The notes below the pieces were generated by a model that did not search any database, had not been told where the DNA came from, and saw only the letters and a list, made by a program, of their open reading frames with translations. 64,000 nucleotides of DNA from Phenylobacterium sp. (GTDB lineage: Bacteria; Pseudomonadota; Alphaproteobacteria; Caulobacterales; Caulobacteraceae): assembly GCA_017991675.1 (NCBI GenBank), contig JAGOQB010000008.1, positions 36,501 through 100,500 on the forward strand, in the 5' to 3' direction. The position numbers and the translations under genes were made by a program. Below are positions 1 through 64,000 of this stretch, one piece after another. Positions within the stretch are counted from its first letter, which is position 1; each line of letters begins with the position of its first letter.

Positions 1-271
1 TGCGCTTCTCAGGCCGCATCCACCTGGCCAGGTTTTCCTTGGCGTGCTTGAGCGGGCCGATGGAGGCGGCGATGTCGGTGAAGGCGGTCGCCTCGCGCGA
101 GCGCGAGCCGAAATCCTGGTTGATCGCGTCCTCGATGGCCGCGCGATTGTCGATGAGCAGGGCGATGGCCCGGTCGATGCGGTCGATGCGGACCTGGGCC
201 GAGGGCTCTCCGTCACGCAGGTGAGCGGCCTTCTGCTTGGCCAGCAGGGTGTTCATCGCAGCAGCGTCCAT
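1..271 (-). CDS. Aldehyde dehydrogenase (coniferyl-aldehyde type), N-terminal part
   Basis: Only the first 90 codons lie in the window; the gene runs off the left edge. It starts at ATG 271 behind GGAGGAG. The visible protein begins MDAAAMNTLLAKQKAAHLRD and continues with RIDRIDRAIALLIDNR, DFGSRSREATAF and GPLKHAKENLARWMRPEKR. This helical N-terminus is characteristic of the coniferyl aldehyde dehydrogenase/ALDH3-like branch, which oxidises aldehydes to acids with NAD(P)+. The catalytic Cys and Glu are outside the window, so activity cannot be checked and a fatty-aldehyde role is equally possible. It is divergent from the downstream thiolase; the 278 bases between them (272-549) hold both promoters, but I see no clear operator. 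Confidence 0.75.
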   Translation of the reverse strand, partial: MDAAAMNTLLAKQKAAHLRDGEPSAQVRIDRIDRAIALLIDNRAAIEDAINQDFGSRSREATAFTDIAASIGPLKHAKENLARWMRPEKR

Positions 272-549
272 GGCGTTCGTCTCCTCCCCGAGCATCCGGC
301 TGATGTTCGGATAGTGACGTTACGGAATGGAAGCGCCGCGGGGAAGGCGCGGGCCGAAGGGACCAGGATGACGGCGGTGCTGACCGGGGGGGATCCTGGC
401 CGGTCGCAACTGCCGGCGCTGCCGGCAGGACGGGTCTTTTCGGCCGGACCCGGGGGCCGCGCATTTGCGCTGGACTGACGTGGCGGCGGGTGGGCGACTT
501 TCCGCCAAACGATCCGGCGCGCGCCGGAGGCACCAGGAAGGAACACATC

Positions 550-1788
550 ATGCCCGAAGCTCTGATCATCGACGCCTGCCGCACCCCGCGCGGCATCGGC
601 AAGGTCGGTAAAGGCGCGCTGGCCGACTTTCACCCGCAGCACCTGGCCGCGACGGTGCTGAAGGCCCTGGCCGAGCGCAACAACATCAAGACCGGCGAAG
701 TCGACGACATCATCTGGGGCACCTCCAGCCAGCGCGGCAAGCAGGGCGGCGACCTCGGCCGGATGGCGGCGCTCGACGCCGGCTACGACGTCAAGGCCAG
801 CGGCATGACCCTCGACCGGTTCTGCGGCTCGGGCATCACGACCGTGAACCTGGCGGCGGCGCAGATCATGTCGGGCATGGAAGACCTGGTGATCGCCGGC
901 GGCACCGAGATGATGTCCTACACCTCCTCGACGGGCGATCCGTCGACCCCGCCGATGATGGACGGCGGCAACCTGCGCCTGCGCGCGCGCCACCCGCAGA
1001 GCCAGCAGGGCGTCTGCGCCGACGCCATCGCGACGCTGGAAGGGATCAACCGCCTGGCGCTGGACGAACTGGCCCTGCTGAGCCAGCAGCGCGCCGACGT
1101 TGCGATCAAGGAAGGCCGCTTCGACAAGTCGCTGGTGCCGGTCTATCGCGAGGACGGCTCGCTGGCCCTGGACCGCGAGGAGTTCCCGCGCCCGCAGACG
1201 ACGCTGGAAGGCCTGTCTGGCTTGAAGGCCTCGTTCGAAATGATCGCCAACGTGCCGGTCGACGACAAGGGCACCACCTATGGCGACCTGATCCGTCAGG
1301 TCTATCCGGACCTGAAGATCACCCACATGCACCATGCGGGCAACTCGTCGGGCGTGGTCGACGGCGCGGCCGCGGTGTTGCTGGCCTCGCCGGCCTATGC
1401 CGCCAAGAACGGCCTCAAGGCCCGCGGCCGCGTGGTCGCCATGGCCAATATGGGCGACAGCCCCACCCTGATGCTCAACGCCCCGGTGCCGGCGGCGCAG
1501 AAGGTGCTGGCCAAGGCCGGCCTGACCATCGACGACATCGATCTGTTCGAAATCAACGAGGCCTTCGCGGTGGTCGCCGAGAAGTTCATCCGCGACCTCA
1601 AGCTGGACCGCGAGAAGGTCAATGTGAACGGCGGCGCCATGGCCTTGGGCCATCCGATCGGCGCCACCGGCTCGATCCTGATCGGCACCGTCCTCGACGA
1701 ACTGGAGCGCCGCGACCTGAAGCGCGGGCTGGTGACCATGTGCGCCGCCGGCGGCATGGCCCCGGCGATCATCGTCGAGCGGCTCTAG
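550..1788 (+). CDS. Acetyl-CoA acetyltransferase (thiolase family)
   Basis: A 412-aa thiolase, which interconverts acyl-CoA plus acetyl-CoA and 3-ketoacyl-CoA (fatty acid, sterol or aromatic side-chain degradation). ATG 550 follows AGGAAGG and gives the usual start MPEALIIDACRTPRG; a longer in-frame extension upstream lacks a good ribosome site. The acylated cysteine is C92 in DRFCGSG. The NEAFAV block, the GGAMALGHPIGATG block and the second catalytic cysteine in TMCAAGGMAPA near the C-terminus are all present. The stop codon overlaps the convergent BCCT gene's stop by 3 bases within CTAG. The substrate chain is not predictable from sequence. The neighbouring aldehyde dehydrogenase would fit degradation of aldehydes or acyl chains. 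Confidence 0.9.
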   Translation: MPEALIIDACRTPRGIGKVGKGALADFHPQHLAATVLKALAERNNIKTGEVDDIIWGTSSQRGKQGGDLGRMAALDAGYDVKASGMTLDRFCGSGITTVNLAAAQIMSGMEDLVIAGGTEMMSYTSSTGDPSTPPMMDGGNLRLRARHPQSQQGVCADAIATLEGINRLALDELALLSQQRADVAIKEGRFDKSLVPVYREDGSLALDREEFPRPQTTLEGLSGLKASFEMIANVPVDDKGTTYGDLIRQVYPDLKITHMHHAGNSSGVVDGAAAVLLASPAYAAKNGLKARGRVVAMANMGDSPTLMLNAPVPAAQKVLAKAGLTIDDIDLFEINEAFAVVAEKFIRDLKLDREKVNVNGGAMALGHPIGATGSILIGTVLDELERRDLKRGLVTMCAAGGMAPAIIVERL

Positions 1789-3698
1789 CGGCCTGACGCC
1801 AGGTCGCCGCGCCGCCAGGCCTCGAACTGGGTCAGGACGTCGGCCACCAGCTGGTCGCGGGTCAGGCCGGTGACGTCCCGTCGCCGGCCGCCGCCGGTCT
1901 GGGCCGACAGCCGCCATTCCACAGCGCGCCGGCCCTCGGGCGCTTCGAGGGCCGAGAAGGCCGGCAGCGGACGGGCGGTGGCCCCCAGGCGATAGGTGAA
2001 GTCGCCGCCAGCGTGCACATGCAGTTCGACGCCGTCGGATTCGGTCCGGACCTCAGCCGTGTCCAGGCCTTCGGCGACCAGGGCGTCGCGGACGCTTTGC
2101 AGGGCCGGCAGGCCGTGGCGGGCGATCTGCGCCTCGATGTCGGGTCGACGGGCCGGGCGCAGGATGCGCTTGACCCGCTCGCCCAGCGGCGGGACCGCGA
2201 CGGCCATCGCCACGCCGGCCAGGTCGGCGTTCATCTGGCGCACCAATCCGGCGGCCAGCAGGATCATGATTACGGCGAAGGGAAGGGCGGCCACCAGGGT
2301 TGCGGCCTGGAGGGCGCCCAGGCCGCCGGCCAACAGCAGCAGCGCCGCGGCCAGTCCTTCCAGCGAGCACCAGTAGACCCGCTGCCAGCGCGGGGTCTCG
2401 TCCGCCCCGCCGGAGGCGATGGTGTCGATGACCAGCGACCCTGAATCCGCCGAGGTCACGAAGAACACCGCCACCAGGGCGACCGCCAGGGCCGAGGTCG
2501 CCGCCGAGCCCGGCAGGAACTCGAAGAACCGGAAGATGGCGGTGGAGAGGTCGCGGTTCACCGCTTCGGAGATCGCGCCCGACGCCGCGCCCATGTCCAG
2601 GCTGATGGCGGTGTTCCCGAACACGGTCATCCAGAGGAAGGTCAGGCCGGCCGGGGCCAGCAGCACGCCGGCGATGAACTCGCGCACCGTCCGCCCGCGG
2701 GAGATCCGGGCGATGAACATTCCGACGAACGGCGCCCAGGCGATCCACCAGGCCCAGTAGAACAGCGTCCAGCTCGCCATCCAGCCGCGCGGCTCATAGG
2801 CGTAGAGGTTGAAGGTGCGCAGGAAGAAGTGGTCGAGATAGAGCCCGAAGTTCTGCACGAAGGCCTTGGCCAGGAAGCCGGTCGGGCCGGCGACCAGCAC
2901 GAAGACCATCAGGCAGACCGCCAGGACGAGGTTCAGCTCGGACAGCCGGCGCACCCCGCGGTCGAGGCCGGTGAGCACCGAGATCATCGCTGCGCCCATC
3001 ACCAGCGCGATCAGGCCGACCTGCACCCAGGCGTTGGCCGGCAGTCCGGTCAGGTCGTTGAGTCCGCTGTTGATCTGGGTCACGCCCAGGCCGAGCGAGG
3101 TCGCGATCCCGAACAGGGTCCCGCAGATCGCGAAGATATCGACCGCATCGCCGATCGGCCCGTCGATCTGTCGGCCCAGCAGCGGATGGAGGCCCGAACG
3201 CAGGGTGAGCGGCAGGCCCTTGCGGTGGGCGAAATAGGCCAGGCTGAGGCCGACCAGCGCGTAGATCGCCCAGGCGTGGACGCCCCAGTGGGTGAAGGTG
3301 ATGACCATGGCCTCGCGAGCGGCCTCGAAGGTCTTGGGCGCGGCCTCGGGCGGGGCGGCGTAGTGCTGGATCGGCTCGGCCACCGCAAAGTACATCAGCC
3401 CGATGCCCATGCCGGCCGCAAACAGCATGGCCAGCCAGGACACGAACGGAAAGTCGGGCTCGGAGTCTTCCGGGCCGAGCTTCAGCCGGCCGGTCGGACC
3501 GATGGCGAGCACCACGACCAGCAGCAGAAAGCCGGCGACGGCGGCGACATAGAACCACCCGAACGTCTCGATCACCCAGCGTTGGGCGGTCTGGAAGACG
3601 AGGTCGGAGGTTCCGGGCGCCAGTGCTGCGACGCCCAGCAGAAGCGCCACGATCGCGCTCGCGCCCCAGAATACGCGCGGGTTCATTTTGGCCTGCAT
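1785..3698 (-). CDS. BCCT family transporter (betaine/carnitine/choline)
   Basis: A 637-aa inner-membrane protein with about 12 hydrophobic segments. It carries the family signature SWTLFYWAWW followed by WAPFVGMFIARISRGRT, and the MGIGLMYFAVAEPIQHY block. BCCT carriers import quaternary ammonium solutes such as glycine betaine or choline using Na+ or H+. The C-terminal stretch of about 130 residues after the last membrane segment is hydrophilic. It is longer than in pure transport cores and resembles the osmosensory or regulatory tails of BetT-like members. An internal ATG at codon 5 is an alternative start with slightly better ribosome-site spacing. Solute identity is not determinable. A dispersed repeat sits directly upstream. 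Confidence 0.9.
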   Translation of the reverse strand: MQAKMNPRVFWGASAIVALLLGVAALAPGTSDLVFQTAQRWVIETFGWFYVAAVAGFLLLVVVLAIGPTGRLKLGPEDSEPDFPFVSWLAMLFAAGMGIGLMYFAVAEPIQHYAAPPEAAPKTFEAAREAMVITFTHWGVHAWAIYALVGLSLAYFAHRKGLPLTLRSGLHPLLGRQIDGPIGDAVDIFAICGTLFGIATSLGLGVTQINSGLNDLTGLPANAWVQVGLIALVMGAAMISVLTGLDRGVRRLSELNLVLAVCLMVFVLVAGPTGFLAKAFVQNFGLYLDHFFLRTFNLYAYEPRGWMASWTLFYWAWWIAWAPFVGMFIARISRGRTVREFIAGVLLAPAGLTFLWMTVFGNTAISLDMGAASGAISEAVNRDLSTAIFRFFEFLPGSAATSALAVALVAVFFVTSADSGSLVIDTIASGGADETPRWQRVYWCSLEGLAAALLLLAGGLGALQAATLVAALPFAVIMILLAAGLVRQMNADLAGVAMAVAVPPLGERVKRILRPARRPDIEAQIARHGLPALQSVRDALVAEGLDTAEVRTESDGVELHVHAGGDFTYRLGATARPLPAFSALEAPEGRRAVEWRLSAQTGGGRRRDVTGLTRDQLVADVLTQFEAWRRGDLASGR

Positions 3699-3709
3699 CG
3701 GCCCAGCTT

Positions 3710-3808
3710 AGAGCATGTCCCGCTGCGAAAGGCTGCGGCCCAGTGCGGAAAACACCCTGAATTCAACGACTCGTGAGCGAAATCCGATCCGATCGATCCA
3801 GATTTCGC
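3710..3808. repeat. Degenerate copy of a bipartite dispersed repeat
   Basis: This stretch opens with AGAGCAT and closes with the inverted repeat GCGAAATC (3777-3784) and GATTTCGC (3801-3808). Between them is a block close to TGAATTCAACGACTCGTGAGC. The same order of blocks, better preserved, occurs at 53892-53992 (AGAGCATTTT, then AAATTCAAGGAGTCATGAGC, then a perfect stem). Here the left hairpin has decayed and only the right one still pairs. It lies upstream of the BCCT start and downstream of the aminotransferase stop, so it may serve as an intergenic REP-like element. No transposase is attached. Confidence 0.7.
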
Positions 3809-3819
3809 CCCCGCAGGCG

Positions 3820-5049
3820 TCAGCCTTGCCGGCCGATCAGCCGGGCCAGGCGGGCCACGCCGTCGTCGATCTCGGCGGCGGTCGGCAGCGAGTAGCTGAG
3901 CCGGATGGTGTTGTCGGCCGCCGTCTCGGCGAAGAACGGCGCGCCGGGCACGAAGGCGACGCGCTCCTCGGCGATGGCCCGGGCCAGCAGGTCCTTGCCG
4001 TCGATCGCCTCCGGCAGGCGCAACCAGACGAACATGCCGCCCTGCGGCTTGGACCAGGTCACGCCCTGCGGCATGTGGCGGGCCAGCGCGTCCAGCGTCG
4101 CCTGGGCCTTGGCGCCGTAGGCGTTGCGCAGGCGCGACAGGTGCTGCTCGTAGTCCTCGGTGACGGTGCGCCAGCCGACCATCTGGTTGATCGTCGAGAC
4201 GTGCAGGTCGCTGCCCTGTTTGAGCAGGACCAGCTTTTCGATGACCGCCTTGGGGCCGCAGACCCAGCCCAGCCGCAGGGCCGGCGAGATGGTCTTGGAG
4301 AAGGTGCCGCAGTAGAGCGTGCGGGCCTGCTCAATCGAACCGGAGCGGGCGATGTCGAGGGCCAGCAGGCTGGGCAGGGCCTCGCCGGCGAAGCGCAGCT
4401 CGCGATAGGCGGCGTCCTCGATCAGCGTCATGTCGGCGGCGTCGGCCAGCTCAAGCAGCGCCTGGCGCTGGGCGGTGGTCAGGCTCTCGCCGGTCGGGTT
4501 GGCGTAGTCGGGCACGAAATAGCCGAGCGGCTTCGGCGCTCGGCCGGCCATCAGGCCCTGCGCGTCGAAGCCGCCGTCCAGCGCGCCGTCGGGCAGGTCG
4601 AGATAGGATGGCTCGTAGGCGGTGAAGGCCTGCAGCGCGCCCAGATAGGTTGGGCGGGCGACGACCACGGTGTCGCCGCGGGTCAGGAACAGCTTGCCCA
4701 GCAGGTCGAGCGCCTGCTGGGAGCCCGCGGTCAGCATGATGTTCTCGGGGCCGCAGGCGACGCCGTGCGCGGCCATGCGTTCGGCCAGCCACTCGCGCAG
4801 CGGCAGATAGCCCTCGCTGACCGAATACTGCAGCGCCTGCTGGGACAGCTCCGGATCGGCCAGCACCGCCTGGTAGCTGGCCTGGATGCGTTCGGACGGG
4901 AACAGGCCGGGGTCGGGAATGCCGCCGGCGAAGGAAAGGATGTCGGGCTGGTCGAGCAGCTTGAGCAGCTCGCGGATCTCGTTGGCGCGGACGCGGGACA
5001 TGCGCTCGCTGAAGCGCTGCGCCCAGGCGGTGGTGTGATCGGTCATCAA
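3820..5049 (-). CDS. PLP-dependent aminotransferase, class I/II (2-aminoadipate/LysN-like)
   Basis: A 409-aa fold-type I aminotransferase. It has the ILSFAGGIPDPGLFP N-terminal block, LQYSVSEGYLPLREWLAERM and TAGSQQALDLLGKLFL. YANPTGESLT forms the cofactor-site Asn/Tyr area, and the Schiff-base lysine lies in GTFSKTISPALRLGW. The family includes 2-aminoadipate, kynurenine and broad branched or aromatic transaminases related to the MocR catalytic domain, but there is no N-terminal HTH here. It is a cytosolic enzyme exchanging an amino group between an amino acid and a 2-oxo acid. ATG 5049 is used, with a second ATG one codon later. No metabolic partner adjoins it. Confidence 0.88.
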   Translation of the reverse strand: MMTDHTTAWAQRFSERMSRVRANEIRELLKLLDQPDILSFAGGIPDPGLFPSERIQASYQAVLADPELSQQALQYSVSEGYLPLREWLAERMAAHGVACGPENIMLTAGSQQALDLLGKLFLTRGDTVVVARPTYLGALQAFTAYEPSYLDLPDGALDGGFDAQGLMAGRAPKPLGYFVPDYANPTGESLTTAQRQALLELADAADMTLIEDAAYRELRFAGEALPSLLALDIARSGSIEQARTLYCGTFSKTISPALRLGWVCGPKAVIEKLVLLKQGSDLHVSTINQMVGWRTVTEDYEQHLSRLRNAYGAKAQATLDALARHMPQGVTWSKPQGGMFVWLRLPEAIDGKDLLARAIAEERVAFVPGAPFFAETAADNTIRLSYSLPTAAEIDDGVARLARLIGRQG

Positions 5050-5088
5050 AGGGTCTCGTACGTGTCGCTGACGGCGGAGCCGCCCAAT

Positions 5089-5128
5089 GACGCCGCACGG
5101 CCGTGCGGCGTCGCCTGATCAGATCAGG
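5089..5128. promoter_or_regulatory. 24-bp perfect palindrome plus adjacent inverted repeat upstream of the aminotransferase
   Basis: Bases 5089-5100 (GACGCCGCACGG) are the exact reverse complement of 5101-5112, giving a 12+12 palindrome without spacer. CCTGATC and GATCAGG flank a single base at 5114-5128. The pair lies 40-80 bases upstream of the aminotransferase start and downstream of purB on the same strand. It could be a dimeric-repressor operator or the stem of a purB terminator; no T-run follows, which argues against the latter. No regulator gene is adjacent. Confidence 0.4.
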
Positions 5129-5240
5129 GGCGTCATACGATGCAGGTCGGGCCCTGGGTCCGGCGGAGCCAGAAGCGCCGCCGACCACGTGAGGTGGTGA
5201 TCATGACCGAATCTCTAGCCTGACTTGGCGCGCGACGGAA

Positions 5241-6563
<1,323 letters not shown>

Positions 6564-6624
6564 GGCGGGGCTCCTTCGGGGCGCGTGTTAGCCCCGGAGA
6601 CCGCAAATCGCAACGCCGAGGGCC

Positions 6625-7317
6625 TTAAGTCGCGGCTTTCAGGTAGGAGGTGACCAGGCTTTCCAGGCCGCTGGAGATGATCTGGACGCCGACGCAGAGC
6701 AGCAGGAAGGCCACCAGCCGCGACATCACCCGGGCGCCGGACGCGCCGAGCAGCGACAGGACCTTGCTGGACCAGCGGTAGGAGACCCCGACCAGCAAGG
6801 CGACCAGCACCGCGGCGATGCTGACCCCGGCGAAGAACGAGAGCACGCCGTGGCCATCGGCCGGGCGCTGCGAGGCCAGCGCGATGGCCACCGAGATCGC
6901 GCCGGGGCCGGTGGTGAAGGGCATGGTGAGCGGGAAGAAGGCGACGTCTTCCTGCACCTGCTGTTCGGCCGAGGCCGCGGCGTTGGCCTTGCGGTTCTCC
7001 TGGGCCTCGGGCTGCATCAGGAGCTGCCAGGCGCGGATGGCGACGACCAGCCCGCCGGCGACCCGCAGGGCGCCCAGGCTGACCCCGAAGAAGTTCAGGA
7101 TGTAGCCGCCCAGCAGCAGCGACCCCAGCAGGATCAGCAAGGCGTTGAAGGCGATGCGCCAGGCCAGTTCGTGCCGGTCCGAACGTCCCTCGGTGACCTG
7201 GTGAAAGGTGATCGCCGCGCCGACCGGATTGACGATCGAGAACAGGGCCGGGAACGCCAGGAGGAAGGCGCCGACGACGGTGGTCAGGGGCAGCGGGCTG
7301 AGGTCGGTCAGAGTCAT
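6625..7317 (-). CDS. marC: MarC/NAAT family integral membrane protein
   Basis: A 230-aa protein with six hydrophobic segments. The family hallmarks LLAFPALFSIVNPVGAAITF at the N-terminus and FFPLTMPFTTGPGAISVAIAL in the second half are present. A hydrophilic loop rich in Ala/Glu/Gln (residues about 115-130) separates the two halves. MarC proteins are inner-membrane proteins of uncertain function, once tied to multiple antibiotic resistance but not shown to confer it. Some relatives transport neutral amino acids. The gene is monocistronic on the minus strand and divergent from the sulfatase. The symbol reflects the family, not a proven orthologue. Confidence 0.85.
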   Translation of the reverse strand: MTLTDLSPLPLTTVVGAFLLAFPALFSIVNPVGAAITFHQVTEGRSDRHELAWRIAFNALLILLGSLLLGGYILNFFGVSLGALRVAGGLVVAIRAWQLLMQPEAQENRKANAAASAEQQVQEDVAFFPLTMPFTTGPGAISVAIALASQRPADGHGVLSFFAGVSIAAVLVALLVGVSYRWSSKVLSLLGASGARVMSRLVAFLLLCVGVQIISSGLESLVTSYLKAAT

Positions 7318-7389
7318 GCGGGGGCGAAGGTAAGCGCAAGCGTGGCCGGGAGGCTAGGCCGCTTCCCCTAAAGGCGTGAAGCGTCCAGT

Positions 7390-8832
7390 GTGGCGGGCGT
7401 GAACATCCTCTTCATCACCCTCGACCAGTTCCGCGCCGACTGCCTGTCGTGCGCCGGCCATCCGATCGTGCGCACGCCGAACCTGGACCGCCTGGCCCAG
7501 CAAGGGGTGCGCCTGGCGCGGCACTACAGCCAGGCCGCACCCTGCGGGCCGGGGCGGGCGAGCCTCTACACCGGGACCTACCAGCTCAATCACCGGGTGG
7601 TCGCCAACGGGACGCCATTGGATCGCAGGCTCGACAACGTGGCGAAAGCCGCCGCTCGCGCCGGATACGCGCCGACCCTTTTCGGCTATACCGACCAGGC
7701 GGTCGACCCCCGCGACGTCAATGACCGCAAGGATCCGCGCCTCTTCACCTATGAGGGCGTGCTGCCTGGTTTCGAGGTCGGGCTGGACTTCACGACTCAC
7801 GACCCGAGCGCCTGGATCGGCTGGTTAAGGGACCTGGGCCATCAGGTTCCTGACGATAGCGAAGGCGCTTTGGCCGGCGAGCCCGACCGGCCGGCCGAGC
7901 ACAGCCTGTCGGCCTTCCATACCGACGTCTTCCTCGATTGGCTGGGGCGTCAGGACCGGCCCTGGTTCGCGCATCTTTCGCAGCTGCGGCCGCACCCGCC
8001 CTACGCCGCGGCAGGCGCGTTCGCATCACTGTACGATCCGGCCGAGGTTCCGCCGCCGGTCCCGGCGGGCGAGACGCGGCACAGGCTGCACGACGGGCTG
8101 CTGGCCTCGGGCCTGGCCGCGCCGACCGACCCGGCCGAGATGGCCAGGCTGCGGGCGCAGTACTTCGGCATGATCAGCGAGGTCGATCACCAGCTCGGGC
8201 GGATCTGGGCGGCGCTGGAGGCGGCCGGCCAGTGGGAGGACACCTTCATCCTGGTCACCGCCGACCATGGCGAGCAACTGGGCGACCAGGGGCTGGTCCA
8301 GAAGGCCGGCTACTTCGAGGCCAGCTACCATGTGCTGGGGATCGTGCGCGATCCGCGCCGGCGCGAGGCGCACGGCTCGGTGGTCGAACGCTTCACCGAG
8401 AACGTCGACGTGCTGCCGACCCTGTGCGAGGCGATGGGAATCGCGGTCCCGGCCCAGTGCGACGGGCTGCCGCTGACGCCGTTCCTCGAGGGCGGCGATC
8501 CGCCCTGGTGGCGGCAGGCGGCGCACTGGGAGTTCGACTGGCGGTTCGGGAACATCCCGCGTGGGCCGCACCCCTGGCCCTGGGACCGGCGGCTGGAGCG
8601 CCAGAGCCTGGCGGTGCGGCGTACGGAGAGCGAAGCCTATGTGCAGTTCGCGGACGGCGACTGGCTGTGCTTCGACCTGGCGGCCGATCCGAGCTGGCGC
8701 ACGCAGGCGACCGAGCCGGGGCGGGTGTTGGCGCAGGCTCAGGCGATGCTGGCCTGGCGGGCCCAGCACGCCGACCGCACCCTGACCGGGCTGCTGGTTC
8801 AGGACGGCGGCGTCGGCCGCTGGCCCGAGTAG
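7390..8832 (+). CDS. Sulfatase / alkaline phosphatase superfamily hydrolase
   Basis: A 480-aa protein starting with GTG. It opens VNILFITLDQFRADCLSCAGH, giving metal-binding Asp residues. The formylglycine motif C-X-P-X-R is seen as PCGPGRASLYTG with Cys52, so a formylglycine-generating enzyme would be needed for sulfatase activity. VTADHGEQLGDQGL supplies the other metal ligands (Asp, His). No signal peptide is visible, so it looks cytoplasmic, like many choline-sulfatase and phosphonate monoester hydrolase relatives. GTG 7390 has a weak ribosome site; GTG 7399 is an alternative. Its 3' end overlaps the convergent acetyltransferase by 34 bases. The substrate is unknown. Confidence 0.88.
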   Translation: MAGVNILFITLDQFRADCLSCAGHPIVRTPNLDRLAQQGVRLARHYSQAAPCGPGRASLYTGTYQLNHRVVANGTPLDRRLDNVAKAAARAGYAPTLFGYTDQAVDPRDVNDRKDPRLFTYEGVLPGFEVGLDFTTHDPSAWIGWLRDLGHQVPDDSEGALAGEPDRPAEHSLSAFHTDVFLDWLGRQDRPWFAHLSQLRPHPPYAAAGAFASLYDPAEVPPPVPAGETRHRLHDGLLASGLAAPTDPAEMARLRAQYFGMISEVDHQLGRIWAALEAAGQWEDTFILVTADHGEQLGDQGLVQKAGYFEASYHVLGIVRDPRRREAHGSVVERFTENVDVLPTLCEAMGIAVPAQCDGLPLTPFLEGGDPPWWRQAAHWEFDWRFGNIPRGPHPWPWDRRLERQSLAVRRTESEAYVQFADGDWLCFDLAADPSWRTQATEPGRVLAQAQAMLAWRAQHADRTLTGLLVQDGGVGRWPE

Positions 8833-9398
8833 CGGCCCGCCGCGGGCGTCAGCGCCAGGGTGTAGAGCACGCGGGGGACAAGCTCGCCGGACGGGGCCTG
8901 ATCCTTGACCACGCCGGTCTCGACGAAGCCCGCACGCTCGGCGACCCGCCGCGAGGCGAGATTGTCGGCGTCGATATGGGCCTCGGCCCAGCGCACGTCG
9001 TCGAGCTTGGCGGCGGCCTGGCAGAGCAGGGTCAGCGCCCGGCGGGCGTAGCCCCGGCCGCGGAAGGCCGGGAACACCCAGTAGGAGACATCGGCGCTGT
9101 CAGGGGCGGCCAGGCGCAGCTCGCAACCCCCGACCAGCTCGCCGGCCGCGTCGCGCACGGCGTAGGCGAACATCGGGCCGCCGGCCAAGCGCGCGGCGAT
9201 CCAGCGCCCGATGGCGGCGCGGGTCTGGTCGAGGGTGGGGGCGTGGGGCGCCTCGAAGCGCAGCAGCATCTCGGCGTCCTCGCCGGCCAGGTGCGCCTCG
9301 GCATCGGCGAGGACGTGGCCGTCGAGCAGGACCACGTCGTCGCTCAGCTGCTCGGGAAGTCCGATCAGCCGGCCGGCCTGCTGCATCTGGCCGTCCAT
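8799..9398 (-). CDS. GNAT family N-acetyltransferase
   Basis: A 199-aa protein of the RimJ/RimL-like GNAT group. The acetyl-CoA pyrophosphate loop is seen in VFPAFRGRGYARRALTLLCQ, preceded by GELVGGCELRL and followed by AHIDADNLASRRVAERAGF, a typical C-terminal GNAT block. It would acetylate an amino group on a protein N-terminus or small molecule. Its start overlaps the stop of the upstream MFS transporter (TGATG at 9396-9400), so the two are translationally coupled. The transporter and acetyltransferase may act on the same compound. The 3' end overlaps the sulfatase gene antisense. Confidence 0.85.
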   Translation of the reverse strand: MDGQMQQAGRLIGLPEQLSDDVVLLDGHVLADAEAHLAGEDAEMLLRFEAPHAPTLDQTRAAIGRWIAARLAGGPMFAYAVRDAAGELVGGCELRLAAPDSADVSYWVFPAFRGRGYARRALTLLCQAAAKLDDVRWAEAHIDADNLASRRVAERAGFVETGVVKDQAPSGELVPRVLYTLALTPAAGRYSGQRPTPPS

Positions 9399-10885
9399 CA
9401 GGCGCCGGCCGCGGCTTCGGCCTCGGTCTTGGCCAGCGCGTCGGCCATGTCGCGGGGCAGGGTGATGGCGGCCAGCAGGTAGTGGAGGCCGGCCCAGCCA
9501 TAGATCAGCAGGTTCCAGACGATGCCGTCGCGGGTGCCCTGGGCGACGGCGGCCTTGCAGGCCGCGTCGATGGCCGCGCCGGCGCCTTCCTTACCGACGC
9601 CGCCGGGGCAGAGGTCGAAGAACGGACCGAGGTCCTTGGCCGCGAACTGGGCCTGGCTGAGCATGTCGATCACCCAGCCGCAGAAGGGCGGGCCGAAGCC
9701 CAGGGCGATCAGGTTCAGCACGAAGAACAGCAGCGCCGTGGCGGTGGCGCGCATGCGCAGGCTGACGGCGTTCTGGATCACCCCGAAGGTCGGGCCGAGA
9801 TAGGTGTAGTGGAAGATGCCCGGGATCAGCAGCAGGCCCGCGGCCAGCTTCCAGTCGTCGCGGGTGTAGACGAGGATGTAGAGCGGACAGGCGATCAGCA
9901 GGCCGATGGCCGGCACCAGGGCGTACCAGCGGCCTGACTTCTTGGCCGCCCAGTCGGTCAGGAAACCGCCGAGCAGGGTGCCGATGCCGGCGGCGACGCC
10001 GCCGATGACCCCGAAGATCAGGCCGACGGTGGCGAGGTCGAGGCCGAACATGCGGATGAAGTAGGGGGCGGAATACTGGCCGGTGCCGTAGCCCGCGAAG
10101 GAGGCGAGCGTGATGCCCGCCACCATGTGGAAGAAGCCCCACTTGCCGAAGATCCGTTTGGCCACAGCCATGATCGAAGGCGGCTTGGCGTGGACGGCGG
10201 GGGCGGTCTCATCGCCCTCCAGCACCGGCGCGTCGGCCGCCTGCTGGGCCACCAGGCGGTCGGAGTAGCCGCGCGGCGGCTCTTTGACGAAGACCTTAAG
10301 CAGGACGGCGACCAGGATGCCGGGCAGGCCGACCATCATGAAGGCCATGCGCCAGTCGAGGTTCTGGGCGATCCAGCCGCCGGCCACGGCGCCGAACATG
10401 GTGCCAAGCGGAATGCCGAACGAGTAGATCGACAGGGCCGACGCGCGCTTCTTGGGCTCGAAATAGTCGGAGATCAGCGAGTGGGCGGGCGGCGAGAGAC
10501 CGGCCTCGCCGACGCCGACGCCGACCCGGAACAGCAGCAGCTGCAGGAAGCTGGTGGCCATGCCGCAGAGCGCGGTGAAGGCCGACCAGACCACGATGGC
10601 GATGGTGATGATGTTGACCCGGCTGCGGCGCTCGGCGATGCGGGCGATCGGGATGCCGAGGGTCGTGTAGAGCAGGGCGAAGGCCAGGCCGCCGAGCAGG
10701 CCGAGCTGGGTGTCGGTCAGCTTCAGGTCGACTTTGATCGCCTGGCCGATCGTCGAGATGATCGTCCGGTCGATGAAGTTGAAGGTGTAGGCCAGGACCA
10801 GCAACCACAGGACGGATTGCTTGTAGCTCTCCGAGAACAACGGCTGGCGCGGCGGCGCAGGGGCGCCCGCATCTGTGGCGGCCAT
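9398..10885 (-). CDS. MFS transporter, spinster-like
   Basis: A 495-aa transporter with 12 predicted membrane segments. The hallmark of this bacterial spinster-type group is visible as FRVGVGVGEAGLSPPAHSLISDYF, together with YTFNFIDRTIISTIGQAIK in segment 1. A large cytoplasmic loop (residues about 215-245) separates the halves. Members are proton-coupled exporters or importers of lipid-like or organic-acid compounds, and are abundant in Caulobacterales and sphingomonads. It has a paralogue at 30832-32199 sharing the same GVGVGEAG-PPAHSLI block. It is the first gene of a two-gene unit with the GNAT enzyme. Confidence 0.88.
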   Translation of the reverse strand: MAATDAGAPAPPRQPLFSESYKQSVLWLLVLAYTFNFIDRTIISTIGQAIKVDLKLTDTQLGLLGGLAFALLYTTLGIPIARIAERRSRVNIITIAIVVWSAFTALCGMATSFLQLLLFRVGVGVGEAGLSPPAHSLISDYFEPKKRASALSIYSFGIPLGTMFGAVAGGWIAQNLDWRMAFMMVGLPGILVAVLLKVFVKEPPRGYSDRLVAQQAADAPVLEGDETAPAVHAKPPSIMAVAKRIFGKWGFFHMVAGITLASFAGYGTGQYSAPYFIRMFGLDLATVGLIFGVIGGVAAGIGTLLGGFLTDWAAKKSGRWYALVPAIGLLIACPLYILVYTRDDWKLAAGLLLIPGIFHYTYLGPTFGVIQNAVSLRMRATATALLFFVLNLIALGFGPPFCGWVIDMLSQAQFAAKDLGPFFDLCPGGVGKEGAGAAIDAACKAAVAQGTRDGIVWNLLIYGWAGLHYLLAAITLPRDMADALAKTEAEAAAGA

Positions 10886-11171
10886 GTGTCTGGTTCCCTC
10901 CCCGACCTGTTCGTTGCCGCGAGCATGGCCGCAGCCGAGGCCGAGGGGAAGGGCCGATGCGTCGCAGCTCTGCAGAGCCCGGGCCGTCAGGGACTGCGTC
11001 GCGGCCGGACGGGGCCTACCGCTGCCTAAAAACCATGCAAGAAAAATGAGCTAAGCTACGGAAAATACGTAAAATTTAGTCCGACAGCCTTACGGTTTCA
11101 TTTACTCTGTGGGCGCAACCCTCGCCGGGTGAGGCGGCTCCGCGCCGCCCGCACTGCGGGGGAGCAGAGAC
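10886..11171. other. Divergent intergenic region
   Basis: These 286 bases separate the MFS operon (minus) from the chemoreceptor gene (plus). They include an AT-rich island around 11030-11080, rare in this window, which is the likeliest site for the chemoreceptor promoter. I could not assign a sigma-factor class. No open frame with plausible protein composition is present. Confidence 0.5.
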
Positions 11172-12659
11172 ATGGTGTTCAAGAGAAGGACGCCCGCCGA
11201 CGAGGCGGCGGCCAGTGCGGTCGCCGAGCTCGAGGCGATCATGGGCGCGGTGCATAAGTCTCAAGCCGTCATCGAGTTCGAACTCGACGGCACGATCATC
11301 AAGGCCAACGACAATTTCTATAGTGCGATGGGCTACACCCCCAGTGAGGTGGTGGGGCGCAAGCACAGCCTGTTCGTCACGTCCGAATACGGGGCCAGCG
11401 AGGCGTATCGCGAGTTCTGGCGCGGCCTGAACCGTGGCGAATTCCTGTCCGACAAGTTCCTTCGCGTCGCCAAGGGCGGCCGCCAGATCTGGCTGCAGGC
11501 GACGTACAACCCGATGTTCGACAAGTCGGGCCGGCTCTACAAGGTCATCAAGTTCGCCACCGACATCACCGCCGCCGAGCTGAGCCACCAGCAGCGGGAC
11601 GCCGAGCGTGCGGCCGCCCGCGAGCAGCAGGTGTTCGCGGTGGAGGCCACGGCCAAGGCGCTGGCGCGGCTGGCCAAGGGCGACCTGAGCTATCGGATCG
11701 ACGGCGATTTTCCTGAGGAGTACGTGCGGCTGCAGGCCGATTTCAATGTCGCCATCGGCCGGCTGCACGAGGTGATGGACGGCGTGTCGTCTGCGGCGGG
11801 GGCGATCCAGGCGGGGACCGGGGAGATCACCACGGCCGCAGACGACCTGTCGCGTCGCACCGAGCGGCAGGCGGCCAACCTTGAGGAGACGGCCGCCGCG
11901 CTCGACCAGATCACCGCGACGGTCAAGAAGACCGCCGAGGGCGCGCGTGAGGCGCAGGGCGTCGTCAACGCCGCGCGCGGCGACGCCGAGGCGTCGGGAG
12001 TGGTGGTCTCGGACGCCATCTCGGCGATGGGCAAGATCGAGGCTTCGGCCACCCAGATCAGCCAGATCGTGGGGGTGATCGACGAGATCGCCTTCCAGAC
12101 CAATCTGCTGGCCCTGAACGCCGGGGTCGAGGCGGCGCGGGCCGGCGAAGCCGGCCGCGGCTTTGCGGTGGTCGCTTCGGAAGTGAGGGCCCTGGCCCAA
12201 CGCTCGGCCGAGGCCGCCAAGGAGATCAAGGCGCTGATCACCGCATCGACCGCGCAGGTGAGCTCGGGCGTGGACCTGGTCGGCAAGACCGGCGAGGCGC
12301 TGCGGCGGATCGTCGGCGAGGTCGCCAAGATCACCGACCTGGTGACCGAGATCGCGGCGTCGGCGCAGGAACAGGCCGTCGGCCTGGGCCAGGTCAACAC
12401 CGCCATCAACGACATGGACCAGATGACCCAGCAGAACGCGGCGATGGTCGAGCAGTCCACCGCCGCCAGCCACGCCCTGGCCCAACAGGCGGCCGAACTG
12501 GATCAGTCGATGGCGCAGTTCGACCTGGGCGGGGCGCGTGTCGCGCCGCCGCACGCCCAGCCGCGCCGCGCGGCTGAGGCTCCGCAGCGGATCACCGCAT
12601 CCGGCGCGGCCACGGCGCGCAAGCTGGAGCCTGCGGCCGACGGCTGGGAGGAGTTCTAA
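11172..12659 (+). CDS. Soluble PAS-domain methyl-accepting chemotaxis protein
   Basis: A 495-aa chemoreceptor with no membrane segment, so cytoplasmic. An N-terminal PAS domain (residues about 20-130; [30 protein letters not shown]) is of the Aer/BdlA sort that can bind haem, FAD or small ligands. A HAMP-like linker follows (about 145-210, [20 protein letters not shown]). The long MCP coiled coil then carries the conserved kinase-contact tip [20 protein letters not shown] and [16 protein letters not shown]. The protein ends DGWEEF, close to the xWxxF tether bound by the CheR methyltransferase and CheB. The start is ATG 11172 after GGGGGAGCAG. It is monocistronic and no che genes are nearby. 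The ligand is unknown. Confidence 0.93.
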
Positions 12660-12669
12660 GGACAAGGCC

Positions 12670-12692
12670 CGGCGGCGGCGCGACCGCCGCCG
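12670..12692. terminator. Hairpin between convergent genes (possible bidirectional terminator)
   Basis: CGGCGGCGG (12670-12678) and CCGCCGCCG (12684-12692) form a 9-bp stem with a 5-base loop. It lies between the chemoreceptor stop at 12659 and the convergent DUF1801 stop at 12696. There is no T-run, so intrinsic termination is uncertain. Confidence 0.4.
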
Positions 12693-12695
12693 AGG

Positions 12696-13067
12696 TCAGG
12701 CCCCGGCCTTCATCGGATCGCCGTGTTGAGCGTTGAGCGCGGCGGCGGCCTCGATCAGGCCGCGGACCTGGCCCGCGGTGAGCTCGACCGGATCGGTCAG
12801 CTTGATCGTCGCCATCTGGAAGCCGCCGCTGGGCGTCAGCCGGGCGTCGAGCGCGGCCATCTGGGCGCCGCGCCAGAAGCCGAGGTTCATGTGCGTCTTG
12901 AAGCCCTTGAGCAGGCAGACCGCGCCGTCGGCGGACGACCACATGGGGTGACCCCACTTGAAGTCTTCCGAGAGCCCGGCGGCCTGCGCCTCGGTACGGA
13001 CCGTTCGGAGGGCGGCGGCCTGCCAGTCGGGCAGGGTGGCGAGGTAGGCGTCGACCTTGTCGGACAT
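12696..13067 (-). CDS. DUF1801 domain-containing protein
   Basis: A 123-aa soluble protein beginning MSDKVDAYLATLPDWQAAAL with the typical DUF1801 blocks FKWGHPMWSS, LLKGFKTHMNLGFWRGA and KLTDPVELT. The fold is that of YdhG/frataxin-like proteins; the biochemical role is unknown. The start at 13067 has AGGAG upstream. It is the last gene of the minus-strand ECF42 island (DGPF, sigma factor, SRPBCC, DoxX-like, DUF1801) and lies 14 bases downstream of the DoxX-like gene. DUF1801 genes recur beside ECF sigma factors of this class, so it is probably part of the regulon. Confidence 0.85.
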   Translation of the reverse strand: MSDKVDAYLATLPDWQAAALRTVRTEAQAAGLSEDFKWGHPMWSSADGAVCLLKGFKTHMNLGFWRGAQMAALDARLTPSGGFQMATIKLTDPVELTAGQVRGLIEAAAALNAQHGDPMKAGA

Positions 13068-13081
13068 GTCAGGGCTCCTGG

Positions 13082-13504
13082 TCAGAGACGGACGGGGAAG
13101 AGGGCGCGCAGGCGCGGCTCGCGCAGCCAGAGCCCGCCCCAGAGCGCCGCGCCGAGATAGACGCCGAAGAGGACGTGGCTGAACAGCGGATCGCCGACCC
13201 GCAGGTGGGTGGCGATCGCCCCGCCCATGACGCCGGTGAACAGCACCGCGCCCAGCACCGAGGTGCGCGGATTGAGGTAGAGCGCCAGACAGACCAGCTC
13301 GATCACCCCGATGGTGCGGCCGAGTTGCGGCGGGTAGCCGAGCTGGACCAGCGTGTCGCGGACGACCTGGAGATCGACCAGCTTGATGGCGATGTCGAAG
13401 GTCATGAACAGAACGGCCAGGCCAGTGAGGCCCCAGCCGGCCCAGGTCATGGCCTTGGTCGCAGGGCGCGGCGCAGCGGCGCGCGCGGAGTCGAGGGAGG
13501 TCAT
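13082..13504 (-). CDS. DoxX-like family membrane protein
   Basis: A 140-aa protein with four hydrophobic segments. MTWAGWGLTGLAVLFMTFD starts segment 1 and GYPPQLGRTIGVIELVCLAL starts segment 2. HLRVGDPLFSHVLFGVYLGA lies before the last segment. This matches the DoxX-like/DUF4260-type small membrane proteins often found in ECF42 regulons. Function is unproven; relatives are linked to redox or thiosulfate-quinone chemistry and stress responses. It is 23 bases downstream of the SRPBCC gene and is probably co-transcribed with it. Confidence 0.85.
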   Translation of the reverse strand: MTSLDSARAAAPRPATKAMTWAGWGLTGLAVLFMTFDIAIKLVDLQVVRDTLVQLGYPPQLGRTIGVIELVCLALYLNPRTSVLGAVLFTGVMGGAIATHLRVGDPLFSHVLFGVYLGAALWGGLWLREPRLRALFPVRL

Positions 13505-13527
13505 GGTTGTGATCCTTTGAGCGGCGG

Positions 13528-14055
13528 TCAGCCCTGCTCGGCGACCGCCTTGAGCTTGGCGAGCCCCTGTTCGAACTGCGGTCCGACCATCTTCTCCATG
13601 GGGAGGAAGACATCGATCATCTTGGCGAAGAAGCCGCTATGGCCCGACATCGCCCAGGTGACCTTGGTCGCATCGCCGTCCGGTTCGAGAGTGAACTCGG
13701 CCTTGTTGTGAGCCTGGAACGGCTTGACGAACATGAGGTCGATGAGCACCCGCGAGGGGGCGTCGGCCTCGGTGATCGCCATGCTGCCGACCCCGGATTT
13801 CCTGCCTTCCCAGCCGTAGGTCGCCCCGACTCCGCGCTCGGCGCCGCCGTAGGTGCGCTTGAGGTCGGCGTCGATGGTTTCGAACGGCGACCAGGCGGTC
13901 CAGCGGTGAAAATCCGAGATCAGGTCGAACAGCTTTTCCGGCGCGGCGCGGACCGTGGTCGACCGCTCGAGCTGGAAATCGGAGGGATGGTTCGCGACGT
14001 AGGCGATGAGGCCCAGCAGCGCGATGATCAGGACGCCGATGAGCGCGGCGAGCAT
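13528..14055 (-). CDS. SRPBCC family protein with N-terminal membrane anchor
   Basis: A 175-aa protein. An N-terminal hydrophobic helix (MLAALIGVLIIALLGLIAYV) is followed by a START/Bet v1-type SRPBCC domain (residues about 30-170). Recognisable blocks are STTVRAAPEKLFDLISDFHRW, SPFETIDADLKRTY and KVTWAMSGHSGFFAKMIDVF. Such domains bind hydrophobic ligands. The start at 14055 (AGGAAA upstream) is preferred to a longer in-frame reading because the latter would run through a separate small frame with its own ribosome site. It is the first established gene downstream of the second candidate ECF promoter at 14205-14231. Confidence 0.85.
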   Translation of the reverse strand: MLAALIGVLIIALLGLIAYVANHPSDFQLERSTTVRAAPEKLFDLISDFHRWTAWSPFETIDADLKRTYGGAERGVGATYGWEGRKSGVGSMAITEADAPSRVLIDLMFVKPFQAHNKAEFTLEPDGDATKVTWAMSGHSGFFAKMIDVFLPMEKMVGPQFEQGLAKLKAVAEQG

Positions 14056-14071
14056 GGCGGTTTCCTTTGCT

Positions 14072-14155
14072 TCAGGCCTCGCCGGCGCGGGCGAGGTCGA
14101 TCCTGGTCCTTGGCGGGGCGCCGGCGGCGGAGTCCATGGTCGCGGTGACGGGCAT
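14072..14155 (-). CDS. Possible 27-aa leader peptide in the ECF42 island
   Basis: A short frame starting MPVTATMDSAAGAPPR and ending DLARAGEA. It has a ribosome-site-like AGGAACG eight bases upstream of its ATG and ends 17 bases before the SRPBCC start. It is the first frame after the candidate sigma promoter at 14205-14231. It could be a small protein, a leader that couples translation, or chance. I know no family for it. Confidence 0.3.
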   Translation of the reverse strand: MPVTATMDSAAGAPPRTRIDLARAGEA

Positions 14156-14204
14156 GGCGTCGTTCCTTCCTGGAAGGCCCCTTGCGAGGGGCGTCTGATC
14201 CAAG

Positions 14205-14231
14205 GACGAACGAGGTTATCCCGTTCCGACG
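14205..14231 (-). promoter_or_regulatory. Candidate ECF42 promoter P2 (before the SRPBCC block)
   Basis: On the minus strand CGTCGG (14226-14231) is followed after exactly 17 bases by CGTC (14205-14208). Similarity to P1 at 15890-15916 extends to AACGGG just after the -35 and CGTCCTT at the -10. ECF42 sigma factors are reported to use a TGTCGA-type -35 with a CGA/CGTC-type -10, which this resembles. It would allow the sigma factor to drive the SRPBCC, DoxX-like and DUF1801 genes separately from its own operon. Confidence 0.6.
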
Positions 14232-14253
14232 GCGGGGCCCGCAAAAAATGCGT

Positions 14254-15504
14254 TCAGCCGGTTTCGCCGGCCAGGCTATCGAGGTGCTGGCGGATGTGGG
14301 CGGCCTCCGGGGCGCTGTTGGCCAGCGCGATGGCGCGGTCGAAGGCGACGCGCGCTTCTTCCTTGCGGCCCAGCTGCTTGAGATAGCTGCCGCGCGCGCC
14401 GTGGAAGTAGAAGTAGCTGCCGAGCTGCCCCTCCAGCGGGTCGATCATCGCCAGCGCCGCCTCCGGCCCCTGCGTCTTGGAGACCGCGACCGAGCGGTTG
14501 AGGGTGACCACCGGCGAGGGATGCATCTGCTCCAGCGTGGCGTAGAGCCGGTCGATCTGGGGCCAGTCGGTGTCGGCGGCGCGGGCGGCGCGGGCGTGCA
14601 GGGCGGCGATGGCGGCCTGGACCTGGTAGGGGCCGGGCGCGGCATGGCGCATCGCCTTGTCGATCAGGGCCAGGCCCTCGGCGATCAGGGTGCGGTTCCA
14701 GAGGCCGCGGTCCTGGTCGTCGAGCAGCACGATCTGGCCGTTCGCGTCGAAGCGGGCGGCGGCGCGGGAGTGCTGCAGCAGCATCAGGGCGGCCAAGCCC
14801 ATGATCTCCGGCTCGGTCTGGAACAGGCGCAGCAGCAGCCGGCCGAGGCGGATGGCCTCTTCGGCGAAGGGCGCGCGGGCGTCGGCCTCGGCGACGGTGG
14901 AGGAATAGCCCTCGTTGAAGATCAGGTAGACGACCGCGGCGACGGCGGCCAGGCGCTCGGCGCGCTCGGCCGGGCCGGGGGCCTCGAAGGCGACATTGGC
15001 CTGGCCGATCTTGGCCTTGGCGCGGGTGATGCGCTGTTCCATCGCCGCCTCGCTGACCAGGAAGGCGCGGGCGATCTGCCGGACCGACAGGCCGCTGACG
15101 ATGCGCAGGGCGACGGCCACCTGCTGCACCGCCGGCAGGTCGGGATGGCAGCAGATGAACAGCAGCCGCAGGATGTCGTCGCGATAGTCCGAGCCGTCGA
15201 GGCGCTCGGCGAGCGGCGCCTCGACGTCGTCGAGATCGGAAAGGACCTCCTCGGAGGGCAGGGCCTGGAGCCGCGCGCGCCGCCGTACGCCGTCGATGCC
15301 GCTATTGCGCCCGACCAGGATCAGCCAGGCGGCCGGGTCGCGGGGCGGACCTTTTTCCGGCCAGGACTTCAGCGCCCGCAGGCAGGCGTCCTGGAACGCC
15401 TCCTCGGCCAGGTCGAGGTCGCGGAAGTAGCGCAGCAGGGCGCTGACCGCCTGCGGGCGGGCGGAGGTCAGGGCGGCGTCGATCCAAGCGGGGTCGGTGG
15501 TCAC
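14254..15504 (-). CDS. ECF42-type RNA polymerase sigma factor (SigJ-like with C-terminal TPR-like extension)
   Basis: A 416-aa protein, about twice the size of a plain ECF factor. Region 2 (DLAEEAFQDACLRALKSWP, PAAWLILVGRNSGIDGVRRR) and region 4 (ALRIVSGLSVRQIARAFLVS, MEQRITRAKAKI) occupy residues 1-185. The rest is the DUF6596/TPR-like domain typical of group ECF42 (YLIFNEGYSS, LNRSVAVSKTQGPEAALAMI, YLKQLGRKEEARVAFDRAIA). These factors lack an anti-sigma factor and the C-terminal extension is thought to control activity. Its ATG overlaps the stop of the upstream DGPF gene by 4 bases (ATGA), the standard ECF42 arrangement. The inducing signal is unknown. Confidence 0.93.
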   Translation of the reverse strand: MTTDPAWIDAALTSARPQAVSALLRYFRDLDLAEEAFQDACLRALKSWPEKGPPRDPAAWLILVGRNSGIDGVRRRARLQALPSEEVLSDLDDVEAPLAERLDGSDYRDDILRLLFICCHPDLPAVQQVAVALRIVSGLSVRQIARAFLVSEAAMEQRITRAKAKIGQANVAFEAPGPAERAERLAAVAAVVYLIFNEGYSSTVAEADARAPFAEEAIRLGRLLLRLFQTEPEIMGLAALMLLQHSRAAARFDANGQIVLLDDQDRGLWNRTLIAEGLALIDKAMRHAAPGPYQVQAAIAALHARAARAADTDWPQIDRLYATLEQMHPSPVVTLNRSVAVSKTQGPEAALAMIDPLEGQLGSYFYFHGARGSYLKQLGRKEEARVAFDRAIALANSAPEAAHIRQHLDSLAGETG

Positions 15505-15866
15505 GTCATCTCGATTCCGGGCAGGAAGAGGGCGATCGGGCGTAGTTCGTAGGCGCCGCCGGGATTGGCCACGGCGAGGTCGCGGGCGACCTGCAGACCG
15601 TCCTCAAGGGTTTCAACGTCGACGATGTAGAAGCCGAGCAGCTGTTCCTTGGTCTCGGCGAACGGACCGTCCACGACCAGGTTCTGGGCCTTGCGCAGGG
15701 TGGTGGCCGCGGTGGTCGGCAGAAGCCGGATGGCGGGGCCGAGCTTGCCCTCCTGGCGCAGGCGCTCCTGGACCACTTCCAGCTTTTCCATCACCGCGTC
15801 GTCCTCCTCCTTGCTCCAGGCGGAGGTCACGGCTTCGTCGTTGTAGCAAAGGATGGCGTAGCGCAT
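15501..15866 (-). CDS. YCII-related DGPF-motif protein
   Basis: A 121-aa protein with the defining motif VVDGPFAETKEQLLGFYIVD. It begins MRYAILCYNDEAV as the family does. YCII/DGPF proteins form small ferredoxin-like dimers of unknown activity and are the signature partners and targets of ECF42 sigma factors. The gene is directly upstream of and translationally coupled to the sigma factor. A candidate sigma promoter ends 24 bases before its start, consistent with autoregulation. Confidence 0.92.
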   Translation of the reverse strand: MRYAILCYNDEAVTSAWSKEEDDAVMEKLEVVQERLRQEGKLGPAIRLLPTTAATTLRKAQNLVVDGPFAETKEQLLGFYIVDVETLEDGLQVARDLAVANPGGAYELRPIALFLPGIEMT

Positions 15867-15889
15867 GGGTCTGTCTCGTTCTCCCTAAG

Positions 15890-15916
15890 GACGGGGCAGG
15901 GCGCCCGTTCCCGACA
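15890..15916 (-). promoter_or_regulatory. Candidate ECF42 promoter P1 (before the DGPF and sigma genes)
   Basis: On the minus strand TGTCGG (15911-15916) is separated by 17 bases from CGTC (15890-15893). It closely matches P2 at 14205-14231, sharing GAACGGG-like and CGTCCTT sequences at the same spacing. It lies 24 bases upstream of the DGPF start codon, so a leader of about 15-20 bases is expected. The ECF42 assignment is inference from context plus the reported consensus for the group. Confidence 0.65.
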
Positions 15917-16102
15917 TCGGCCAGATATAAAACTCCAGGTGAACATCGCCCAGGACTGGTCGACCGTACGTCGCATTTCGTCGCGCGGAGCGCGGTCCAG
16001 GCGGGTTTGGGCGCAGCGGCGCTGACGCCCGCGCGGGCGGCCCGCAAGAGCAGTCCCCGGAAAAGGGGCCGCGACCGTCGCGGCGCTCAATGAGGGCTAC
16101 CT

Positions 16103-16756
16103 ATGAAGACAAGCATACTGCTGGCGGCGGTGGCCGCGAGCGCCCTGATGACGGGGGCGGCCGAGGCTGCGACGATCTTCTCGCAGAATTTCAACACCGG
16201 GCTGGGCGCGAACGAGAGCCTGGGCGGCAAGTTCAGCGCCGGCGGCGGCACGGTCGGCCACCAGGGCGGCGTCTACACCAACAACGAATACTCGTTCTAT
16301 CAGGTGCGGCTGGACCTCACGAAGGCGACCGACGCGCTGCTGGCCTTCGACTACGACATCGTCAGTGAGTACGGCTACGACGCGTTCAACCTGGCCTCCT
16401 CGACCACCGGCGTGTTCGGCCCGGGCGCGATGCTGACTCCTGTCTCGACCGACACGTTCTACAATCTCTCGAGCCGAGCGGCGACGTTGCTGGGCAACAA
16501 GGGCTATTCGAGCACCCAATCGGGAAGGGCGGTCTACGACCTGAGCGCGCTGGCCGGCCAGGTGGTCGACATCCGTTTCCAGTTCGCCAGCGACCATGCC
16601 GCGCTGGGCCGCGGGGTGAAGTTCGACAACCTGCTGGTTACCGGCAACGTCCCGAGTGCGGTGCCGGAGCCGGCGACCTGGGCGATGATGATCATGGGCT
16701 TCGGCCTGGCCGGGACCGCGATCCGCAATCGCCGCCGGAGCCTGGCCTACGGCTGA
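16103..16756 (+). CDS. PEPxxWA-CTERM sorted secreted protein
   Basis: A 217-aa exported protein. A Sec signal peptide (MKTSILLAAVAASALMTGAA, cleavage near AEA-AT) leads into a Gly/Ser/Thr-rich beta-type domain of about 160 residues. The C-terminus has the sorting signal VPEPATWAMMIMGFGLAGTA followed by IRNRRRS, that is, a PEP motif, a hydrophobic helix and a basic tail. Such proteins are cut and anchored by exosortases and are usually co-expressed with exopolysaccharide. The body has no enzyme motif that I recognise. Its promoter must lie in the 236-base gap upstream (15867-16102), which it shares with the ECF42 operon. A good terminator follows. Confidence 0.9.
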   Translation: MKTSILLAAVAASALMTGAAEAATIFSQNFNTGLGANESLGGKFSAGGGTVGHQGGVYTNNEYSFYQVRLDLTKATDALLAFDYDIVSEYGYDAFNLASSTTGVFGPGAMLTPVSTDTFYNLSSRAATLLGNKGYSSTQSGRAVYDLSALAGQVVDIRFQFASDHAALGRGVKFDNLLVTGNVPSAVPEPATWAMMIMGFGLAGTAIRNRRRSLAYG

Positions 16757-16772
16757 GCCGGACCGCTGCGAG

Positions 16773-16797
16773 CGCCGCCCCCTCGGGGCGGCGTTTT
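16773..16797 (+). terminator. Rho-independent terminator of the PEPxxWA gene
   Basis: CGCCGCCCC (16773-16781) pairs with GGGGCGGCG (16785-16793) around a 3-base loop and is followed by TTTT. It lies 17 bases after the PEPxxWA stop codon. The reverse strand lacks a T-run, so it acts mainly on plus-strand transcription. Confidence 0.8.
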
Positions 16798-16809
16798 CGT
16801 TTGGGCGCT

Positions 16810-17559
16810 TCAGTCCTGATAGAGGGCCAGGCGCTCGGTGACGGCGTTGACGTAGGAGGGGCCGACGGCGACGTTCACGCCGTCCTCCAGCACCAGCGAG
16901 ATCAGCCCCTTGCCCAGGCGCTTGACCTCCTTGACCTTGGCCGGCCGCACGAAGGCCGAGCGGTGCACGCGGATCATCTCGGCGGGCGGCATCTTGCGCT
17001 CCAGCGCGGTCATGGTGGCGCGATGGATGTGGCTGCGGGTGGCGGTGTGCAGCAGCACGTAGTCCTTGGCCGCCTCGATCCAGTCGATCTCGCCCAGCGG
17101 CACGCGCACGTAGCCGGTGCGGACCTGGACCCAGAAGCCGTCGGGATCCTCGTCGGCAGGATTGGCGGCAGCCTCCTCGGCGCGGGCGGCCGCCGCGCGC
17201 AGGGCGCGGCGGCGGCGCGCGCGTTCGATCGCCTGACGCAGGCGGTCGAAGCGGACGGGCTTGAGCAGGTAGTCGGCGGCCTCGACCTCGAAGGCGTCGG
17301 CGGCGTAGAGCTCGAAGGCGGTGACGAAGACGATCTCCGGCCGCTCCTCCAGCGGCAGGCCGGCGGCGACGTCCAGGCCGCTGCGCTCGGGCATCTGGAT
17401 GTCGAGCAGCACCAGGTCGGGCTTGAGCGCCTCGACCGCCTCGGCGGCCTCGCGGCCGTTGCGGGCGGTTCCGACCACTTCCACGTCGCTGACCTGGGTC
17501 AGCAGGGCCGACAGCCGCTCGAGCGCGGCGGGTTCGTCGTCGACGAGCAGGAGACGCAT
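16810..17559 (-). CDS. LytTR-family response regulator
   Basis: A 249-aa regulator. The receiver domain (residues 1-115) has MRLLLVDDEPAALERL for the acidic pocket, LVLLDIQMPERSGLD with the phosphorylated Asp, the FVTAF switch region and the LLKPV lysine. The LytTR DNA-binding domain (about 145-249) shows EIDWIEAAKDYVLLHT and MIRVHRSAFVRPAKV. The two are joined by an Ala/Glu/Arg-rich linker. The start ATG overlaps the stop of the kinase gene (TGATG at 17557-17561), so the pair is one operon. Targets are unknown; LytTR regulators often bind two imperfect direct repeats upstream of membrane or cell-surface genes. Confidence 0.93.
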   Translation of the reverse strand: MRLLLVDDEPAALERLSALLTQVSDVEVVGTARNGREAAEAVEALKPDLVLLDIQMPERSGLDVAAGLPLEERPEIVFVTAFELYAADAFEVEAADYLLKPVRFDRLRQAIERARRRRALRAAAARAEEAAANPADEDPDGFWVQVRTGYVRVPLGEIDWIEAAKDYVLLHTATRSHIHRATMTALERKMPPAEMIRVHRSAFVRPAKVKEVKRLGKGLISLVLEDGVNVAVGPSYVNAVTERLALYQD

Positions 17560-18674
17560 CAGGCGGCGGCCTTCGATCGGATGGGGGTGACGGCGGCTGC
17601 GCGCTGCAGCGGCAGGCGCACCATGGCCAGGAAGCCGCGGGCGAGCGGGGCGGCCTGCAGCACCCCGCGCGGGCCGTAGAGCGCCTCCAGCCGCATGCGG
17701 ACGTTGCCGAGCCCGACGCCGGCGCCGGGGCGGACCTCGCCGCCATGAGCGCCGTCGCCGTCGTCCTGGACCAGGACCACGAGGTCTTCGCCGTCGCGGG
17801 TCGCTTCGAGGCGGATGGTGACGGTGGCGCTGGTCGGGGACACGGCGTGCTTGATGGCGTTCTCGATCAGCGGCTGCAGCAGGAAGGACGGGATCAGCGC
17901 CGTGCGCAGGTCGTCGGGGCAGACGAATTCCAGGGCCAGGCGCTCGCGGAAGCGGACGCTCTCGATCTCCAGATAGGCCTGCAGGGTGGCCATCTCGTCG
18001 TCGAGCGAGATCATCGCCTCGGGGTCGGCGACCAGGGTGACGCGCAGGAAGTCGGCGAGCTTGGAGAGCATGCTCTCGGCCTCGTCGTTGCGGCCGGTGA
18101 TCACGGCGGACGAGACGGCGTTGAGCGTGTTGAACAGGAAGTGCGGGTTCAGCTGGTAGCGCAGGGCGGCCAGACGCGCGGCGCTGGCGGCGGCGTGGGC
18201 CTCGCTGGCGGCGGTGCGGGCGTCGGCGAGCTGGCGCTCGCGCTCGCGGACCATGTGGTTGGCCTGCAGGGTCGTGTAGATCGCGCCGAGGGCCCCGAGG
18301 ATCCAGAAGAAGCCGCCGGCGTTGGCGGCGAAGCGCATCGCGAGGGTGCGGTTGGGCGACCACTGCCTGGCCGTGTCGGAGAGGTCCATGATCAGCATGT
18401 CGGACGCCGACAGCAGGCTCGCGAGGACCACGACCGCGGCGGCCATGAGCCCGATGCGCTGGAGGGCGCTCTTGTCGCGGACGTGAACGGCGACCCGGTA
18501 CAGCGCGACCGAGGAGAGCAGTCCGACCAGGTTGATGGCGACGGCGGTGCCGATCAGCTCCGGGGTCATCCGCACGCCGACGATGGTCGCGATCGTCGAG
18601 GCGAGCGAGCCGGACAGCAGCCAGAGGCCCAGCGTCAGCCATACCGCCTGGCGAGATTCTGCGGACTTGAACAT
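17559..18674 (-). CDS. LytS-type sensor histidine kinase
   Basis: A 371-aa membrane kinase. Four hydrophobic segments occupy residues about 12-165. A short coiled coil (ERERQLADARTAASEAHAAA) leads to the His_kinase domain, whose phospho-acceptor is in LRYQLNPHFLFNTLNAVSSA. A HATPase domain follows (FLLQPLIENAIKHAV N-box, VGLGNVRMRLEALYG G-box). The start at 18674 is chosen because longer in-frame forms would overlap the divergent cyclase gene; a GAGGGG-like site precedes it. There is no extracytoplasmic domain of size, so it probably senses a membrane-linked signal. It pairs with the LytTR regulator. Confidence 0.92.
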   Translation of the reverse strand: MFKSAESRQAVWLTLGLWLLSGSLASTIATIVGVRMTPELIGTAVAINLVGLLSSVALYRVAVHVRDKSALQRIGLMAAAVVVLASLLSASDMLIMDLSDTARQWSPNRTLAMRFAANAGGFFWILGALGAIYTTLQANHMVRERERQLADARTAASEAHAAASAARLAALRYQLNPHFLFNTLNAVSSAVITGRNDEAESMLSKLADFLRVTLVADPEAMISLDDEMATLQAYLEIESVRFRERLALEFVCPDDLRTALIPSFLLQPLIENAIKHAVSPTSATVTIRLEATRDGEDLVVLVQDDGDGAHGGEVRPGAGVGLGNVRMRLEALYGPRGVLQAAPLARGFLAMVRLPLQRAAAVTPIRSKAAA

Positions 18675-18882
18675 CGGGCCCCTCGCGTCCAATCGGGAAA
18701 GACTAGACCAAACCCGCGCGCGAGGCGTCCCCGCTGGTCGACCAGAAGTCGGCATTTGTCGCAGCGTGAGCGTAAGTTGATGAATTTGCGAGGGCAATTT
18801 CCGCATCGAGGCGTTTGGCGTTGAGCCGGTCCTGATATAGTCCGGGCTTCCGCGGGGGCGGGCCGAAGGAGGCTTGGCCTGA

Positions 18883-20622
18883 ATGGAGCGGCGGCTCACC
18901 GCGATCATGATCGCCGACGTGGTCGGCTATTCGCGGCTGATCGAGGCCAATGAAGAGGCGACGCTGGCGCGCTTCGCCGAGCACCTGCACGAACTGGTCG
19001 AACCGTCGATCGCCGCGGCCCGCGGGCGGATCATCAAGACCGCCGGGGACGGAATGCTGGCGGCGTTCGCCAGCGTGGTCGACGCGCTGAACTGCGCCAT
19101 CGAGATCCAGCGGGGGATGGTCGCGCGCAACGACGGGGTGGCCGAACGCGACCAGATCCGCTTTCGGGTCGGCCTGAACGCCGCCGACGTGGTGATCGAC
19201 GGCGAGGACATTCTGGGCGACGGGGTCAATGTCGCCGCCAGGCTGGAGGGACTGGCCGAGCCGGGCGGCATCTGGGTCTCGGCCCGTGTTCAGGAGGACG
19301 CCCAGGGGCGGGTCGACGTCGGCTTCGACGATATCGGCGAGCAGACGCTGAAGAACCTGGCCCGGCCGGTACGGGTGTATCGCGTGTTGCTGGACGGCGG
19401 CGCGGTGGAGATGGGCCGGCGCCCGGCCCTGGCCCTGCCGGACAAGCCCTCGATCGTCGTGCTGCCGTTCCAGAGCTTCGGCACGGAGGCCGAGCACGAC
19501 TACTTCACGGATGCGATCACCGAGGACGTGGTGACGGCGCTGTCGCGCTGGCGCTGGTTCTTCGTCATCGATCGCAATACGAGCTTTACCTACAAGGGCC
19601 GCACCGTGGACGCCCGCCAGGTGGGGCGGGACCTGGGCGTTCGCTACGTGCTGGAAGGCAGCGTGCGGCGGGCCGGCGAGCGGGTGCGGGTCAATGTCCG
19701 GCTGATCGAGTCGGCCAGCGCCCAGCAGATCTGGGCCGACAGCCTCGACCGCGACATCGTCGATCTCTTCGCCCTGCAGGACGAGGTGACCGAGCACGTC
19801 GTAGCGGCCATCGAGCCGGCCATGCTGGACACCGAGGCCTCGCGCAGCGTCCGCAAGAGCCTGGCCGACCTCAGCGCGCTCGACTGTTTCCAGCGCGGCA
19901 TGTGGCATTTCAACCGCATGAGCGAGGGCGACTACCATCAGGCGCTGGAGCTGTTCCGTCAGTCCATCGCCCGCGATCCGGTCCTGGCGCTGGGCTATGT
20001 CGGCCTGGCGCGGATGCTCTATGGCGGAGCGATCTACGGCTGGTCGCGCGAGCCGCTGGCCGACCTGGAGGACGCGCGGACCGCGGCGCTGCGGGCGGTG
20101 GCGCTCGACCCGCGCGACGCCTACGGCTACTTCGCCGCGGCCGGCGCCGCGCTCTATCTCGGTCAGCACGACGAGGCGCTGGAACAGGCTCAGCGTGCGC
20201 TGTCGCTGAACCCGAACTTCGCCTTCGGGCACTTCCGGCTGGGCCAGGTGCTGATCTATTCGGGTCGCGCGGCGCAGGCCGTCGCGCCGATCGAGCGCAG
20301 CCTAAGGCTCAGTCCCTACGACCCGCAGATCGGCCCGATGCTGCAGCTGCTGGCCCTGGCCCACTATCAGGCGCGCAACTATGCGGAGTCCGTGCGCCAT
20401 GCGCAGTCGGCCGTGCGGCTGAACGACTCCCGCGCCGCGGCGATCCTGGCGGCGGGCCTGGCGCGGCTGGGCCGGTTCGACGACGCGCGGGCGGCCTATC
20501 CGCTGGAGGTGCGGGCGCGCGCCAGGGCCACTGCGCCGCGGCTGGTGACCTACGCCAATCCCGAGGATGAGCGCCATCTGCGCGAAGGGGTGCGGATGGC
20601 GTTCCTGGGCGAGGAGCCCTGA
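18883..20622 (+). CDS. Class III adenylate/guanylate cyclase with TolB-like and TPR domains
   Basis: A 579-aa protein. The cyclase homology domain (residues about 1-170) has IMIADVVGYSRL with metal-binding Asp12, IKTAGDGMLAAF with the second Asp, and ILGDGVNVAARLEGLAEPGG. A TolB/FlgO-like segment (about 190-330, DKPSIVVLPFQSFG to VRVNVRLIESASAQQIWAD) follows. TPR helices occupy the C-terminal 240 residues (YFAAAGAALYLGQHDEALEQ, LSLNPNFAFGHFRLGQVLI). The substrate-specifying residues are not the canonical Lys/Asp pair, so cAMP production is uncertain. This architecture is common in rhizobia and Caulobacterales. It diverges from the LytS kinase, with about 208 bases between the two start codons. 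Confidence 0.9.
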   Translation: MERRLTAIMIADVVGYSRLIEANEEATLARFAEHLHELVEPSIAAARGRIIKTAGDGMLAAFASVVDALNCAIEIQRGMVARNDGVAERDQIRFRVGLNAADVVIDGEDILGDGVNVAARLEGLAEPGGIWVSARVQEDAQGRVDVGFDDIGEQTLKNLARPVRVYRVLLDGGAVEMGRRPALALPDKPSIVVLPFQSFGTEAEHDYFTDAITEDVVTALSRWRWFFVIDRNTSFTYKGRTVDARQVGRDLGVRYVLEGSVRRAGERVRVNVRLIESASAQQIWADSLDRDIVDLFALQDEVTEHVVAAIEPAMLDTEASRSVRKSLADLSALDCFQRGMWHFNRMSEGDYHQALELFRQSIARDPVLALGYVGLARMLYGGAIYGWSREPLADLEDARTAALRAVALDPRDAYGYFAAAGAALYLGQHDEALEQAQRALSLNPNFAFGHFRLGQVLIYSGRAAQAVAPIERSLRLSPYDPQIGPMLQLLALAHYQARNYAESVRHAQSAVRLNDSRAAAILAAGLARLGRFDDARAAYPLEVRARARATAPRLVTYANPEDERHLREGVRMAFLGEEP

Positions 20623-20626
20623 GCGC

Positions 20627-21007
20627 TCAGGCCAGCGGGTGCTTGTCGGCCGGATAGCGGCTCTTGATCAGCACCGTGACCCCGCCGCGGGTCTCGGTCG
20701 TGTCGGGGGCCTGCCAGACGTTCAGTTCGAAATCATAGCCCGGCGCCCAGGCGAAGGTGACCGGGATCGGGGGCGTGGCTTTCAGCGCATAGTAGACGAT
20801 GCCGCGCAGGGTCTCGTGGAACGAGCCCGGCAGGGTGTCCAGATAGGTCCCCAGGGCGCGATGCAGGACCGTCCCCGGCGTGGCGAGCAGGCCCGGATCG
20901 ATCTTCTTGCCGGGGGCGAAGGCCTCGGCGTTGGCGGCGAACTTGTCGATCTCGCCCGAGGCGAACGAGGTGTTGAGCTTGGACATGGCGGTTTGAAGCG
21001 CAGGCAT
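20627..21007 (-). CDS. Hypothetical protein, 126 aa
   Basis: Starts MPALQTAMSKLNTSFASGEI behind GAGGGA and ends YPADKHPLA. The protein is soluble, with mixed helices and strands, no signal peptide and no motif that I recognise. The codon pattern and a clean ribosome site support it as real. It converges with the cyclase gene four bases away and lies downstream of the Crp-like gene on the same strand with a 96-base gap (21008-21103). Confidence 0.7.
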   Translation of the reverse strand: MPALQTAMSKLNTSFASGEIDKFAANAEAFAPGKKIDPGLLATPGTVLHRALGTYLDTLPGSFHETLRGIVYYALKATPPIPVTFAWAPGYDFELNVWQAPDTTETRGGVTVLIKSRYPADKHPLA

Positions 21008-21103
21008 CTGTCGTCCCTCAGTCGTGGGATCAGCGCCGAGCGAGCGCCAGGGGGCGGCGGCGCTGAGTTAGCTAACCATACCGTGACTTCGAGGCGTCCG
21101 GGA

Positions 21104-21790
21104 TCAGGTCCCCAACTGATGCTCGATCAGGGCTTCGAGCCGTTCGGGGGCGAGCATCCGGATTCCGGCGGGGGCGACTTCGACCCAGCCTTCGCGGACC
21201 CACTCGTGGAGCTTGCGGTTCACCTTCTCCCGCGAAAAGCCGAGCCGGCGGCCCATCTCGGTCTGGGTGAGGGGGACAAGCCGGCTCGCGCCGGCTTCGG
21301 TCAGCAGCAGCCGGGCGAGGCGGCCGGCCAGGTCGAGCACCGTCCTGTCGCTGATCGCGCCGTCGGCGACCCGCAGCCGGGCGCTGAGTTCGATGACCAG
21401 GGCGACGGCGGCCTTGGGCTCGGCCTCCAGCGCGGCGAGCATGGCGCTGCGGGCGATGCGCCAGAGCCGCGCGCGGCGGGTGGCGGCCACGTCGGCCGAG
21501 CGGGGGCCTCCGTCGAGGGCGGCCATTTCACCGACCAGGGCGCCGGGCCCGAGCGCGACCAGCCGCACGTCGCGGCCGTCGGGGGTGGAGTTGCGCACTT
21601 CGACCTCTCCGTCGACGACGACGTAGACGGCGTCGCCGGGATCGCCGGCCTGGAACAGGAGCTCTCCCGGTTCAAGCGCCAGCCAGCCGCCGGACGCGGC
21701 CAGACGCTCCAGGCCTCCTTGCGAGAAGTGCGCGAGCACCGGGCTTCTGGCGAGGCTCGTCAGGACGGCGTTCGCGGCCAGATCGGACAA
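21104..21790 (-). CDS. Crp/Fnr family transcriptional regulator
   Basis: A 228-aa regulator. The N-terminal cyclic-nucleotide-binding fold (residues about 15-125) has ALEPGELLFQAGDPGDAVYV and LVGEMAALDGGPRSADVAAT. A dimer helix and a C-terminal HTH follow (LTQTEMGRRLGFSREKVNRK). The phosphate-binding cassette is similar to, but not identical with, true cAMP receptors. No N-terminal cysteines for an Fe-S cluster are seen, so it is not an oxygen-sensing Fnr. A strong hairpin covers the region just before its start codon (21795-21824), suggesting control of its expression. The nearby cyclase is a possible effector source, but the link is speculative. Confidence 0.9.
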   Translation of the reverse strand: MSDLAANAVLTSLARSPVLAHFSQGGLERLAASGGWLALEPGELLFQAGDPGDAVYVVVDGEVEVRNSTPDGRDVRLVALGPGALVGEMAALDGGPRSADVAATRRARLWRIARSAMLAALEAEPKAAVALVIELSARLRVADGAISDRTVLDLAGRLARLLLTEAGASRLVPLTQTEMGRRLGFSREKVNRKLHEWVREGWVEVAPAGIRMLAPERLEALIEHQLGT

Positions 21791-21794
21791 GGCA

Positions 21795-21824
21795 ATAGCC
21801 TCCGCTCAGGAGAGCGGAGGCTAT
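21795..21824 (-). promoter_or_regulatory. 13-bp hairpin at the translation start of the Crp/Fnr gene
   Basis: ATAGCCTCCGCTC (21795-21807) is the exact reverse complement of 21812-21824, with a 4-base loop. In the minus-strand transcript the stem ends four bases before the ATG and contains the only GGAGG-like sequence nearby. It could be a terminator for the UrA gene (there is no T-run) or a structure that hides the ribosome site. Confidence 0.55.
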
Positions 21825-21854
21825 CATAGCGGGCCGAACCGTGGGCCGTTCAGT

Positions 21855-22175
21855 TCAGCGCCGCGCCAGTTGGGTCGCGGTCTGGGGCGAGTAGAGGGCG
21901 GTGACCAGCGGGGCGTCGAGCTTCGTGACCGCCTTTTCCACCATCTCCTTGCGGCAGGCGCGAACCTCGACCGAATAGGTGGCCGAGTAGCCCTGCAGCG
22001 GGCCGCAGAAATCGCGGGCCGCATTGTTGATGCGCTTGAACGCGGTGCGGGCGCCGGCGTCCGAATGGACGTTGATGTCGCCGACTTTGACCCGCATGAC
22101 GCCTTCTTCGGCATGGGCGCCGCCCGCGATGGACAGGGCGAGAACGGCGAGGGTCGGGAGAACCAAGCGATGCAT
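21855..22175 (-). CDS. UrA family secreted protein
   Basis: A 106-aa exported protein. A signal peptide (MHRLVLPTLAVLALSIAGG, cleavage after AHA) precedes the UrA domain with KVGDINVHSDAGARTAFKRI and AARDFCGPL. A second cysteine in VRACRKEMVEKAV suggests a disulfide. UrA proteins are small periplasmic proteins confined mostly to Caulobacterales and sphingomonads; the role is unknown. The ATG at 22175 is used because the longer in-frame extension would bury the signal peptide. Confidence 0.85.
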   Translation of the reverse strand: MHRLVLPTLAVLALSIAGGAHAEEGVMRVKVGDINVHSDAGARTAFKRINNAARDFCGPLQGYSATYSVEVRACRKEMVEKAVTKLDAPLVTALYSPQTATQLARR

Positions 22176-22285
22176 GACTGCCTCCAGGGGAGTGAAGGGC
22201 CACGGGATGCGGCCGTCTTGTGAGGCAGATTCGTAGGCCGCGATCGGCCGGCCGGCTGTGACCTGGGTCACGTCGAAGAACGACG

Positions 22286-22651
22286 TTATTTCGCGCCGGC
22301 GATCTTGGCGTCGAGGGCGGCGAGGTCCGGCACGAACCAGACATGGCGGCCACGATTGGATTCGCCGATGAAGTCGCGCAGCGGCGCGCTGGCGGCGGCT
22401 GGCGCCGAGACATCGCCGACGATGGCGACGCGCAGGCCGTAGTTGACGAACTTCTGCAGCACCTCGCCGGCCAGGCCGGTGGAGAGGCGCAGGAAGTCCG
22501 GCGACAGCCGGGCGGCCGGGATCGCCACGATCTGCGCCTCGACCGAGAAGGCGTCGCCGATGATGTCGCTGGCGTCGCGGCCGCTCGCCAGGGGCTGGCC
22601 GTCCTGGGGCCAGAGGAGCACGCGATGGCCGGCGATCTGCGTCGTTTCCAT
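22286..22651 (-). CDS. DUF4180 domain-containing protein
   Basis: A 121-aa soluble protein. It has the family blocks GRDASDIIGDAF, IPAARLSPDFLRLSTGLAGE, LQKFVNYGLRVAIVGDVSA and LRDFIGESNRGRHVWFVPDL. DUF4180 proteins are of unknown function and are frequently found next to HTH or LysR-type regulators, as here. A longer reading from 22762 exists, but METTQIAGHRVLLW is the usual start. Confidence 0.85.
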   Translation of the reverse strand: METTQIAGHRVLLWPQDGQPLASGRDASDIIGDAFSVEAQIVAIPAARLSPDFLRLSTGLAGEVLQKFVNYGLRVAIVGDVSAPAAASAPLRDFIGESNRGRHVWFVPDLAALDAKIAGAK

Positions 22652-22790
22652 GCGGCGAAAGGTGGAGCCTGCAGCGAGGCTGTCAACCGCATCCGCTTCG
22701 TGATCTGAACTCACAGACTGGCGGCCAAGTAGTCGTTTGCAGCGTCCGGCGCGGCCCCGCATCCTCCGGCTGCAGATCGAGGGCGGACCG

Positions 22791-23012
22791 ATGCTGGTCG
22801 AGCAGATGACGATAGCGGCAGGCGAGGAACGCGGTGTCGCCCGTTGGCTCCTCGATCGGGCGATCTACGAACTGCGCCAGCTCTGGGCCTGCGGATGGCG
22901 GATGCTGCGGGTGCACGTCGCGGCCCGCAACGGCATTCCGCGCGAGTGCCTGGAAGAGCCTCCGCACGCATGGATGAAGGTGATGCAGGGGCCTGGTGAC
23001 AAGGATCGATAG
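22791..23012 (+). CDS. Possible small hypothetical protein, 73 aa
   Basis: An ATG at 22791 opens MLVEQMTIAAGEERGVARWL, with balanced composition through LRQLWACGWRMLRVHVAARN to the stop at 23012. A longer form from 22737 is also open. There is no recognisable domain. It precedes the LysR gene by 62 bases on the same strand. Antisense frames here have skewed composition, which favours this one, but evidence is thin. Confidence 0.35.
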   Translation: MLVEQMTIAAGEERGVARWLLDRAIYELRQLWACGWRMLRVHVAARNGIPRECLEEPPHAWMKVMQGPGDKDR

Positions 23013-23074
23013 GGCCTGCTGTCGCGGGCCCGGGCGTAGCGTATAACCACGATATGTCTGTGATCTGAGGTCAC

Positions 23075-23998
23075 ATGCCGAAGCGAAACCTGCCGCCGCT
23101 GACCGCCCTGCGCGCCTTCGAGGCGTTCGCGCGCCTGGGGCGGATGAATCTGGCCGCCGACGAGCTCTGCGTCACCCATGGGGCGATCAGCCGTCAGGTG
23201 CGCAGCCTGGAGCGGCTGTGCGGCGTGCGGCTGACCCAGGGGCCGCGCAACAGCCTGCGGCTGACCGAGGCGGGCCTAAGCCTGGCCGAGAGCCTGGGCG
23301 GCGCCTTCGACGGCATCGAGCGGTCGTTCAGCGCCCTGCGCTCGGCCGCAGAGCGGGAACTGCACGTCTCCTGCGTCGGGACCCTGGCCATGCGTTGGCT
23401 GATCCCGCGGCTGCCGGGCTTTCATGCGCGCCATCCCGGCCTGAGCATCCGGGTGACCGAGGCCTACGGGCCGGTCGACTTTGGGCGCGATCCGTTCGAC
23501 GCGGCGATCCGGCTGGCGGAGACCGTCGCCGGCGAAGGGCTGGAGGCGACGCCGTTCCTCGACAACTACCATGGCCCGGTGATGGCGCCGCAGCTGGCCG
23601 AGCACGACCTAGCGAGCGCACCGCGGCTGCACACCCGCCCGCACCGCCAGGCCTGGCGCGAGTGGGCCGACCATTCGGGCGTGCCGGTTGGGCCCGGCGG
23701 CGAGCACCGCGAGTACGAGCACCTGTTCTACATGCTGGAGGCGGCGGTCGCCGGCCTGGGGATCGGGGTCTCGCCGTGGATCTACGTCGCCGGCGACATC
23801 GCATCGGGCCGGCTGGCGGCCCCCTATGGCTTTGTGCGGACCCCGGCGCGGTTTCATTTCGTGACGCCCAGCGCCTCGGCGCGGCCGGTGACGGCCGCCT
23901 TCCGCGACTGGCTGCTGGAAGAGGCGGCCGCCGCGCCGCCGCCGCCGCCGGCCGCCGCCGTTGCGGCAGAGCTTCAGGCCGACCATATCCGGCGCTGA
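23075..23998 (+). CDS. LysR family transcriptional regulator (GcvA-like)
   Basis: A 307-aa regulator. The winged HTH (LTALRAFEAFARLGRMNLAA, CVTHGAISRQVRSLE) occupies residues 9-66. A periplasmic-binding-like effector domain follows (SCVGTLAMRWLIPRLPGFHA onward). The GcvA-type pattern PLTALRAFEAFARLG is clear. The tail is a Pro/Ala run (about residues 288-298). Neighbours that it might control are the DUF4180 gene (divergent side) and the DUF1993 gene, which starts 24 bases after its stop. The effector is not predictable. Confidence 0.9.
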   Translation: MPKRNLPPLTALRAFEAFARLGRMNLAADELCVTHGAISRQVRSLERLCGVRLTQGPRNSLRLTEAGLSLAESLGGAFDGIERSFSALRSAAERELHVSCVGTLAMRWLIPRLPGFHARHPGLSIRVTEAYGPVDFGRDPFDAAIRLAETVAGEGLEATPFLDNYHGPVMAPQLAEHDLASAPRLHTRPHRQAWREWADHSGVPVGPGGEHREYEHLFYMLEAAVAGLGIGVSPWIYVAGDIASGRLAAPYGFVRTPARFHFVTPSASARPVTAAFRDWLLEEAAAAPPPPPAAAVAAELQADHIRR

Positions 23999-24022
23999 CA
24001 CTTCCCGTCGCTGGAGCGCGCC

Positions 24023-24538
24023 ATGTCCCTGACCATGTATCAAGCCTCGATCCCCGTCTTCGTGCGGGGGCTGACCGCGCTCCGCGGCCTGCTGCAAAAG
24101 GGCGCGGCGCATGCTGCGGCGAGCGGGAGCGACCCGAACGCGCTGGTCGCCGCGCAGCTCGCGCCCGACATGCTGACCCTGGCCGGCCAGGTGCAGCGGG
24201 CCAGCGACACCTCCAAGCTGTCGGGGCAGCGGCTGAGCGGGGTGCAGGCTCCGTCGATGCCCGACACCGAGACCACGCTCGACCAGCTCATCCAGCGGGT
24301 GGACGCCACCATCGCCTATCTGCAGACGATCGAGGCCAAGACCCTGGACGGCGCCGAGGAACGCACCGTCGAGCTGAACTTCGGCCCGGACAACAGGCAC
24401 GTGTTCCGCGGCGACGACTACCTGTTCGGCTTCGCCCTGCCGAACTTCTATTTCCACGTGGCGATCGCCCACGGGATCCTGCGCAGCCAGGGCGTGCCGG
24501 TGGGCAAGATGGACTATATCGGCGCGCCGCCGCGCTGA
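24023..24538 (+). CDS. DUF1993 domain-containing protein
   Basis: A 171-aa helical protein. It starts MSLTMYQASIPVFVRGLTAL and carries the family block FRGDDYLFGFALPNFYFHVA with GVPVGKMDYIG at the end. DUF1993 belongs to the DinB-like four-helix superfamily. The typical metal-binding His triad is only partly evident (H in FYFHV, H in IAHGIL). Function is unknown. It is likely co-transcribed with the LysR gene and converges with the oxygenase gene, with only two bases between stops. Confidence 0.87.
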   Translation: MSLTMYQASIPVFVRGLTALRGLLQKGAAHAAASGSDPNALVAAQLAPDMLTLAGQVQRASDTSKLSGQRLSGVQAPSMPDTETTLDQLIQRVDATIAYLQTIEAKTLDGAEERTVELNFGPDNRHVFRGDDYLFGFALPNFYFHVAIAHGILRSQGVPVGKMDYIGAPPR

Positions 24539-24540
24539 GG

Positions 24541-25461
24541 CTACTTGGCCAGGCCGATCTCGCGCAGGCGCTGGGCCAGGAACTCGCCGGCGGTGATCTC
24601 GGGCCATTTCGCCCCGTCGCCTTCGCAGGAGGGCAGGCACTTCAGCGAGACGTCCGAGGCCGGGTGCATGAAGAACGGCATCGAGTAGCGGCTGACATTG
24701 GGGCCGACCGGATTGACCACGCGGTGGGTGGTCGAGGGGATCACGCCGTTGGTCAGCCGCTGCAGCATGTCGCCGGAATCGACGATCAGGTTCTTGGGCT
24801 CGGTTTCGACCGGCAGCCAGGTCCCGTCGCGGTCGAGCAGCTGTAGCCCGGCGCCCTTGGCGGCGACCAGCAGGGTGATGAAGTTGATGTCCTCGTGCGC
24901 GGCCGAGCGCACCGCGCCCTCGGGGGCGTCGTCGGGCACCGGCGGATAGTGCAGCACGCGCAGGATCGAGGTCCCGTTCGCCACCTGGGCGTCGAAGTAG
25001 TCGCCAGGCAGGCCGAGCTTGGGCGCCAGCGCCGACAGCAGGACGCGGCCGGTTGCGTCGAGGGCCGCGTAGAGGTCGCTGAAGGTCCGTTCGAAGGCGG
25101 GGTACTCGGCCGGCCAGACGTTGGGCGGAAAGTCCTCGGCCGGCAGGCCGGGGGCGGGATCGCGGCCGATCTGCCAGAACTCCTTGAGGTCGGGCAGACT
25201 GGAGTCGCGGGCGTGTTCGGTCCCGAACGGGGTGTAGCCGCGCATGCCGGCCGCGTAGTGGCGCTTGGCCGTATAGGGCAGGGCGAAGACTTCCTGCGCG
25301 TGCCGGTAGGCGTGCTCCAGCAGGTTTTCGGAAACGCCGTGATCGGCCAGGATGATGAAGCCGTACTGCTGCAGCCCCTGCATCAGGGCGTCCGAGAACG
25401 CGGCGCGGTCGGCGGGCGAGCCTTGGGTGAAGGCTTTCAGGCTGAGGGTCGGAACGCTCAT
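24541..25461 (-). CDS. 2-oxoglutarate/Fe(II) oxygenase, isopenicillin N synthase family
   Basis: A 306-aa dioxygenase. The DIOX_N region (residues 1-110, QYGFIILADHGVSENLLEHA) precedes the jelly roll. The iron ligands are His189 and Asp191 in AAHEDINFITLL and His246 in STTHRVVNP. The 2-oxoglutarate anchor R-X-S is R258 and S260 in SRYSMPFF. All catalytic residues are therefore intact. It is the third gene of an operon with nucleoside hydrolase and ribokinase, and its ATG overlaps the ribokinase stop (ATGA). The context suggests oxidation of a nucleobase or modified sugar, but family members act on very diverse substrates. Confidence 0.9.
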   Translation of the reverse strand: MSVPTLSLKAFTQGSPADRAAFSDALMQGLQQYGFIILADHGVSENLLEHAYRHAQEVFALPYTAKRHYAAGMRGYTPFGTEHARDSSLPDLKEFWQIGRDPAPGLPAEDFPPNVWPAEYPAFERTFSDLYAALDATGRVLLSALAPKLGLPGDYFDAQVANGTSILRVLHYPPVPDDAPEGAVRSAAHEDINFITLLVAAKGAGLQLLDRDGTWLPVETEPKNLIVDSGDMLQRLTNGVIPSTTHRVVNPVGPNVSRYSMPFFMHPASDVSLKCLPSCEGDGAKWPEITAGEFLAQRLREIGLAK

Positions 25462-26312
25462 TGGGCGGTCTCCAGGCAGGCCTCGACCTCGGCTCGGGTC
25501 GGCAGCGAGGGCTGGGCTCCGGGGCGGGTGGCGGCCAGGGCGCCGGCCGCGCAGGCGAAGGCGAGGGCGGTCGCGTGCGGCTGGCCCTCCAGCAGGGCGA
25601 CAACGAGGGCGCCGACGAAGGCGTCGCCGGCCCCGGTGGCGTCCACGGCCTCGACCGGCGGCGGGGCGGCGGCGGCCAGCTGGCGGCCGCCCTGGAACAG
25701 GCCGGCGCCCCGGGCGCCCCAGGTCACGGCGACAAGGCCCGGCAGGCCGTGCAGCGCCGCGCCGTAGAACGCCGCCTCGGTCTCGTTGACGACGATGAGG
25801 TCGGCGCGGGCCAAGGTCTGCGCCGGCAGCCGGGCGGCCGGGGCGAGGTTCAGGCAGACGAAGCCGCTCGCTTGGGCGACCGCGGCGGCGACCGTCTCCA
25901 GCGGCAGCTCGAGCTGGCAGATCAGCGCGTCATGCGTCGGCGTGGACAGGTGGCCGCGCGTGAAGGCGGCGTTGGCGCCGGGGGCGACGATGATCTGGTT
26001 CTCGCCGCCGGCGGCCACGGCGATGAGCGCCACGCCGGTGGCGGCGGCCGCGTCGGTGTCGCACTGCTCGAGATCGACGCCCTCGGCGGCCAGCAGGGCC
26101 AGGGCCTCGTCGGCCAGGCCGTCGGCGCCGACGCGGGCGACCAGGGCCACGTCGGCGCCGAGCCGGCGGGCGGCCAGGGCCTGGTTGGCGCCCTTGCCGC
26201 CGGGATGGCGGGCCAGGGTCGCGCCGGTCACCGTCTCGCCGGGCGCAGGTAGGCCTGCGGCGGTGGCCACGAAGTCGAGATTGACCGAGCCTATGACGGT
26301 GATGGCGCTCAT
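25458..26312 (-). CDS. rbsK: Ribokinase
   Basis: A 284-aa PfkB-family sugar kinase that phosphorylates ribose at O5. Motif 1 is seen in HPGGKGANQALAARRLGADV and motif 2 in VDATGAGDAFVGALVVALL with the catalytic Asp. SVNLDF near the N-terminus contacts the sugar. It is slightly shorter than the E. coli enzyme (309 aa). The start at 26312 overlaps the nucleoside hydrolase stop (ATGA) and its own stop overlaps the oxygenase start. Ribose released by the hydrolase is the obvious substrate. Confidence 0.92.
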   Translation of the reverse strand: MSAITVIGSVNLDFVATAAGLPAPGETVTGATLARHPGGKGANQALAARRLGADVALVARVGADGLADEALALLAAEGVDLEQCDTDAAAATGVALIAVAAGGENQIIVAPGANAAFTRGHLSTPTHDALICQLELPLETVAAAVAQASGFVCLNLAPAARLPAQTLARADLIVVNETEAAFYGAALHGLPGLVAVTWGARGAGLFQGGRQLAAAAPPPVEAVDATGAGDAFVGALVVALLEGQPHATALAFACAAGALAATRPGAQPSLPTRAEVEACLETAQ

Positions 26313-27241
26313 CGGGCGAGCAGGTCGTTCAGCAGGGCGAAGACGCCGTCGGCGTCCGCGTGGGTGGCCCACAGAATCCGCGCCGCGGCCGGATCGCGCA
26401 AGCGGAACTCGACCGCCGTGTGGCCGACGGTCAGGGCGGAAGCAGTCTCGACCCGCAGCTGGCAGGGCCGCAGGGTGAAGAGGTCGGGCGCCAGCAGGTA
26501 GGCGATCACGCAGGGGTCGTGGATCGGCGCCCCGCTCCCGCCGACGATGTCGCGCTCCAGGGCGTTGGAGAATTCCAGCAGGTTGTGGGTCGCGCGCGCG
26601 GCCGCGGTGTCGATGGCGGCGATCGCGGCGGTGCGGGCCGGGTCGGAGCGGACCTGGTGGGTGACGTCCAGGCCCATGACCACGCACCGGGCGCCGGAGG
26701 CGAACACGATGTCGGCGGCGTGCGGGTCGGCCCAGATGTTGTACTCGGCCGAGGCGGTGATGTTGCCGCCTTCGCGCCGGGCGCCGCCCATGACCACGAC
26801 AGGGCCAAGGCGCCCTACGATCGCCGGCTCCAGCCGCATGGCCAGCGCCAGGTTGGTGCACGGGCCGGTGACCGCCAGGGTGATCTCGCCGGGCGCGTGG
26901 GACATCACCAGATCGACGATGAGGTCGGCGGCGCGGCCTGTGGCCAGGCCCTTGTCCGGCTCAAGCAGAGGCAGGGTCCCCAGGCCGCTCTCGCCGTGGA
27001 AGGCGCCGGCGTCGAAGGGCGGCCGGTACAGCGGCGCGCTGGCCCCTGCATAGATCGGCACGTCCTCGCGCCCGGCGAGCTGGCGGATGATCGCGGCGTT
27101 GCGGGCGGTCAACTCGCCGCCGACATTGCCGGCGACGGTGGTGATGGCGAGTAGCTCCAGGTCCTGGCGCGCAGCGAAGGCCATGAAGAGGGCGACGGCG
27201 TCGTCAACGCCGGGGTCGCAGTCGAAAATCAGCTTGGTCAC
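26309..27241 (-). CDS. Nucleoside hydrolase (IunH family)
   Basis: A 310-aa enzyme that cleaves the N-glycosidic bond of ribonucleosides to base plus ribose. The calcium-binding signature FDCDPGVDDAVALFMAFAA (residues about 6-24) is intact. GNVGGELTARNA and LAVTGPCTNLALAM are conserved family blocks, and EYNIWADPHAAD is the active-site stretch. The purine or pyrimidine preference is not clear. It is the first gene of the minus-strand operon with ribokinase and the 2-OG oxygenase. A terminator separates it from the TonB-dependent receptor upstream. Confidence 0.93.
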   Translation of the reverse strand: MTKLIFDCDPGVDDAVALFMAFAARQDLELLAITTVAGNVGGELTARNAAIIRQLAGREDVPIYAGASAPLYRPPFDAGAFHGESGLGTLPLLEPDKGLATGRAADLIVDLVMSHAPGEITLAVTGPCTNLALAMRLEPAIVGRLGPVVVMGGARREGGNITASAEYNIWADPHAADIVFASGARCVVMGLDVTHQVRSDPARTAAIAAIDTAAARATHNLLEFSNALERDIVGGSGAPIHDPCVIAYLLAPDLFTLRPCQLRVETASALTVGHTAVEFRLRDPAAARILWATHADADGVFALLNDLLAR

Positions 27242-27285
27242 AGGCGCATTCTCCGGAGGAACGGCAAGCTCGGCAAGCGGGCATG

Positions 27286-27313
27286 AAAAAGCCCCGCCCG
27301 GGCGGGCGGGGCT
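27286..27313 (-). terminator. Terminator after the TonB-dependent receptor gene
   Basis: AGCCCCGCCC (27290-27299) pairs with GGGCGGGGCT (27304-27313) around a 4-base loop. On the minus strand the stem is followed by TTTTT (27286-27290). It lies just past the receptor stop codon, so the nucleoside operon needs its own promoter in the remaining 40 or so bases or depends on readthrough. Confidence 0.85.
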
Positions 27314-27331
27314 CTCGTCATGTCGCCAGGA

Positions 27332-30292
27332 CTAGAAGCGGGCGGTGACGCCCACGAAGAACCGGCGGCCCAGGACATCGTAGGTCGAAGGGTCGGTGTT
27401 GGAGTTGGAGTACGAGGTGTAGAACGGCGGATCCTTGTCGCCGATGTTGTTGACGCCGGCGCGCATGGTCACCCGCTCGTCGAACCGCCAGGTCCCGGTC
27501 AGGTCGAACAGGTCGTAGTCGGGCGTGTTGACCGCGGTCGGCGAGAACACCGGCACGTTGCGGAAGTCGGTCATGGCGTCGATGTGGCGCCAGCGCAGGG
27601 TGACCTTGGCCGGACCGACGGAGTAGGTCGCCGACATCGCCGACTTCCATTCCGGATAGGCCCCGCCGGAGAGGTCGCCGCCGATGGTGCCGCCGCTCTG
27701 CAGGAAGGGCGCGCCGGGCCGGGCCTGCTTTTCGAAGTTCTCCAGCTTGGAGACCACCAGGTTGAAGTCCAGCGCGCCGGCCCCGTCCGGCAGGCCGAGG
27801 TCGACCAGATCGAAGCCCCAGTCGATCTGGGCGTCGTAGCCCGAGGTCTTCCAGGCGGCGAGATTGACCTGGGTGGTCAGCACCCCGGTGATGGCGCCGC
27901 TGCCGATGCGGCTGAACTGCTGGCAGTAGAAGTTGGAGTTGTCGAAGGTCGGATTGGCGCCGCCGGTGTTGAAGCACTCGCCGACGATGGTCTGAACCGA
28001 CAGGTTGCCGATCACGTCCTCCAGCTCGATCTTGTAGTAGTCGAGGCTGACGCTGAGGCGGCGCAGCAGCGGGGCGTCGAACTTGGGCGTCCAGACCGCG
28101 CCGAGAGTGAAGCTGTCGGATTTCTCCTCCGAGAGGTCCGGATTGCCGCCGGCCAGGATCTCCACCTGGGTCGAGGGCTGCTGATAGCTGTCGACGATGC
28201 CGGCCGGCACGCCCTGGGCGACGCACAGCGCGCGGACCGCCGCGGCGCTGCCGCCGTTGCGGAACGACGAGCGCACGTCGCAGGGGTCGCCCGCGGTAGT
28301 GGCCAGGCCCGGCGTGCCGATGGCCGAGAAGCCGAGCGACTGCGGAGAGTAGAGCTCGGCGACGTTCGGGGCGCGGACCGCACGCTGATAGCCGCCGCGG
28401 ACCATCAGGCTCTCGACCGGACGCCAGGTGAAGTCGGCCTTGTAGGCGTTGATCGTGCCGGTGGTGTTGTAGTCGGCGATGCGGCCGCCCAGCGACAGGT
28501 CGAGGCTGTAGGCGAAGGGCGCCTGGGCGAGGATCGGGACCAGCAGTTCGGCGTAGGCCTCGGTCGAGGAGATGTCGCCATTGATCGGCACCGCTTGATT
28601 GAAGCCGACGATGTCGGGCCCCTGCAGCAGCAGGTCGGGCGCGTAGCCGACCTCGTCCTTGCGGTACTGGGCGCCGGCCGAGAACTTCACGGCCCCGGCG
28701 GGAAGCTCGAACACCGAACCGGTGACGAAGCCTTCGAGCACGGTTTGCTGGATCTTGGTCTCGTTGGTGACTTCGCGGGCGATGTAGGCCGCGCAGCCGG
28801 GGCTGACCTTGCCGGCCCCGAAGATGTTGAAGCCGCCGCAGATCGCCACGCCGCCGTCTGGGGCGAAGGTCAGTTCGCGCATGGCCGCGCGGCTGACGTT
28901 GCCGTGCTGGTTTTCGGTGTGGTTCATCTCGCCGTAGGCGGCGTAGACGTCCCACTTCCAGTCCTTGAAGCCGACGTCGCCGCGCAGGCCGGCGACGAGC
29001 TGGTAGGTCTCGTAGGTGTTGTTGGACAGGCGCCCGCCGACCTCGGTGAAGGCGCGGCGCGGATAGAAGGCGGCGGTCGGGTTGGCGCGCGAGTCCAGCA
29101 GCGCCTTGAGGTCGGCCGGGATGAACGGGTTGGTGGTCGGCACGACGATGTCGGGGCCGGGGAAGGCGCCGTCCGAGGCCGAGGCCGGGCCGAGCTGGCG
29201 CGAGACGTCGTAGGTCGTGTAGCTGACCGTGCCGTAGGCCTCGATGCTGTCGGTCAGGTCGTAGCGGCCCGCGGCGTAGAGCGACCAGCGGTCCAGCGGC
29301 AGATTGAGGTAGCGGTAGTCGGCGCTGTTGAAGGTGTAGCTGCTGGCCGAGAAGCCGGGCATCTGCTCGCCGCGATAGTTGCGGACCGGAGAGGTCGAGA
29401 ACAGCGTGCCGTCGGCGTTGAACGACAGGTTGGCGCCGCGGGCGACGCTGCCCGGGGCCAGGCCGTACTTGGCGAAGACCGCGTCCATCGCCGCCTGGGT
29501 CGGCAGGTTGGCGGCGCCGCCGGCGTTGGACGACGGATCGAAGCGGCCGTCGGGAATGGTCGCCGCGCCGGACGGCGTCAGACCGGTGGTCAGCACCGAA
29601 TAGCCGATCGCCGCCCAATCGCGGTCGGAGGCCACCAGGCCCTCGCGGCGGTCATAGCTGACGCCGGCGGAGATGTTGCCGCGGCCGTCGGCGAAGTTGT
29701 GGCCGTAGCCGATCGAGAAGCTCTGCTGGCCGGCGTCGTTCTCGTCGGCAGCGCCCAGCTGGGCGTCGATGACCAGGCCTTCGAAGTCCTTCTTGAGCTT
29801 GAAGTTCACGACCCCGGCGATGGCGTCCGAACCGTAGACCGCCGAGGCGCCGCCGGTGATGGTTTCGACGCTGTCGACCAGGAAGGTCGGAATGGTGTTC
29901 AGGTCGACCACGGCGTTGGGGTTGCCGGCGACCATCCGGCGGCCGTCGACCAGCACCAGGGTGCGCGTCGGTCCGAGGCCGCGGAGGTTGGCGTAGGCCT
30001 GGCCCGGGGTGGAGACGAAGTTGGTGGTGTTGGTGCCCGCACCGTTCGACGGCACGAACTGCGGCAGCTGGTTCAGGGTGTTTTCGACCGTGACCATGCC
30101 GGCCTGGGTGATGCGTTCCTGGCCCAGGGTGACGATCGGGCTTTCGGACACGTAGTCCTGGCGCGCGATGCGCGAGCCGGTGATGACGACTTCGGAGACT
30201 TCGGTGTCCTGGGCGGCGGCGGGCGCAGCGTAGATGGCCATGACGCTGGCCAGGGCGCTTGCACAGAGCAAGCCGGAACGCTTGGAGATCAT
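27332..30292 (-). CDS. TonB-dependent outer-membrane receptor
   Basis: A 986-aa receptor. A signal peptide (MISKRSGLLCASALASVMAI, cleavage near AAA-QD) is followed by a TonB-box-like VSEVVITGSRIARQDY. The plug domain has LGPTRTLVLVDGRRMVAGNP and SVETITGGASAVYGSDAIAG. A long beta-barrel ends in ...GVTARF with the terminal Phe needed for BAM insertion. This subclass takes up sugars, nucleosides or other organics rather than siderophores, but substrate cannot be read from sequence. The start at 30292 is preferred (GAGGGGGG upstream) over a longer frame at 30322. Its position beside the nucleoside-salvage operon suggests nucleoside or nucleotide uptake. Confidence 0.93.
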   Translation of the reverse strand: MISKRSGLLCASALASVMAIYAAPAAAQDTEVSEVVITGSRIARQDYVSESPIVTLGQERITQAGMVTVENTLNQLPQFVPSNGAGTNTTNFVSTPGQAYANLRGLGPTRTLVLVDGRRMVAGNPNAVVDLNTIPTFLVDSVETITGGASAVYGSDAIAGVVNFKLKKDFEGLVIDAQLGAADENDAGQQSFSIGYGHNFADGRGNISAGVSYDRREGLVASDRDWAAIGYSVLTTGLTPSGAATIPDGRFDPSSNAGGAANLPTQAAMDAVFAKYGLAPGSVARGANLSFNADGTLFSTSPVRNYRGEQMPGFSASSYTFNSADYRYLNLPLDRWSLYAAGRYDLTDSIEAYGTVSYTTYDVSRQLGPASASDGAFPGPDIVVPTTNPFIPADLKALLDSRANPTAAFYPRRAFTEVGGRLSNNTYETYQLVAGLRGDVGFKDWKWDVYAAYGEMNHTENQHGNVSRAAMRELTFAPDGGVAICGGFNIFGAGKVSPGCAAYIAREVTNETKIQQTVLEGFVTGSVFELPAGAVKFSAGAQYRKDEVGYAPDLLLQGPDIVGFNQAVPINGDISSTEAYAELLVPILAQAPFAYSLDLSLGGRIADYNTTGTINAYKADFTWRPVESLMVRGGYQRAVRAPNVAELYSPQSLGFSAIGTPGLATTAGDPCDVRSSFRNGGSAAAVRALCVAQGVPAGIVDSYQQPSTQVEILAGGNPDLSEEKSDSFTLGAVWTPKFDAPLLRRLSVSLDYYKIELEDVIGNLSVQTIVGECFNTGGANPTFDNSNFYCQQFSRIGSGAITGVLTTQVNLAAWKTSGYDAQIDWGFDLVDLGLPDGAGALDFNLVVSKLENFEKQARPGAPFLQSGGTIGGDLSGGAYPEWKSAMSATYSVGPAKVTLRWRHIDAMTDFRNVPVFSPTAVNTPDYDLFDLTGTWRFDERVTMRAGVNNIGDKDPPFYTSYSNSNTDPSTYDVLGRRFFVGVTARF

Positions 30293-30501
30293 TTCCCCCC
30301 TCGGGATTTGGCGCGATTCCACCCTCGCGGGTGTTCGGTCAGGATTCTATGAGATCGCCCCCGGCGACGCCATGGCGCCGAAGCCACAGATGACGTTTCG
30401 GTGAAGGCTTCCGGATGGGAAGGTTTCCGAGCCGGGCTTGCACTTTCCGGCCGACGGCGCGCGTGGCACACCGGCGGCGTAGATTGCGAGTGAGGACGGC
30501 G

Positions 30502-30768
30502 ATGGCGGCGGACGGCGGCGGGAACGGCAGGCGACTGGCGCCTGAACTGATCGGGCGGACCGTGGCGCTGGCGATGGTGGCGGGAGCGATCTTCGTCGCG
30601 CCGCCGGCCAAGTTCTGGCTGGCCGGGGCCGGGTGCGCGCTCGCCGCGGCGGTGTTCCTGATCCAGGCGGTGACCGGGCGGCCGGTGCGGCGGGCGCGAT
30701 GGCTGAACCTGGTGTTTGGCCTGATCTTCGCGGCGACCGCGATCTGGCTGGTGTTTCTGCAGCCCTGA
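30502..30768 (+). CDS. Small two-helix membrane protein
   Basis: An 88-aa protein starting MAADGGGNGRRLAPELIG, with hydrophobic segments around ALAMVAGAIFVA, FWLAGAGCALAAAVFLIQAV and LNLVFGLIFAATAIWLVFLQ. The ATG at 30502 has GTGAGGA upstream; a longer frame from 30415 has unlikely Arg-rich composition. No family is recognised. It is divergent from the TonB-dependent receptor gene, with a 209-base gap (30293-30501) in which I see no other gene. Confidence 0.6.
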   Translation: MAADGGGNGRRLAPELIGRTVALAMVAGAIFVAPPAKFWLAGAGCALAAAVFLIQAVTGRPVRRARWLNLVFGLIFAATAIWLVFLQP

Positions 30769-30798
30769 GGCGGCGACGCTCCACCAGAGGAGCGAGGT

Positions 30799-30824
30799 CG
30801 CGGGGACGCCGAAGCGCCCCCGCG
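30799..30824. terminator. Weak hairpin between convergent genes
   Basis: CGCGGGG (30799-30805) pairs with CCCCGCG (30818-30824) around a 12-base loop, between the small membrane protein and the convergent MFS gene. There is no T-run, so a terminator role is tentative. Confidence 0.3.
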
Positions 30825-30831
30825 CCGGGTC

Positions 30832-32199
30832 TTAGCTGACCAGTTCTTCGCGGATGGTCTTGCGAGCGGCCCAGAACAGGCCGAACGCGACGAAGCCGAA
30901 GCAGGTCGACAGCATCAGCGCCCAACGCACGCCCTGGGCCGAACCCAGGCCGACGCCGTTGCTCATGATGTCGGACAGGATGCCGACCGCCAGCGGGCCG
31001 AGGCCCAGGCCGATCAGGTTGATCGTGAACAGCAGGATGGCCGAGGTGGTGGCGCGCATGTGCGGCGGCACAATCGACTGGCCGATGGCGTAGACCGGGC
31101 CGTACCAGAGCGAGCCGAGCAGGCCGTTGATCACCAGGATCCACAGAGCGACCGAGGCGGACGGAACGCTGACGGCGACGATGTAGATCGGCACGGCCAG
31201 CAGCGAGGCGATGGCCGGGACCGACACGTAGCCGCGCAGGTCCTTCTTGGCGTAGCGATCGGCGATCTGGCCTCCGAGATAGGCCGAGATGGCGCCGGCG
31301 GTGCCGCCCATGAGGCCGAGCGCGAGGCCCAGGAAGCCGATGGACTGGAGGTTGAACATCGACGCCAGGCCCGAGACTTCCTCGCCGTGCACGCGCAGGA
31401 AGAACGAGGCGGTGAACGGGGCGTGGCCGTAGCCGATGAAGGCCTTGATGGCGGCGCCGAGGGCGATGAGCCAGAAGGTCTTCTTGGTGCCGAGGTACTT
31501 CAGGGTCTCGCCGAAGGTGGCCTGGGTCGCCTGGATAGCGGCCGAGTGCTGGGCGATCTGCTTGCGCGGCTCCTTCAGGGTGAACCAGCAGAGCAGGGCG
31601 AAGAGGATGCCCGGCGCGCCCGCGACGAAGAAGGCCACCCGCCAGCCGTAGGCGTCGGCGATCAGGCCGCCCATCACCAGGCCGAGCAGACCGCCGAGCG
31701 GCGTGCCCATCGAATAGAAGGCCAGGGCCGAGGCGCGCTTTTCCTTCGGCACGTAGTCGGCGATCAGCGAGTGGGCCGGCGGGGTGCAGCCGGCCTCGCC
31801 GACGCCGACGCCGATCCGGAACAGAACCAGTTGTGCGAAGTTCTGAGCCAAGCCGGACAGGGCGGTGAAGCCGGACCAGACGGCGACGGCGGTGCCGATG
31901 ATGATCGGGCGGTTCTTGCGCTCGGCCATGCGGGCGATCGGAATGCCCAGGACGGTGTAGAAGATGGCGAAGGCCAGGCCGCTCATCAGGCCGAGCTGCC
32001 AGTCGTGGAGGCCCAGGTCGTTCTTGATCGGCTCGGCCAGGATGTTGACGACGGCGCGATCCAGGAAGTTGACGATGTAGATCCCCAGAAGGAGGAACAT
32101 CGCATACCGGGTATAAGAGGCCGAGTATGGCTGAGCGCTGGCCGCGGGCGCGGCCGGCGGAGCGGTCGAGTCAACCGACGGCGCGACGGTCTCGGTCAT
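30832..32199 (-). CDS. MFS transporter, spinster-like (second copy)
   Basis: A 455-aa transporter with 12 membrane segments. It has YIVNFLDRAVVNILAEPIKN in segment 1 and FRIGVGVGEAGCTPPAHSLI, the group hallmark. The cytoplasmic central loop is short compared with the paralogue at 9398-10885. ATG 32199 has AGGAAA ten bases upstream; an in-frame TTG at 32217 is less likely. These proteins are proton-driven carriers of organic or amphipathic compounds; the substrate is unknown. It is single, with no coupled gene. Confidence 0.88.
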   Translation of the reverse strand: MTETVAPSVDSTAPPAAPAASAQPYSASYTRYAMFLLLGIYIVNFLDRAVVNILAEPIKNDLGLHDWQLGLMSGLAFAIFYTVLGIPIARMAERKNRPIIIGTAVAVWSGFTALSGLAQNFAQLVLFRIGVGVGEAGCTPPAHSLIADYVPKEKRASALAFYSMGTPLGGLLGLVMGGLIADAYGWRVAFFVAGAPGILFALLCWFTLKEPRKQIAQHSAAIQATQATFGETLKYLGTKKTFWLIALGAAIKAFIGYGHAPFTASFFLRVHGEEVSGLASMFNLQSIGFLGLALGLMGGTAGAISAYLGGQIADRYAKKDLRGYVSVPAIASLLAVPIYIVAVSVPSASVALWILVINGLLGSLWYGPVYAIGQSIVPPHMRATTSAILLFTINLIGLGLGPLAVGILSDIMSNGVGLGSAQGVRWALMLSTCFGFVAFGLFWAARKTIREELVS

Positions 32200-32310
32200 G
32201 AAAGGCGTTTCCTGCAAAAAATTGGGAACTGAAATCTTATTGTTGGGGCCACTCTAGACGAGGAGCCCGGGGCTTGGGCAATAGGCTGACGTAACGAAAT
32301 GGAGCGGCCT

Positions 32311-32946
32311 ATGGAACTGGTTGTCGGAACAAAACGCTGGTCGACGTGGTCGCTGCGGCCCTGGCTGGCCCTCAAGCACACCGGCGCGACCTTTACCGAG
32401 ACGCTGGTCGGCCTGCGCCAGGACGAAGGACGGACCGAGGCGGCGATCCTGCCCCACTCGCCGTCGGGCCTGGTGCCGGCGTTGAAGGACGGGGGCCTTA
32501 CGGTCTGGGATTCCCTGGCGATCTGCGAATACCTGGCCGAAAAATTTCCGGCGGCGAAGCTGTGGCCGGACGACCCGGCGATGCGCGCCATGGCCCGCGC
32601 GGCGGCGGCGGAAATGCACTCCGGCTTCCAGTCGCTGCGTGGCGAATGCCCGATGGCGCTGGAGGCCGAACCGAAGGTGACGAGCCTGTCGGAGGCCACC
32701 CAGAAGAACGTGCGCCGTATCGTCGCGCTGTGGTCGGACCTGCTGGGCCGTTCGGGCGGACCGTTCCTGGCCGGCGAGTGGTCGATCGCCGATGCGTTCT
32801 ACACCCCGGTAGCGACGCGGTTCCGGACCTATGGCGTGCACCTGTCGGACTATGGCGACGACGGGAGCTGCGGGGCCTATGCGACGCGGCTGCTGGCGAC
32901 GCCCGAGTTCCGCGAATGGGAAGCGGCGGCGCGGGCGGAGACGTGA
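32311..32946 (+). CDS. Glutathione S-transferase family protein
   Basis: A 211-aa protein. The thioredoxin-like N-domain starts MELVVGTKRWSTWSLRPWLA, with a Ser/Trp-rich catalytic region as in the zeta-like bacterial GSTs. SGLVPALKDGGLTVWDSLAI contains the cis-Pro/glutathione site, and the helical C-domain has GGPFLAGEWSIADAFYTPVA. ATG 32311 is preceded by GGAG; ATG 32299 is an alternative adding four residues. It overlaps the following M48 gene by 4 bases (GTGA), so the two are co-translated. The substrate is unknown. Confidence 0.88.
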   Translation: MELVVGTKRWSTWSLRPWLALKHTGATFTETLVGLRQDEGRTEAAILPHSPSGLVPALKDGGLTVWDSLAICEYLAEKFPAAKLWPDDPAMRAMARAAAAEMHSGFQSLRGECPMALEAEPKVTSLSEATQKNVRRIVALWSDLLGRSGGPFLAGEWSIADAFYTPVATRFRTYGVHLSDYGDDGSCGAYATRLLATPEFREWEAAARAET

Positions 32947-33722
32947 GGGTGACCGGCGGCCGGGCGCGCAACCTGCTGGCGCTGTTGGCGGCGGCGCTGC
33001 TGCTGGCGAGCTGTTCGCAGAACACGCAGACCGGGCGCAGCCAGTTCGCCGTCGTGCCGGACGAGGCGCTGACCCAGATGGCCGACCAGGCGTGGGGCGA
33101 CCTGCGGGCACAGACCCCGGTCGCCGCCGACCCGGCCGCGCAGGCGCGGCTGGAGAAGATCGGTTGGAAGATCGTCGAGGCCAGCGGCCGCACGGACCTG
33201 GCCTGGGAGTTCGTGGTCTTCGACCGGCCCGAGATCAACGCCTTCGTCCTGCCCAACGGCAAGGTGGGAGCGTTCAAGGGGCTGCTGGACTTCGTGCAGG
33301 ACGACGACGAGCTGGCCGGGGTGCTGGGGCACGAGGTCGGCCATGTGCTGGCGCGCCATCCGTCCGAGCGGGTCAGCCAGCAGATGGCGGTCGAGGTGGG
33401 CGTCAACGTGCTGCAGGCGATCCTGGCCAATGGCGAGTACGCCGAACACGCCGGGGAGGTCGCGGGCGCCTTGGGCATGGGGGCGATGTACGGGGTGATC
33501 CTGCCGTATTCGCGCAATCACGAGCTGGAGGCCGACCGCGTCGGGGTCGAGCTGGCGCAGCGGGCCGGCATGGATCCGGCCGGAGCGGTGCGTTTCTTCG
33601 AGCGGATGGCGGCCGAGAGCGGGAAGCGGCCGCAGCCGCCGGAGGTGCTGTCGACCCACCCGGCCGACGGGCCGCGGCTGGCGGCGCTGCGCGAGGCGGT
33701 GGCCGCCCTGCCGGAGGGGTAG
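32943..33722 (+). CDS. M48 family metalloprotease, lipoprotein
   Basis: A 259-aa zinc peptidase. The signal peptide ends in a lipobox, LLASC with Cys24, so it is a membrane-anchored lipoprotein facing the periplasm. The catalytic motif H-E-X-X-H is HEVGH at residues 130-134, and the third ligand lies in the NHELEADRVG helix. Relatives (LoiP/YcaL group) degrade misfolded outer-membrane proteins. It starts with GTG overlapping the GST stop; GTG 32949 is an alternative. The C-terminal STHPADGPRLAAL block is standard. Confidence 0.9.
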   Translation: MRVTGGRARNLLALLAAALLLASCSQNTQTGRSQFAVVPDEALTQMADQAWGDLRAQTPVAADPAAQARLEKIGWKIVEASGRTDLAWEFVVFDRPEINAFVLPNGKVGAFKGLLDFVQDDDELAGVLGHEVGHVLARHPSERVSQQMAVEVGVNVLQAILANGEYAEHAGEVAGALGMGAMYGVILPYSRNHELEADRVGVELAQRAGMDPAGAVRFFERMAAESGKRPQPPEVLSTHPADGPRLAALREAVAALPEG

Positions 33723-33728
33723 CGAAGG

Positions 33729-33899
33729 CTAGATGGCGGAGGCGGCGCTGACGCCGTCGTGGAACAGGGCGACGGCGGCGAACTCCGCCGCGGCCTGGCT
33801 GGGCTCCACGCCGCCGGCGACCAGTTCGCCCTCGACGTCGAACACCCGCCAGCGCCAGCCGTCGTCGGCCGGATCGATCGCGTAAGCCAGATCGCCCAT
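33729..33899 (-). CDS. Small hypothetical protein, 56 aa
   Basis: MGDLAYAIDPADDGWRWRVF opens a 56-residue soluble protein with a clear AGGAGGG ribosome site. The composition (acidic, with a WRWRVFD strand) looks like a genuine small conserved alphaproteobacterial protein, but I cannot name its family. It converges with the M48 gene, seven bases apart. Confidence 0.7.
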   Translation of the reverse strand: MGDLAYAIDPADDGWRWRVFDVEGELVAGGVEPSQAAAEFAAVALFHDGVSAASAI

Positions 33900-34024
33900 G
33901 CGTCCCTCCTGGCGTCCCGGATCGGGACCACGGGAGGGAGTTAAGCAAGTCGGACGCCAAAGGTTCCGCGGGCTGAGCGGCGCGCTTGCGGACGGCGCGC
34001 GATCACGTGTACCGAGCGATCGGC

Positions 34025-34108
34025 GCCCCCTTGGCGGAATGGTAGACGCAGAGGACTTAAAATCCTTTGCCGTAAGGCGTCCCGGTTCGAGTCCGGGAGG
34101 GGGCACCA
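34025..34108 (+). tRNA. tRNA-Leu (anticodon UAA)
   Basis: The acceptor stem GCCCCCT (34025-34031) pairs with AGGGGGC (34098-34104), followed by A-CCA encoded to 34108. The anticodon loop is CTTAAAA (34056-34062) with anticodon TAA at 34058-34060. A long variable arm (GCCGTAAGGCG-like) marks a class II tRNA, and the T-arm has GGTTCGAGTCC. Length is 84 bases including CCA. It ends two bases before the stop codon of the minus-strand TPR gene. Confidence 0.96.
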
Positions 34109-34109
34109 A

Positions 34110-35561
34110 CTAGAGCAGCAGGCCGTAGCTGGCGTACTCGGCTTCGATCTTGGGGCGCAGTTTTCGGGCGGCGGCGATATCGGCGTCGCCTTCGGCTTTC
34201 TGGCCCAGGCGCAGTTTGATCACGCCGCGCAGGTAGAGCGTTTCCGCCGAGGCTGGGAACAGCGCCAGAGCGGCGTCAGCGTCAGCGAGCGCCTTTGCGA
34301 GATCGCCGCGCCGAAGGTGCGCGAAGGCGCGGCTGTCGAGGGGCATGAAGTTGTCGGGCTCGGCGCTGATCGCCTTGGTGCAGAGATTGACGGCGCGCTC
34401 CAGATCACGGTTCGCCTCCCCGCGAATCCAGCAGGCCGAGTTGAGCGCATAGACGTCGTCGGGCGCGAGTTTCACCGCCCGGTCGGCCTCGGCGAGCGCT
34501 TTGGCCCAGTCCTGCTGAACAGCGTAGACCTTGGCTCGCGCCATCGGAATCGACGCCGACTTCGGAAGCGCCTTTTCGGCCTCGGCGATGTCTGCGAACG
34601 CCAGATCGTACTGCTTCTGTCCTCCGAAGAAGGAGGCGCGATCCAACAACAACTCCGCATCGCCCTGTAGTTCCACCGCGCGATCAAGGTCGGCGCGCGC
34701 TCCGACCACGTCGTCGGACTGGTAGCGCAGCCAGCCGCGCGAGCGATAGGTGTAGGGATCTGTCGCATCGAGGGCGATGGCGCGGTCGAGATCGGCTCTG
34801 GACGCCGCCAGATCGCCGCGATCCTGAGCCAGGCGTGCGCGCCCGATCAGCGCCGGCACAAAGTCGGCCTGCTTGGCCAGGGCGCGGTCGTAGCTGGCTT
34901 GAGCGTCGTCCAGGCGGTTTGCGTCGAGCAGGAAGTCACCCCGCATCACCAGCGCCTTGGGCGCTCCGTCCGATCGCCTCACCGCCTCGTCGAGATCGGC
35001 CAGGGCGCCGGTGTCGTCGTCCATCATCTGGCGAACGGCGGCCCGATCGAGCCGGTGATCGAGGTCGTCGGGTTCCAGTTCGATGGCGCGCGAGTAGTCG
35101 GCCAGTGAGCCGGCCATGTCGCCCGTCGCGGCGCGCAATTGGCCGCGCATCGACAGATAATGGCCGCTGTTCGGTTCAATCTTGATCGCGCGGCCAATGT
35201 CGGCGAGGGCCAACTTGTGGTCATCCATGGCGTTCAGGACGATGGCGCGAATGTAGTAGGAGCCGGCGTAGTTGGGGCTCAGGCGAGCGGCGGTGCTGGC
35301 GTCGGCGAGGGCCCGGTCGTTCAGACCCATCTCGACAAAGAGTATCGCTCGCAGGTTGAGCGCGGCCGCGCGGAATTCGTCATCGAGGTTGTCGGCGAGG
35401 AGCTCGTTGCAGGCGTTCAGGCGCGCTTCGACCGCCTCTCCGCCCTTGCCCATGCAGGCCTGAACGACCGGGTCGGGCTTTTCCTCCTCAGTCTGCGCCG
35501 CGGCTGCGCCCGTCAGGGCCAAGGCCATGACGCCGGCGAGGAGAAGAGACTTACGGATCAT
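34110..35561 (-). CDS. Secreted TPR-repeat protein
   Basis: A 483-aa protein. A signal peptide (MIRKSLLLAGVMALALTGAA, cleavage near AAA-QT) is followed by about 11 consecutive tetratricopeptide repeats covering nearly the whole chain. Examples are ALADIGRAIKIEPNSGHYLS, LADYSRAIELEPDDLDHRLD and ALADADAALALFPASAETLY. It has one pair of Cys in the N-terminal 60 residues. It is probably a periplasmic scaffold and no enzyme domain is present. Partners are unknown; the radC and map genes downstream on the chromosome face the same way but look unrelated. Confidence 0.87.
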   Translation of the reverse strand: MIRKSLLLAGVMALALTGAAAAQTEEEKPDPVVQACMGKGGEAVEARLNACNELLADNLDDEFRAAALNLRAILFVEMGLNDRALADASTAARLSPNYAGSYYIRAIVLNAMDDHKLALADIGRAIKIEPNSGHYLSMRGQLRAATGDMAGSLADYSRAIELEPDDLDHRLDRAAVRQMMDDDTGALADLDEAVRRSDGAPKALVMRGDFLLDANRLDDAQASYDRALAKQADFVPALIGRARLAQDRGDLAASRADLDRAIALDATDPYTYRSRGWLRYQSDDVVGARADLDRAVELQGDAELLLDRASFFGGQKQYDLAFADIAEAEKALPKSASIPMARAKVYAVQQDWAKALAEADRAVKLAPDDVYALNSACWIRGEANRDLERAVNLCTKAISAEPDNFMPLDSRAFAHLRRGDLAKALADADAALALFPASAETLYLRGVIKLRLGQKAEGDADIAAARKLRPKIEAEYASYGLLL

Positions 35562-35612
35562 GGCGGGCGCCCCCCAAGGCGGTGTTCGTTGAAGCGTAGC
35601 TGTAGCGGATTT

Positions 35613-36371
35613 TCAGAAGAGGCCCAGCGCCCGGAAACTGGCGGTCCCGTCCCGGCCGACGACCAGGTGGTCGTGGACGGCGATGCGCAGGGCGCGGGCG
35701 GCGTCGACGACTTCCTTGGTCATGGCGATGTCGGCCTGGGACGGGGTCGGATCGCCGGACGGATGGTTGTGCACCAGGATCACGGCGCTGGCCGACAGCT
35801 CCAGCGCCCGACGCACGACCTCGCGCGGATAGACGGGGGCATGATCGACGGTGCCATGGTTCATCACCTCGTCGGCGATGAGCTGGTTTTTCTTGTCGAG
35901 GAAGAGGACGCGGAACTGCTCGCGCGGAGCGTGGGCGAGGCCGAGCTTCACATAGTCGAGCAACTGGCTCCACGAGGAGATCACCGGCCGCTTGCCGACC
36001 GCCGCGCGCCCGACCCGCAGGCCCACCTCGGCTAGCAGCTTGAGGTCGAAGGCGACGGCCTCGCCGACGCCGGGAACGCTGCGCAGCTCTGCCGGCGAGG
36101 CGGCCAGCACCCCGGCGAGCGAGCCGAACCGGGTCAGCAGCGCCTTGGCCAGCGGCTTGACGTCGCCGCGCGGGATGGAGCGGAACAGCTGCAGCTCAAG
36201 CAGTTCGTAGTCGGGCAGGGCGGCGAGTTCGCGGCCGGCGCGCTCGCGCAGCCGCTCGCGGTGGCCGTGGAAATGCGGCCGCGGCGCTTTGACCGGACGC
36301 GTCGGCGCAGCCGACCAAAGGTCAGGCTGCGGGGCCTCGGCAAGGTGGCGCGATCCGTCCATGCCGAACAC
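35613..36371 (-). CDS. radC: RadC family JAB/MPN-domain protein
   Basis: A 252-aa protein. An N-terminal helix-hairpin-helix region (residues about 40-115; [20 protein letters not shown]) precedes a JAMM metalloprotease-like domain with H-X-H-X7-D, seen in [33 protein letters not shown] is also conserved. Despite its name a role in DNA repair is unproven; RadC proteins are linked to natural transformation and MPN-type peptidase or nuclease activity. An in-frame ATG at codon 4 is an alternative start. Confidence 0.9.
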
Positions 36372-36441
36372 TGTTCGTCATTTGTTCGAGCTTGGCAAGG
36401 GGCGTGCGTCGGCGGGACTTCGCAACCCTGCCGCGCGCTTG

Positions 36442-37260
36442 TCAGTCCGCCTGGACCGGCGGCTTGAAGAGGCTGGCCGGCGAGGCGGTGAAGATCTCGT
36501 AGCCGTCGTCGGTGACCCCGATCGAGTGCTCGCACTGGGCCGAGAGCGACTTGTCGCGGGTGACCGCCGTCCAGCCATCGGCGAGCAGCTTCACCTGGTA
36601 CTTGCCGAGGTTCACCATCGGCTCGATCGTGAAGAACATGCCCGGGGCCAGCACCTCGCCGGTACCCTTCTGGCCGAAGTGCAGGATGTTCGGGGCGTCG
36701 TGGAACACCTTGCCCAGGCCGTGACCGCAGAAGTCGCGGACCACCGAGCAGCGCATCGATTCCACGTATTGCTGGATGGCGTGGCCGATGTCGCCGGTGC
36801 GGGCTCCCGGTTTGACCTGGTCGAGGCCGCGCTGCAGCGCCTCGTAGGTGATGTCGATCAGGCGCTTGGAGCGCGGGGCGATCGGGCCGACGCCGTACAT
36901 GCGGCTGGTGTCGCCGTGCCAGCCGTCGACGATGACGGTGACGTCGATGTTGACGATGTCGCCGTCGCGCAGGACCCGCTCGCCCGGGATGCCGTGGCAG
37001 ACGATGTGGTTGGGCGAGATGCAGGTGGTCTTGCCGTAGCCGCGATAGAACAGGCAGGCCGGGACGGCGCCATGGTCGAGGATGAACTCACGCGCCAGGT
37101 CGTCGAGCTTTTCCGTCACCGCGCCCGGAACGACGTGCGGGGTCAGCATGTCGAGGCACTCGGCGGCCAGCTTGCCGGCGGCGCGCATGCCCTCGAAGCC
37201 TTCGGGCCCGTGGATGCGGATCTGGCCCGTGCGATGCGCTGCTTCGAGGACGTCGGTCAT
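36442..37260 (-). CDS. map: Type I methionine aminopeptidase
   Basis: A 272-aa cytosolic enzyme that removes the initiator methionine. The five metal ligands sit in conserved contexts: NIDVTVIVDGWHGDTSRMY (two Asp), CGHGLGKVFHDAP (His), FFTIEPMV (Glu) and CEHSIGV (Glu region). CISPNHIVCHGIP contains the substrate-binding His. Length is normal. The short gap to radC (70 bases) suggests possible co-transcription. About 226 bases upstream separate it from the divergent LtaS-like gene. Confidence 0.95.
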   Translation of the reverse strand: MTDVLEAAHRTGQIRIHGPEGFEGMRAAGKLAAECLDMLTPHVVPGAVTEKLDDLAREFILDHGAVPACLFYRGYGKTTCISPNHIVCHGIPGERVLRDGDIVNIDVTVIVDGWHGDTSRMYGVGPIAPRSKRLIDITYEALQRGLDQVKPGARTGDIGHAIQQYVESMRCSVVRDFCGHGLGKVFHDAPNILHFGQKGTGEVLAPGMFFTIEPMVNLGKYQVKLLADGWTAVTRDKSLSAQCEHSIGVTDDGYEIFTASPASLFKPPVQAD

Positions 37261-37486
37261 GGCGGTGTTCTTTCGGCTTCCGTGAGCGTCGCGTCTCGCC
37301 GCGAAGCGGGCGGGCGATGGCGATGGTGCTGGGGCTTATATCGCAATCATAGCACAGGAGTTCCACCCCGGCCCGCGCCGCAATGGCGCCGCCACCATGT
37401 CGAGTGGGGCGCTGTGGAACGCTCCTTGTACGTGCGAAACCTGTAGTTCAGTATATGGATCATTCTGGGACGGCAGGGCTAGTTGG

Positions 37487-38941
37487 ATGAGTTCGCGAGT
37501 AGATGAGGTTGATTGGCGTCCAGATACGGTCGCGGTTGGCCCGGGCGATTTTGAGTTTCAGCTCAAAAAGAGCTGGCGCCAGACGCTGCTGCTCTTCGCC
37601 CTGACTGTCCTGTTTCCGACGGCGCTGATCTATGTTCTGAGCAAGCGGTTCGGATTCACAGTCTCGGTTATCAATCTTGACCTGTTGGCGCTGTGTGTGA
37701 TCTCCGCGCTGATCGCGCGCAAGTTTCCGCGAACCGCCGCGGCCGTCGCCGCCTTGGGCGTCGGCGTGATCGTCGGGCTGCAGGTGCTGCTGGCGGTCGG
37801 GCTGGTCTACATCGACGATCCTGCGCTGATCGGCGAATATCTTCAGTTTGCGGCGCACTGGCCTTGGGGCCTGATCGCGACGTGGGGGGCGGTCGGCATG
37901 GCCGCGGTTGGGCTGCTGTTCCTGTCCCTTCGCAAAGTAAAAATGACCCAGGTGCGCGCAAAGCCGGCGCTGGTGTTGCTTGTGGCGCTTCTAGCCATCG
38001 ACCTTGTCGGGCGAACCGAACTCGGCTTCTCGCTGATCAAAATCAATCCGACCACCAGCACCGCAGCTCGTTCTCTCGGGGTCCTGAAGAGCTGGGCGCG
38101 GAACCCCGGGTTCACCCACGTCACGCACCCGGGCCAGTCGATGGCGGGGCGATTGACCAATGGGGCTCCGATCCCGGACAAGATCCTCTCGATTTCGGTC
38201 GAAGCGTTCGGCTTGGCCAACGACCAGGCGTTCAACAACGACATCGCCCGGCCGTTGGAGCAGCGCCTGGGCGGTCTCTACGCCATCGAACGAGGCAGCC
38301 ATCCGTATAAGGGAGCGACTCTGGCCGGCGAGCTGCGCGAACTGTGCGGCCTGCGGATCACTGGCACGCCGACGCAAGCCGCGGCGAACAAGATCAGCCC
38401 GAGTTGCCTCCCCGCGCTGCTGGACAAGATGGGTTACAAGACGACGGCAATGCACGGCAATTCGCGGTTTTTCTACAACCGCAGCGTGCTGTACTCAGCG
38501 CTCGGCTTTCAGAAGGCGTATTTCTACGAAGACTTCTCGGCCCAGGGCGCGAAGGCCTGCAACACGCGCTCGTTCTCGGGCACTTGCGACAACGAGGTCC
38601 TGCAGGTGGCGATGAAGTCCCTTGAGCGCGGGCCCAAGGCGTTCGTCCACGTCATGACGCTGGAGACGCACTTTCCGCTGACCGCCGTCACGCCCCAGGA
38701 CAAGGCGTGCAACGCGGGAGCGGACTCTGAAGCGCGCGCACTCTGCGTCTACAAGAACAGCTTTAGCCGAACCATGGAGACCATCGCCTCGTCGATCGAG
38801 AGCGCCAAGGTCCAGCCCGACGTCGTCTACATCTATGGGGATCATGCTCCGCCGTACGTGGTCGCGCAGGAACGGGCCTTCTTTGATCGCCACAATGTGC
38901 CGGTCATCGTCTTGCGTCGTTTGGACGGGCGCGCGGGATGA
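37487..38941 (+). CDS. LtaS-like sulfatase-fold membrane phosphotransferase
   Basis: A 484-aa protein with about five membrane segments in residues 32-180 and a periplasmic alkaline-phosphatase-fold domain beyond about 225. Metal-site elements are ISVEAFG (Glu239), YKGATLAGE with the likely nucleophile Thr278, and YIYGDHAPP (Asp/His). This is the arrangement of phosphoglycerol and phosphoethanolamine transferases (LtaS, OpgB, Ept groups), which take head groups from phospholipids and leave diacylglycerol. The next gene, overlapping by 4 bases (ATGA), is a lipid kinase that could recycle that diacylglycerol. The acceptor is unknown: a periplasmic glycan or a surface polymer. The start at ATG 37487 has a weak ribosome site. 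Confidence 0.82.
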   Translation: MSSRVDEVDWRPDTVAVGPGDFEFQLKKSWRQTLLLFALTVLFPTALIYVLSKRFGFTVSVINLDLLALCVISALIARKFPRTAAAVAALGVGVIVGLQVLLAVGLVYIDDPALIGEYLQFAAHWPWGLIATWGAVGMAAVGLLFLSLRKVKMTQVRAKPALVLLVALLAIDLVGRTELGFSLIKINPTTSTAARSLGVLKSWARNPGFTHVTHPGQSMAGRLTNGAPIPDKILSISVEAFGLANDQAFNNDIARPLEQRLGGLYAIERGSHPYKGATLAGELRELCGLRITGTPTQAAANKISPSCLPALLDKMGYKTTAMHGNSRFFYNRSVLYSALGFQKAYFYEDFSAQGAKACNTRSFSGTCDNEVLQVAMKSLERGPKAFVHVMTLETHFPLTAVTPQDKACNAGADSEARALCVYKNSFSRTMETIASSIESAKVQPDVVYIYGDHAPPYVVAQERAFFDRHNVPVIVLRRLDGRAG

Positions 38942-39879
38942 CGCGCCCGCTCCGCCATGCGCCGGGATTGGTGGGGCAGGCCGAGTTGCTGCGCGCGCCG
39001 CTTAAGGCGCAGCCCAAAGCGGTCTTCGTCGTCAATCCAAAGGCCGGCGACGGGCCAGGGAAGTTTGTCCGGCTCCTGGAGCGCCGACTGCCGCCTGCGG
39101 CGCTTCGATACGACGTCGCCATGACCACGGCGGCGGGGGACGGCGAGCGTATTGCGGCGAACGCCGCGGCCGCGGGCTATGACATCGTTGTGGCGGTGGG
39201 CGGCGACGGCACGGTCAACGAGGTCGCTCGCGGCCTGCTGCGGGACCCCCGGGCGGCGCTGGCGATCATACCGACGGGTTCAGGCAACGGAGCGGCGCGC
39301 CATCTTGGTATTCCACTCGGCGTGTCGGGCGCCTTGAAGGTTCTCAATCGCCCGACTGCGACGAGAATAGACGTCGGGCTGATCAACGGGCACCCCTTCC
39401 TCTGCACAGCGGGCCTTGGCTTCGATGCGCATGTCAGCAAGCATTTCGCGCGCTCGAAGACCCGCGGGATGGCGACCTACGCCAGGATCGCCCTTCAAGA
39501 ATACAGTGGCTTCCGATCCAAGCCGATCCGGCTGCATCTCGACGGGCAGGGGATCGACCACGACTGCTATGTGCTGGCGTTCGCCAACGCGGCCCAATAC
39601 GGCAACAATGTCTTCATCGCACCGCTGGCTGACGTGGCTGACGGGCTACTGGACCTGTGCCTGATTGAGGACATGCCCATTCGCAGAGCTTTGCGGGTGG
39701 CCTATGGGCTTGCGGCGGGCGATCTGCCGAAGTCCCGGGCGGCGATTTACTACAAGGCCAGCCAGACCGTCGTGACGGCGCAAGAGCCGATCGGCTTCCA
39801 CGTCGACGGCGACTACATGGGCGAGAGCGACCGTTTTGAGGTCTCTGTCTCGCCGCTCGCGCTCCGCGTCTGCGTGTGA
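38938..39879 (+). CDS. Diacylglycerol/lipid kinase family protein
   Basis: A 313-aa kinase of the DgkB/YegS family. The nucleotide-binding motif is GGDGTVNE at residues 88-95. VFVVNPKAGDGPGKF at the N-terminus, IIPTGSGNGAARHLGIP and the C-terminal HVDGDYMG block are all conserved. It phosphorylates a lipid hydroxyl, probably diacylglycerol to phosphatidic acid, at the inner face of the membrane. It is translationally coupled to the LtaS-like phosphotransferase. The first 25 residues are an extra extension relative to YegS. Confidence 0.9.
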   Translation: MTRPLRHAPGLVGQAELLRAPLKAQPKAVFVVNPKAGDGPGKFVRLLERRLPPAALRYDVAMTTAAGDGERIAANAAAAGYDIVVAVGGDGTVNEVARGLLRDPRAALAIIPTGSGNGAARHLGIPLGVSGALKVLNRPTATRIDVGLINGHPFLCTAGLGFDAHVSKHFARSKTRGMATYARIALQEYSGFRSKPIRLHLDGQGIDHDCYVLAFANAAQYGNNVFIAPLADVADGLLDLCLIEDMPIRRALRVAYGLAAGDLPKSRAAIYYKASQTVVTAQEPIGFHVDGDYMGESDRFEVSVSPLALRVCV

Positions 39880-39882
39880 GGG

Positions 39883-40584
39883 CTAGCGGCGCCAGGTAAG
39901 AGGCCGTGCGATCCGCACCCCATTTGTAGTGACGTTGCAGCCGTAAATCAGCACCTCGACCCCTGATGTGGCCGCCTGATCGAGGGCGGCCGCGAATGCA
40001 GGGTCGAGGTCGCGGCAGGCCGAGAAACTGAGGCAGTCGTCTCGCTGGACGACGAACAGGACGACGGCGCGGTCGCCCTGTGCGGCCATGGCTTCCAATT
40101 CGCGCAAGTGCTTCGATGATCGCGCCGCCACGCAATCCGGAAATTCGGCGAGTCCGGGGGAGCGCATGAGGTGGACATTCTTCACTTCGAGCCAGCAGGC
40201 CGGTCGTCCCTCGTGCTCGAGCAGGAAGTCGACCCGCGAGGCCGCGCCGTACTTCACCTCGCGCCGGTGGACGGCGTAGCCGGCGACCTCGGGGATCGCG
40301 TCGGCGGCCAGGGCCTCGGCGACCAGGCGGTTGGGGTGCATGGTGTTGACCCCGACCAGGCCGCCGTCGGCCTCGACCAGCTCCAGGGTGTGAGCGAGCT
40401 TGCGCTTGGGGTCGTCCGACTTCGACAGCCAGACCGGCAGGCCCGGAACGTTCAAGCCGAGCATCGCCCCCGGATTGGGGCAGTGGGCGGTCACCGGAGT
40501 TCCGTCGTCGAGCACGACGTCGGCGAAGAAGCGCTTGTAGCGGCTGACGAGCTGGCCGCGGACCAGGGGCTGGGCGAATTCCAA
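39883..40584 (-). CDS. sfsA: Sugar fermentation stimulation protein homologue
   Basis: A 233-aa protein with the SfsA blocks [50 protein letters not shown] and [20 protein letters not shown]. The D-X-E-X-K-like LEVKN fold indicates a nuclease-like core; SfsA binds DNA and in E. coli affects maltose metabolism. I place the start at TTG 40584 ([19 protein letters not shown] upstream) because it matches the usual family length; ATG 40659 would add 25 atypical residues. It is divergent from the CinA-like gene. Confidence 0.9.
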
Positions 40585-40729
40585 TGGGCGTTCCTTGAGC
40601 GGGTCGAACAGGCCGTGGCTAGCATCTGAGCGGCGTGCTGCGCAAAGCGGCGGGCGCATGACAGGTTGTGCGCGCCTGCGCGGGCCTCTAGTCAGGTGCG
40701 ACACAATGGCGGGCGTTGCGGAGGTGCGT

Positions 40730-41497
40730 ATGGCGGGTTCGACGGACGGCCGGGTGACCGCAGCGGTGCTGATCATCGGCGACGAGATCCTGTCGGGGCG
40801 CACGCAGGACACCAATCTGCGCGACATCGCCCGGTATCTGGGCGTGCTGGGCGTCGACCTGGCCGAGGCGCGGACCGTGCCGGACGTGCAGGACGAGATC
40901 GTCGCGGCGCTGAACGCCTTGCGCGAGCGCTACGATTATGTGCTGACCACCGGCGGCATCGGCCCGACTCATGACGACATCACCGCCGACGCGGTGGCCG
41001 CGGCCTTCGGCGTCGAGCTGATCGAGCATCCCGAGATCATCGCCATGATGACCGCCCGCTGGGGCGTGGAGCTGAACGCCGCGCGCCGGCGGATGGCGCG
41101 GGTGCCGGTCGGCGGAGAGCTGGTCAAGAACCCGGTGCAGGGGCCGCCCGGCTTCACCATCGGCAACGTCTTCGTGCTGGCCGGCGTGCCGACGATCATG
41201 CGCGGCATGCTGGAGGACGTGGGCTGGCGCCTGCGCGGCGGCGCGGTCACCGTGGCGCGCACGGTGCGGGTCGAGGGGTCGGGCGAGGGGGTGATCGCCG
41301 CGCCGCTGGAGGCGGTGGCCAAGGCCCATCCGGACATGTCGCTGGGCAGCTATCCGTTCTTCGGCGACGGCGGCTACGGGTCGAACCTGGTGCTGCGCAG
41401 CCGTGATCCCGAGGAGCTGGCGCGGGCGCTGGACGAACTGGTGGCGGCGTTGCGCGAGGCCGGCGTCACCGACGTGCGCGAAGTCGAGAACGCCTAG
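40730..41497 (+). CDS. CinA-like competence/damage-inducible protein A, molybdopterin-binding domain
   Basis: A 255-aa protein made of the MoCF/MoaB-like domain only. [19 protein letters not shown] and [20 protein letters not shown] are the defining blocks. The C-terminal nicotinamide-nucleotide deamidase domain of full CinA is absent, as in many alphaproteobacterial versions. It may hydrolyse ADP-ribose-like or pyrophosphate substrates; competence involvement is unproven. ATG 40730 with GGAGG is preferred; ATG 40706 is possible. Confidence 0.88.
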
Positions 41498-41513
41498 CGA
41501 TCCGCTGATCTTT

Positions 41514-41544
41514 GATGAACCAGCCGGCGAGCGGCTGGTTCATC
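41514..41544 (+). terminator. 13-bp hairpin after the CinA-like gene
   Basis: GATGAACCAGCCG (41514-41526) and CGGCTGGTTCATC (41532-41544) pair perfectly around a 5-base loop, 17 bases past the stop codon. No T-run follows, so it could be a factor-dependent terminator or an RNA-stabilising stem. Confidence 0.5.
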
Positions 41545-41575
41545 GCTCATCTGTAAGCCGGGCGAACCAACTTGC

Positions 41576-41623
41576 CGACGACCTACTTCCAGCCCGGGAT
41601 GGGTATGGAGGCGATAGCCACCA
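41576..41623 (-). pseudogene. Possible 5S rRNA remnant with internal deletion
   Basis: Read on the minus strand this region ends AGTAGGTCGTCG, the typical 3' end of alphaproteobacterial 5S rRNA. It begins TGGTGGCTAT, the typical 5' end, with CCCATCCC between, in the right order. Only about 48 of the expected 115-120 bases are present. I compared it with 5S sequences from memory only, so chance similarity is possible. It lies in a 461-base gap without convincing genes. Confidence 0.35.
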
Positions 41624-41673
41624 CTTTGTGTGGCCAAGCTTGCGTAACAGTGTTCTGCCTGTTTTATGCTGGC

Positions 41674-41716
41674 GGCGACGTCGGCGACGTCGGCGACGTC
41701 GGCGACGTCGGCGACG
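41674..41716 (+). repeat. 9-bp tandem repeat, 4.8 copies of GGCGACGTC
   Basis: Four exact copies of GGCGACGTC (41674-41709) are followed by a partial copy to 41716. The unit length keeps an open frame (Gly-Asp-Val repeats) in a 92-codon plus-strand frame at 41572-41850. Its flanks look non-coding, so I do not call a gene. Slippage could make the copy number vary among strains. The rest of the gap (41717-41958) must carry the promoter of the following large gene; I see no clear operator. Confidence 0.75.
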
Positions 41717-41958
41717 AGAGGCGCGGGGCGACCGCATTTGCGATCGTCTCGGCGTGGTCGCTTTCAAGATCTTGGCGTCATGCCGGTCCGCGGGACCAGG
41801 CCAATAGTGACTTTAGCTTGCTCGGAGTTCTGATGTCAGTGGTGTGTTAGGGTGAGGACCAGTACTGCGCGGCCGCCTGCCTTGTCTCAACTGAGGTAGA
41901 GCAGAGGTCGGGCGCAGTCAGCCCTCGCGCGCCGGACGGTTGTTGGCGAGGGTGTTCC

Positions 41959-44900
41959 TTGAACCAAATCCGCGAAAGCGCCCGACTGCCGTCGAGCAGG
42001 CGCGAAAAGCAGCACCTCGTTCTGAGTCCGAATGAAGAACGCTATGTGCTGGCCGAGACGCTCACGCCGCACATCTATATCCTGCCGTTCACCTACCGCA
42101 TTCGTGGCCGCCTGGACGTCGCGAAGCTCGAAGAAGCGCTGCAGTATGTCTGCGACCGTCACGAAACCATGCGCCAAGGGTTCGAGCCGGGCGCCGACGG
42201 GCGGTTCGAGAAGTATGTCGAAGCGGCCGGCGATGCATCGTTGCTCTACGTCGACATGGCAGGCGCGGGCGCGGACGAAGTCCAGTCCCTGATCCATGAG
42301 CGCCTCTTCCGCAAACCGGATCTTACGCCGTGCTCCCTGCATACCTTCGTGCTCGTCCGTACCGGAGAAGACGAGCACGTCCTGAGTATTTCGCACCATC
42401 ACAGCACCAGTGACGGTCAATCGATGCGGTTGTTCACGCGCGAGCTGTTCGACCGCTACAGCGGTGTGGAGGTCTCGGCCACGCCCGTGGATTTCAGCGC
42501 GCTTTGGGAAGGCGATTGGCGAAATTCGGAGCGATACGAGGCCGCCTCGGCCTTTTGGCGCAATTGCCTGAAGGACGTCGAGGAGCTGGTTCCCCTGCCC
42601 GAGGACCGCCCATCGGGCGGCAGCTCGGAAGAGCTAAGCGTCAGGCTGACGCTGCCGCCCGAGCTGATCGAGGCGACGGACGCGGCGGCCAAGGCGCTCG
42701 GCGTCTCGCAGTTCACGTTCTTCTATGCCGTCTGCGTGGTGTTCCTGGCGCGGTTGACCGGCGAGAAGCTGCTGTGCACGGCGTTTCAGAGCAACGGGCG
42801 GCGCCTATTCGACGACGCGGTCAACGTCACTGGCGCGTTCTCGAATGCGTTGGTGCTGGCGACGCCGCTTGAGGAGCAGCGGCCGTTCGCCGACCTGGCG
42901 CGCCGGTTGAAAGTCGATATCCGGGCGGCGATCGACAACGAGATCTGCCCCTACCACCACGTCATTCAGGACAGCGGCCTGCATCCGCGGTTCGGGATCA
43001 ACTGGTATCCCTTGCTGCCCAAGCTGGTCGCCGAGGGGCTGAACGTCTCCGACGCCGACCTGTCGGATCGCCAAAGCGACTACGACCTCAACATCCGGTT
43101 CGTGCGCGGCGTCGACAGCTTTGAGGTGATCCTGTTCCACCATCTGGGCACGAGCCCTGAGCGCGTCCTCGACGGCGGCCGCCGGCTGTTGGAGCTTGCC
43201 GGGGCCTTCGCTCGCGATCCTGACCGGCCCATCGCCGATGTGCAGTCGAGGGACTTCGACTCGCAGGGCGTCCTGCCTGATGTCGCCGCCTCGCTTCCGG
43301 TCGCCGCCGGCGGCGTGTTGCACGCGCGGTTCCTGGAGGCGGCGAAGCGAACACCCGAGGCGATCGCCCTCGTGCAAGCGGGCGGCGCGACGACCTACGG
43401 CCAGCTGGAGGAGCGCAGCCTCGTCCTGGCGCGTAAACTCTGGCGCGCCGGTGTGCGCCCCGGCGACCGCGTGGGGATCGTGGCCGAGCGGACCTCGTCC
43501 CTCGTCTGGTCGATGCTGGCGGCCTCGCGCCTTGGGGCGACCTTTCTGGTCCTCGACAGCGGCTATCCGGAAGATCGGCTGCAAACCTTGGTCGGAATCG
43601 CGCGCCCCAAGGCGCTCCTGCACGTCGAGGGGCTCGACGAGCTCGCCCTGAATCTGGCTCGCCCCGACGATCTCATCGTGTTGGGTGCGGACGTGTCCCA
43701 TGATCGGGCGGGGCCGGCCGTCGATGGCGAGAGCGATTGGCTGGATCGGGCCGATCCGGAGGCGCCGGCCTACTATCTCATCACCTCGGGAAGCACCGGG
43801 ACGCCAAAATGCGTGGCGGTGTCGCACCAGCCCGTGCCGCACTTTGTCGAGTGGCAGGCGCGGACCTTCGAACTTGATGCGCGCGACCGCTTCACCATGC
43901 TTTCGGGGCTCGCGCACGACCCGCTGATGCGGGACATCTTCACGCCCCTCTCGTTGGGCGCGACGCTGCTGATCCCGGAACAGTCGGCGATTTCCGAGCC
44001 GGGAGAGCTGCCGCTGTGGTTTGCGCGGGAGCGGCCGACCGTCGCGCATCTGACCCCGAGCATGGGGCGTCTCCTCACCGCCCAGGGCAAGAAGCCGGTG
44101 CGCCTCGGGGATCTGCGCCTCTGCTTCTGGGGCGGGGAATTGCTCGCGCCGGGACTGATCGAGGCGGTCCGGAAGGTCGCCCCGTCGGCGGAGCATGTGA
44201 ATTTCTACGGCTCGACGGAGACGCCGCAGGCTGCGTCCTACTTCCGCTGCGGCGAGGACCTGGACTGGAAGTATGCGCCGGTCGGCACGGGCAGCGACGG
44301 CTTCCAGGTGTTCGTCGTCGATGCCGACCGGCGGCAGGTCGGCGTCGGTGAGCTCGGCGAGATCGCGGTGCGGTCCAACTATCTTAGCCTGGGCTATGTC
44401 CGAGACGGCCGTGTCCTGGCGCCGGATGACCGGGGCGAGGACGTCTTCGGTCGGCGTAACATCTATTTCACCGGCGATCGCGGGTTCCATATGCCCGACG
44501 GCCGGGTGGTCCTGCTTGGCCGCCAGGACGACCAGATCAAGGTTCGGGGCTATCGGGTCGACCTGTCCGAAGTCACGGCCGCTTTGTGCGGCCTGGCCGG
44601 CGTTCGAGAAGGCGTCGCCCTGGCCGACGGTCCCGAAGGCGATCGCCGCATTCGCGCCTTCGTGGTCGACGAACGGGCGGGCGCCGATGGCGCCGGCGAA
44701 CTGATGGCGCAACTGCGGCGGAAGCTGCCCAGCTACATGGTTCCGGCCGCCCTCGAGCGCCTGGACCGCCTGCCTCGGCTCCCCAACGGGAAGATCGACC
44801 GCAAGGCGCTGGAGGCGCGGCCGCAGGTCGCCGCTGTCGAGACCGCTCGCCCGAAGATGAGCGCAGCGGAATCCGAGCTCGCCGCCGCCTGGTCCAGCGT

Positions 44901-46080
44901 GCTGGGGCGACGTGACATCGGCCCGTCCGCATCTTTCGCTGACATTGGGGGCGACAGCCTCTCCTACGTGCAGGTCTATCTCGCGACGGAGGAGATCGTC
45001 GGCGTCGTGCCCGACGGTTGGCAATTCATGAGCATTCGCCAGATCGCCGCGTCCAAGCGCAAGGCGAAGGCGTTTCTGGGCGTGGTCGACACCAGCATGC
45101 TGGTGCGCGCGATTTCGATATTCCTTGTCGTCTGCGGCCACTTCCACGTGTTCACCTACAACGGCGGCGCGACGACGGCCCTGTTTCTGGTCTCGGGGTT
45201 CATGTTCGGCGGCCTGCAGTTGACCGAAACGCTCCAGCGCAACAGCGCCAAGCCGGTCCTCTCGCTCTTCCTTCGGCTGCTGGTTCCGGTGGCGCTCTTT
45301 TCCTACGCCCTGTTCGCGCTGAAGTTCGCGGTGGGGAAGGGGCCGAACCTATCGGTCCTGCTGTTCTATGGGAATTTCGCAGACTACGCCGTCTTGGAAG
45401 CGCCATACCGAGACGGTCACGAGATGTATCTTTGGTACATACACTGCGCGCTGCAGATGTTCGTGATGATGTATCTGGCGTTGCTTGCGATGAAGGCTGT
45501 AGGCGCGTTCGCCTGGGGGCGCTTCAAGGTGGCGATGGCGCTGTTCGCCTTTGCATGCCTTCTGCGTTTCGTCCTTCCAGGCTTGGTCGATCCCGACTTC
45601 TTCGTGAACGGCGCGCAGCCCATGGCCACGGTCAACCATCTGCCGACGACGCACTGGGCGACCTTCCTCTTGGGCGCGACCATAGCGAGTGTGGCCACGA
45701 AGACCGAGCGGGCGACGATCTTCATCGCCACCCTGATCTACACCGCGCTGAGCTATGTCTTCTTCAGCACCTCGAGTTGGGCGTTCTTGGGCGTGTTCGG
45801 CCTGATGCTGCTGTTCATGAGCCGCGTGTATGTCCCGAAGCTGGTGAGCCGGCTTGTGCTGATGCTCTCGGGCGGTTCGCTGTTCATTTATCTGACCCAC
45901 TTCCAGTTCCGGTCGGTGTTCGAGGCGGTGGGCGTTCCCGAGTGGCCGTTGCTGTATGCGGTCGGCGCGATCGGCGGCGGGCTTGTGGTCTGGATGACGT
46001 GGCAGCGGATCAGCGTCGCGGTCACACGGTTTTTCGGCATGCGCCGGTCGGTCGATGCGGAGCCGGATGCTGTGATCTAG
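41959..46080 (+). CDS. NRPS-like fusion: condensation, adenylation, carrier, membrane acyltransferase-3
   Basis: A 1373-aa protein of unusual architecture, starting with TTG behind GAGGGTG. A condensation domain (about 20-430) has the intact HHxxxDG motif at 147-153. An adenylation domain (about 450-950) shows A3 ITSGSTGTPK (609-618), A4-like LAHDPLMRD with Asp654 at the position that binds an alpha-amino group, A5 FYGSTE, A7/A8 YFTGD and GRQDDQIKVRGYRVD, and A10 Lys945 in LPNGKIDRKA. A carrier domain has FADIGGDSLS with Ser1000 for phosphopantetheine. From residue about 1047 there are some ten membrane helices of the acyltransferase-3/OafA type, with R1050-X10-H1061. It should activate an amino acid, and the fused helices suggest transfer of the product to an extracytoplasmic acceptor. 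No thioesterase is present. Confidence 0.93.
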   Translation: MNQIRESARLPSSRREKQHLVLSPNEERYVLAETLTPHIYILPFTYRIRGRLDVAKLEEALQYVCDRHETMRQGFEPGADGRFEKYVEAAGDASLLYVDMAGAGADEVQSLIHERLFRKPDLTPCSLHTFVLVRTGEDEHVLSISHHHSTSDGQSMRLFTRELFDRYSGVEVSATPVDFSALWEGDWRNSERYEAASAFWRNCLKDVEELVPLPEDRPSGGSSEELSVRLTLPPELIEATDAAAKALGVSQFTFFYAVCVVFLARLTGEKLLCTAFQSNGRRLFDDAVNVTGAFSNALVLATPLEEQRPFADLARRLKVDIRAAIDNEICPYHHVIQDSGLHPRFGINWYPLLPKLVAEGLNVSDADLSDRQSDYDLNIRFVRGVDSFEVILFHHLGTSPERVLDGGRRLLELAGAFARDPDRPIADVQSRDFDSQGVLPDVAASLPVAAGGVLHARFLEAAKRTPEAIALVQAGGATTYGQLEERSLVLARKLWRAGVRPGDRVGIVAERTSSLVWSMLAASRLGATFLVLDSGYPEDRLQTLVGIARPKALLHVEGLDELALNLARPDDLIVLGADVSHDRAGPAVDGESDWLDRADPEAPAYYLITSGSTGTPKCVAVSHQPVPHFVEWQARTFELDARDRFTMLSGLAHDPLMRDIFTPLSLGATLLIPEQSAISEPGELPLWFARERPTVAHLTPSMGRLLTAQGKKPVRLGDLRLCFWGGELLAPGLIEAVRKVAPSAEHVNFYGSTETPQAASYFRCGEDLDWKYAPVGTGSDGFQVFVVDADRRQVGVGELGEIAVRSNYLSLGYVRDGRVLAPDDRGEDVFGRRNIYFTGDRGFHMPDGRVVLLGRQDDQIKVRGYRVDLSEVTAALCGLAGVREGVALADGPEGDRRIRAFVVDERAGADGAGELMAQLRRKLPSYMVPAALERLDRLPRLPNGKIDRKALEARPQVAAVETARPKMSAAESELAAAWSSVLGRRDIGPSASFADIGGDSLSYVQVYLATEEIVGVVPDGWQFMSIRQIAASKRKAKAFLGVVDTSMLVRAISIFLVVCGHFHVFTYNGGATTALFLVSGFMFGGLQLTETLQRNSAKPVLSLFLRLLVPVALFSYALFALKFAVGKGPNLSVLLFYGNFADYAVLEAPYRDGHEMYLWYIHCALQMFVMMYLALLAMKAVGAFAWGRFKVAMALFAFACLLRFVLPGLVDPDFFVNGAQPMATVNHLPTTHWATFLLGATIASVATKTERATIFIATLIYTALSYVFFSTSSWAFLGVFGLMLLFMSRVYVPKLVSRLVLMLSGGSLFIYLTHFQFRSVFEAVGVPEWPLLYAVGAIGGGLVVWMTWQRISVAVTRFFGMRRSVDAEPDAVI

Positions 46081-46328
46081 CTGGCCCGCAGCTCCCGCGC
46101 CGGCTTGCCGATGTCGTCGGGGCGAGCGGCGGGCGGGGCGGGCCGTCGCGGCGGCGCGATCATCTGGGGGCTGGATCGGGACGTCGTCCGGGTTCATCAT
46201 CTGCAAGTTATTTTCGCGTAGCGACGTTCCGGGTTCGGCGGCTCTGCCGCCTGCGACCCTCGGTCTGGCCCGAATTGTGCAGGGGCGTGGCTGCTCGGAA
46301 TTAACAGTATTGCTTAGGGGCTGGTGTC

Positions 46329-46574
46329 TTGCAGACTATCTACGATTGGGTCACGGTCGCGATCTTCGGCGCGTTGATCGTCCTGTTTCTGCACAGGTCG
46401 ACAGCTCAGGAAGAGCCGAAAGACAACATCTATCAGTATCTGCCGGCGTGCGTTGGCTGCGCGCTGGCCAATTACGTCGGTAATGAGGGATATGGGGCGG
46501 CGGCCTTCGCGATCATTGTCGCGGTTCTGGCCTATGTTGCTTATGTCCTGAAGCCGTTCAACTTGAAGTTCTGA
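46329..46574 (+). CDS. XrtV sorting system accessory-like small membrane protein
   Basis: An 81-aa protein starting with TTG (MQTIYDWVTVAIFGALIVLF). Two or three hydrophobic segments are seen, with YLPACVGCALANYVGNEGYG between them and a basic end (LKPFNLKF). The YDWVTVAIF and ANYVGNEG blocks match my memory of small proteins annotated as accessory to exosortase V in sphingomonads and Caulobacterales. The exosortase itself is not in this window. It sits between the two NRPS-like fusion genes in the same orientation. The 248-base gap before it (46081-46328) holds no convincing gene; only a 28-codon minus-strand frame is open at its left side. Confidence 0.65.
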   Translation: MQTIYDWVTVAIFGALIVLFLHRSTAQEEPKDNIYQYLPACVGCALANYVGNEGYGAAAFAIIVAVLAYVAYVLKPFNLKF

Positions 46575-46664
46575 CCGGACCTCACGGTCCGGGAGTATCC
46601 CCTTCGGTCGCGCAAGGCATGGGGCTGACGACGCGGCCAGACCAGACAGGCGGGGGCCGAACCG

Positions 46665-49289
46665 TTGAGTGCGTCAGAAATTGCCGCTCAGTCCGTCCCG
46701 CTCACGGCTACGTTCGCCGGACGCCTTGAGGAACACGGCCACGCCTTGGCGGTGGCCACCGACGACGGCGAGCGTCTCAGTTACATCGATCTTGCGGCCC
46801 GCGCCGACGATTTCGCCGCCAGCCTGCCGCCGGGGCGGCATCTTCTGCTGATCGAGGCGGCCAACGAACTGGCGCCGCTGGTCGCCTACATCGCGGCGCT
46901 GCGTCACGGGCATCCGGTGATCATGGCCGGAGACGGCGGCGCCGGACAGTTGCAGCGGACCATCGAGACCTATCGGCCAAGCATCCGCTTTCGCAAGGAT
47001 GGCGCGCGCTGGCGCGTCGAGACCGGCCCGCGCGGCCCGCGGAACCTGCATCCTGACCTGGCGGTGCTGCTGTCGACCTCCGGCTCGACCGGTGCGGCCA
47101 AGCTGGTGCGCCTGGATCGCGGCGCGGTCGAAGCCAATGCGCAGTCGATCGGCGAGTATCTGGGCCTGACGTCCGACGACCGGGCGATCACCACCCTTCC
47201 GATCCACTACAGCTATGGCCTGTCGGTGGTGAATTCGCACCTGGCGGCGGGCGGCGCGATCCTGCTGACCGGCCGCTCGGTGGTCGATGACGCGTTCTGG
47301 GATTTCTTCGCGACCGAGGCGGCGACCTCGCTGGCCGGGGTCCCCTACACCTATGAGCTGTTCGAGCGCATCGGCCTGCGGCTCCGCGAGCTGCCTTCGC
47401 TGCGTACGATGACCCAGGCCGGCGGGCGCCTGCCGCCGGAGACGGCGCGGACCTACGCCGAATGGGCGCGAGGCGCGGGCGTGCGCTTCTTCGTCATGTA
47501 CGGTCAGACCGAGGCGACGGCCCGGATGGCCTACGTCCCGCCCGAGTTGCTGTTGGACAATCCAGGCTGCATCGGGATGGCGATCCCGGGGGGTGCATTT
47601 CATCTCGTCGACGAGGTCGGCCGGGTCGTGGACGGTCCCGAGGCCCAGGGCGAGCTGGTGTATCGCGGCCCCAATGTGATGTCGGGCTACGCGCTGGCCG
47701 AGGCGGACTTGGCCAAGGGGCGCGAGCTTTCCGAGCTGCCGACCGGCGACCTGGCGATGCGCGACGCGCACGGTCTCTATCGGATCGTGGGACGCAAGAC
47801 CCGGTTCTCCAAGCTATTCGGCCTGCGCATCAGCTTCGATGAGGTCGAGGATCGGCTGCGGCGGCAGGGCGTAAGCGCGATCGTCAGCGGAGACGATGAA
47901 CTGCTGGCGGTGGGCGTGGTCGGCGCCGAGCCGCAGATGGTGGCCGAGGAACTGTCCGAGGCGTTGTCGCTGCCAGTCTCCGGCATCGTGGCGATCGGCT
48001 ATGATGAACTGCCCACGCTGAGTTCGGGCAAGATGGACTATCAGGCGCTGCTGGCCGCGGCGCGGGCCGCGCCGGCGCGCCGGCCGCCGGCCCCGAGCAG
48101 CGGGAGCAGGGTCATCGAGGGCGCATTTCGCCACGCCTTCCCACGCGCGGTCATCACCCCGGCGGACAGCTTCGTCAGCCTGGGCGGCGACTCCCTCGGC
48201 TATGTCGCCCTGTCGCTCGAGATCGAGGGGCGTCTGGGCTTCCTGCCGGAGCGCTGGGAGGAGGCGAGCATCGCCGAACTGCAGGCGCTGGCCGACAAGG
48301 CTGTCACCCGCAGCCGCGGGGCCTTCAGCCTGCGCGGCATCGAGTCGGAGGTCGCCATCCGGGCGGCTGCGATCATCAGCGTGGTGATCTCGCACGCCTC
48401 TGCCTGGCCGATCGGCGGCAGCGCGCATGTGCTGCTGATGCTCTCAGGCTACAATTTGTCCCGCTATCAGGGCTCGCGCCTCAATGACGGCGGCGGGCGC
48501 TCGATGCTGGCCACCTTCTTTCAGCGGATCATCGCGCCCTACTACGTGATCCTCTGTCTCTACCTGATCTCCGAAAAGACCTTCGACCTGCCGTCGCTGC
48601 TGTTGGTGAGCAACTTCTTCGGCCGCTTCGGCAGCTTCCTGGAGCCGTACTGGTTCCTGGAGGTGCTGTTCCAATGCATGGTGGTCCTCGCATTGCTGTT
48701 CGCCATCGGGCCGGTGCGCCGGTTCGCGGTGCGACGGCCTTGGGATTTCGGTCTGGCGTTGCTGGCCGCGGCGCTGGCCGTGCGGGTGATCGCCTCCCTG
48801 ATCCTGCCGCACGAGCACCTGCTGGAGCGGACCCCCGACAGCGTCTTCTACCTGTTGGCGTTCGGCTGGTGCCTGCACCGGGCCACGACCACGCCGCACA
48901 AGCTGCTGCTGACCCTGGCGTGCCTCCTGATCGCGGGGCTGCAGTACGCAGGTCCTCAGGTGGTCTGGGAGCATTTCCAGCGCCCCGCCAACGTGACCCA
49001 CGCGCTGTGGTTCGCCGCGGCGGCCGGGCTGATCTTGTGGGCGCCGCGGGTCATCCTGCCCAACCTGCTCCACGGCCTCGTCGGCCTCATTGCGGCGGCG
49101 AGCTTCTACATCTACCTGACCCATGGCGTGCCGGTGCACGCCTTCCTGTATGTGCTGCACGTCCACAACGTCCCGCTGATCCTGGCGGTGTCGCTGGTGC
49201 TGGGCGTAGCGGCCTACAAGATTTCGGAGAAAGTGTCGGAGCGGCTGGTCCGGGCCCACCCGGGGCAGCAGCGAGAAGTTGTTCAGTAG
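46665..49289 (+). CDS. NRPS-like fusion: adenylation, carrier, membrane acyltransferase-3
   Basis: An 874-aa protein starting with TTG 46665. The adenylation domain (about 10-460) has A3 LSTSGSTGAAK (136-146), an acyl-ligase-like A4 region PIHYSYGLSVVNSHL without the amino-binding Asp, A5 MYGQTEATARM, TGDLA, and A10 Lys456 in LSSGKMDYQAL. The carrier domain (about 483-545) has SFVSLGGDSLGY with Ser510. Acyltransferase-3-type membrane helices run from residue about 560 to the end, with R566-X10-H577 and SGYNLSRYQG. There is no condensation domain. The missing Asp suggests a carboxylic (acyl) rather than alpha-amino substrate. It parallels the C-terminal half of the upstream fusion protein and is presumably its functional partner. 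Confidence 0.92.
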   Translation: MSASEIAAQSVPLTATFAGRLEEHGHALAVATDDGERLSYIDLAARADDFAASLPPGRHLLLIEAANELAPLVAYIAALRHGHPVIMAGDGGAGQLQRTIETYRPSIRFRKDGARWRVETGPRGPRNLHPDLAVLLSTSGSTGAAKLVRLDRGAVEANAQSIGEYLGLTSDDRAITTLPIHYSYGLSVVNSHLAAGGAILLTGRSVVDDAFWDFFATEAATSLAGVPYTYELFERIGLRLRELPSLRTMTQAGGRLPPETARTYAEWARGAGVRFFVMYGQTEATARMAYVPPELLLDNPGCIGMAIPGGAFHLVDEVGRVVDGPEAQGELVYRGPNVMSGYALAEADLAKGRELSELPTGDLAMRDAHGLYRIVGRKTRFSKLFGLRISFDEVEDRLRRQGVSAIVSGDDELLAVGVVGAEPQMVAEELSEALSLPVSGIVAIGYDELPTLSSGKMDYQALLAAARAAPARRPPAPSSGSRVIEGAFRHAFPRAVITPADSFVSLGGDSLGYVALSLEIEGRLGFLPERWEEASIAELQALADKAVTRSRGAFSLRGIESEVAIRAAAIISVVISHASAWPIGGSAHVLLMLSGYNLSRYQGSRLNDGGGRSMLATFFQRIIAPYYVILCLYLISEKTFDLPSLLLVSNFFGRFGSFLEPYWFLEVLFQCMVVLALLFAIGPVRRFAVRRPWDFGLALLAAALAVRVIASLILPHEHLLERTPDSVFYLLAFGWCLHRATTTPHKLLLTLACLLIAGLQYAGPQVVWEHFQRPANVTHALWFAAAAGLILWAPRVILPNLLHGLVGLIAAASFYIYLTHGVPVHAFLYVLHVHNVPLILAVSLVLGVAAYKISEKVSERLVRAHPGQQREVVQ

Positions 49290-49444
49290 TGCTTTCCGAA
49301 CAGAGCTGGCGATTAACGTTGACTCAACTCGGGCCGGTTTAAGATTTCGCCACAATCGGCGTGTTTACGGGTGGCGGGTTCAAACCTGCGGTCGTAGACC
49401 GTCGATATCGCAGATGCACCGCAGCATGCGTGCTTGGAGGCGCC

Positions 49445-50929
49445 GTGAGTTGGATCAATAACATGATGGCGCGCTCTTTCGGGCGTAAGCCGAAAGCCGC
49501 CACGAACCCCCAGCCGAACCTCGTCTTCGCCGCGCCGCCGACGCCGCGCGAGGGCGTGCAGATCAAAAAGCAGCCTGACTCGGCCTTTCCGCGCTTCCAG
49601 TCCATGGCCGGCGACCAACTGAGCCCGCGCCTCAACGACCGCTTCGCCAGCGCGCGCATCAAGCTGCGCAGCGCGTTCACGCCCTCCCAGCCGATCACCG
49701 ACCGCCGGATGTTCGCCGGTCGCCTGGACGTGCTGACGACGCTCATCCGTTCGATCGAGGACCAGCGCGTCCACGTGATCATGTACGGCGAGCGGGGCAT
49801 CGGTAAGACCTCGCTGGTGCACGTCCTGACCCAGGCGGCCGAAGAGGCCCGCTACATCGTGGTCTATTGCTCCTGCGGGGCCGGATCGACCTTCGACGAG
49901 ATTTTCCGCGCCGTCGCCGCCGACATTCCGCTGCTGTTCCACAGCGGCTTTGCGCCGACCACCAACGAGGCCGAGCGCGGGGGCACCCTGGCCGACCTGC
50001 TGCCGGCCACGACCCTCACGCCGCGCCTGGTCGCCGACCTGTTCGCCAAGCTGACCGGCACCCGCGTGCTGGTGGTGCTGGACGAATTCGACGTCTGCGA
50101 CTCTCCGGAATTCCGCCGCAACATCGCCGAGCTGATCAAGAACCTGTCGGACCGCTCGATCCGCACCCAATTGGTGATCGCCGGCGTCGCCGCCGACCTG
50201 ACAGAGCTGGTCGAACACATCCCGTCGATCCGCCGCAACATCTTCGCCCTGCAGGTGCCGAAGATGAGCGCCACCGAGGTCAACCACCTGGTTGAGAACG
50301 GCGAGGAACTGAGCGGCCTGACCTATGACAAGTCGGCCACCGACTTCATCGTCTTCGTCGCCAACGGATCGCCCTACTTCGCCAGCCTGCTGAGCCACCA
50401 TTCGGGCCTGGCCGCCATCGACAAGGGACGCACGAACGTCACGGTCGAGGACGTGTCGCAGGCCGTGGATCAGGCGCTGACCGAATTCCGCGGCCGGATC
50501 TCCAAGCATTCGCTGGTGCAGATCGACCAGGCGGCCAAGAGCGGCGTGCGCCACGTGCTGGGCGTGATGGCCGGCGCGGCGATCTTCAACAACGGCCGGT
50601 TCGACGACCGCGACGTGGACGCGCTCTATCCGAGCGTGGCCAACGCTTCGAGCTTCAAGACGACGCTCGAGGAGCTGGCGGCCAAGCACGTGCTGCTGGA
50701 GGCCCACGACGACGAGTTCGGCCGCGGCTATCGTTTCGCCGAAGAGGCCGTGCTGCCCTATCTGTGGATCCTGGCCGCGCAGCAGCGCTTCCTGGAAAAC
50801 CGCAAGGCGAGCGCCCCGGTCGACAAGCCCGTGGTCCCGACCACCGACAAGGCGCCGGCTGCGGACAAGCCCGCCGAGAAGGCGACCTCGGCCGCCGTCG
50901 TCACCCCCAGGGCCGCCGGTCGGCCCTGA
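49445..50929 (+). CDS. AAA ATPase (ORC/ExeA-like) with Pro-Ala-Lys-rich tail
   Basis: A 494-aa ATPase. The GTG start at 49445 follows GGAGG with good spacing. An N-terminal basic, Pro-rich stretch of about 70 residues precedes the ATPase core. Walker A is GERGIGKTS (115-123) and Walker B is VLVVLDEFD. IRTQLVIAGVAADLTEL is the sensor-1-like strand, and a helical lid and winged-helix region follow. The last 40 residues are low complexity (DKPVVPTTDKAPAADKPAEK). It lacks a membrane segment. Related ATPases are found in polysaccharide and PEP-CTERM loci and may regulate assembly machines. It lies between the NRPS-like genes and the rml genes, all on the same strand. Confidence 0.85.
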   Translation: MSWINNMMARSFGRKPKAATNPQPNLVFAAPPTPREGVQIKKQPDSAFPRFQSMAGDQLSPRLNDRFASARIKLRSAFTPSQPITDRRMFAGRLDVLTTLIRSIEDQRVHVIMYGERGIGKTSLVHVLTQAAEEARYIVVYCSCGAGSTFDEIFRAVAADIPLLFHSGFAPTTNEAERGGTLADLLPATTLTPRLVADLFAKLTGTRVLVVLDEFDVCDSPEFRRNIAELIKNLSDRSIRTQLVIAGVAADLTELVEHIPSIRRNIFALQVPKMSATEVNHLVENGEELSGLTYDKSATDFIVFVANGSPYFASLLSHHSGLAAIDKGRTNVTVEDVSQAVDQALTEFRGRISKHSLVQIDQAAKSGVRHVLGVMAGAAIFNNGRFDDRDVDALYPSVANASSFKTTLEELAAKHVLLEAHDDEFGRGYRFAEEAVLPYLWILAAQQRFLENRKASAPVDKPVVPTTDKAPAADKPAEKATSAAVVTPRAAGRP

Positions 50930-50937
50930 TCGGGAAC

Positions 50938-50960
50938 CGAAAGGGTCGCTGGCCCTTTCG
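50938..50960 (+). terminator. Hairpin between the ATPase gene and rmlB
   Basis: CGAAAGGG (50938-50945) pairs with CCCTTTCG (50953-50960) around a 7-base loop, just after the ATPase stop. No T-run follows; partial termination or an RNA-processing stem is possible. Confidence 0.4.
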
Positions 50961-51023
50961 CCAAGGGCGGCGCAGGCGGTATGGAGTAGCCTTCGACGCC
51001 AGCGATCTCTGGGGGAGTAGGTT

Positions 51024-52088
51024 TTGCGCATTCTTGTCACCGGCGGCGCCGGCTTCATCGGCTCGGCCCTGATCCGGCATCTGATCGCCGAAACCGAGCA
51101 CGAGGTGCTGAACCTCGACAAGCTGACCTATGCCGGGGACGAGCGTTCGCTGGACGGCGTGGCGGGCAACAACCGCTATTCGTTCCGCAAGGTCGATGTC
51201 GCCGACGGCGGTGCGGTGCGCGCGGCCCTGCGCGACTTCCGCCCGCACGTGGTGACCCATCTGGCGGCGGAATCGCATGTCGACCGTTCGATCGACGGTC
51301 CGGCCGAGTTCATCCAGACCAATATCATCGGCACCTTCGTGATGCTGTCCGAGGTGCTGGCCTACTGGCGCGGCCTGGACGAGGCGGCCCAGGACGGCTT
51401 CCGCTTCCACCACATCTCGACCGACGAGGTGTTCGGATCGCTGGGCGACACCGGCTTCTTCACCGAGACGACGGCCTACGACCCGCGTTCGCCCTATTCG
51501 GCCTCGAAGGCCTCGTCGGACCACCTGGTGCGGGCCTGGCACCACACCTACGGCCTGCCGGTGCTGGTCACCAACTGCTCGAACAACTACGGCCCGTATC
51601 ACTTCCCCGAGAAGCTGATCCCGCTGATGATCGTCAAGTGCCTGGCGGGCGAACCGCTGCCGGTCTACGGCGCGGGCGCCAACGTCCGCGACTGGCTCTA
51701 TGTCGACGACCACGCCCGGGCCCTGACGCGGGTGTTCGAGGCCGGGGCGCCAGGCGAGAGCTACATCATCGGCGGGCGGGCCGAGCGCACCAACCTGCAG
51801 GTGGTGCACGCAATCTGCGAGGCGCTCGACCGCCTGCGGCCGCGTGGGGACGGCAAGTCCTACAAGGAGCAGGTCAGTTTCGTCGCCGACCGGCCGGGCC
51901 ACGATCACCGCTACGCCATTGATCCGACCAAGCTCGACCGCGAGCTCGGCTGGCGGGCGGCCGAAAGCTTCGACACCGGAATCGAGAAGACCGTCCGCTG
52001 GTATCTCGACAACGACGCCTGGTGGGCCCCGATCCTGGCGAGCAGCGACGTGGGTCAACGGCTGGGCCTGAAGACCGTCGGCGCATGA
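51024..52088 (+). CDS. rmlB: dTDP-glucose 4,6-dehydratase
   Basis: A 354-aa short-chain dehydrogenase-fold enzyme converting dTDP-glucose to dTDP-4-keto-6-deoxyglucose with bound NAD+. The TTG start gives [20 protein letters not shown] with the Rossmann motif. [28 protein letters not shown] (catalytic Thr-Asp-Glu) and [14 protein letters not shown] (Tyr/Lys) are all present, as is [20 protein letters not shown]. Its stop overlaps the rmlD start. This is the first gene of an rmlB-rmlD-rmlA operon supplying deoxysugar to the surrounding polysaccharide genes. Confidence 0.97.
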
Positions 52089-52999
52089 CCTCGTTGGCCG
52101 CCACGGCGGACGTGCTGCTGACCGGCGGCAGCGGTCAGGTCGGAACCGAGATACGTCGACAGGCTCCGGCGACGATGAACATCGTCGCGCCGTCGAGCGC
52201 GGCGATGAGCCTGGGCGACCCGGACGCGATCCTGGCGATGGTCGCCTCGCGGCCCTGGGCCGCGGTGATCAACTGCGGCGCCTATACCGCCGTCGACCGC
52301 GCCGAGAGCGAGGTGGTCGAGGCCTGGCGGGCCAACGCCCTTGGCCCTGCGGCCCTGGCGCAGGCGACCGCCGCCGCGCAGATCCCGCTGATCCACGTTT
52401 CGACCGACTATGTGTTCGACGGCTCCCGGCCCGGCGCCTATCGCGAGTCCGACCCGGTGGCGCCGCTGGGCGTCTATGGCGGTTCCAAGGAGGCCGGCGA
52501 GCAGGCCGTCCGCACCGGCAATCGCCGCCACCTGATCCTGCGCACGGCCTGGGTGGTCAGCCCGCACGGAACCAACTTCATCAAGACGATGCTGCGGCTG
52601 GCGCAGACCCGGCCCGAGGTGCGCGTGGTCGATGACCAGCGCGGCTGCCCGACCAGCGCGGCCGACATCGCCGCGACCCTGCTCAAGATCGCCGGCCGGA
52701 TGATCGCCGAGCCGTCGGCCCCGACCGGCACCTATCACTTCGTCAACGCCGGCGAGGCGACGTGGTGCGAACTGGCGCGGGCGGTGTTCGAAATGGCGCA
52801 GGCGCGGGGGACCCCGGCGCCGCGGCTGGAAGCCATCACCACGGCGGAGTTTCCGACCCCGGCCCGCCGGCCGGCCAATTCTCGCCTGGATACGGCCAAG
52901 TTGCAGGCCGACTACGGGATCGAACCGCGCCCCTGGCGGGCGGCGGTGGAAGACATTGTCGAGGCGCTGCTTCCCGCCACGCAGGAACAAGGACTTTAG
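52085..52999 (+). CDS. rmlD: dTDP-4-dehydrorhamnose reductase
   Basis: A 304-aa reductase producing dTDP-L-rhamnose. [19 protein letters not shown] is the cofactor-binding start. [29 protein letters not shown] and [13 protein letters not shown] (catalytic Tyr/Lys) are family signatures, and [20 protein letters not shown] is also typical. The ATG at 52085 overlaps the rmlB stop (ATGA), and the rmlA ATG follows its stop directly. No rmlC epimerase gene is in the window although the pathway needs it. Confidence 0.95.
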
Positions 53000-53893
53000 A
53001 TGAAGGGCATCATCCTGGCCGGCGGCTCGGGCACCCGGCTGCATCCGGCCACCCTGGCGGTGAACAAGCAGCTGCTGCCGATCTACGACAAGCCGATGAT
53101 CTATTACCCGCTGTCGGTGCTCATGCTGGCCGGCATCCGGGACATCCTGATCATCTCGTCGCCGGAGTACATCGACAACTACCGGCGGCTGTTCGGGGAC
53201 GGCTCGAACTTCGGACTCAATATCGAGTACGCGATCCAGCCGAAGCCCGAGGGGCTGGCCCAGGCTTTCCTGATCGGCGAAGACTTCGTCGGCGACGAGC
53301 GCGCCGCCCTGGTGCTGGGCGACAACATCTTCTTCGGCGCGGGCATGAGCCGGCTGCTGAAGAACGCGGCGGACCGCCAGGACGGGGCGACGATCTTCTC
53401 CTATGAGGTCGACCAGCCCCAGGCCTACGGCGTGGTCGAGCTGGACGACACCGGCCGCGCGATCAGCCTGGAGGAAAAGCCTGCCGAACCGAAGTCGCGC
53501 CAGGCGGTCACCGGTCTCTATTTCTACGACAACCGCGTCGTCGAATTCGCCAAGCAAGTCCGCCCCTCGGCCCGCGGCGAGCTGGAGATCACCGACCTCA
53601 ACCGCATGTACATGGAAGCCGGGGACCTGTTCGTCGAGCAGCTGTCGCGGGGCTACGCCTGGCTCGACACCGGCACGCACGAGAGCCTGGTCGAGGCTTC
53701 GGAGTTTGTGCGGGCGGTTCAGAAACGCCAGGGCGTGCACATCGCCTGCCTGGAAGAGATCGCCTACATCAACGGTTTCATCGACCGCGACCAGCTGCGC
53801 GTGCGCGGCAAGCTGTTCGAGAAGACCGCCTATGGCAAATACCTGCTCGACATCGCCGAGCAGGAGGCTCCGCCGAGCCGGCGGCTGATCTAG
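53000..53893 (+). CDS. rmlA: Glucose-1-phosphate thymidylyltransferase
   Basis: A 297-aa nucleotidyltransferase making dTDP-glucose. The activation motif [20 protein letters not shown] is at residues about 8-27 and is followed by [33 protein letters not shown] holds the metal-binding Asp, and [17 protein letters not shown] is near the C-terminus. Length is normal. Its ATG follows the rmlD stop without a gap, and its TAG stop lies inside a dispersed repeat (53892-53992). Confidence 0.97.
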
Positions 53894-53992
53894 AGCATTT
53901 TCCGCCGAAGTGGCTGCCGGTTCGGCGAAGAAAATGCTCTAAATTCAAGGAGTCATGAGCAAAATCCGATCTAATAAGAACGGATTTTGCTC
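53892..53992. repeat. Bipartite dispersed repeat, well-preserved copy
   Basis: The left hairpin is nested: AGAGCATTTT (from 53892) pairs with AAAATGCTCT (to 53940), enclosing CGCCGAA and TTCGGCG. The right hairpin is perfect: GAGCAAAATCCG (53957-53968) with CGGATTTTGCTC (53981-53992). AAATTCAAGGAGTCAT links them. The layout is shared with the degenerate copy at 3710-3808. It fills the whole space between rmlA and the convergent beta-helix gene and could act as a bidirectional terminator; both stop codons fall at its edges. Confidence 0.85.
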
Positions 53993-55014
53993 TAGGGGGC
54001 GGCGGGCGGCCGGATCGGGCTGAGACTCGGCCGGTCCTTGACGACGAGGTCCTCGTTGTCGCTCTGGAGCAGCTTCCAGTAGCGGTTCTTGAACACCTGG
54101 CCGCGGGTGACGTAGGTGAGGCTGATGCGCGCATTCATGCCCTCGTAGGGCTGAACGGTGTTGCCCGAGACCTCGACGTCCTCGGCGTGCGCCACGGCGA
54201 TGCCGTTGTACATCGAGCCCTCGATGACATTGTCGCGGATCACCACCCGGCGATAGGGCAGGGTCCCAACCTGGTCGGTGATGAAGATGCCCTGCATGAT
54301 GCCGCCGGACCCGCGGCGGATGCGGTTGCCGATGATGGTGATGTCTTCGGCCGAGGCCGTGGCGTTGCGGCTGAACAGCTGGATGGCGTCCGGGTGCGCG
54401 CCCGGCGTCGGGTCGAAGTCGGCGAAGTCGTTGCCTTTGATCAGCAGCCGTGAGGCGCCGTTGCTGGTGACGCCGTCGGCGCCGAGCCCTCGGAAGGTGT
54501 TGGCCTCGATCGTCACGTCGGCGCCGCCGGACAGAACGATCCCGTTCCGGAAGCCGGAGAAGGATGACTTCTCTACGCGAACGTTGCGGGAGTTGGTGAA
54601 GACGAGGCCCTGGCCGGTCCGCAGGCCCCGCGCAGTCAGCTCGCTGAACTGGATGTCCTGGCTGTCGTTGACGGCGAGCCGGCCCGCGCCTGGCTGGTCG
54701 AGCGCCATGGTCAGGCCGACGATCCGCAGGCCTGCGACGTTCGTCAGTACGAAGCCGGTGGCCTGTACGTCCCGCGCGATCAGGGTGACGGGCGTGTCGA
54801 ATCTGAGATCGCTGAGTGCGACCTGAGCGTAGTCGCCCGGCGCCAACACCACCGTCGCGCCAGGGCCGGCCGCCTTCATCGCCAGGGTCAGGGCGGGGGC
54901 GTTGCGGACCGTGATCGGCCCGCGTTCGGCGACGCGCTCAAGCGGCGGCGCGGAGCGCTGCGCTCGCTGAGGCGCGGCGTCGGCGTTGAGGGCCCAGAGC
55001 AGGATTTCCAGCAT
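53992..55014 (-). CDS. Right-handed parallel beta-helix protein
   Basis: A 340-aa protein made mostly of beta-helix coils. Examples of coil steps are NVAGLRIVGLTMALDQPGAG, SRNVRVEKSSFSGFRNGIVL and GADVTIEANTFRGLGADGVT. HPDAIQLFSR and GIMQGIFITDQVG are shared with the neighbour at 55072-56688. The fold is used by polysaccharide lyases, epimerases and phage-like depolymerases; no lyase signature is decisive here. The N-terminus (MLEILLWALNADAAPQR) is a poor signal peptide. In this context a role in trimming or modifying the polysaccharide is plausible. A catalytic Asp could lie in HPDAIQ, but that is inference. Confidence 0.8.
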   Translation of the reverse strand: MLEILLWALNADAAPQRAQRSAPPLERVAERGPITVRNAPALTLAMKAAGPGATVVLAPGDYAQVALSDLRFDTPVTLIARDVQATGFVLTNVAGLRIVGLTMALDQPGAGRLAVNDSQDIQFSELTARGLRTGQGLVFTNSRNVRVEKSSFSGFRNGIVLSGGADVTIEANTFRGLGADGVTSNGASRLLIKGNDFADFDPTPGAHPDAIQLFSRNATASAEDITIIGNRIRRGSGGIMQGIFITDQVGTLPYRRVVIRDNVIEGSMYNGIAVAHAEDVEVSGNTVQPYEGMNARISLTYVTRGQVFKNRYWKLLQSDNEDLVVKDRPSLSPIRPPAAP

Positions 55015-55071
55015 GGCGCGCTCCGTTCGCTGCGACGGAGCGTCACCCTATCAGACGTTTCGACCGAATGG

Positions 55072-56688
55072 TCAGGCCGAGACGATCCACCCGTCGGAGA
55101 GCGACGACATCTGGACGTTGGCCAGGACCATGCGCGCGCCGCCCGCGAGGTCGATGACGACGTCGCCGCCGACCTGGCTCACCGTGTAGCGGGAGCCGTC
55201 GCCGACGAAGACCCGGTCGCCCTCGGCGCGGTTGAAGTCGGTGACCAGGTCGAGGCCGGCCTGGCCGAAGATGTGGAAGGTGTCGGCTCCGGCGCCGCCG
55301 GTGACGGTGTCGTCGCCGAGGTCGCCTGACAGCCAGTCGTCGCCGTCGCCGCCGATGACGACGTCATTGTGCTGGCCGCCGCGCAGGGTGTCGGCGCCGA
55401 TCTCGCCGTAGATCGTGTCGTCGCCGAGGTTGCCGAGCACCAGGTCGGAGCCGGCGCCGCCGAGCAGCAGATCGTTATGCTGGCCGCCCGCGACCCAGTC
55501 GTCGCCGCCGCCGCCGTGGATCGTGTCGTCGCCGGTATTGCCGTTGATGTCGTCGAAGCCGCCGCCCCCCGCGATGCTGTCGGCGCCGTCGCCGCCGCGC
55601 AGGTAGTCGGCGTACTCGCGGCCGGTGATGATGTCGTTGCCGGCCCCGCCCTCGATCCGGCTGCCGCCATCGATGCGGGCGCTGAGTTGGTCATCGCCGT
55701 CGCCGCCCTTGACCCAGTGGGCGAGCGCGTTAGCGCCATTGTCGGTCAGCGCCGCGATGATCGCGTTGCCGGACTGCGTCAGGTTGGTGTTTCCCGTCAG
55801 GACGTAGGTCGCCGCCTGATTGTCGCTCAACTGAGCATTGGTCGAGTTGTTGACGCGGATCCACGACTTCTGGTCGCCATACGAGGCCACGACGTTGCCG
55901 TCGATGACCACCCCGTCGGCCCAGGTGACCATGATGCCGTTGTACATCCCGCCGACAACAACGTTGTCGGTGACAGTGACCCGGTCGTAGCCGATGCCGG
56001 CCTGGTCGGTGATGAACACGCCCTGGATGATGCCGCCATCGCCGCGCGTGATCAGGTTGCCGCTGACCAGGATGTCATGGGCCCGCACCGTCGTGCCCGT
56101 AGTCAGGAACTGGATCGCGTCCGGATGGTCGCCATTCGCGGGGAAGAAGTCGGTGAATGCGTTGCCGACGACCTGGACCCTCGAGGTCCCGGCGCTCATC
56201 ACCCCGTCCGAGCGCAGGTCGTGGAAGCTGTTGTTCTCGACCCGCACGTCGCTGCCGCCCATCATGGCGACGGCGTGGGAGAATTCCTGGAACTCCGAGC
56301 CGAACACCTTGACGCCGGTGCTGTTGCGGATCAGTAGCGCGTTCTGGTCGTCAGCGGGGTTGTTGTTCAATGAGCCGTGGAAGTTGAGCCCGCTCAGCGT
56401 GATGTTCTTGGAATCGACGATCTGCGCATTCCAGACAGTCCAGGGTGAGCTGAAGTCCATGTGCAGGTTGCTGAAGGTCAGCCCCTGACTGCCATGCACC
56501 GTAAGGCCGGTCAGGGTCGCCGGGTTGCCGGGATCCCTCGACGTGATCGTCACCTCGCCATCGAATACAAAGTTTCTCAGTTGAACGTTAGAGTAGTTGC
56601 CTGCCTCCAGGAGAATTCTATCTCCGGCCTTGGCGGCGCCAAGTGCAGCGGTAAATTCGGCGGCGCTAGCGCACAGGATATCGGCCAT
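55072..56688 (-). CDS. Parallel beta-helix protein with RTX calcium-binding repeats
   Basis: A 538-aa protein. The N-terminal beta-helix (about 1-325) parallels the protein at 53992-55014: HPDAIQFLTTG, GIIQGVFITDQAG and GGMYNGIMVTWAD recur. From about residue 330 it carries roughly a dozen RTX nonapeptides (GGDGDDQLS, GGAGNDIITG, GGGGDDWVAGG, GGAGSDLVLG) and an uncleaved C-terminal tail. This suggests type I secretion and calcium-dependent folding outside the cell. It looks like a modular secreted polysaccharide lyase or epimerase, in the manner of AlgE enzymes but without their active-site motif. MADILCASAAEF at 56688 is taken as the start; a GTG at 56766 is possible. Confidence 0.87.
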   Translation of the reverse strand: MADILCASAAEFTAALGAAKAGDRILLEAGNYSNVQLRNFVFDGEVTITSRDPGNPATLTGLTVHGSQGLTFSNLHMDFSSPWTVWNAQIVDSKNITLSGLNFHGSLNNNPADDQNALLIRNSTGVKVFGSEFQEFSHAVAMMGGSDVRVENNSFHDLRSDGVMSAGTSRVQVVGNAFTDFFPANGDHPDAIQFLTTGTTVRAHDILVSGNLITRGDGGIIQGVFITDQAGIGYDRVTVTDNVVVGGMYNGIMVTWADGVVIDGNVVASYGDQKSWIRVNNSTNAQLSDNQAATYVLTGNTNLTQSGNAIIAALTDNGANALAHWVKGGDGDDQLSARIDGGSRIEGGAGNDIITGREYADYLRGGDGADSIAGGGGFDDINGNTGDDTIHGGGGDDWVAGGQHNDLLLGGAGSDLVLGNLGDDTIYGEIGADTLRGGQHNDVVIGGDGDDWLSGDLGDDTVTGGAGADTFHIFGQAGLDLVTDFNRAEGDRVFVGDGSRYTVSQVGGDVVIDLAGGARMVLANVQMSSLSDGWIVSA

Positions 56689-56766
56689 GAGGTTCGCGTC
56701 TTCTCTATTCTGGTCGCAGCCCCCGCTGAACTCATCCGACCATAGCGTGTGAAGTTCAACGGTCAC

Positions 56767-57012
56767 TGAGGCTAAATTGACGCAGGAGGCGTACCGCCTC
56801 CGTCCAGACCAGATGGGGCCCTGGCATACCTAAGAAATGCTTAAATCGGGGGCGTAACTCGCCCCTCAGCCCCGCGCCTGAAATCCAGTGTCGCACACCG
56901 TCGCCACTTAGCGAGCGCTGATAGGAATGTTAATTCATGGACGTCAGGTTGTGAACGCCTAGCTTCGGCGTACCAGCGGGCCGGCGATTGAAACGACTGG
57001 GAGAAGCCCTGA
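56767..57012. other. Divergent regulatory region with two small hairpins
   Basis: This gap separates the RTX beta-helix gene (minus) from the O-antigen polymerase-like gene (plus). It holds GGAGGCG-TAC-CGCCTCC (56785-56801), a 7-bp stem, and a nearby GGGGCG/CGCCCC stem around 56850. AT-richer patches near 56830-56850 and 56925-56945 are candidate promoters. No gene is seen. Confidence 0.4.
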
Positions 57013-58593
57013 ATGTGGGCGCGCAGCGACAATGACGGCCGGAGTTCGCGGCCGGTTATCCTGAGACCCTATACCCGTCCGGGCCCCGGGCGCTTGGTTC
57101 AGGCCGCGCTCCTGCTCGCCTTTATGGGCTTTTGCCTGTTCTTCGGCTTCTTCTACGGGCTGACGACGCCGTACCTGATCAAGCAGTTGGTCATTCCGAT
57201 CGTTCTGCTCGCGCTGGTGGCGATCTGGGCGCTGCCGGACGTCAAGACGGCGCCGACTGGGGCGCTGTACGGGCTGAGCTTCGCCTTCCTTATCGTGCTG
57301 TTCCTGTGGCCGAACTACCTGGCGGTGGCGCTGCCGGGCCTGCCCTGGATCACGCTGATGCGGCTGGTCGGCGTGCCGATGGCCCTGGTGCTCATCGTCA
57401 GCTACTCGATGTCGCCGGCCTTCCGGGCGCAGATCAAGGACACGCTGAATGCGACGCCGCTGGTCTACAAGCTGCTGGCTGGATTCGTGCTGATCCAAGT
57501 CGTCACGATCGCCTTTTCCAATTCGAAGGACCATTCGATCCAGCGGGTCTTGAACGCCCAGCTGACCTGGACTTCGATCTACTTCGCGAGCGCGTTCGTG
57601 TTCCTCAAGCCGGGGCGTGTGCACCGCTGGGCCCTGACGCTCTGGGCGGTCACGGTCATCGTCTGCCTGATGGGGTTTCTGGAGTACAATATCAGCCGCC
57701 CGGCGTGGGGCGCGCATGTGCCCAGCTTCCTGAAGATCGAAGACGAAAGCGTGATCCGCTCGCTGACCGGGAGCGCCCGTTCGGCGACCGGCAAATACCG
57801 CGTGCAGAGCACGTTCTCCACGCCGCTCGGCCTAGCGGAATTCCTGGCGCTAACCGCTCCGTTTGTCCTCCACTTCGTGATGTTCGGGAAGAACCTCGCC
57901 ACGCGTATCGCCGCGGCGGCGACCATGTCGATGATGCTCTACATCGTGATCGGCACCGATTCACGGCTGGGCATGGTCGGCTTCCTGCTGTCGTTCATGC
58001 TCTATCTGCTGCTCTGGAGCTGGCTGCGCTGGCGGGCGGACAAGGCCAGCCTGCTCGCGCCCGCCATCGTGCTGGCCTATCCGGCGATCTTTGCGCTGTT
58101 CATCGCCGCGACGTTGTTCGTCAGGCGGCTGCGCAACATGGTCTGGGGCACCGGCGCCACCGCGGCGAGCACGGAGGCGCGCGGGACGCAGTGGGAAATG
58201 GGCATCCCCAAGATCCTCAAGGCGCCTTGGGGGCATGGCGCGGGGACGGGCGGGGACACGTTGGGTTTCCTCAGTCCGATCGGCATCCAGACCATCGACA
58301 CCTACTATCTGACTATCGGCCTAGAGTACGGCGTGATCGGTTTTGTCGTCTATTACGGGATGTTGGTCGCCTCGACCTACTATGCCGCGAAATACGCGGT
58401 CCGATCCCCCAAGGGCGAACTTAGCTACTTTATGCCCGCCGCCATCGCTTTGGTGAACTTCATTGTCATCAAGTCGGTGTTCAGCCAGCAGGACAATCAC
58501 CCGCTGATCTTCATGCTGATGGGTATTGTCACGGCGATGGTCTACCGCGCGACCCGCGAGAATCCCGACGTAGCGGCTCGGACCGGAGCCTAG
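57013..58593 (+). CDS. O-antigen ligase/polymerase family membrane protein
   Basis: A 526-aa membrane protein with about 11-12 helices and a sizeable loop around residues 210-260 that leads into SATGKYRVQSTFSTPLGLAE. A second loop carries GTQWEMGIPKILKAPWGHGA and GTGGDTLGF. That second pattern (W..G....AP..GHG.G) is typical of the Wzy_C/WaaL superfamily, which joins or polymerises lipid-linked glycans on the periplasmic side. In this locus a polysaccharide polymerase is more likely than an LPS ligase. The start ATG follows GGGAGAAG. The 3' flank is occupied by transposase debris. Confidence 0.87.
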   Translation: MWARSDNDGRSSRPVILRPYTRPGPGRLVQAALLLAFMGFCLFFGFFYGLTTPYLIKQLVIPIVLLALVAIWALPDVKTAPTGALYGLSFAFLIVLFLWPNYLAVALPGLPWITLMRLVGVPMALVLIVSYSMSPAFRAQIKDTLNATPLVYKLLAGFVLIQVVTIAFSNSKDHSIQRVLNAQLTWTSIYFASAFVFLKPGRVHRWALTLWAVTVIVCLMGFLEYNISRPAWGAHVPSFLKIEDESVIRSLTGSARSATGKYRVQSTFSTPLGLAEFLALTAPFVLHFVMFGKNLATRIAAAATMSMMLYIVIGTDSRLGMVGFLLSFMLYLLLWSWLRWRADKASLLAPAIVLAYPAIFALFIAATLFVRRLRNMVWGTGATAASTEARGTQWEMGIPKILKAPWGHGAGTGGDTLGFLSPIGIQTIDTYYLTIGLEYGVIGFVVYYGMLVASTYYAAKYAVRSPKGELSYFMPAAIALVNFIVIKSVFSQQDNHPLIFMLMGIVTAMVYRATRENPDVAARTGA

Positions 58594-58653
58594 GTGTCTG
58601 GTCCCGGCGTGTGGGGGACTCAGCTTAGCTGCGTGCTCGCACCGGGAGGAGCT

Positions 58654-59192
58654 ACGGGCCAGATACTCCACGGCAGCGCCACGACCACGCACGCCATCCG
58701 AGCGGCGATACAGCGATCGAAGGCTCCGCTCAAAGAGCTAGCCGCCACGTACGGCTTCAACCGCAAGACCGTAGCCAAAGTGGAGGAAGCGGAGCTTCCT
58801 CCACGATGGGCCGATGGGACCGAAGGCGCCTCGCTCGACGGTGATGAGCGCAGAGGAGGAGGCGGTGGCGGTCGCCTTCCGCAAGCACACGCTGCTGCCG
58901 CTGGGCGACGATCCCGCACCTCACCCGCTCAGCCCTGCACCGCTGCTTCCAGCGGCACGGCATCAGCCGGCTGCCCGAGACCCTGGGCGATAAGGCTGCC
59001 AAGAAGACGTTCAAGCGCTACCCGCTGGGCTATTTCCACATCGACATCGCCGAAGTCCGCGCCGAGGAGGGCAAGCTGCACCTCTTCGTGGCCGTGGACC
59101 GGACGTCGAAGTACGCCTTCGCTCGACTGGTCAAGCGAGACACAGGCATGGCCGTCAGGGCGTTCCTGGAAGAGCTCCTCGCAGCCGCTACG
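58654..59192 (+). pseudogene. IS481-family transposase remnant
   Basis: Reading across frames gives GQILHGSATTTHAIRAAIQ, YGFNRKTVAK, then KRSFLHDGPMGPKAPRSTV, TIPHLTRSALHRCFQRHGIS and YPLGYFHIDIAEVRAEEGKL. These are standard blocks of an IS481 transposase. The expected start ATG is ACG at 58654. A one-base insertion near 58777-58780 and an internal deletion near 58910 shift the frame. The first catalytic Asp (HIDIAEV) survives, but the chain ends after FLEELLAAA before the second Asp. No terminal repeats are evident. It is inactive. Confidence 0.85.
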
Positions 59193-59434
59193 CTGACCAA
59201 GCGGCCGCGATCACCGATGATTTGGGCGACGGCCTTGGCGCCGATAGGTGACATGTTGTCGGCGACGATGATCTCGAAACGTTCGGCCGGATAGGTCTGG
59301 CCGCGCCGCGCCGAAAGACAGCGATCCAGCGACGCGAGGTCGTCGTAGTGAGGCACGATCACGCTGACCTAGGCGCGCGCGTCGGCGACGAGGGCGTCTC
59401 CAGTCGAGATCATGGGCGTGGCGGACTCGTGCAT
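59193..59434 (-). pseudogene. Glycosyltransferase family 2 N-terminal remnant
   Basis: On the minus strand VSVIVPHYDDLASLDRCLSA, YPAERFEIIVADN and SPIGAKAVAQIIGDRGRLV are the start of a GT2 glycosyltransferase (GT-A fold, first beta-strand and the first acidic residues). Upstream, the ATG at 59434 is out of frame by one base and a TAG stands at 59368-59370. Downstream the sequence ends abruptly at the IS481 fragment, so the catalytic DXD and most of the gene are lost. It is probably a casualty of the insertion and later decay. Confidence 0.8.
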
Positions 59435-59534
59435 GGCTACTGTGGTGTCGGAACGCGCGTGACCGCAGGTATCCCGCGGCGGTGTTGATGTTTGATCAAT
59501 GGCCGACTGCTTTCGCCGCCAATTGGCGCCGGGC

Positions 59535-60425
59535 TTACTTGACCGCTGGCGCGTCTTTGCAGCGCGGGCCTGCGGTCGATGGCATGTCTGGCACGGTGTT
59601 GCCGCAGACCGAGACGCCCGCCTGGGCGCGGATCACCGCCTTCTTCGTTGAGCCCTTGGCGCGCTGAACGGTGTTCATGCGGATGGAACAAGACCTACAG
59701 TCGCCCAGGGTGATCTGATGATAGCCGTCGGTTTGTATGGTGTTGAACTCGATCCGGATGTTCTCAAGCGGCGCATCGCCGTCTTTGTCCATCTGGGTGA
59801 GGCCCTGGGTCTCGCCCTCGACCCGATTGTAGGCGATCACGGCGTCGGCGACGCCGTTACGCATCTGCACGGCGTCGTTGTGGTAGCCGTCCACCCAGGC
59901 GCCGCCGAGCGCGACGCAGTCGCGCCGTTTGACCCCGAGGGTGATCTTGCCGGCCACATTGCACTGGGTGGGCTTGCCGATCTGGTCGGAAAAGGTGTTG
60001 CGCAGGATCGTCAGGCCCTTGGTGTTCGACGCGATGACCCCGTCCTCGCCGTAGTGCTGGAAGCGATTGTCATTGAGCGTCACCTCGCTGGCGCCGTCCA
60101 GCACAACGCTCTTCTTGGCGTTGGTGATCAGCGCGCCCGTGACCGACACCTTGGCGGCGTTGCGGATGAGAACGCCGTAACCGTCGGGCCCCCGACCATG
60201 CGGGCCCTCTGGCGCCGATATCGTCCCGCCGCGCCAGGAGAGGTTCTGGCCCCCGATGATGGCCAGGCCGCGCACCTTGGCGCCGTCAGCCAGTATGGTC
60301 ACCGGCCTCGCATAGCTCCGCGTAATCGTGATCCTGGCACAATCGCCCTTCAGCGTGATGGATTCACCGCCCTTAGCAGCGGCGAGCACGCCGAGAATGG
60401 TCGCGCAAGTGGCTGAGATGCTCAT
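59535..60425 (-). CDS. Right-handed parallel beta-helix protein (third copy)
   Basis: A 296-aa protein beginning MSISATCATILGVLAAAKGG. Beta-helix coils such as AKVSVTGALITNAKKSVVLD, ASEVTLNDNRFQHYGEDGVI and TKGLTILRNTFSDQIG fill the chain. HNDAVQMRNGVADAVIAYNR corresponds to the HPDAIQ region of the two related proteins. It has six or seven cysteines, including CRSCSIRM, which is unusual for the group and hints at disulfides outside the cytoplasm. No classical signal peptide is visible. It may be a further polysaccharide-modifying enzyme. Upstream, 176 bases to the methyltransferase start hold no gene. Confidence 0.78.
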   Translation of the reverse strand: MSISATCATILGVLAAAKGGESITLKGDCARITITRSYARPVTILADGAKVRGLAIIGGQNLSWRGGTISAPEGPHGRGPDGYGVLIRNAAKVSVTGALITNAKKSVVLDGASEVTLNDNRFQHYGEDGVIASNTKGLTILRNTFSDQIGKPTQCNVAGKITLGVKRRDCVALGGAWVDGYHNDAVQMRNGVADAVIAYNRVEGETQGLTQMDKDGDAPLENIRIEFNTIQTDGYHQITLGDCRSCSIRMNTVQRAKGSTKKAVIRAQAGVSVCGNTVPDMPSTAGPRCKDAPAVK

Positions 60426-60601
60426 TTCAATCGCTCCTCATCGGCGCGGTTCGTGCCAAGCGAGGCACTACTGAAGGGGGCGATCAAGCGCCAGTGGTTT
60501 CGCTTGCAGCTTGAGCGCGAGTAGGCTTTTCTTTAACGGGTGGCGTCGTAGATTGCTGCATTCGCATTGAGTGCGGCTTGCAGTTGTACGGGGGGGGAGA
60601 G

Positions 60602-61285
60602 TTGGAGTATCCGACGGCGAATAGGTTTTTCGGCGAGCGCGTGTCGCGGTATTTCCGGGCCGGCCGCTCCGAGTTTCTCCGAGACTACATGAAGCACCAC
60701 AGCGCTCCAGGGCAGGGCCTTCGTGTTCTCGACCTTGGCGGCCGCTACGATTTTTGGGAACGGCTGGGCCTAGAGTTCCTGCGCAGCATCGGAGCGAAGA
60801 TCACGATCCTGAATTTGTCGCCGATGGAGGCGCGGTACACTGACCTCCATCAGGACTTGTTCGAGTACGTCGTGGGCGACGCCTGCAACACGGGTTATGA
60901 GGACGACGCCTTCGACCTCGTCGTCTCCAACTCGGTCATCGAGCACCTTGGCACCTGGGACAACATGATCGCGTTCTCGATCGAGGCTGCGCGTGTGGGA
61001 CGTGCATACTACTGCCAGACGCCGAACTTCTGGTTCCCGATCGACCCGCACTTCTATCGAATGCCGTTCTTCCACTTCCTGCCGCGCCCCACGAGAGCCT
61101 GGCTGCTGCAGAGGTTCCCGCTGGCGACCGTGGGGCGGATACCGGGAGTGGTCAATTCGTTCCGAGCCGTCGATTCGGCGAGCCTTCTGACGCGCGAGCA
61201 GATGAAGGCCTTGTTCCCAAGCGCGAGCCTGCGTCCCGAACGGTTCCTTGGCGTTTTCGTCAAATCCTATGTGGCGGTCTCGTAA
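60602..61285 (+). CDS. Class I SAM-dependent methyltransferase
   Basis: A 227-aa enzyme. The SAM-binding motif I is LRVLDLGGRYDFWERLG. ITILNLSPMEAR is motif II, and AFDLVVSNSVIEHLG is the post-motif typical of Methyltransf_11 proteins. The start is placed at TTG 60602 because GGGGGGGAGAG precedes it; an earlier TTG at 60578 adds eight residues. Members in polysaccharide loci methylate sugar hydroxyls or polyprenyl-linked glycans. It is the only gene between two minus-strand blocks. Confidence 0.87.
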   Translation: MEYPTANRFFGERVSRYFRAGRSEFLRDYMKHHSAPGQGLRVLDLGGRYDFWERLGLEFLRSIGAKITILNLSPMEARYTDLHQDLFEYVVGDACNTGYEDDAFDLVVSNSVIEHLGTWDNMIAFSIEAARVGRAYYCQTPNFWFPIDPHFYRMPFFHFLPRPTRAWLLQRFPLATVGRIPGVVNSFRAVDSASLLTREQMKALFPSASLRPERFLGVFVKSYVAVS

Positions 61286-61389
61286 GGCGCAGGCCCAGTC
61301 CCTGCCGGGCGCCCAGCACCGGCAGGAGGCTTGACCAGATCCTGTCCGAACTGGGAACCCGGCGAGCTTCAGTCAGGCCGGATGCCGCT

Positions 61390-62679
61390 CTAGCTGCCAT
61401 GCATTCGGATCAGGATTGGTTCCATAAGGCGGGCCGCCAGTCCGGGCCGCAGTTGCAGCTTAAGGGCGCGTTCGTCGGCGGCGAAGTCTAGCGGCTCAAG
61501 CGGATCGAAGGCGGTCTCCAGGCGAGTGACCTTGCCTTCTCGCGCAGCCGAAATGGCGAGCGTCAGCTCGGTCACGTGCAGCACGAAATCGGCGCTCAGC
61601 CACGGTTCGCGTCCGGCCTTGATCGCAGCCGCCATTTCGGCGACGCCCACGCTCTTGTCCTGTTGGCCGAGTTGCATGCGCTTGAGCGCGGCGATCGGGT
61701 TCTTCCAGCGCCGGAGCCAGGAGGGGCGCAGGCCGCTGGACAACAATGGGACCGAACGTCCCCCGACGCCCAACAGCATTTGCAGGACCGAATTCTCGCG
61801 CACCCAGCGCGCCTTGCGCGCATTTAGGGAGAGGCCGGAATAGCGTTCGAGCCGGACCGGGCAATAGTAGTCGCGGTAGGTGTTTACGGACAGCTCGCCC
61901 TCGTCGCCGATAATGCGCATCCGCTGGTCGAACGTTGCGACGATGCTGATCGTCAGGCGAGCCACGACGCCCGAGCGGAACGTGATGCAGGCCACCGAGA
62001 AGTCCGGCGTATCCGGCGGATCGAGATGCACGCCCGGCGCCTTGTCCGGCGCGAGGCAACTGGAGAAAGCCGAAACTTGCTCCGCGGGCCCGAACATCGC
62101 GCAAAGCCAGCTAAGATAGTACCCGGCGTGCTCGAAAGTGCATCCGGCCTCGTACTCGTGCTGGTAGGGCCAGGGGGCGCCGGTGCGGCTGCGCCAAGTC
62201 TCCGGATGCATCAGGTAGACGGGATTGTCGTCGAACTCGGCGTACACAACCCGGACCTTGCCGACGGCGCCAGCTCGCAGCGCCCGCCACATGGTCTGCA
62301 CCGTGTCGGACATGGCGTTGGAAGGCGCGCCCGACACATGGAGCCCGCGCTCCCGGGCGAGGGCCACCAGCTCTCGAGAGCTCGCAAGGTCCGGTGTGAA
62401 CGGCTTTTCGCTGTAGACGTGCTTGCCGGCCAGGAGCGCGGCCCGGGTCACTTCGTAGTGGCTCTCGATACTGGTGAGGTTCAGAACCAGCTCGATGGAA
62501 CTATCGGCGAGGAGTTCCTCGTTCGAAGCGTAGACCTTGAGGCCGTAGGCTTGCCCGACGTGTTCGGCGCGCGGCCGATCGACGTCCGTGACGCCGGCCA
62601 GTTCAAGGCCGCGATGGTTGCGGAACGTCGACATGTAGTGATCGAAGACGTAGCCGCAGCCGATGATCCCAACCCGCAT
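61390..62679 (-). CDS. Gfo/Idh/MocA family oxidoreductase
   Basis: A 429-aa NAD(P)-dependent sugar or cyclitol oxidoreductase. The Rossmann start is MRVGIIGCGYVFDHYMSTFR. The signature GKHVYSEKPFTPDLASSREL has the conserved EKP lysine. A beta-sheet C-domain follows with HEYEAGCTFEHAGYYLSWLC. It is longer than the usual 330-380 residues, with extra C-terminal helices. ATG 62679 follows GAGGGGG, two bases after the stop of the other Gfo/Idh gene, so they form an operon. The substrate is likely a nucleotide sugar or inositol of the polysaccharide pathway. Confidence 0.88.
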   Translation of the reverse strand: MRVGIIGCGYVFDHYMSTFRNHRGLELAGVTDVDRPRAEHVGQAYGLKVYASNEELLADSSIELVLNLTSIESHYEVTRAALLAGKHVYSEKPFTPDLASSRELVALARERGLHVSGAPSNAMSDTVQTMWRALRAGAVGKVRVVYAEFDDNPVYLMHPETWRSRTGAPWPYQHEYEAGCTFEHAGYYLSWLCAMFGPAEQVSAFSSCLAPDKAPGVHLDPPDTPDFSVACITFRSGVVARLTISIVATFDQRMRIIGDEGELSVNTYRDYYCPVRLERYSGLSLNARKARWVRENSVLQMLLGVGGRSVPLLSSGLRPSWLRRWKNPIAALKRMQLGQQDKSVGVAEMAAAIKAGREPWLSADFVLHVTELTLAISAAREGKVTRLETAFDPLEPLDFAADERALKLQLRPGLAARLMEPILIRMHGS

Positions 62680-62681
62680 CG

Positions 62682-63761
62682 TTAGCCCCCCTCTGAGCGG
62701 CTGGTCATGCGCCAACTGCCTCGAATTTGATCCATGAGTTCGGCCGTGGCGAGCGTGTCGGCGTGCGGCATGCCGGCGTGCTCCAATGCACCTGCGCGCA
62801 TCGCCTCCATGGTCGCCAAGGCCTCGTGCCCGTAGCCGTTGCCCGTATAGGCCGCTGCGTGCACTCGAGGCCGGGCGAGCAGCGAAGCCAGGTGCGTCCG
62901 CGCGACTTGCGCCGCCGAGGTCTCCTTTAGTCGAGCGATCAAACCCCCGCGGAACTGTTCGGGGCCGCGCGGGCGGGACCGAGTGATCACGACGCCGGTG
63001 GGGCGGTAGATCGGGCCCTGAAAGGCGAGGCGGCCGTGATCGCCCAGGATTACGAGGGTGTTGTCGGCCTGACTGCGAAGCCCGGCGTAGACATGCGACA
63101 CCGCCCCGCCCGCATGGATCAATGTCGCCGAGACATCCTCGTCGACGCCGGTTTCGCCGATCCGAGCAGCGGCGCCGCCGAGTCGAGCGGGGCCCAGGAG
63201 ATCGAGTGCAAGGGAGATGGGATAGACGCCCCGATGCGAAAGCGCCCCGCCGCCGCTCGCCTTGCTGAAAAGGGAAGTGGCGGGCTCAACGCGTTGGGAC
63301 ACCGCAAAGCTCGCCCAAAGGCTGCGCACCTCGCCGATTGCGCCGTCTGCAACCAGTCGCCGGGCCCGGGCGAGCGCCGGAAGAAAGCGGGTCCACATCG
63401 CCTCCATGCAGAAGACGCCCGCGGCGCGGGCCGCCTCAATAATGAGTGCAGCGTCGGCCCGAGTGGCCGCGAAAGGCTTCTCGATCAGGACTCCCTTGCC
63501 GGCGGCGATCGCGGCGAGGGCGTGGGCGAGGTGCTCGCTGGGCGGCGTGGCGATGTAGACAATGTCGACTGGATCGGTCGGTCCCAGGTCGTAGCCCGTA
63601 CGAGCTATCGGGATCCGATGGCGTTCGGCGAATGCCTCGGCCTTGCCTGCGGTCCGCGACGCCACGAGTTCAACGGACGCACCTGGCAGGCTCTTGAGAG
63701 CCAGCACAAATTTCTCGGCGACTGGGCCTGTCCCGAATATTCCCCATCTAATCGACTGCAA
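62682..63761 (-). CDS. Gfo/Idh/MocA family oxidoreductase (second)
   Basis: A 359-aa oxidoreductase. The start is placed at TTG 63761 (MQSIRWGIFGTGPVAEKFVL) behind AGGGGAA; the longer open frame to 63926 runs into the insertion-sequence flank. AAGKGVLIEKPFAATRADAA has the catalytic Lys-Pro motif and FCMEAMWTRFLPALARAR is a family block. GGGALSHRGVYPISLALDLL contains the usual Asp/His area. The closest type is the dimeric dihydrodiol dehydrogenase/glucose-fructose oxidoreductase-like group. It is coupled to the preceding family member at 61390-62679. Confidence 0.87.
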   Translation of the reverse strand: MQSIRWGIFGTGPVAEKFVLALKSLPGASVELVASRTAGKAEAFAERHRIPIARTGYDLGPTDPVDIVYIATPPSEHLAHALAAIAAGKGVLIEKPFAATRADAALIIEAARAAGVFCMEAMWTRFLPALARARRLVADGAIGEVRSLWASFAVSQRVEPATSLFSKASGGGALSHRGVYPISLALDLLGPARLGGAAARIGETGVDEDVSATLIHAGGAVSHVYAGLRSQADNTLVILGDHGRLAFQGPIYRPTGVVITRSRPRGPEQFRGGLIARLKETSAAQVARTHLASLLARPRVHAAAYTGNGYGHEALATMEAMRAGALEHAGMPHADTLATAELMDQIRGSWRMTSRSEGG

Positions 63762-63873
63762 AAGCAATTCCCCTGCTGGGCTCACCTTTGCAACTAGCGC
63801 TCCAATTTTGTCAAATGATCCGGTCCTAAGTTCGGTAGGACGCCCAACCCGTGGCGTCAGAGCCAGCCATGCA

Positions 63874-63937
63874 CTAGGCTCAGGACCCATTGATGTGATG
63901 CGCTCGATCTGATTCAGGCTCTGCAAGGAGATTGGAT
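63874..63937 (+). mobile_element. Probable left end of an IS5-family element
   Basis: CTAG at 63874-63877 (a common IS5/IS427-type target) is followed by GGCTCAGGACCC, a plausible terminal repeat, and by the short leader of the transposase gene. The other end lies outside the window, so the terminal repeat cannot be verified. Confidence 0.45.
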
Positions 63938-64000
63938 ATGAGCGACCTGTATTGGCTGACGGACGAGCAGATGGAGCGGCTACGGCCGCACTTCCCCAAG
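63938..64000 (+). CDS. IS5-family transposase, N-terminal fragment
   Basis: The first 21 codons, MSDLYWLTDEQMERLRPHFP then K, are the characteristic start of IS5/IS1182-like transposases (LTDEQ...L.P..P). AAGGAG lies upstream. The gene continues past the right edge, so completeness and the DDE triad are unknown. Confidence 0.85.
   Translation, partial: MSDLYWLTDEQMERLRPHFPK

Follow-up and report, generated by a model that had tools for sequence, protein, structure and literature searches.

Two NRPS-like proteins of Phenylobacterium and a putative carrier-fed branch of the AT3 transmembrane acyltransferases

Acyltransferase-3 (AT3, TmAT) enzymes modify lipopolysaccharide, capsule, peptidoglycan and exopolysaccharide. 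The papers cited here treat acyl-CoA as their donor. Can an AT3 domain be supplied from a carrier within its own chain? The question is raised by two proteins, here called P1 and P2, that are encoded in a 64,000-nucleotide stretch of Phenylobacterium sp. DNA (the window) and that join an adenylation (A) domain and a carrier (PCP) domain to an AT3 domain. We consider it fairly likely that P1 and P2 represent a putative AT3 branch fed in cis by its own carrier domain and not by CoA. This reading is based on domain architecture, conservation, changed CoA-site residues and gene context.

Architecture and substrate clues of P1 and P2

The original prediction described a C-A-PCP-AT3 protein of 1373 residues and an A-PCP-AT3 protein of 874 residues, with carrier serines S1000 and S510 and the AT3 motif R-X10-H at R1050/H1061 and R566/H577. 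Coordinates, strand, lengths and residues all proved correct, and Pfam and motifs bear out that a single polypeptide holds the loading enzyme, the carrier for the thioester and the AT3 membrane part (Table 1). Both reading frames open with TTG. The tandem arrangement is right in that the two genes adjoin on one strand, but a third small gene intervenes. In P1, Pfam called Condensation (1.9e-45), AMP-binding (2.8e-63) and PP-binding (6.7e-5), together with AMP-binding_C at 6.2e-5 and 24.3 bits, slightly below the cut-off of 24.5. Acyl_transf_3 (PF01757) was matched at 8.9e-8 in P1 with 32 bits, one bit over the curated cut-off of 31, and at 1.7e-12 in P2 with 47.5 bits (cut-off 31), next to AMP-binding at 2.8e-40. 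With AT3 above cut-off in both, the refuting outcome of C-terminal helices from an unrelated transporter family did not materialise, although the fold search described below gave P1 no AT3 relative in the PDB. No SGNH domain was called in the fused proteins. Features of an NRPS module are present, namely A-domain core motifs and the carrier serine, and in P1 a C domain with HHxxxDG.

PP-binding had no Pfam match in P2. Its carrier is seen as a GGDSL motif containing S510, with G508-D509-S510-L511 invariant in a 56-sequence family alignment, and as carrier-bundle helices at residues 483-545 of the structure model. This model (pLDDT 89.3) shows about ten membrane helices in the AT3 part, and since its pTM is only 0.60, the arrangement of the domains is unsure. 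P2 orthologues with 89, 83, 82, 76, 63 and 53% identity are free of stop codons over residues 15-859 of 874 or more, so the reading frame is not due to chance. The P1 PCP-AT3 model reached a pTM of 0.90; a Foldseek search with it against the PDB returned no match at E <= 0.001 and hence no AT3 relative, and against viral structures the P1 model gave a single significant match, to a protein without a name (prob 1.00, TMq 0.50).

Whether an acyl or an aminoacyl group is activated, which had been left as alternatives, appears to differ between the two proteins. The P1 A domain carries an Asp aligned with the amino-group Asp of LgrA (HDPLMRD), and P1 probably activates an alpha-amino acid; the P2 A domain has Ser/Tyr where this Asp would stand, and its acid is, judged by the alignment, probably not an alpha-amino acid. 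Beyond the absent Asp, substrate prediction for P2 gave nothing. P1 matched 98 NCBIfam families, among which TIGR03443 came second with 326.7 bits, below its cut-off of 1030.1. The HDPLMRD motif of P1 resembles fungal alpha-aminoadipate reductases, as a lead only. A Pls A domain (7wew) is also among the matches of the P1 A domain.

Table 1. Features of P1, P2 and their neighbours in the window
Feature	Position	Strand	Evidence
P1, C-A-PCP-AT3 protein, 1373 aa	41959..46080	+	ORF list; Pfam
P1 condensation domain, residues 18-383, HHSTSDG motif kept	42010..43107	+	Pfam 1.9e-45; motif
P1 adenylation domain, residues 460-945, amino-acid type, motif SGLAHDPLMRDIF	43336..44793	+	Pfam, NCBIfam, motif
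P1 carrier domain, S1000 at 44956-44958	44875..45006	+	Pfam; model
P1 AT3 domain; R1050 and H1061 kept; L1103 at first RXXR Arg place, R1106 at second	45100..45993	+	Pfam; residue alignment
XrtV sorting system accessory protein, 81 aa, between P1 and P2	46329..46574	+	NF045607, 119.4 bits vs cut-off 35
P2, A-PCP-AT3 protein, 874 aa	46665..49289	+	ORF list; Pfam; model pLDDT 89.3
P2 adenylation domain, about residues 17-468, acyl type, motif HYSYGLSVVNSHL	46713..48068	+	Pfam; model
P2 carrier domain, about residues 483-545, S510 at 48192-48194	48111..48299	+	Family alignment; model
P2 AT3 domain, residues 561-864, about 10 membrane helices; R566 and H577 kept; F618 at first RXXR Arg place, R621 at second	48345..49256	+	Pfam; model; residue alignment
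AAA/STAND-type ATPase, conserved beside P2	49430..50929	+	Profile search; family clustering
rmlB, dTDP-glucose 4,6-dehydratase	51024..52088	+	NCBIfam
rmlD, dTDP-4-dehydrorhamnose reductase	52085..52999	+	NCBIfam (scanned as 52022-52996); start from gene caller
rmlA, glucose-1-phosphate thymidylyltransferase	53000..53893	+	NCBIfam
F1-family gene without RTX repeats; right-handed beta-helix by eye	53992..55014	-	Family clustering; no NCBIfam match at 1e-8
F1 protein, C-terminal RTX repeats; beta-helix by eye	55072..56766	-	Family clustering; similar beta-helix+RTX genes Pfam-called in G193
Wzy-type O-antigen ligase/polymerase family gene (F10)	57094..58593	+	Family clustering; same-place G193 gene scores PF04932; window copy without NCBIfam match at 1e-8

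Gene context and extent of the family

P2 sits in an XrtV-type (exosortase-V) exopolysaccharide cluster that is conserved in five related genomes, where an exosortase shares the contig with P2 at a distance of about 11-31 kb. The relative G193 has exosortase V, EpsI-V and export genes together in the cluster (NF035943 with 349 bits; NF045608). No exosortase was found in the window's own genome, which is 71% complete, the window running to the contig end. Gene context thus supports the surface-polysaccharide setting proposed for this locus, and the acceptor of P2 is probably the exopolysaccharide made by the surrounding cluster, or its lipid-linked repeat. Apart from Phenylobacterium, a polysaccharide context was also seen for Verrucomicrobia (L112). 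Among the few neighbours scanned beyond these two cases, in loci of rhizobia and actinobacteria, there was no polysaccharide gene, and no common acceptor gene emerged from the gene-neighbour survey of fused loci.

The idea that P1 and P2 form a unit did not hold. In the same slot of the five relatives (L041-L045), P2 is present and P1 is absent; as the two adjoin in the window and in two further loci (L109 and L115), the pair recurs but is not fixed. The gene caller identified a family member in 71 scan loci, and in 69 of these it is the only one within the 8-kb flanks; together with the five relatives this suggests that P2 does not need P1. A fixed operon of P1, the XrtV accessory gene and P2 was rejected, because L041-L045 have no P1 at this position. 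The accessory gene itself occurs in 25 of 60 genomes of the genus, and its 27 loci have a fused gene in four cases and a standalone AT3 in three (within 1.5-kb flanks), so that we regard it as a cluster marker and not as a specific partner.

The A-PCP-AT3 architecture alone is a large cross-phylum family and not rare, with at least 502 relatives in a genome scan. The best 80 of these, chosen by carrier-motif pattern, fall into five named phyla, across which the PCP-AT3 order with a short linker is kept, and all 80 have the carrier serine and R-X10-H. The serine is likewise present in 24/24 proteins of the first set, and A-domain core residues are invariant in 16 family members. P2-type proteins occur in rhizobia, streptomycetes and cyanobacteria. 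In line with the original prediction, which knew of no described pathway with this pair, we found neither an A-PCP-AT3 protein nor a published pathway of this kind in the open PMC papers searched.

Changed residues of the AT3 domain and a proposed mechanism

We compared 104 fused AT3 domains (99 distinct; 24 first-set proteins and 80 scan loci, both window proteins included) with 31 standalone rows (29 distinct). Several AT3 residues are kept in the fused set, with R-X10-H of helix 1 in 104/104, TMH6-Gly in 103/104, TMH9-Tyr in 101/104 and TMH1-Arg in all; the carrier serine is followed by E, then P, then W in 100/104. At the first Arg place of the helix-3 RXXR motif (TMH3-Arg1), no fused protein has a basic residue, against Arg in 31/31 standalone rows. 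The second Arg (TMH3-Arg2) is kept in 50/104 against 31/31, TMH2-Phe in 2/104 against 30/31, and the DxxR Asp in 0/104 against 19/31. Because RXXR is missing from its usual place on helix 3, we file the fused proteins as a divergent AT3 branch and not as ordinary members.

That this contrast arises from biased selection or from a slip in the alignment could be rejected in part. A low-score control of 20 stretches comprised two unmatched ones (L185, L199), one that was itself fused (L194) and 17 standalone domains, which have Arg (16/17) or Lys (1/17) at TMH3-Arg1. But Arg or Lys stands within one residue of this place in 53/104 fused proteins (12/24 first-set, 41/80 scan), and 15/104 (L054 as 1/24 of the first set, 14/80 of the scan), neither window protein among them, have an R-x-x-R displaced by no more than five residues, compared with R-x-x-R in 31/31 standalone rows. 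A neighbouring Arg could therefore replace TMH3-Arg1 in part of the family, P1 and P2 excepted, and these counts lowered the probability that we assign to carrier feeding, also in the broader form given below, and slightly raised those of its two main alternatives. A second fused lineage (L058, L059), from another AT3 clade, has Gln at the TMH3-Arg1 place, preceded in L059 by an Arg one position earlier; support for two fusion origins was borderline (AU test, p = 0.052).

The arm of a carrier is without the 3'-phosphate of CoA. In the cited part of PMC9833829, this phosphate is bound by R14 and R74, and the AT3 channel entrance borders the N-terminus; conserved AT3 residues are described, in the part of PMC12423673 cited, as forming an acyl-CoA site that mainly touches the adenosine and 4-phosphopantothenate part. 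By alignment, the residues lost in the fused proteins belong to this published site, and the absence of RXXR from its usual place is what would be expected if the donor were no longer CoA. Against this, TMH1-Arg, likewise described as a ligand of the CoA 3'-phosphate, is retained by every fused protein. The changed site points to altered CoA binding and does not identify the replacement donor.

We propose a chemistry, from donor to acceptor and in the direction of transfer, as follows. The A domain would activate a carboxylic acid with ATP and load it as a thioester onto the phosphopantetheine arm of the adjacent PCP. The PCP, attached at the cytoplasmic N-terminal end of AT3 helix 1, would swing this arm into the AT3 channel and so take the place of acyl-CoA, and the acyl group would pass to an acceptor at the outer face via the retained R-X10-H and TMH9-Tyr centre. 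In P1, the N-terminal C domain could first N-acylate the amino acid. A broader proposal, about as likely as not, is a cross-phylum class of transmembrane acyltransferases without CoA, in which the phosphopantetheine arm of the fused carrier would run through the AT3 channel and take acyl or aminoacyl groups across the membrane, with at least two fusion origins and RXXR broken each time. If true, these fusions would constitute a natural experiment on the role of RXXR; the role of this essential motif and the entry of the donor into the AT3 channel would become testable. Having both an activating enzyme and a carrier of its own, such a large branch would broaden the acyl groups that can be placed outside the cell, and would offer a one-gene tool for polymer decoration. 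Its members in rhizobia, streptomycetes and cyanobacteria would predict surface or exported acyl modifications, for which we know of no enzyme.

Alternative explanations and comparison with known systems

P2 and P1 might instead be a two-module assembly line whose product is a small acyl-amino acid or lipopeptide, with AT3 as a release domain that delivers to a lipid, an alcohol or an exported small molecule, with no polymer involved. The C domain of P1 keeps HHxxxDG, requiring an upstream acyl donor, the two genes adjoin in three loci including the window, and the scanned rhizobial and actinobacterial neighbours are not polysaccharide genes, all of which would suit such a line. Yet we think it rather unlikely: P2 stands without P1 in the polysaccharide slot of five genomes, nearly all scan loci (69/71, 8-kb flanks) have a lone family member, and each protein has its own AT3, which would be superfluous for an upstream module. 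That AT3 still takes acyl-CoA, or is degenerate, while A-PCP serves another pathway and the fusion merely co-localises them, would accord with the TMH1-Arg kept throughout, the TMH3-Arg2 of 50/104 fused proteins and the basic residue at most one place from TMH3-Arg1 in 53/104. We judge this improbable, given that R-X10-H and TMH9-Tyr, which a degenerate domain would not keep, persist (104/104 and 101/104) despite the loss of TMH2-Phe and of the aligned TMH3-Arg1, that the second fused lineage shows the same change at TMH3-Arg1, and that PCP-AT3 order and short linker are kept across five named phyla.

It is very improbable that P1-type proteins make an amino-acid homopolymer like the Pls/PosA membrane synthetases, with AT3 in place of the C-like domains. 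One chain with an amino-acid-type A domain, a PCP and a membrane domain, and the match to the Pls A domain 7wew, speak for this, but the membrane part is AT3 by Pfam, the best 25 of the 98 NCBIfam matches for P1 include no Pls/PosA model, and Pls synthetases are not known to begin with a C domain. Membrane-bound poly-amino-acid synthetases of this kind are the subject of PMC8117764 and PMC10522769.

The carrier-fed reading of P1 and P2 can be set beside several known systems. They share with Pls/PosA the fusion of A domain and PCP with a membrane part; in Pls/PosA, this part is not known to be AT3 and the product is a homopolymer. The Aas acyl-ACP ligase/phospholipid O-acyltransferase fusion (NCBIfam name) similarly unites an AMP-forming ligase and an acyltransferase in one chain, the latter being of PlsC type, on the cytoplasmic side and without a fused carrier. 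AlmE-AlmF-AlmG, which add glycine to lipid A, also combine an A domain, a carrier and a membrane-side acyltransferase, as separate proteins with another acyltransferase fold and lipid A as acceptor. In the DltA-DltC-DltB system, an AMP-forming ligase, a phosphopantetheine carrier and a membrane acyltransferase act in series to acylate a surface polymer, as separate proteins with an MBOAT as transferase. P1 and P2 would combine the same three activities, but they do not belong to the Dlt system, as the carrier is fused, all lies in one polypeptide, the membrane domain is PF01757 and the P2 A domain is without the amino-group Asp. Fusion partners described for AT3 in the cited parts of PMC9558356, PMC9833829 and PMC12423673 are SGNH, racemase and NRF, carrier fusions not being among them. 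With AT3/TmAT proteins such as OafB, OatA, Oac and OacB (PF01757), the fused family shares the Pfam domain, R-X10-H, TMH6-Gly and the TMH9 Tyr, and P2 also the polysaccharide-cluster context and, in its model, about ten membrane helices, whereas the family differs from them in the donor enzyme and carrier at its N-terminus, the non-basic first RXXR Arg place (104/104) and the loss of TMH2-Phe (102/104).

Domain architecture of P1 and P2

An ORF check placed both reading frames where the original prediction had them, and that two-gene view holds for P1 and P2 themselves; what it had overlooked is an intervening gene whose 81-aa product is an accessory protein of the XrtV sorting system. By Pfam, P1 (1373 aa) comprises Condensation, AMP-binding, AMP-binding_C (just under the cut-off), PP-binding and Acyl_transf_3 (PF01757, here AT3), and P2 (874 aa) comprises AMP-binding and Acyl_transf_3. 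The P2 carrier falls below the Pfam reporting threshold; its GGDSL with S510 is present and is invariant across 56 aligned family members. In the full-length P2 model (mean pLDDT 89.3, pTM 0.60) the A domain is followed by a carrier bundle at 483-545, and residues 561-864 form about ten long helices; the P1 model from carrier to C-terminal end reached pLDDT 90.5 and pTM 0.90.

In fold searches, the top matches of the P2 model, all to its A domain, were oxalyl- and malonyl-CoA synthetases (5ie entries among them) and MenE. The P1 carrier-AT3 model had no PDB match at E <= 0.001. For its carrier, matches to PCP structures reached probabilities up to 0.97, and the model matched one unnamed viral protein of 637 aa (probability 1.00, TMq 0.50). 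Because these searches gave no solved AT3 structure, the putative AT3 assignment is based on Pfam and motifs rather than on a solved fold.

Coordinates of features in the window and in compared loci (L numbers)
Feature	Position	Strand	Description
Sulfatase/LtaS-like membrane enzyme, then YegS-type lipid kinase	window 37397-39879	+	upstream of P1; no relative of either in 22 clustered loci
Short tandem array	window about 41671-41718		upstream of P1; units GTCGGCGAC (by eye)
P1	window 41959-46080	+	C-A-PCP-AT3
XrtV accessory gene	window 46329-46574		between P1 and P2
P2	window 46665-49289	+	A-PCP-AT3
P1 paralogue, own genome	L008:9312-12737	-	condensation domain N-terminally shortened, without HHxxxDG
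P2 paralogue, own genome	L009:501-9925	+	adjoins 1914-aa DUF4347/RTX protein
A-PCP fused to AT3 of different subfamily	L058:8532-11342	-
A-PCP fused to AT3 of different subfamily	L059:9021-11777	+
A-PCP-AT3 gene near three-gene set	L153:6537-12764		scanned copy

Distribution, origin and gene neighbourhood

Using the carrier-AT3 part of eight members as query against one genome per species, we matched at least 593 stretches, at least 502 of which encode relatives, and analysed the best 80 of these. The carrier Ser followed by R-X10-H occurs in 80/80, a figure in which carrier conservation is pre-selected by the carrier motif in the scan pattern and the AT3 residues are not. Open frames, stop to stop, span 794-987 aa in 78 of these best 80 (L131 and L158 are shorter), which belong to Pseudomonadota (55), Actinomycetota (17), Cyanobacteriota (4), Verrucomicrobiota (1) and Myxococcota (1), two being without phylum.

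Trees were computed without the columns for RXXR, the DxxR Asp and the helix 2 Phe. Most AT3s joined to A-PCP (fused) form one clade in a quick tree of 73 rows (40 fused rows, SH-aLRT 100) and in a careful tree of 62 rows (100/99), from which L083, a long row, and ten further rows had been dropped; the C-domain-bearing P1 type is nested within it. L058 and L059 group instead with AT3s lacking A-PCP (standalone; L061, L067, L071) at 100/97 in the careful tree. A single origin appeared in 0 of 200 bootstrap trees, and the AU test of a single fused clade was borderline (p = 0.052). Both proteins have Gln at the first Arg of RXXR on helix 3 (TMH3-Arg1), where their standalone neighbours have Arg, and L059 has an Arg one place before the site. 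L058/L059 apparently represent an independent fusion.

The source genome holds four fused genes: P1, P2 and a paralogue of each. The DUF4347/RTX neighbour of the P2 paralogue clusters with no gene of L048 or L049, which hold orthologues. The pair recurs but is not fixed, because in L109 (Phenylobacterium) a P1-like gene immediately precedes a P2-like one, in L115 (Sandaracinobacteroides) it immediately follows one, the two are on separate contigs in genome G123, and P1 is absent from the P2 slot in 5/5 relatives (L041-L045); the emphasis originally placed on the pair is thus not borne out. These five relatives share with the window the XrtV accessory gene 5' of P2 and an ATPase with rmlBDA 3' of it.

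Downstream of P2 the window carries the ATPase, rmlB, rmlD, rmlA and two genes of one family (F1), which look by eye like beta-helix proteins; RTX repeats occur in one of them. Walking from P2 in genome G193, we found a Wzy-type gene, glycosyltransferases, a standalone AT3, two beta-helix/RTX genes and an export protein, then EpsF, EpsG, exosortase V, EpsI type V, a pyruvyl transferase, a flippase and a sugar-nucleotide dehydrogenase. In G098, G123, G193, G156 and G088, P2 shares its contig with an exosortase, about 11-31 kb off; none was found in the source genome, which is 71% complete and in which the window reaches the contig end. For Phenylobacterium and Verrucomicrobia L112, gene context points to a polysaccharide. 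Outside these, one to three neighbours scanned in each of a few loci were GST, DinB, ATP-grasp, binding-protein, alanine-dehydrogenase, gatCAB and ABC-importer genes. The XrtV accessory gene occurs in 25/60 genus genomes (27 loci, L203-L229), with an AT3 within 1.5 kb at 7/27 (4 fused, 3 standalone), and may be linked with AT3 proteins.

Putative substrates

The P2-type A-domain pocket reads HYSYGLSV or a close variant in about 40-46 of the 56 members aligned, the count varying with the position, and differs in about ten; in alignments to malonyl-CoA synthetase and 3wvn, P2 lacks an Asp that would hold an amino group. Of 13 members inspected in the P1 clade, nine have HDP..RD (P1, L008, L050, L051, L052, L054, L055, L056 and the L109 copy), its Asp aligning with the LgrA Asp; L057 differs, and the pattern search found no segment in L053, L060 (partial) or the L115 copy. 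The P1 C domain has HHSTSDG, and its top PDB matches are ordinary condensation domains. Because of these pockets, the presence or absence of the Asp and the P1 C domain, we would expect P2 to activate a small non-amino acid and P1 an amino acid, perhaps N-acylated.

Twelve of the scan loci, mostly actinobacterial, carry a set of three genes close to the A-PCP-AT3 gene (L153, L142, L147, L159, L160, L162, L167, L174, L175, L178, L180, L181). In L153, the sole copy scanned, Pfam gave a binding protein, a permease and an ABC-ATPase, perhaps an importer of the acid to be activated.

The CoA site of fused acyltransferases

If a carrier holds the donor, the AT3 can do without a site that binds the CoA nucleotide end. 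On this premise we compared fused AT3s from the family search (24) and the scan (80) with 31 standalone rows from the same order.

AT3 residues in 104 fused rows (99 distinct, five loci being common to both sets) and 31 standalone rows (29 distinct, given two identical pairs)
Residue	Fused	Standalone
TMH1-Arg (R-X10-H)	104/104	31/31
TMH1-His (R-X10-H)	104/104	31/31
TMH2-Gly	103/104	29/31
TMH2-Phe	2/104	30/31
DxxR Asp	0/104	19/31
TMH3-Arg1 (RXXR)	0/104	31/31
TMH3-Arg2 = R (RXXR)	50/104 (11 + 39)	31/31
TMH6-Gly	103/104	31/31
TMH9-Tyr	101/104	31/31
One Glu column (first alignment)	0/24	27/31

Since most standalone rows had been drawn from the highest-scoring matches, 20 weaker stretches were added as a control; 17 were usable standalone AT3s, with Arg (16) or Lys (1) at TMH3-Arg1 and Arg2 in 17/17, the alignment being less sure for L183 and L195, which have no aligned TMH1-Arg. 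Another of the 20, L194, is itself fused and has Phe at the TMH3-Arg1 place.

Two results count against a donor on the carrier: Arg or Lys occupies the TMH3-Arg1 place's immediate surroundings (one residue either way) in 53/104 fused rows, and 15/104, against 31/31 standalone, have an R-x-x-R no more than five residues away, for example one turn earlier. P2 (F618, with R621 at Arg2) and P1 (L1103, with R1106) have no shifted R-x-x-R. By these counts, RXXR is broken or displaced throughout the fused proteins, and in part of the family a nearby Arg might still do its work. After the active Ser, the carrier shows a spaced E, P, W pattern in 100/104 fused rows (101 with a looser pattern), which may be a docking face for the AT3.

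The conserved AT3 set as described in PMC12423673 comprises TMH1-Asp and Arg, TMH2-Phe and Gly, TMH3-Arg, TMH6-Gly and TMH9-Tyr; the most highly conserved elements there bind acyl-CoA, mostly contacting its adenosine and 4-phosphopantothenate part, and TMH9-Tyr sits at the mercaptoethylamine end. PMC9833829 describes the R-X10-H and RXXR residues as essential and places R14 and R74 at the CoA 3'-phosphate. Set against these roles, the fused AT3s are altered on the CoA-nucleotide side, TMH1-Arg excepted, and retained on the thioester side; the retained TMH1-Arg could bind the one phosphate still on the carrier arm. The mechanism first proposed, a self-contained donor, carrier and transferase, seems sound, and these CoA-site changes would lend it residue-level support. 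The fused carrier is attached at the AT3 N-terminus, which in PMC9833829 borders the channel entrance together with helices 9 and 10.
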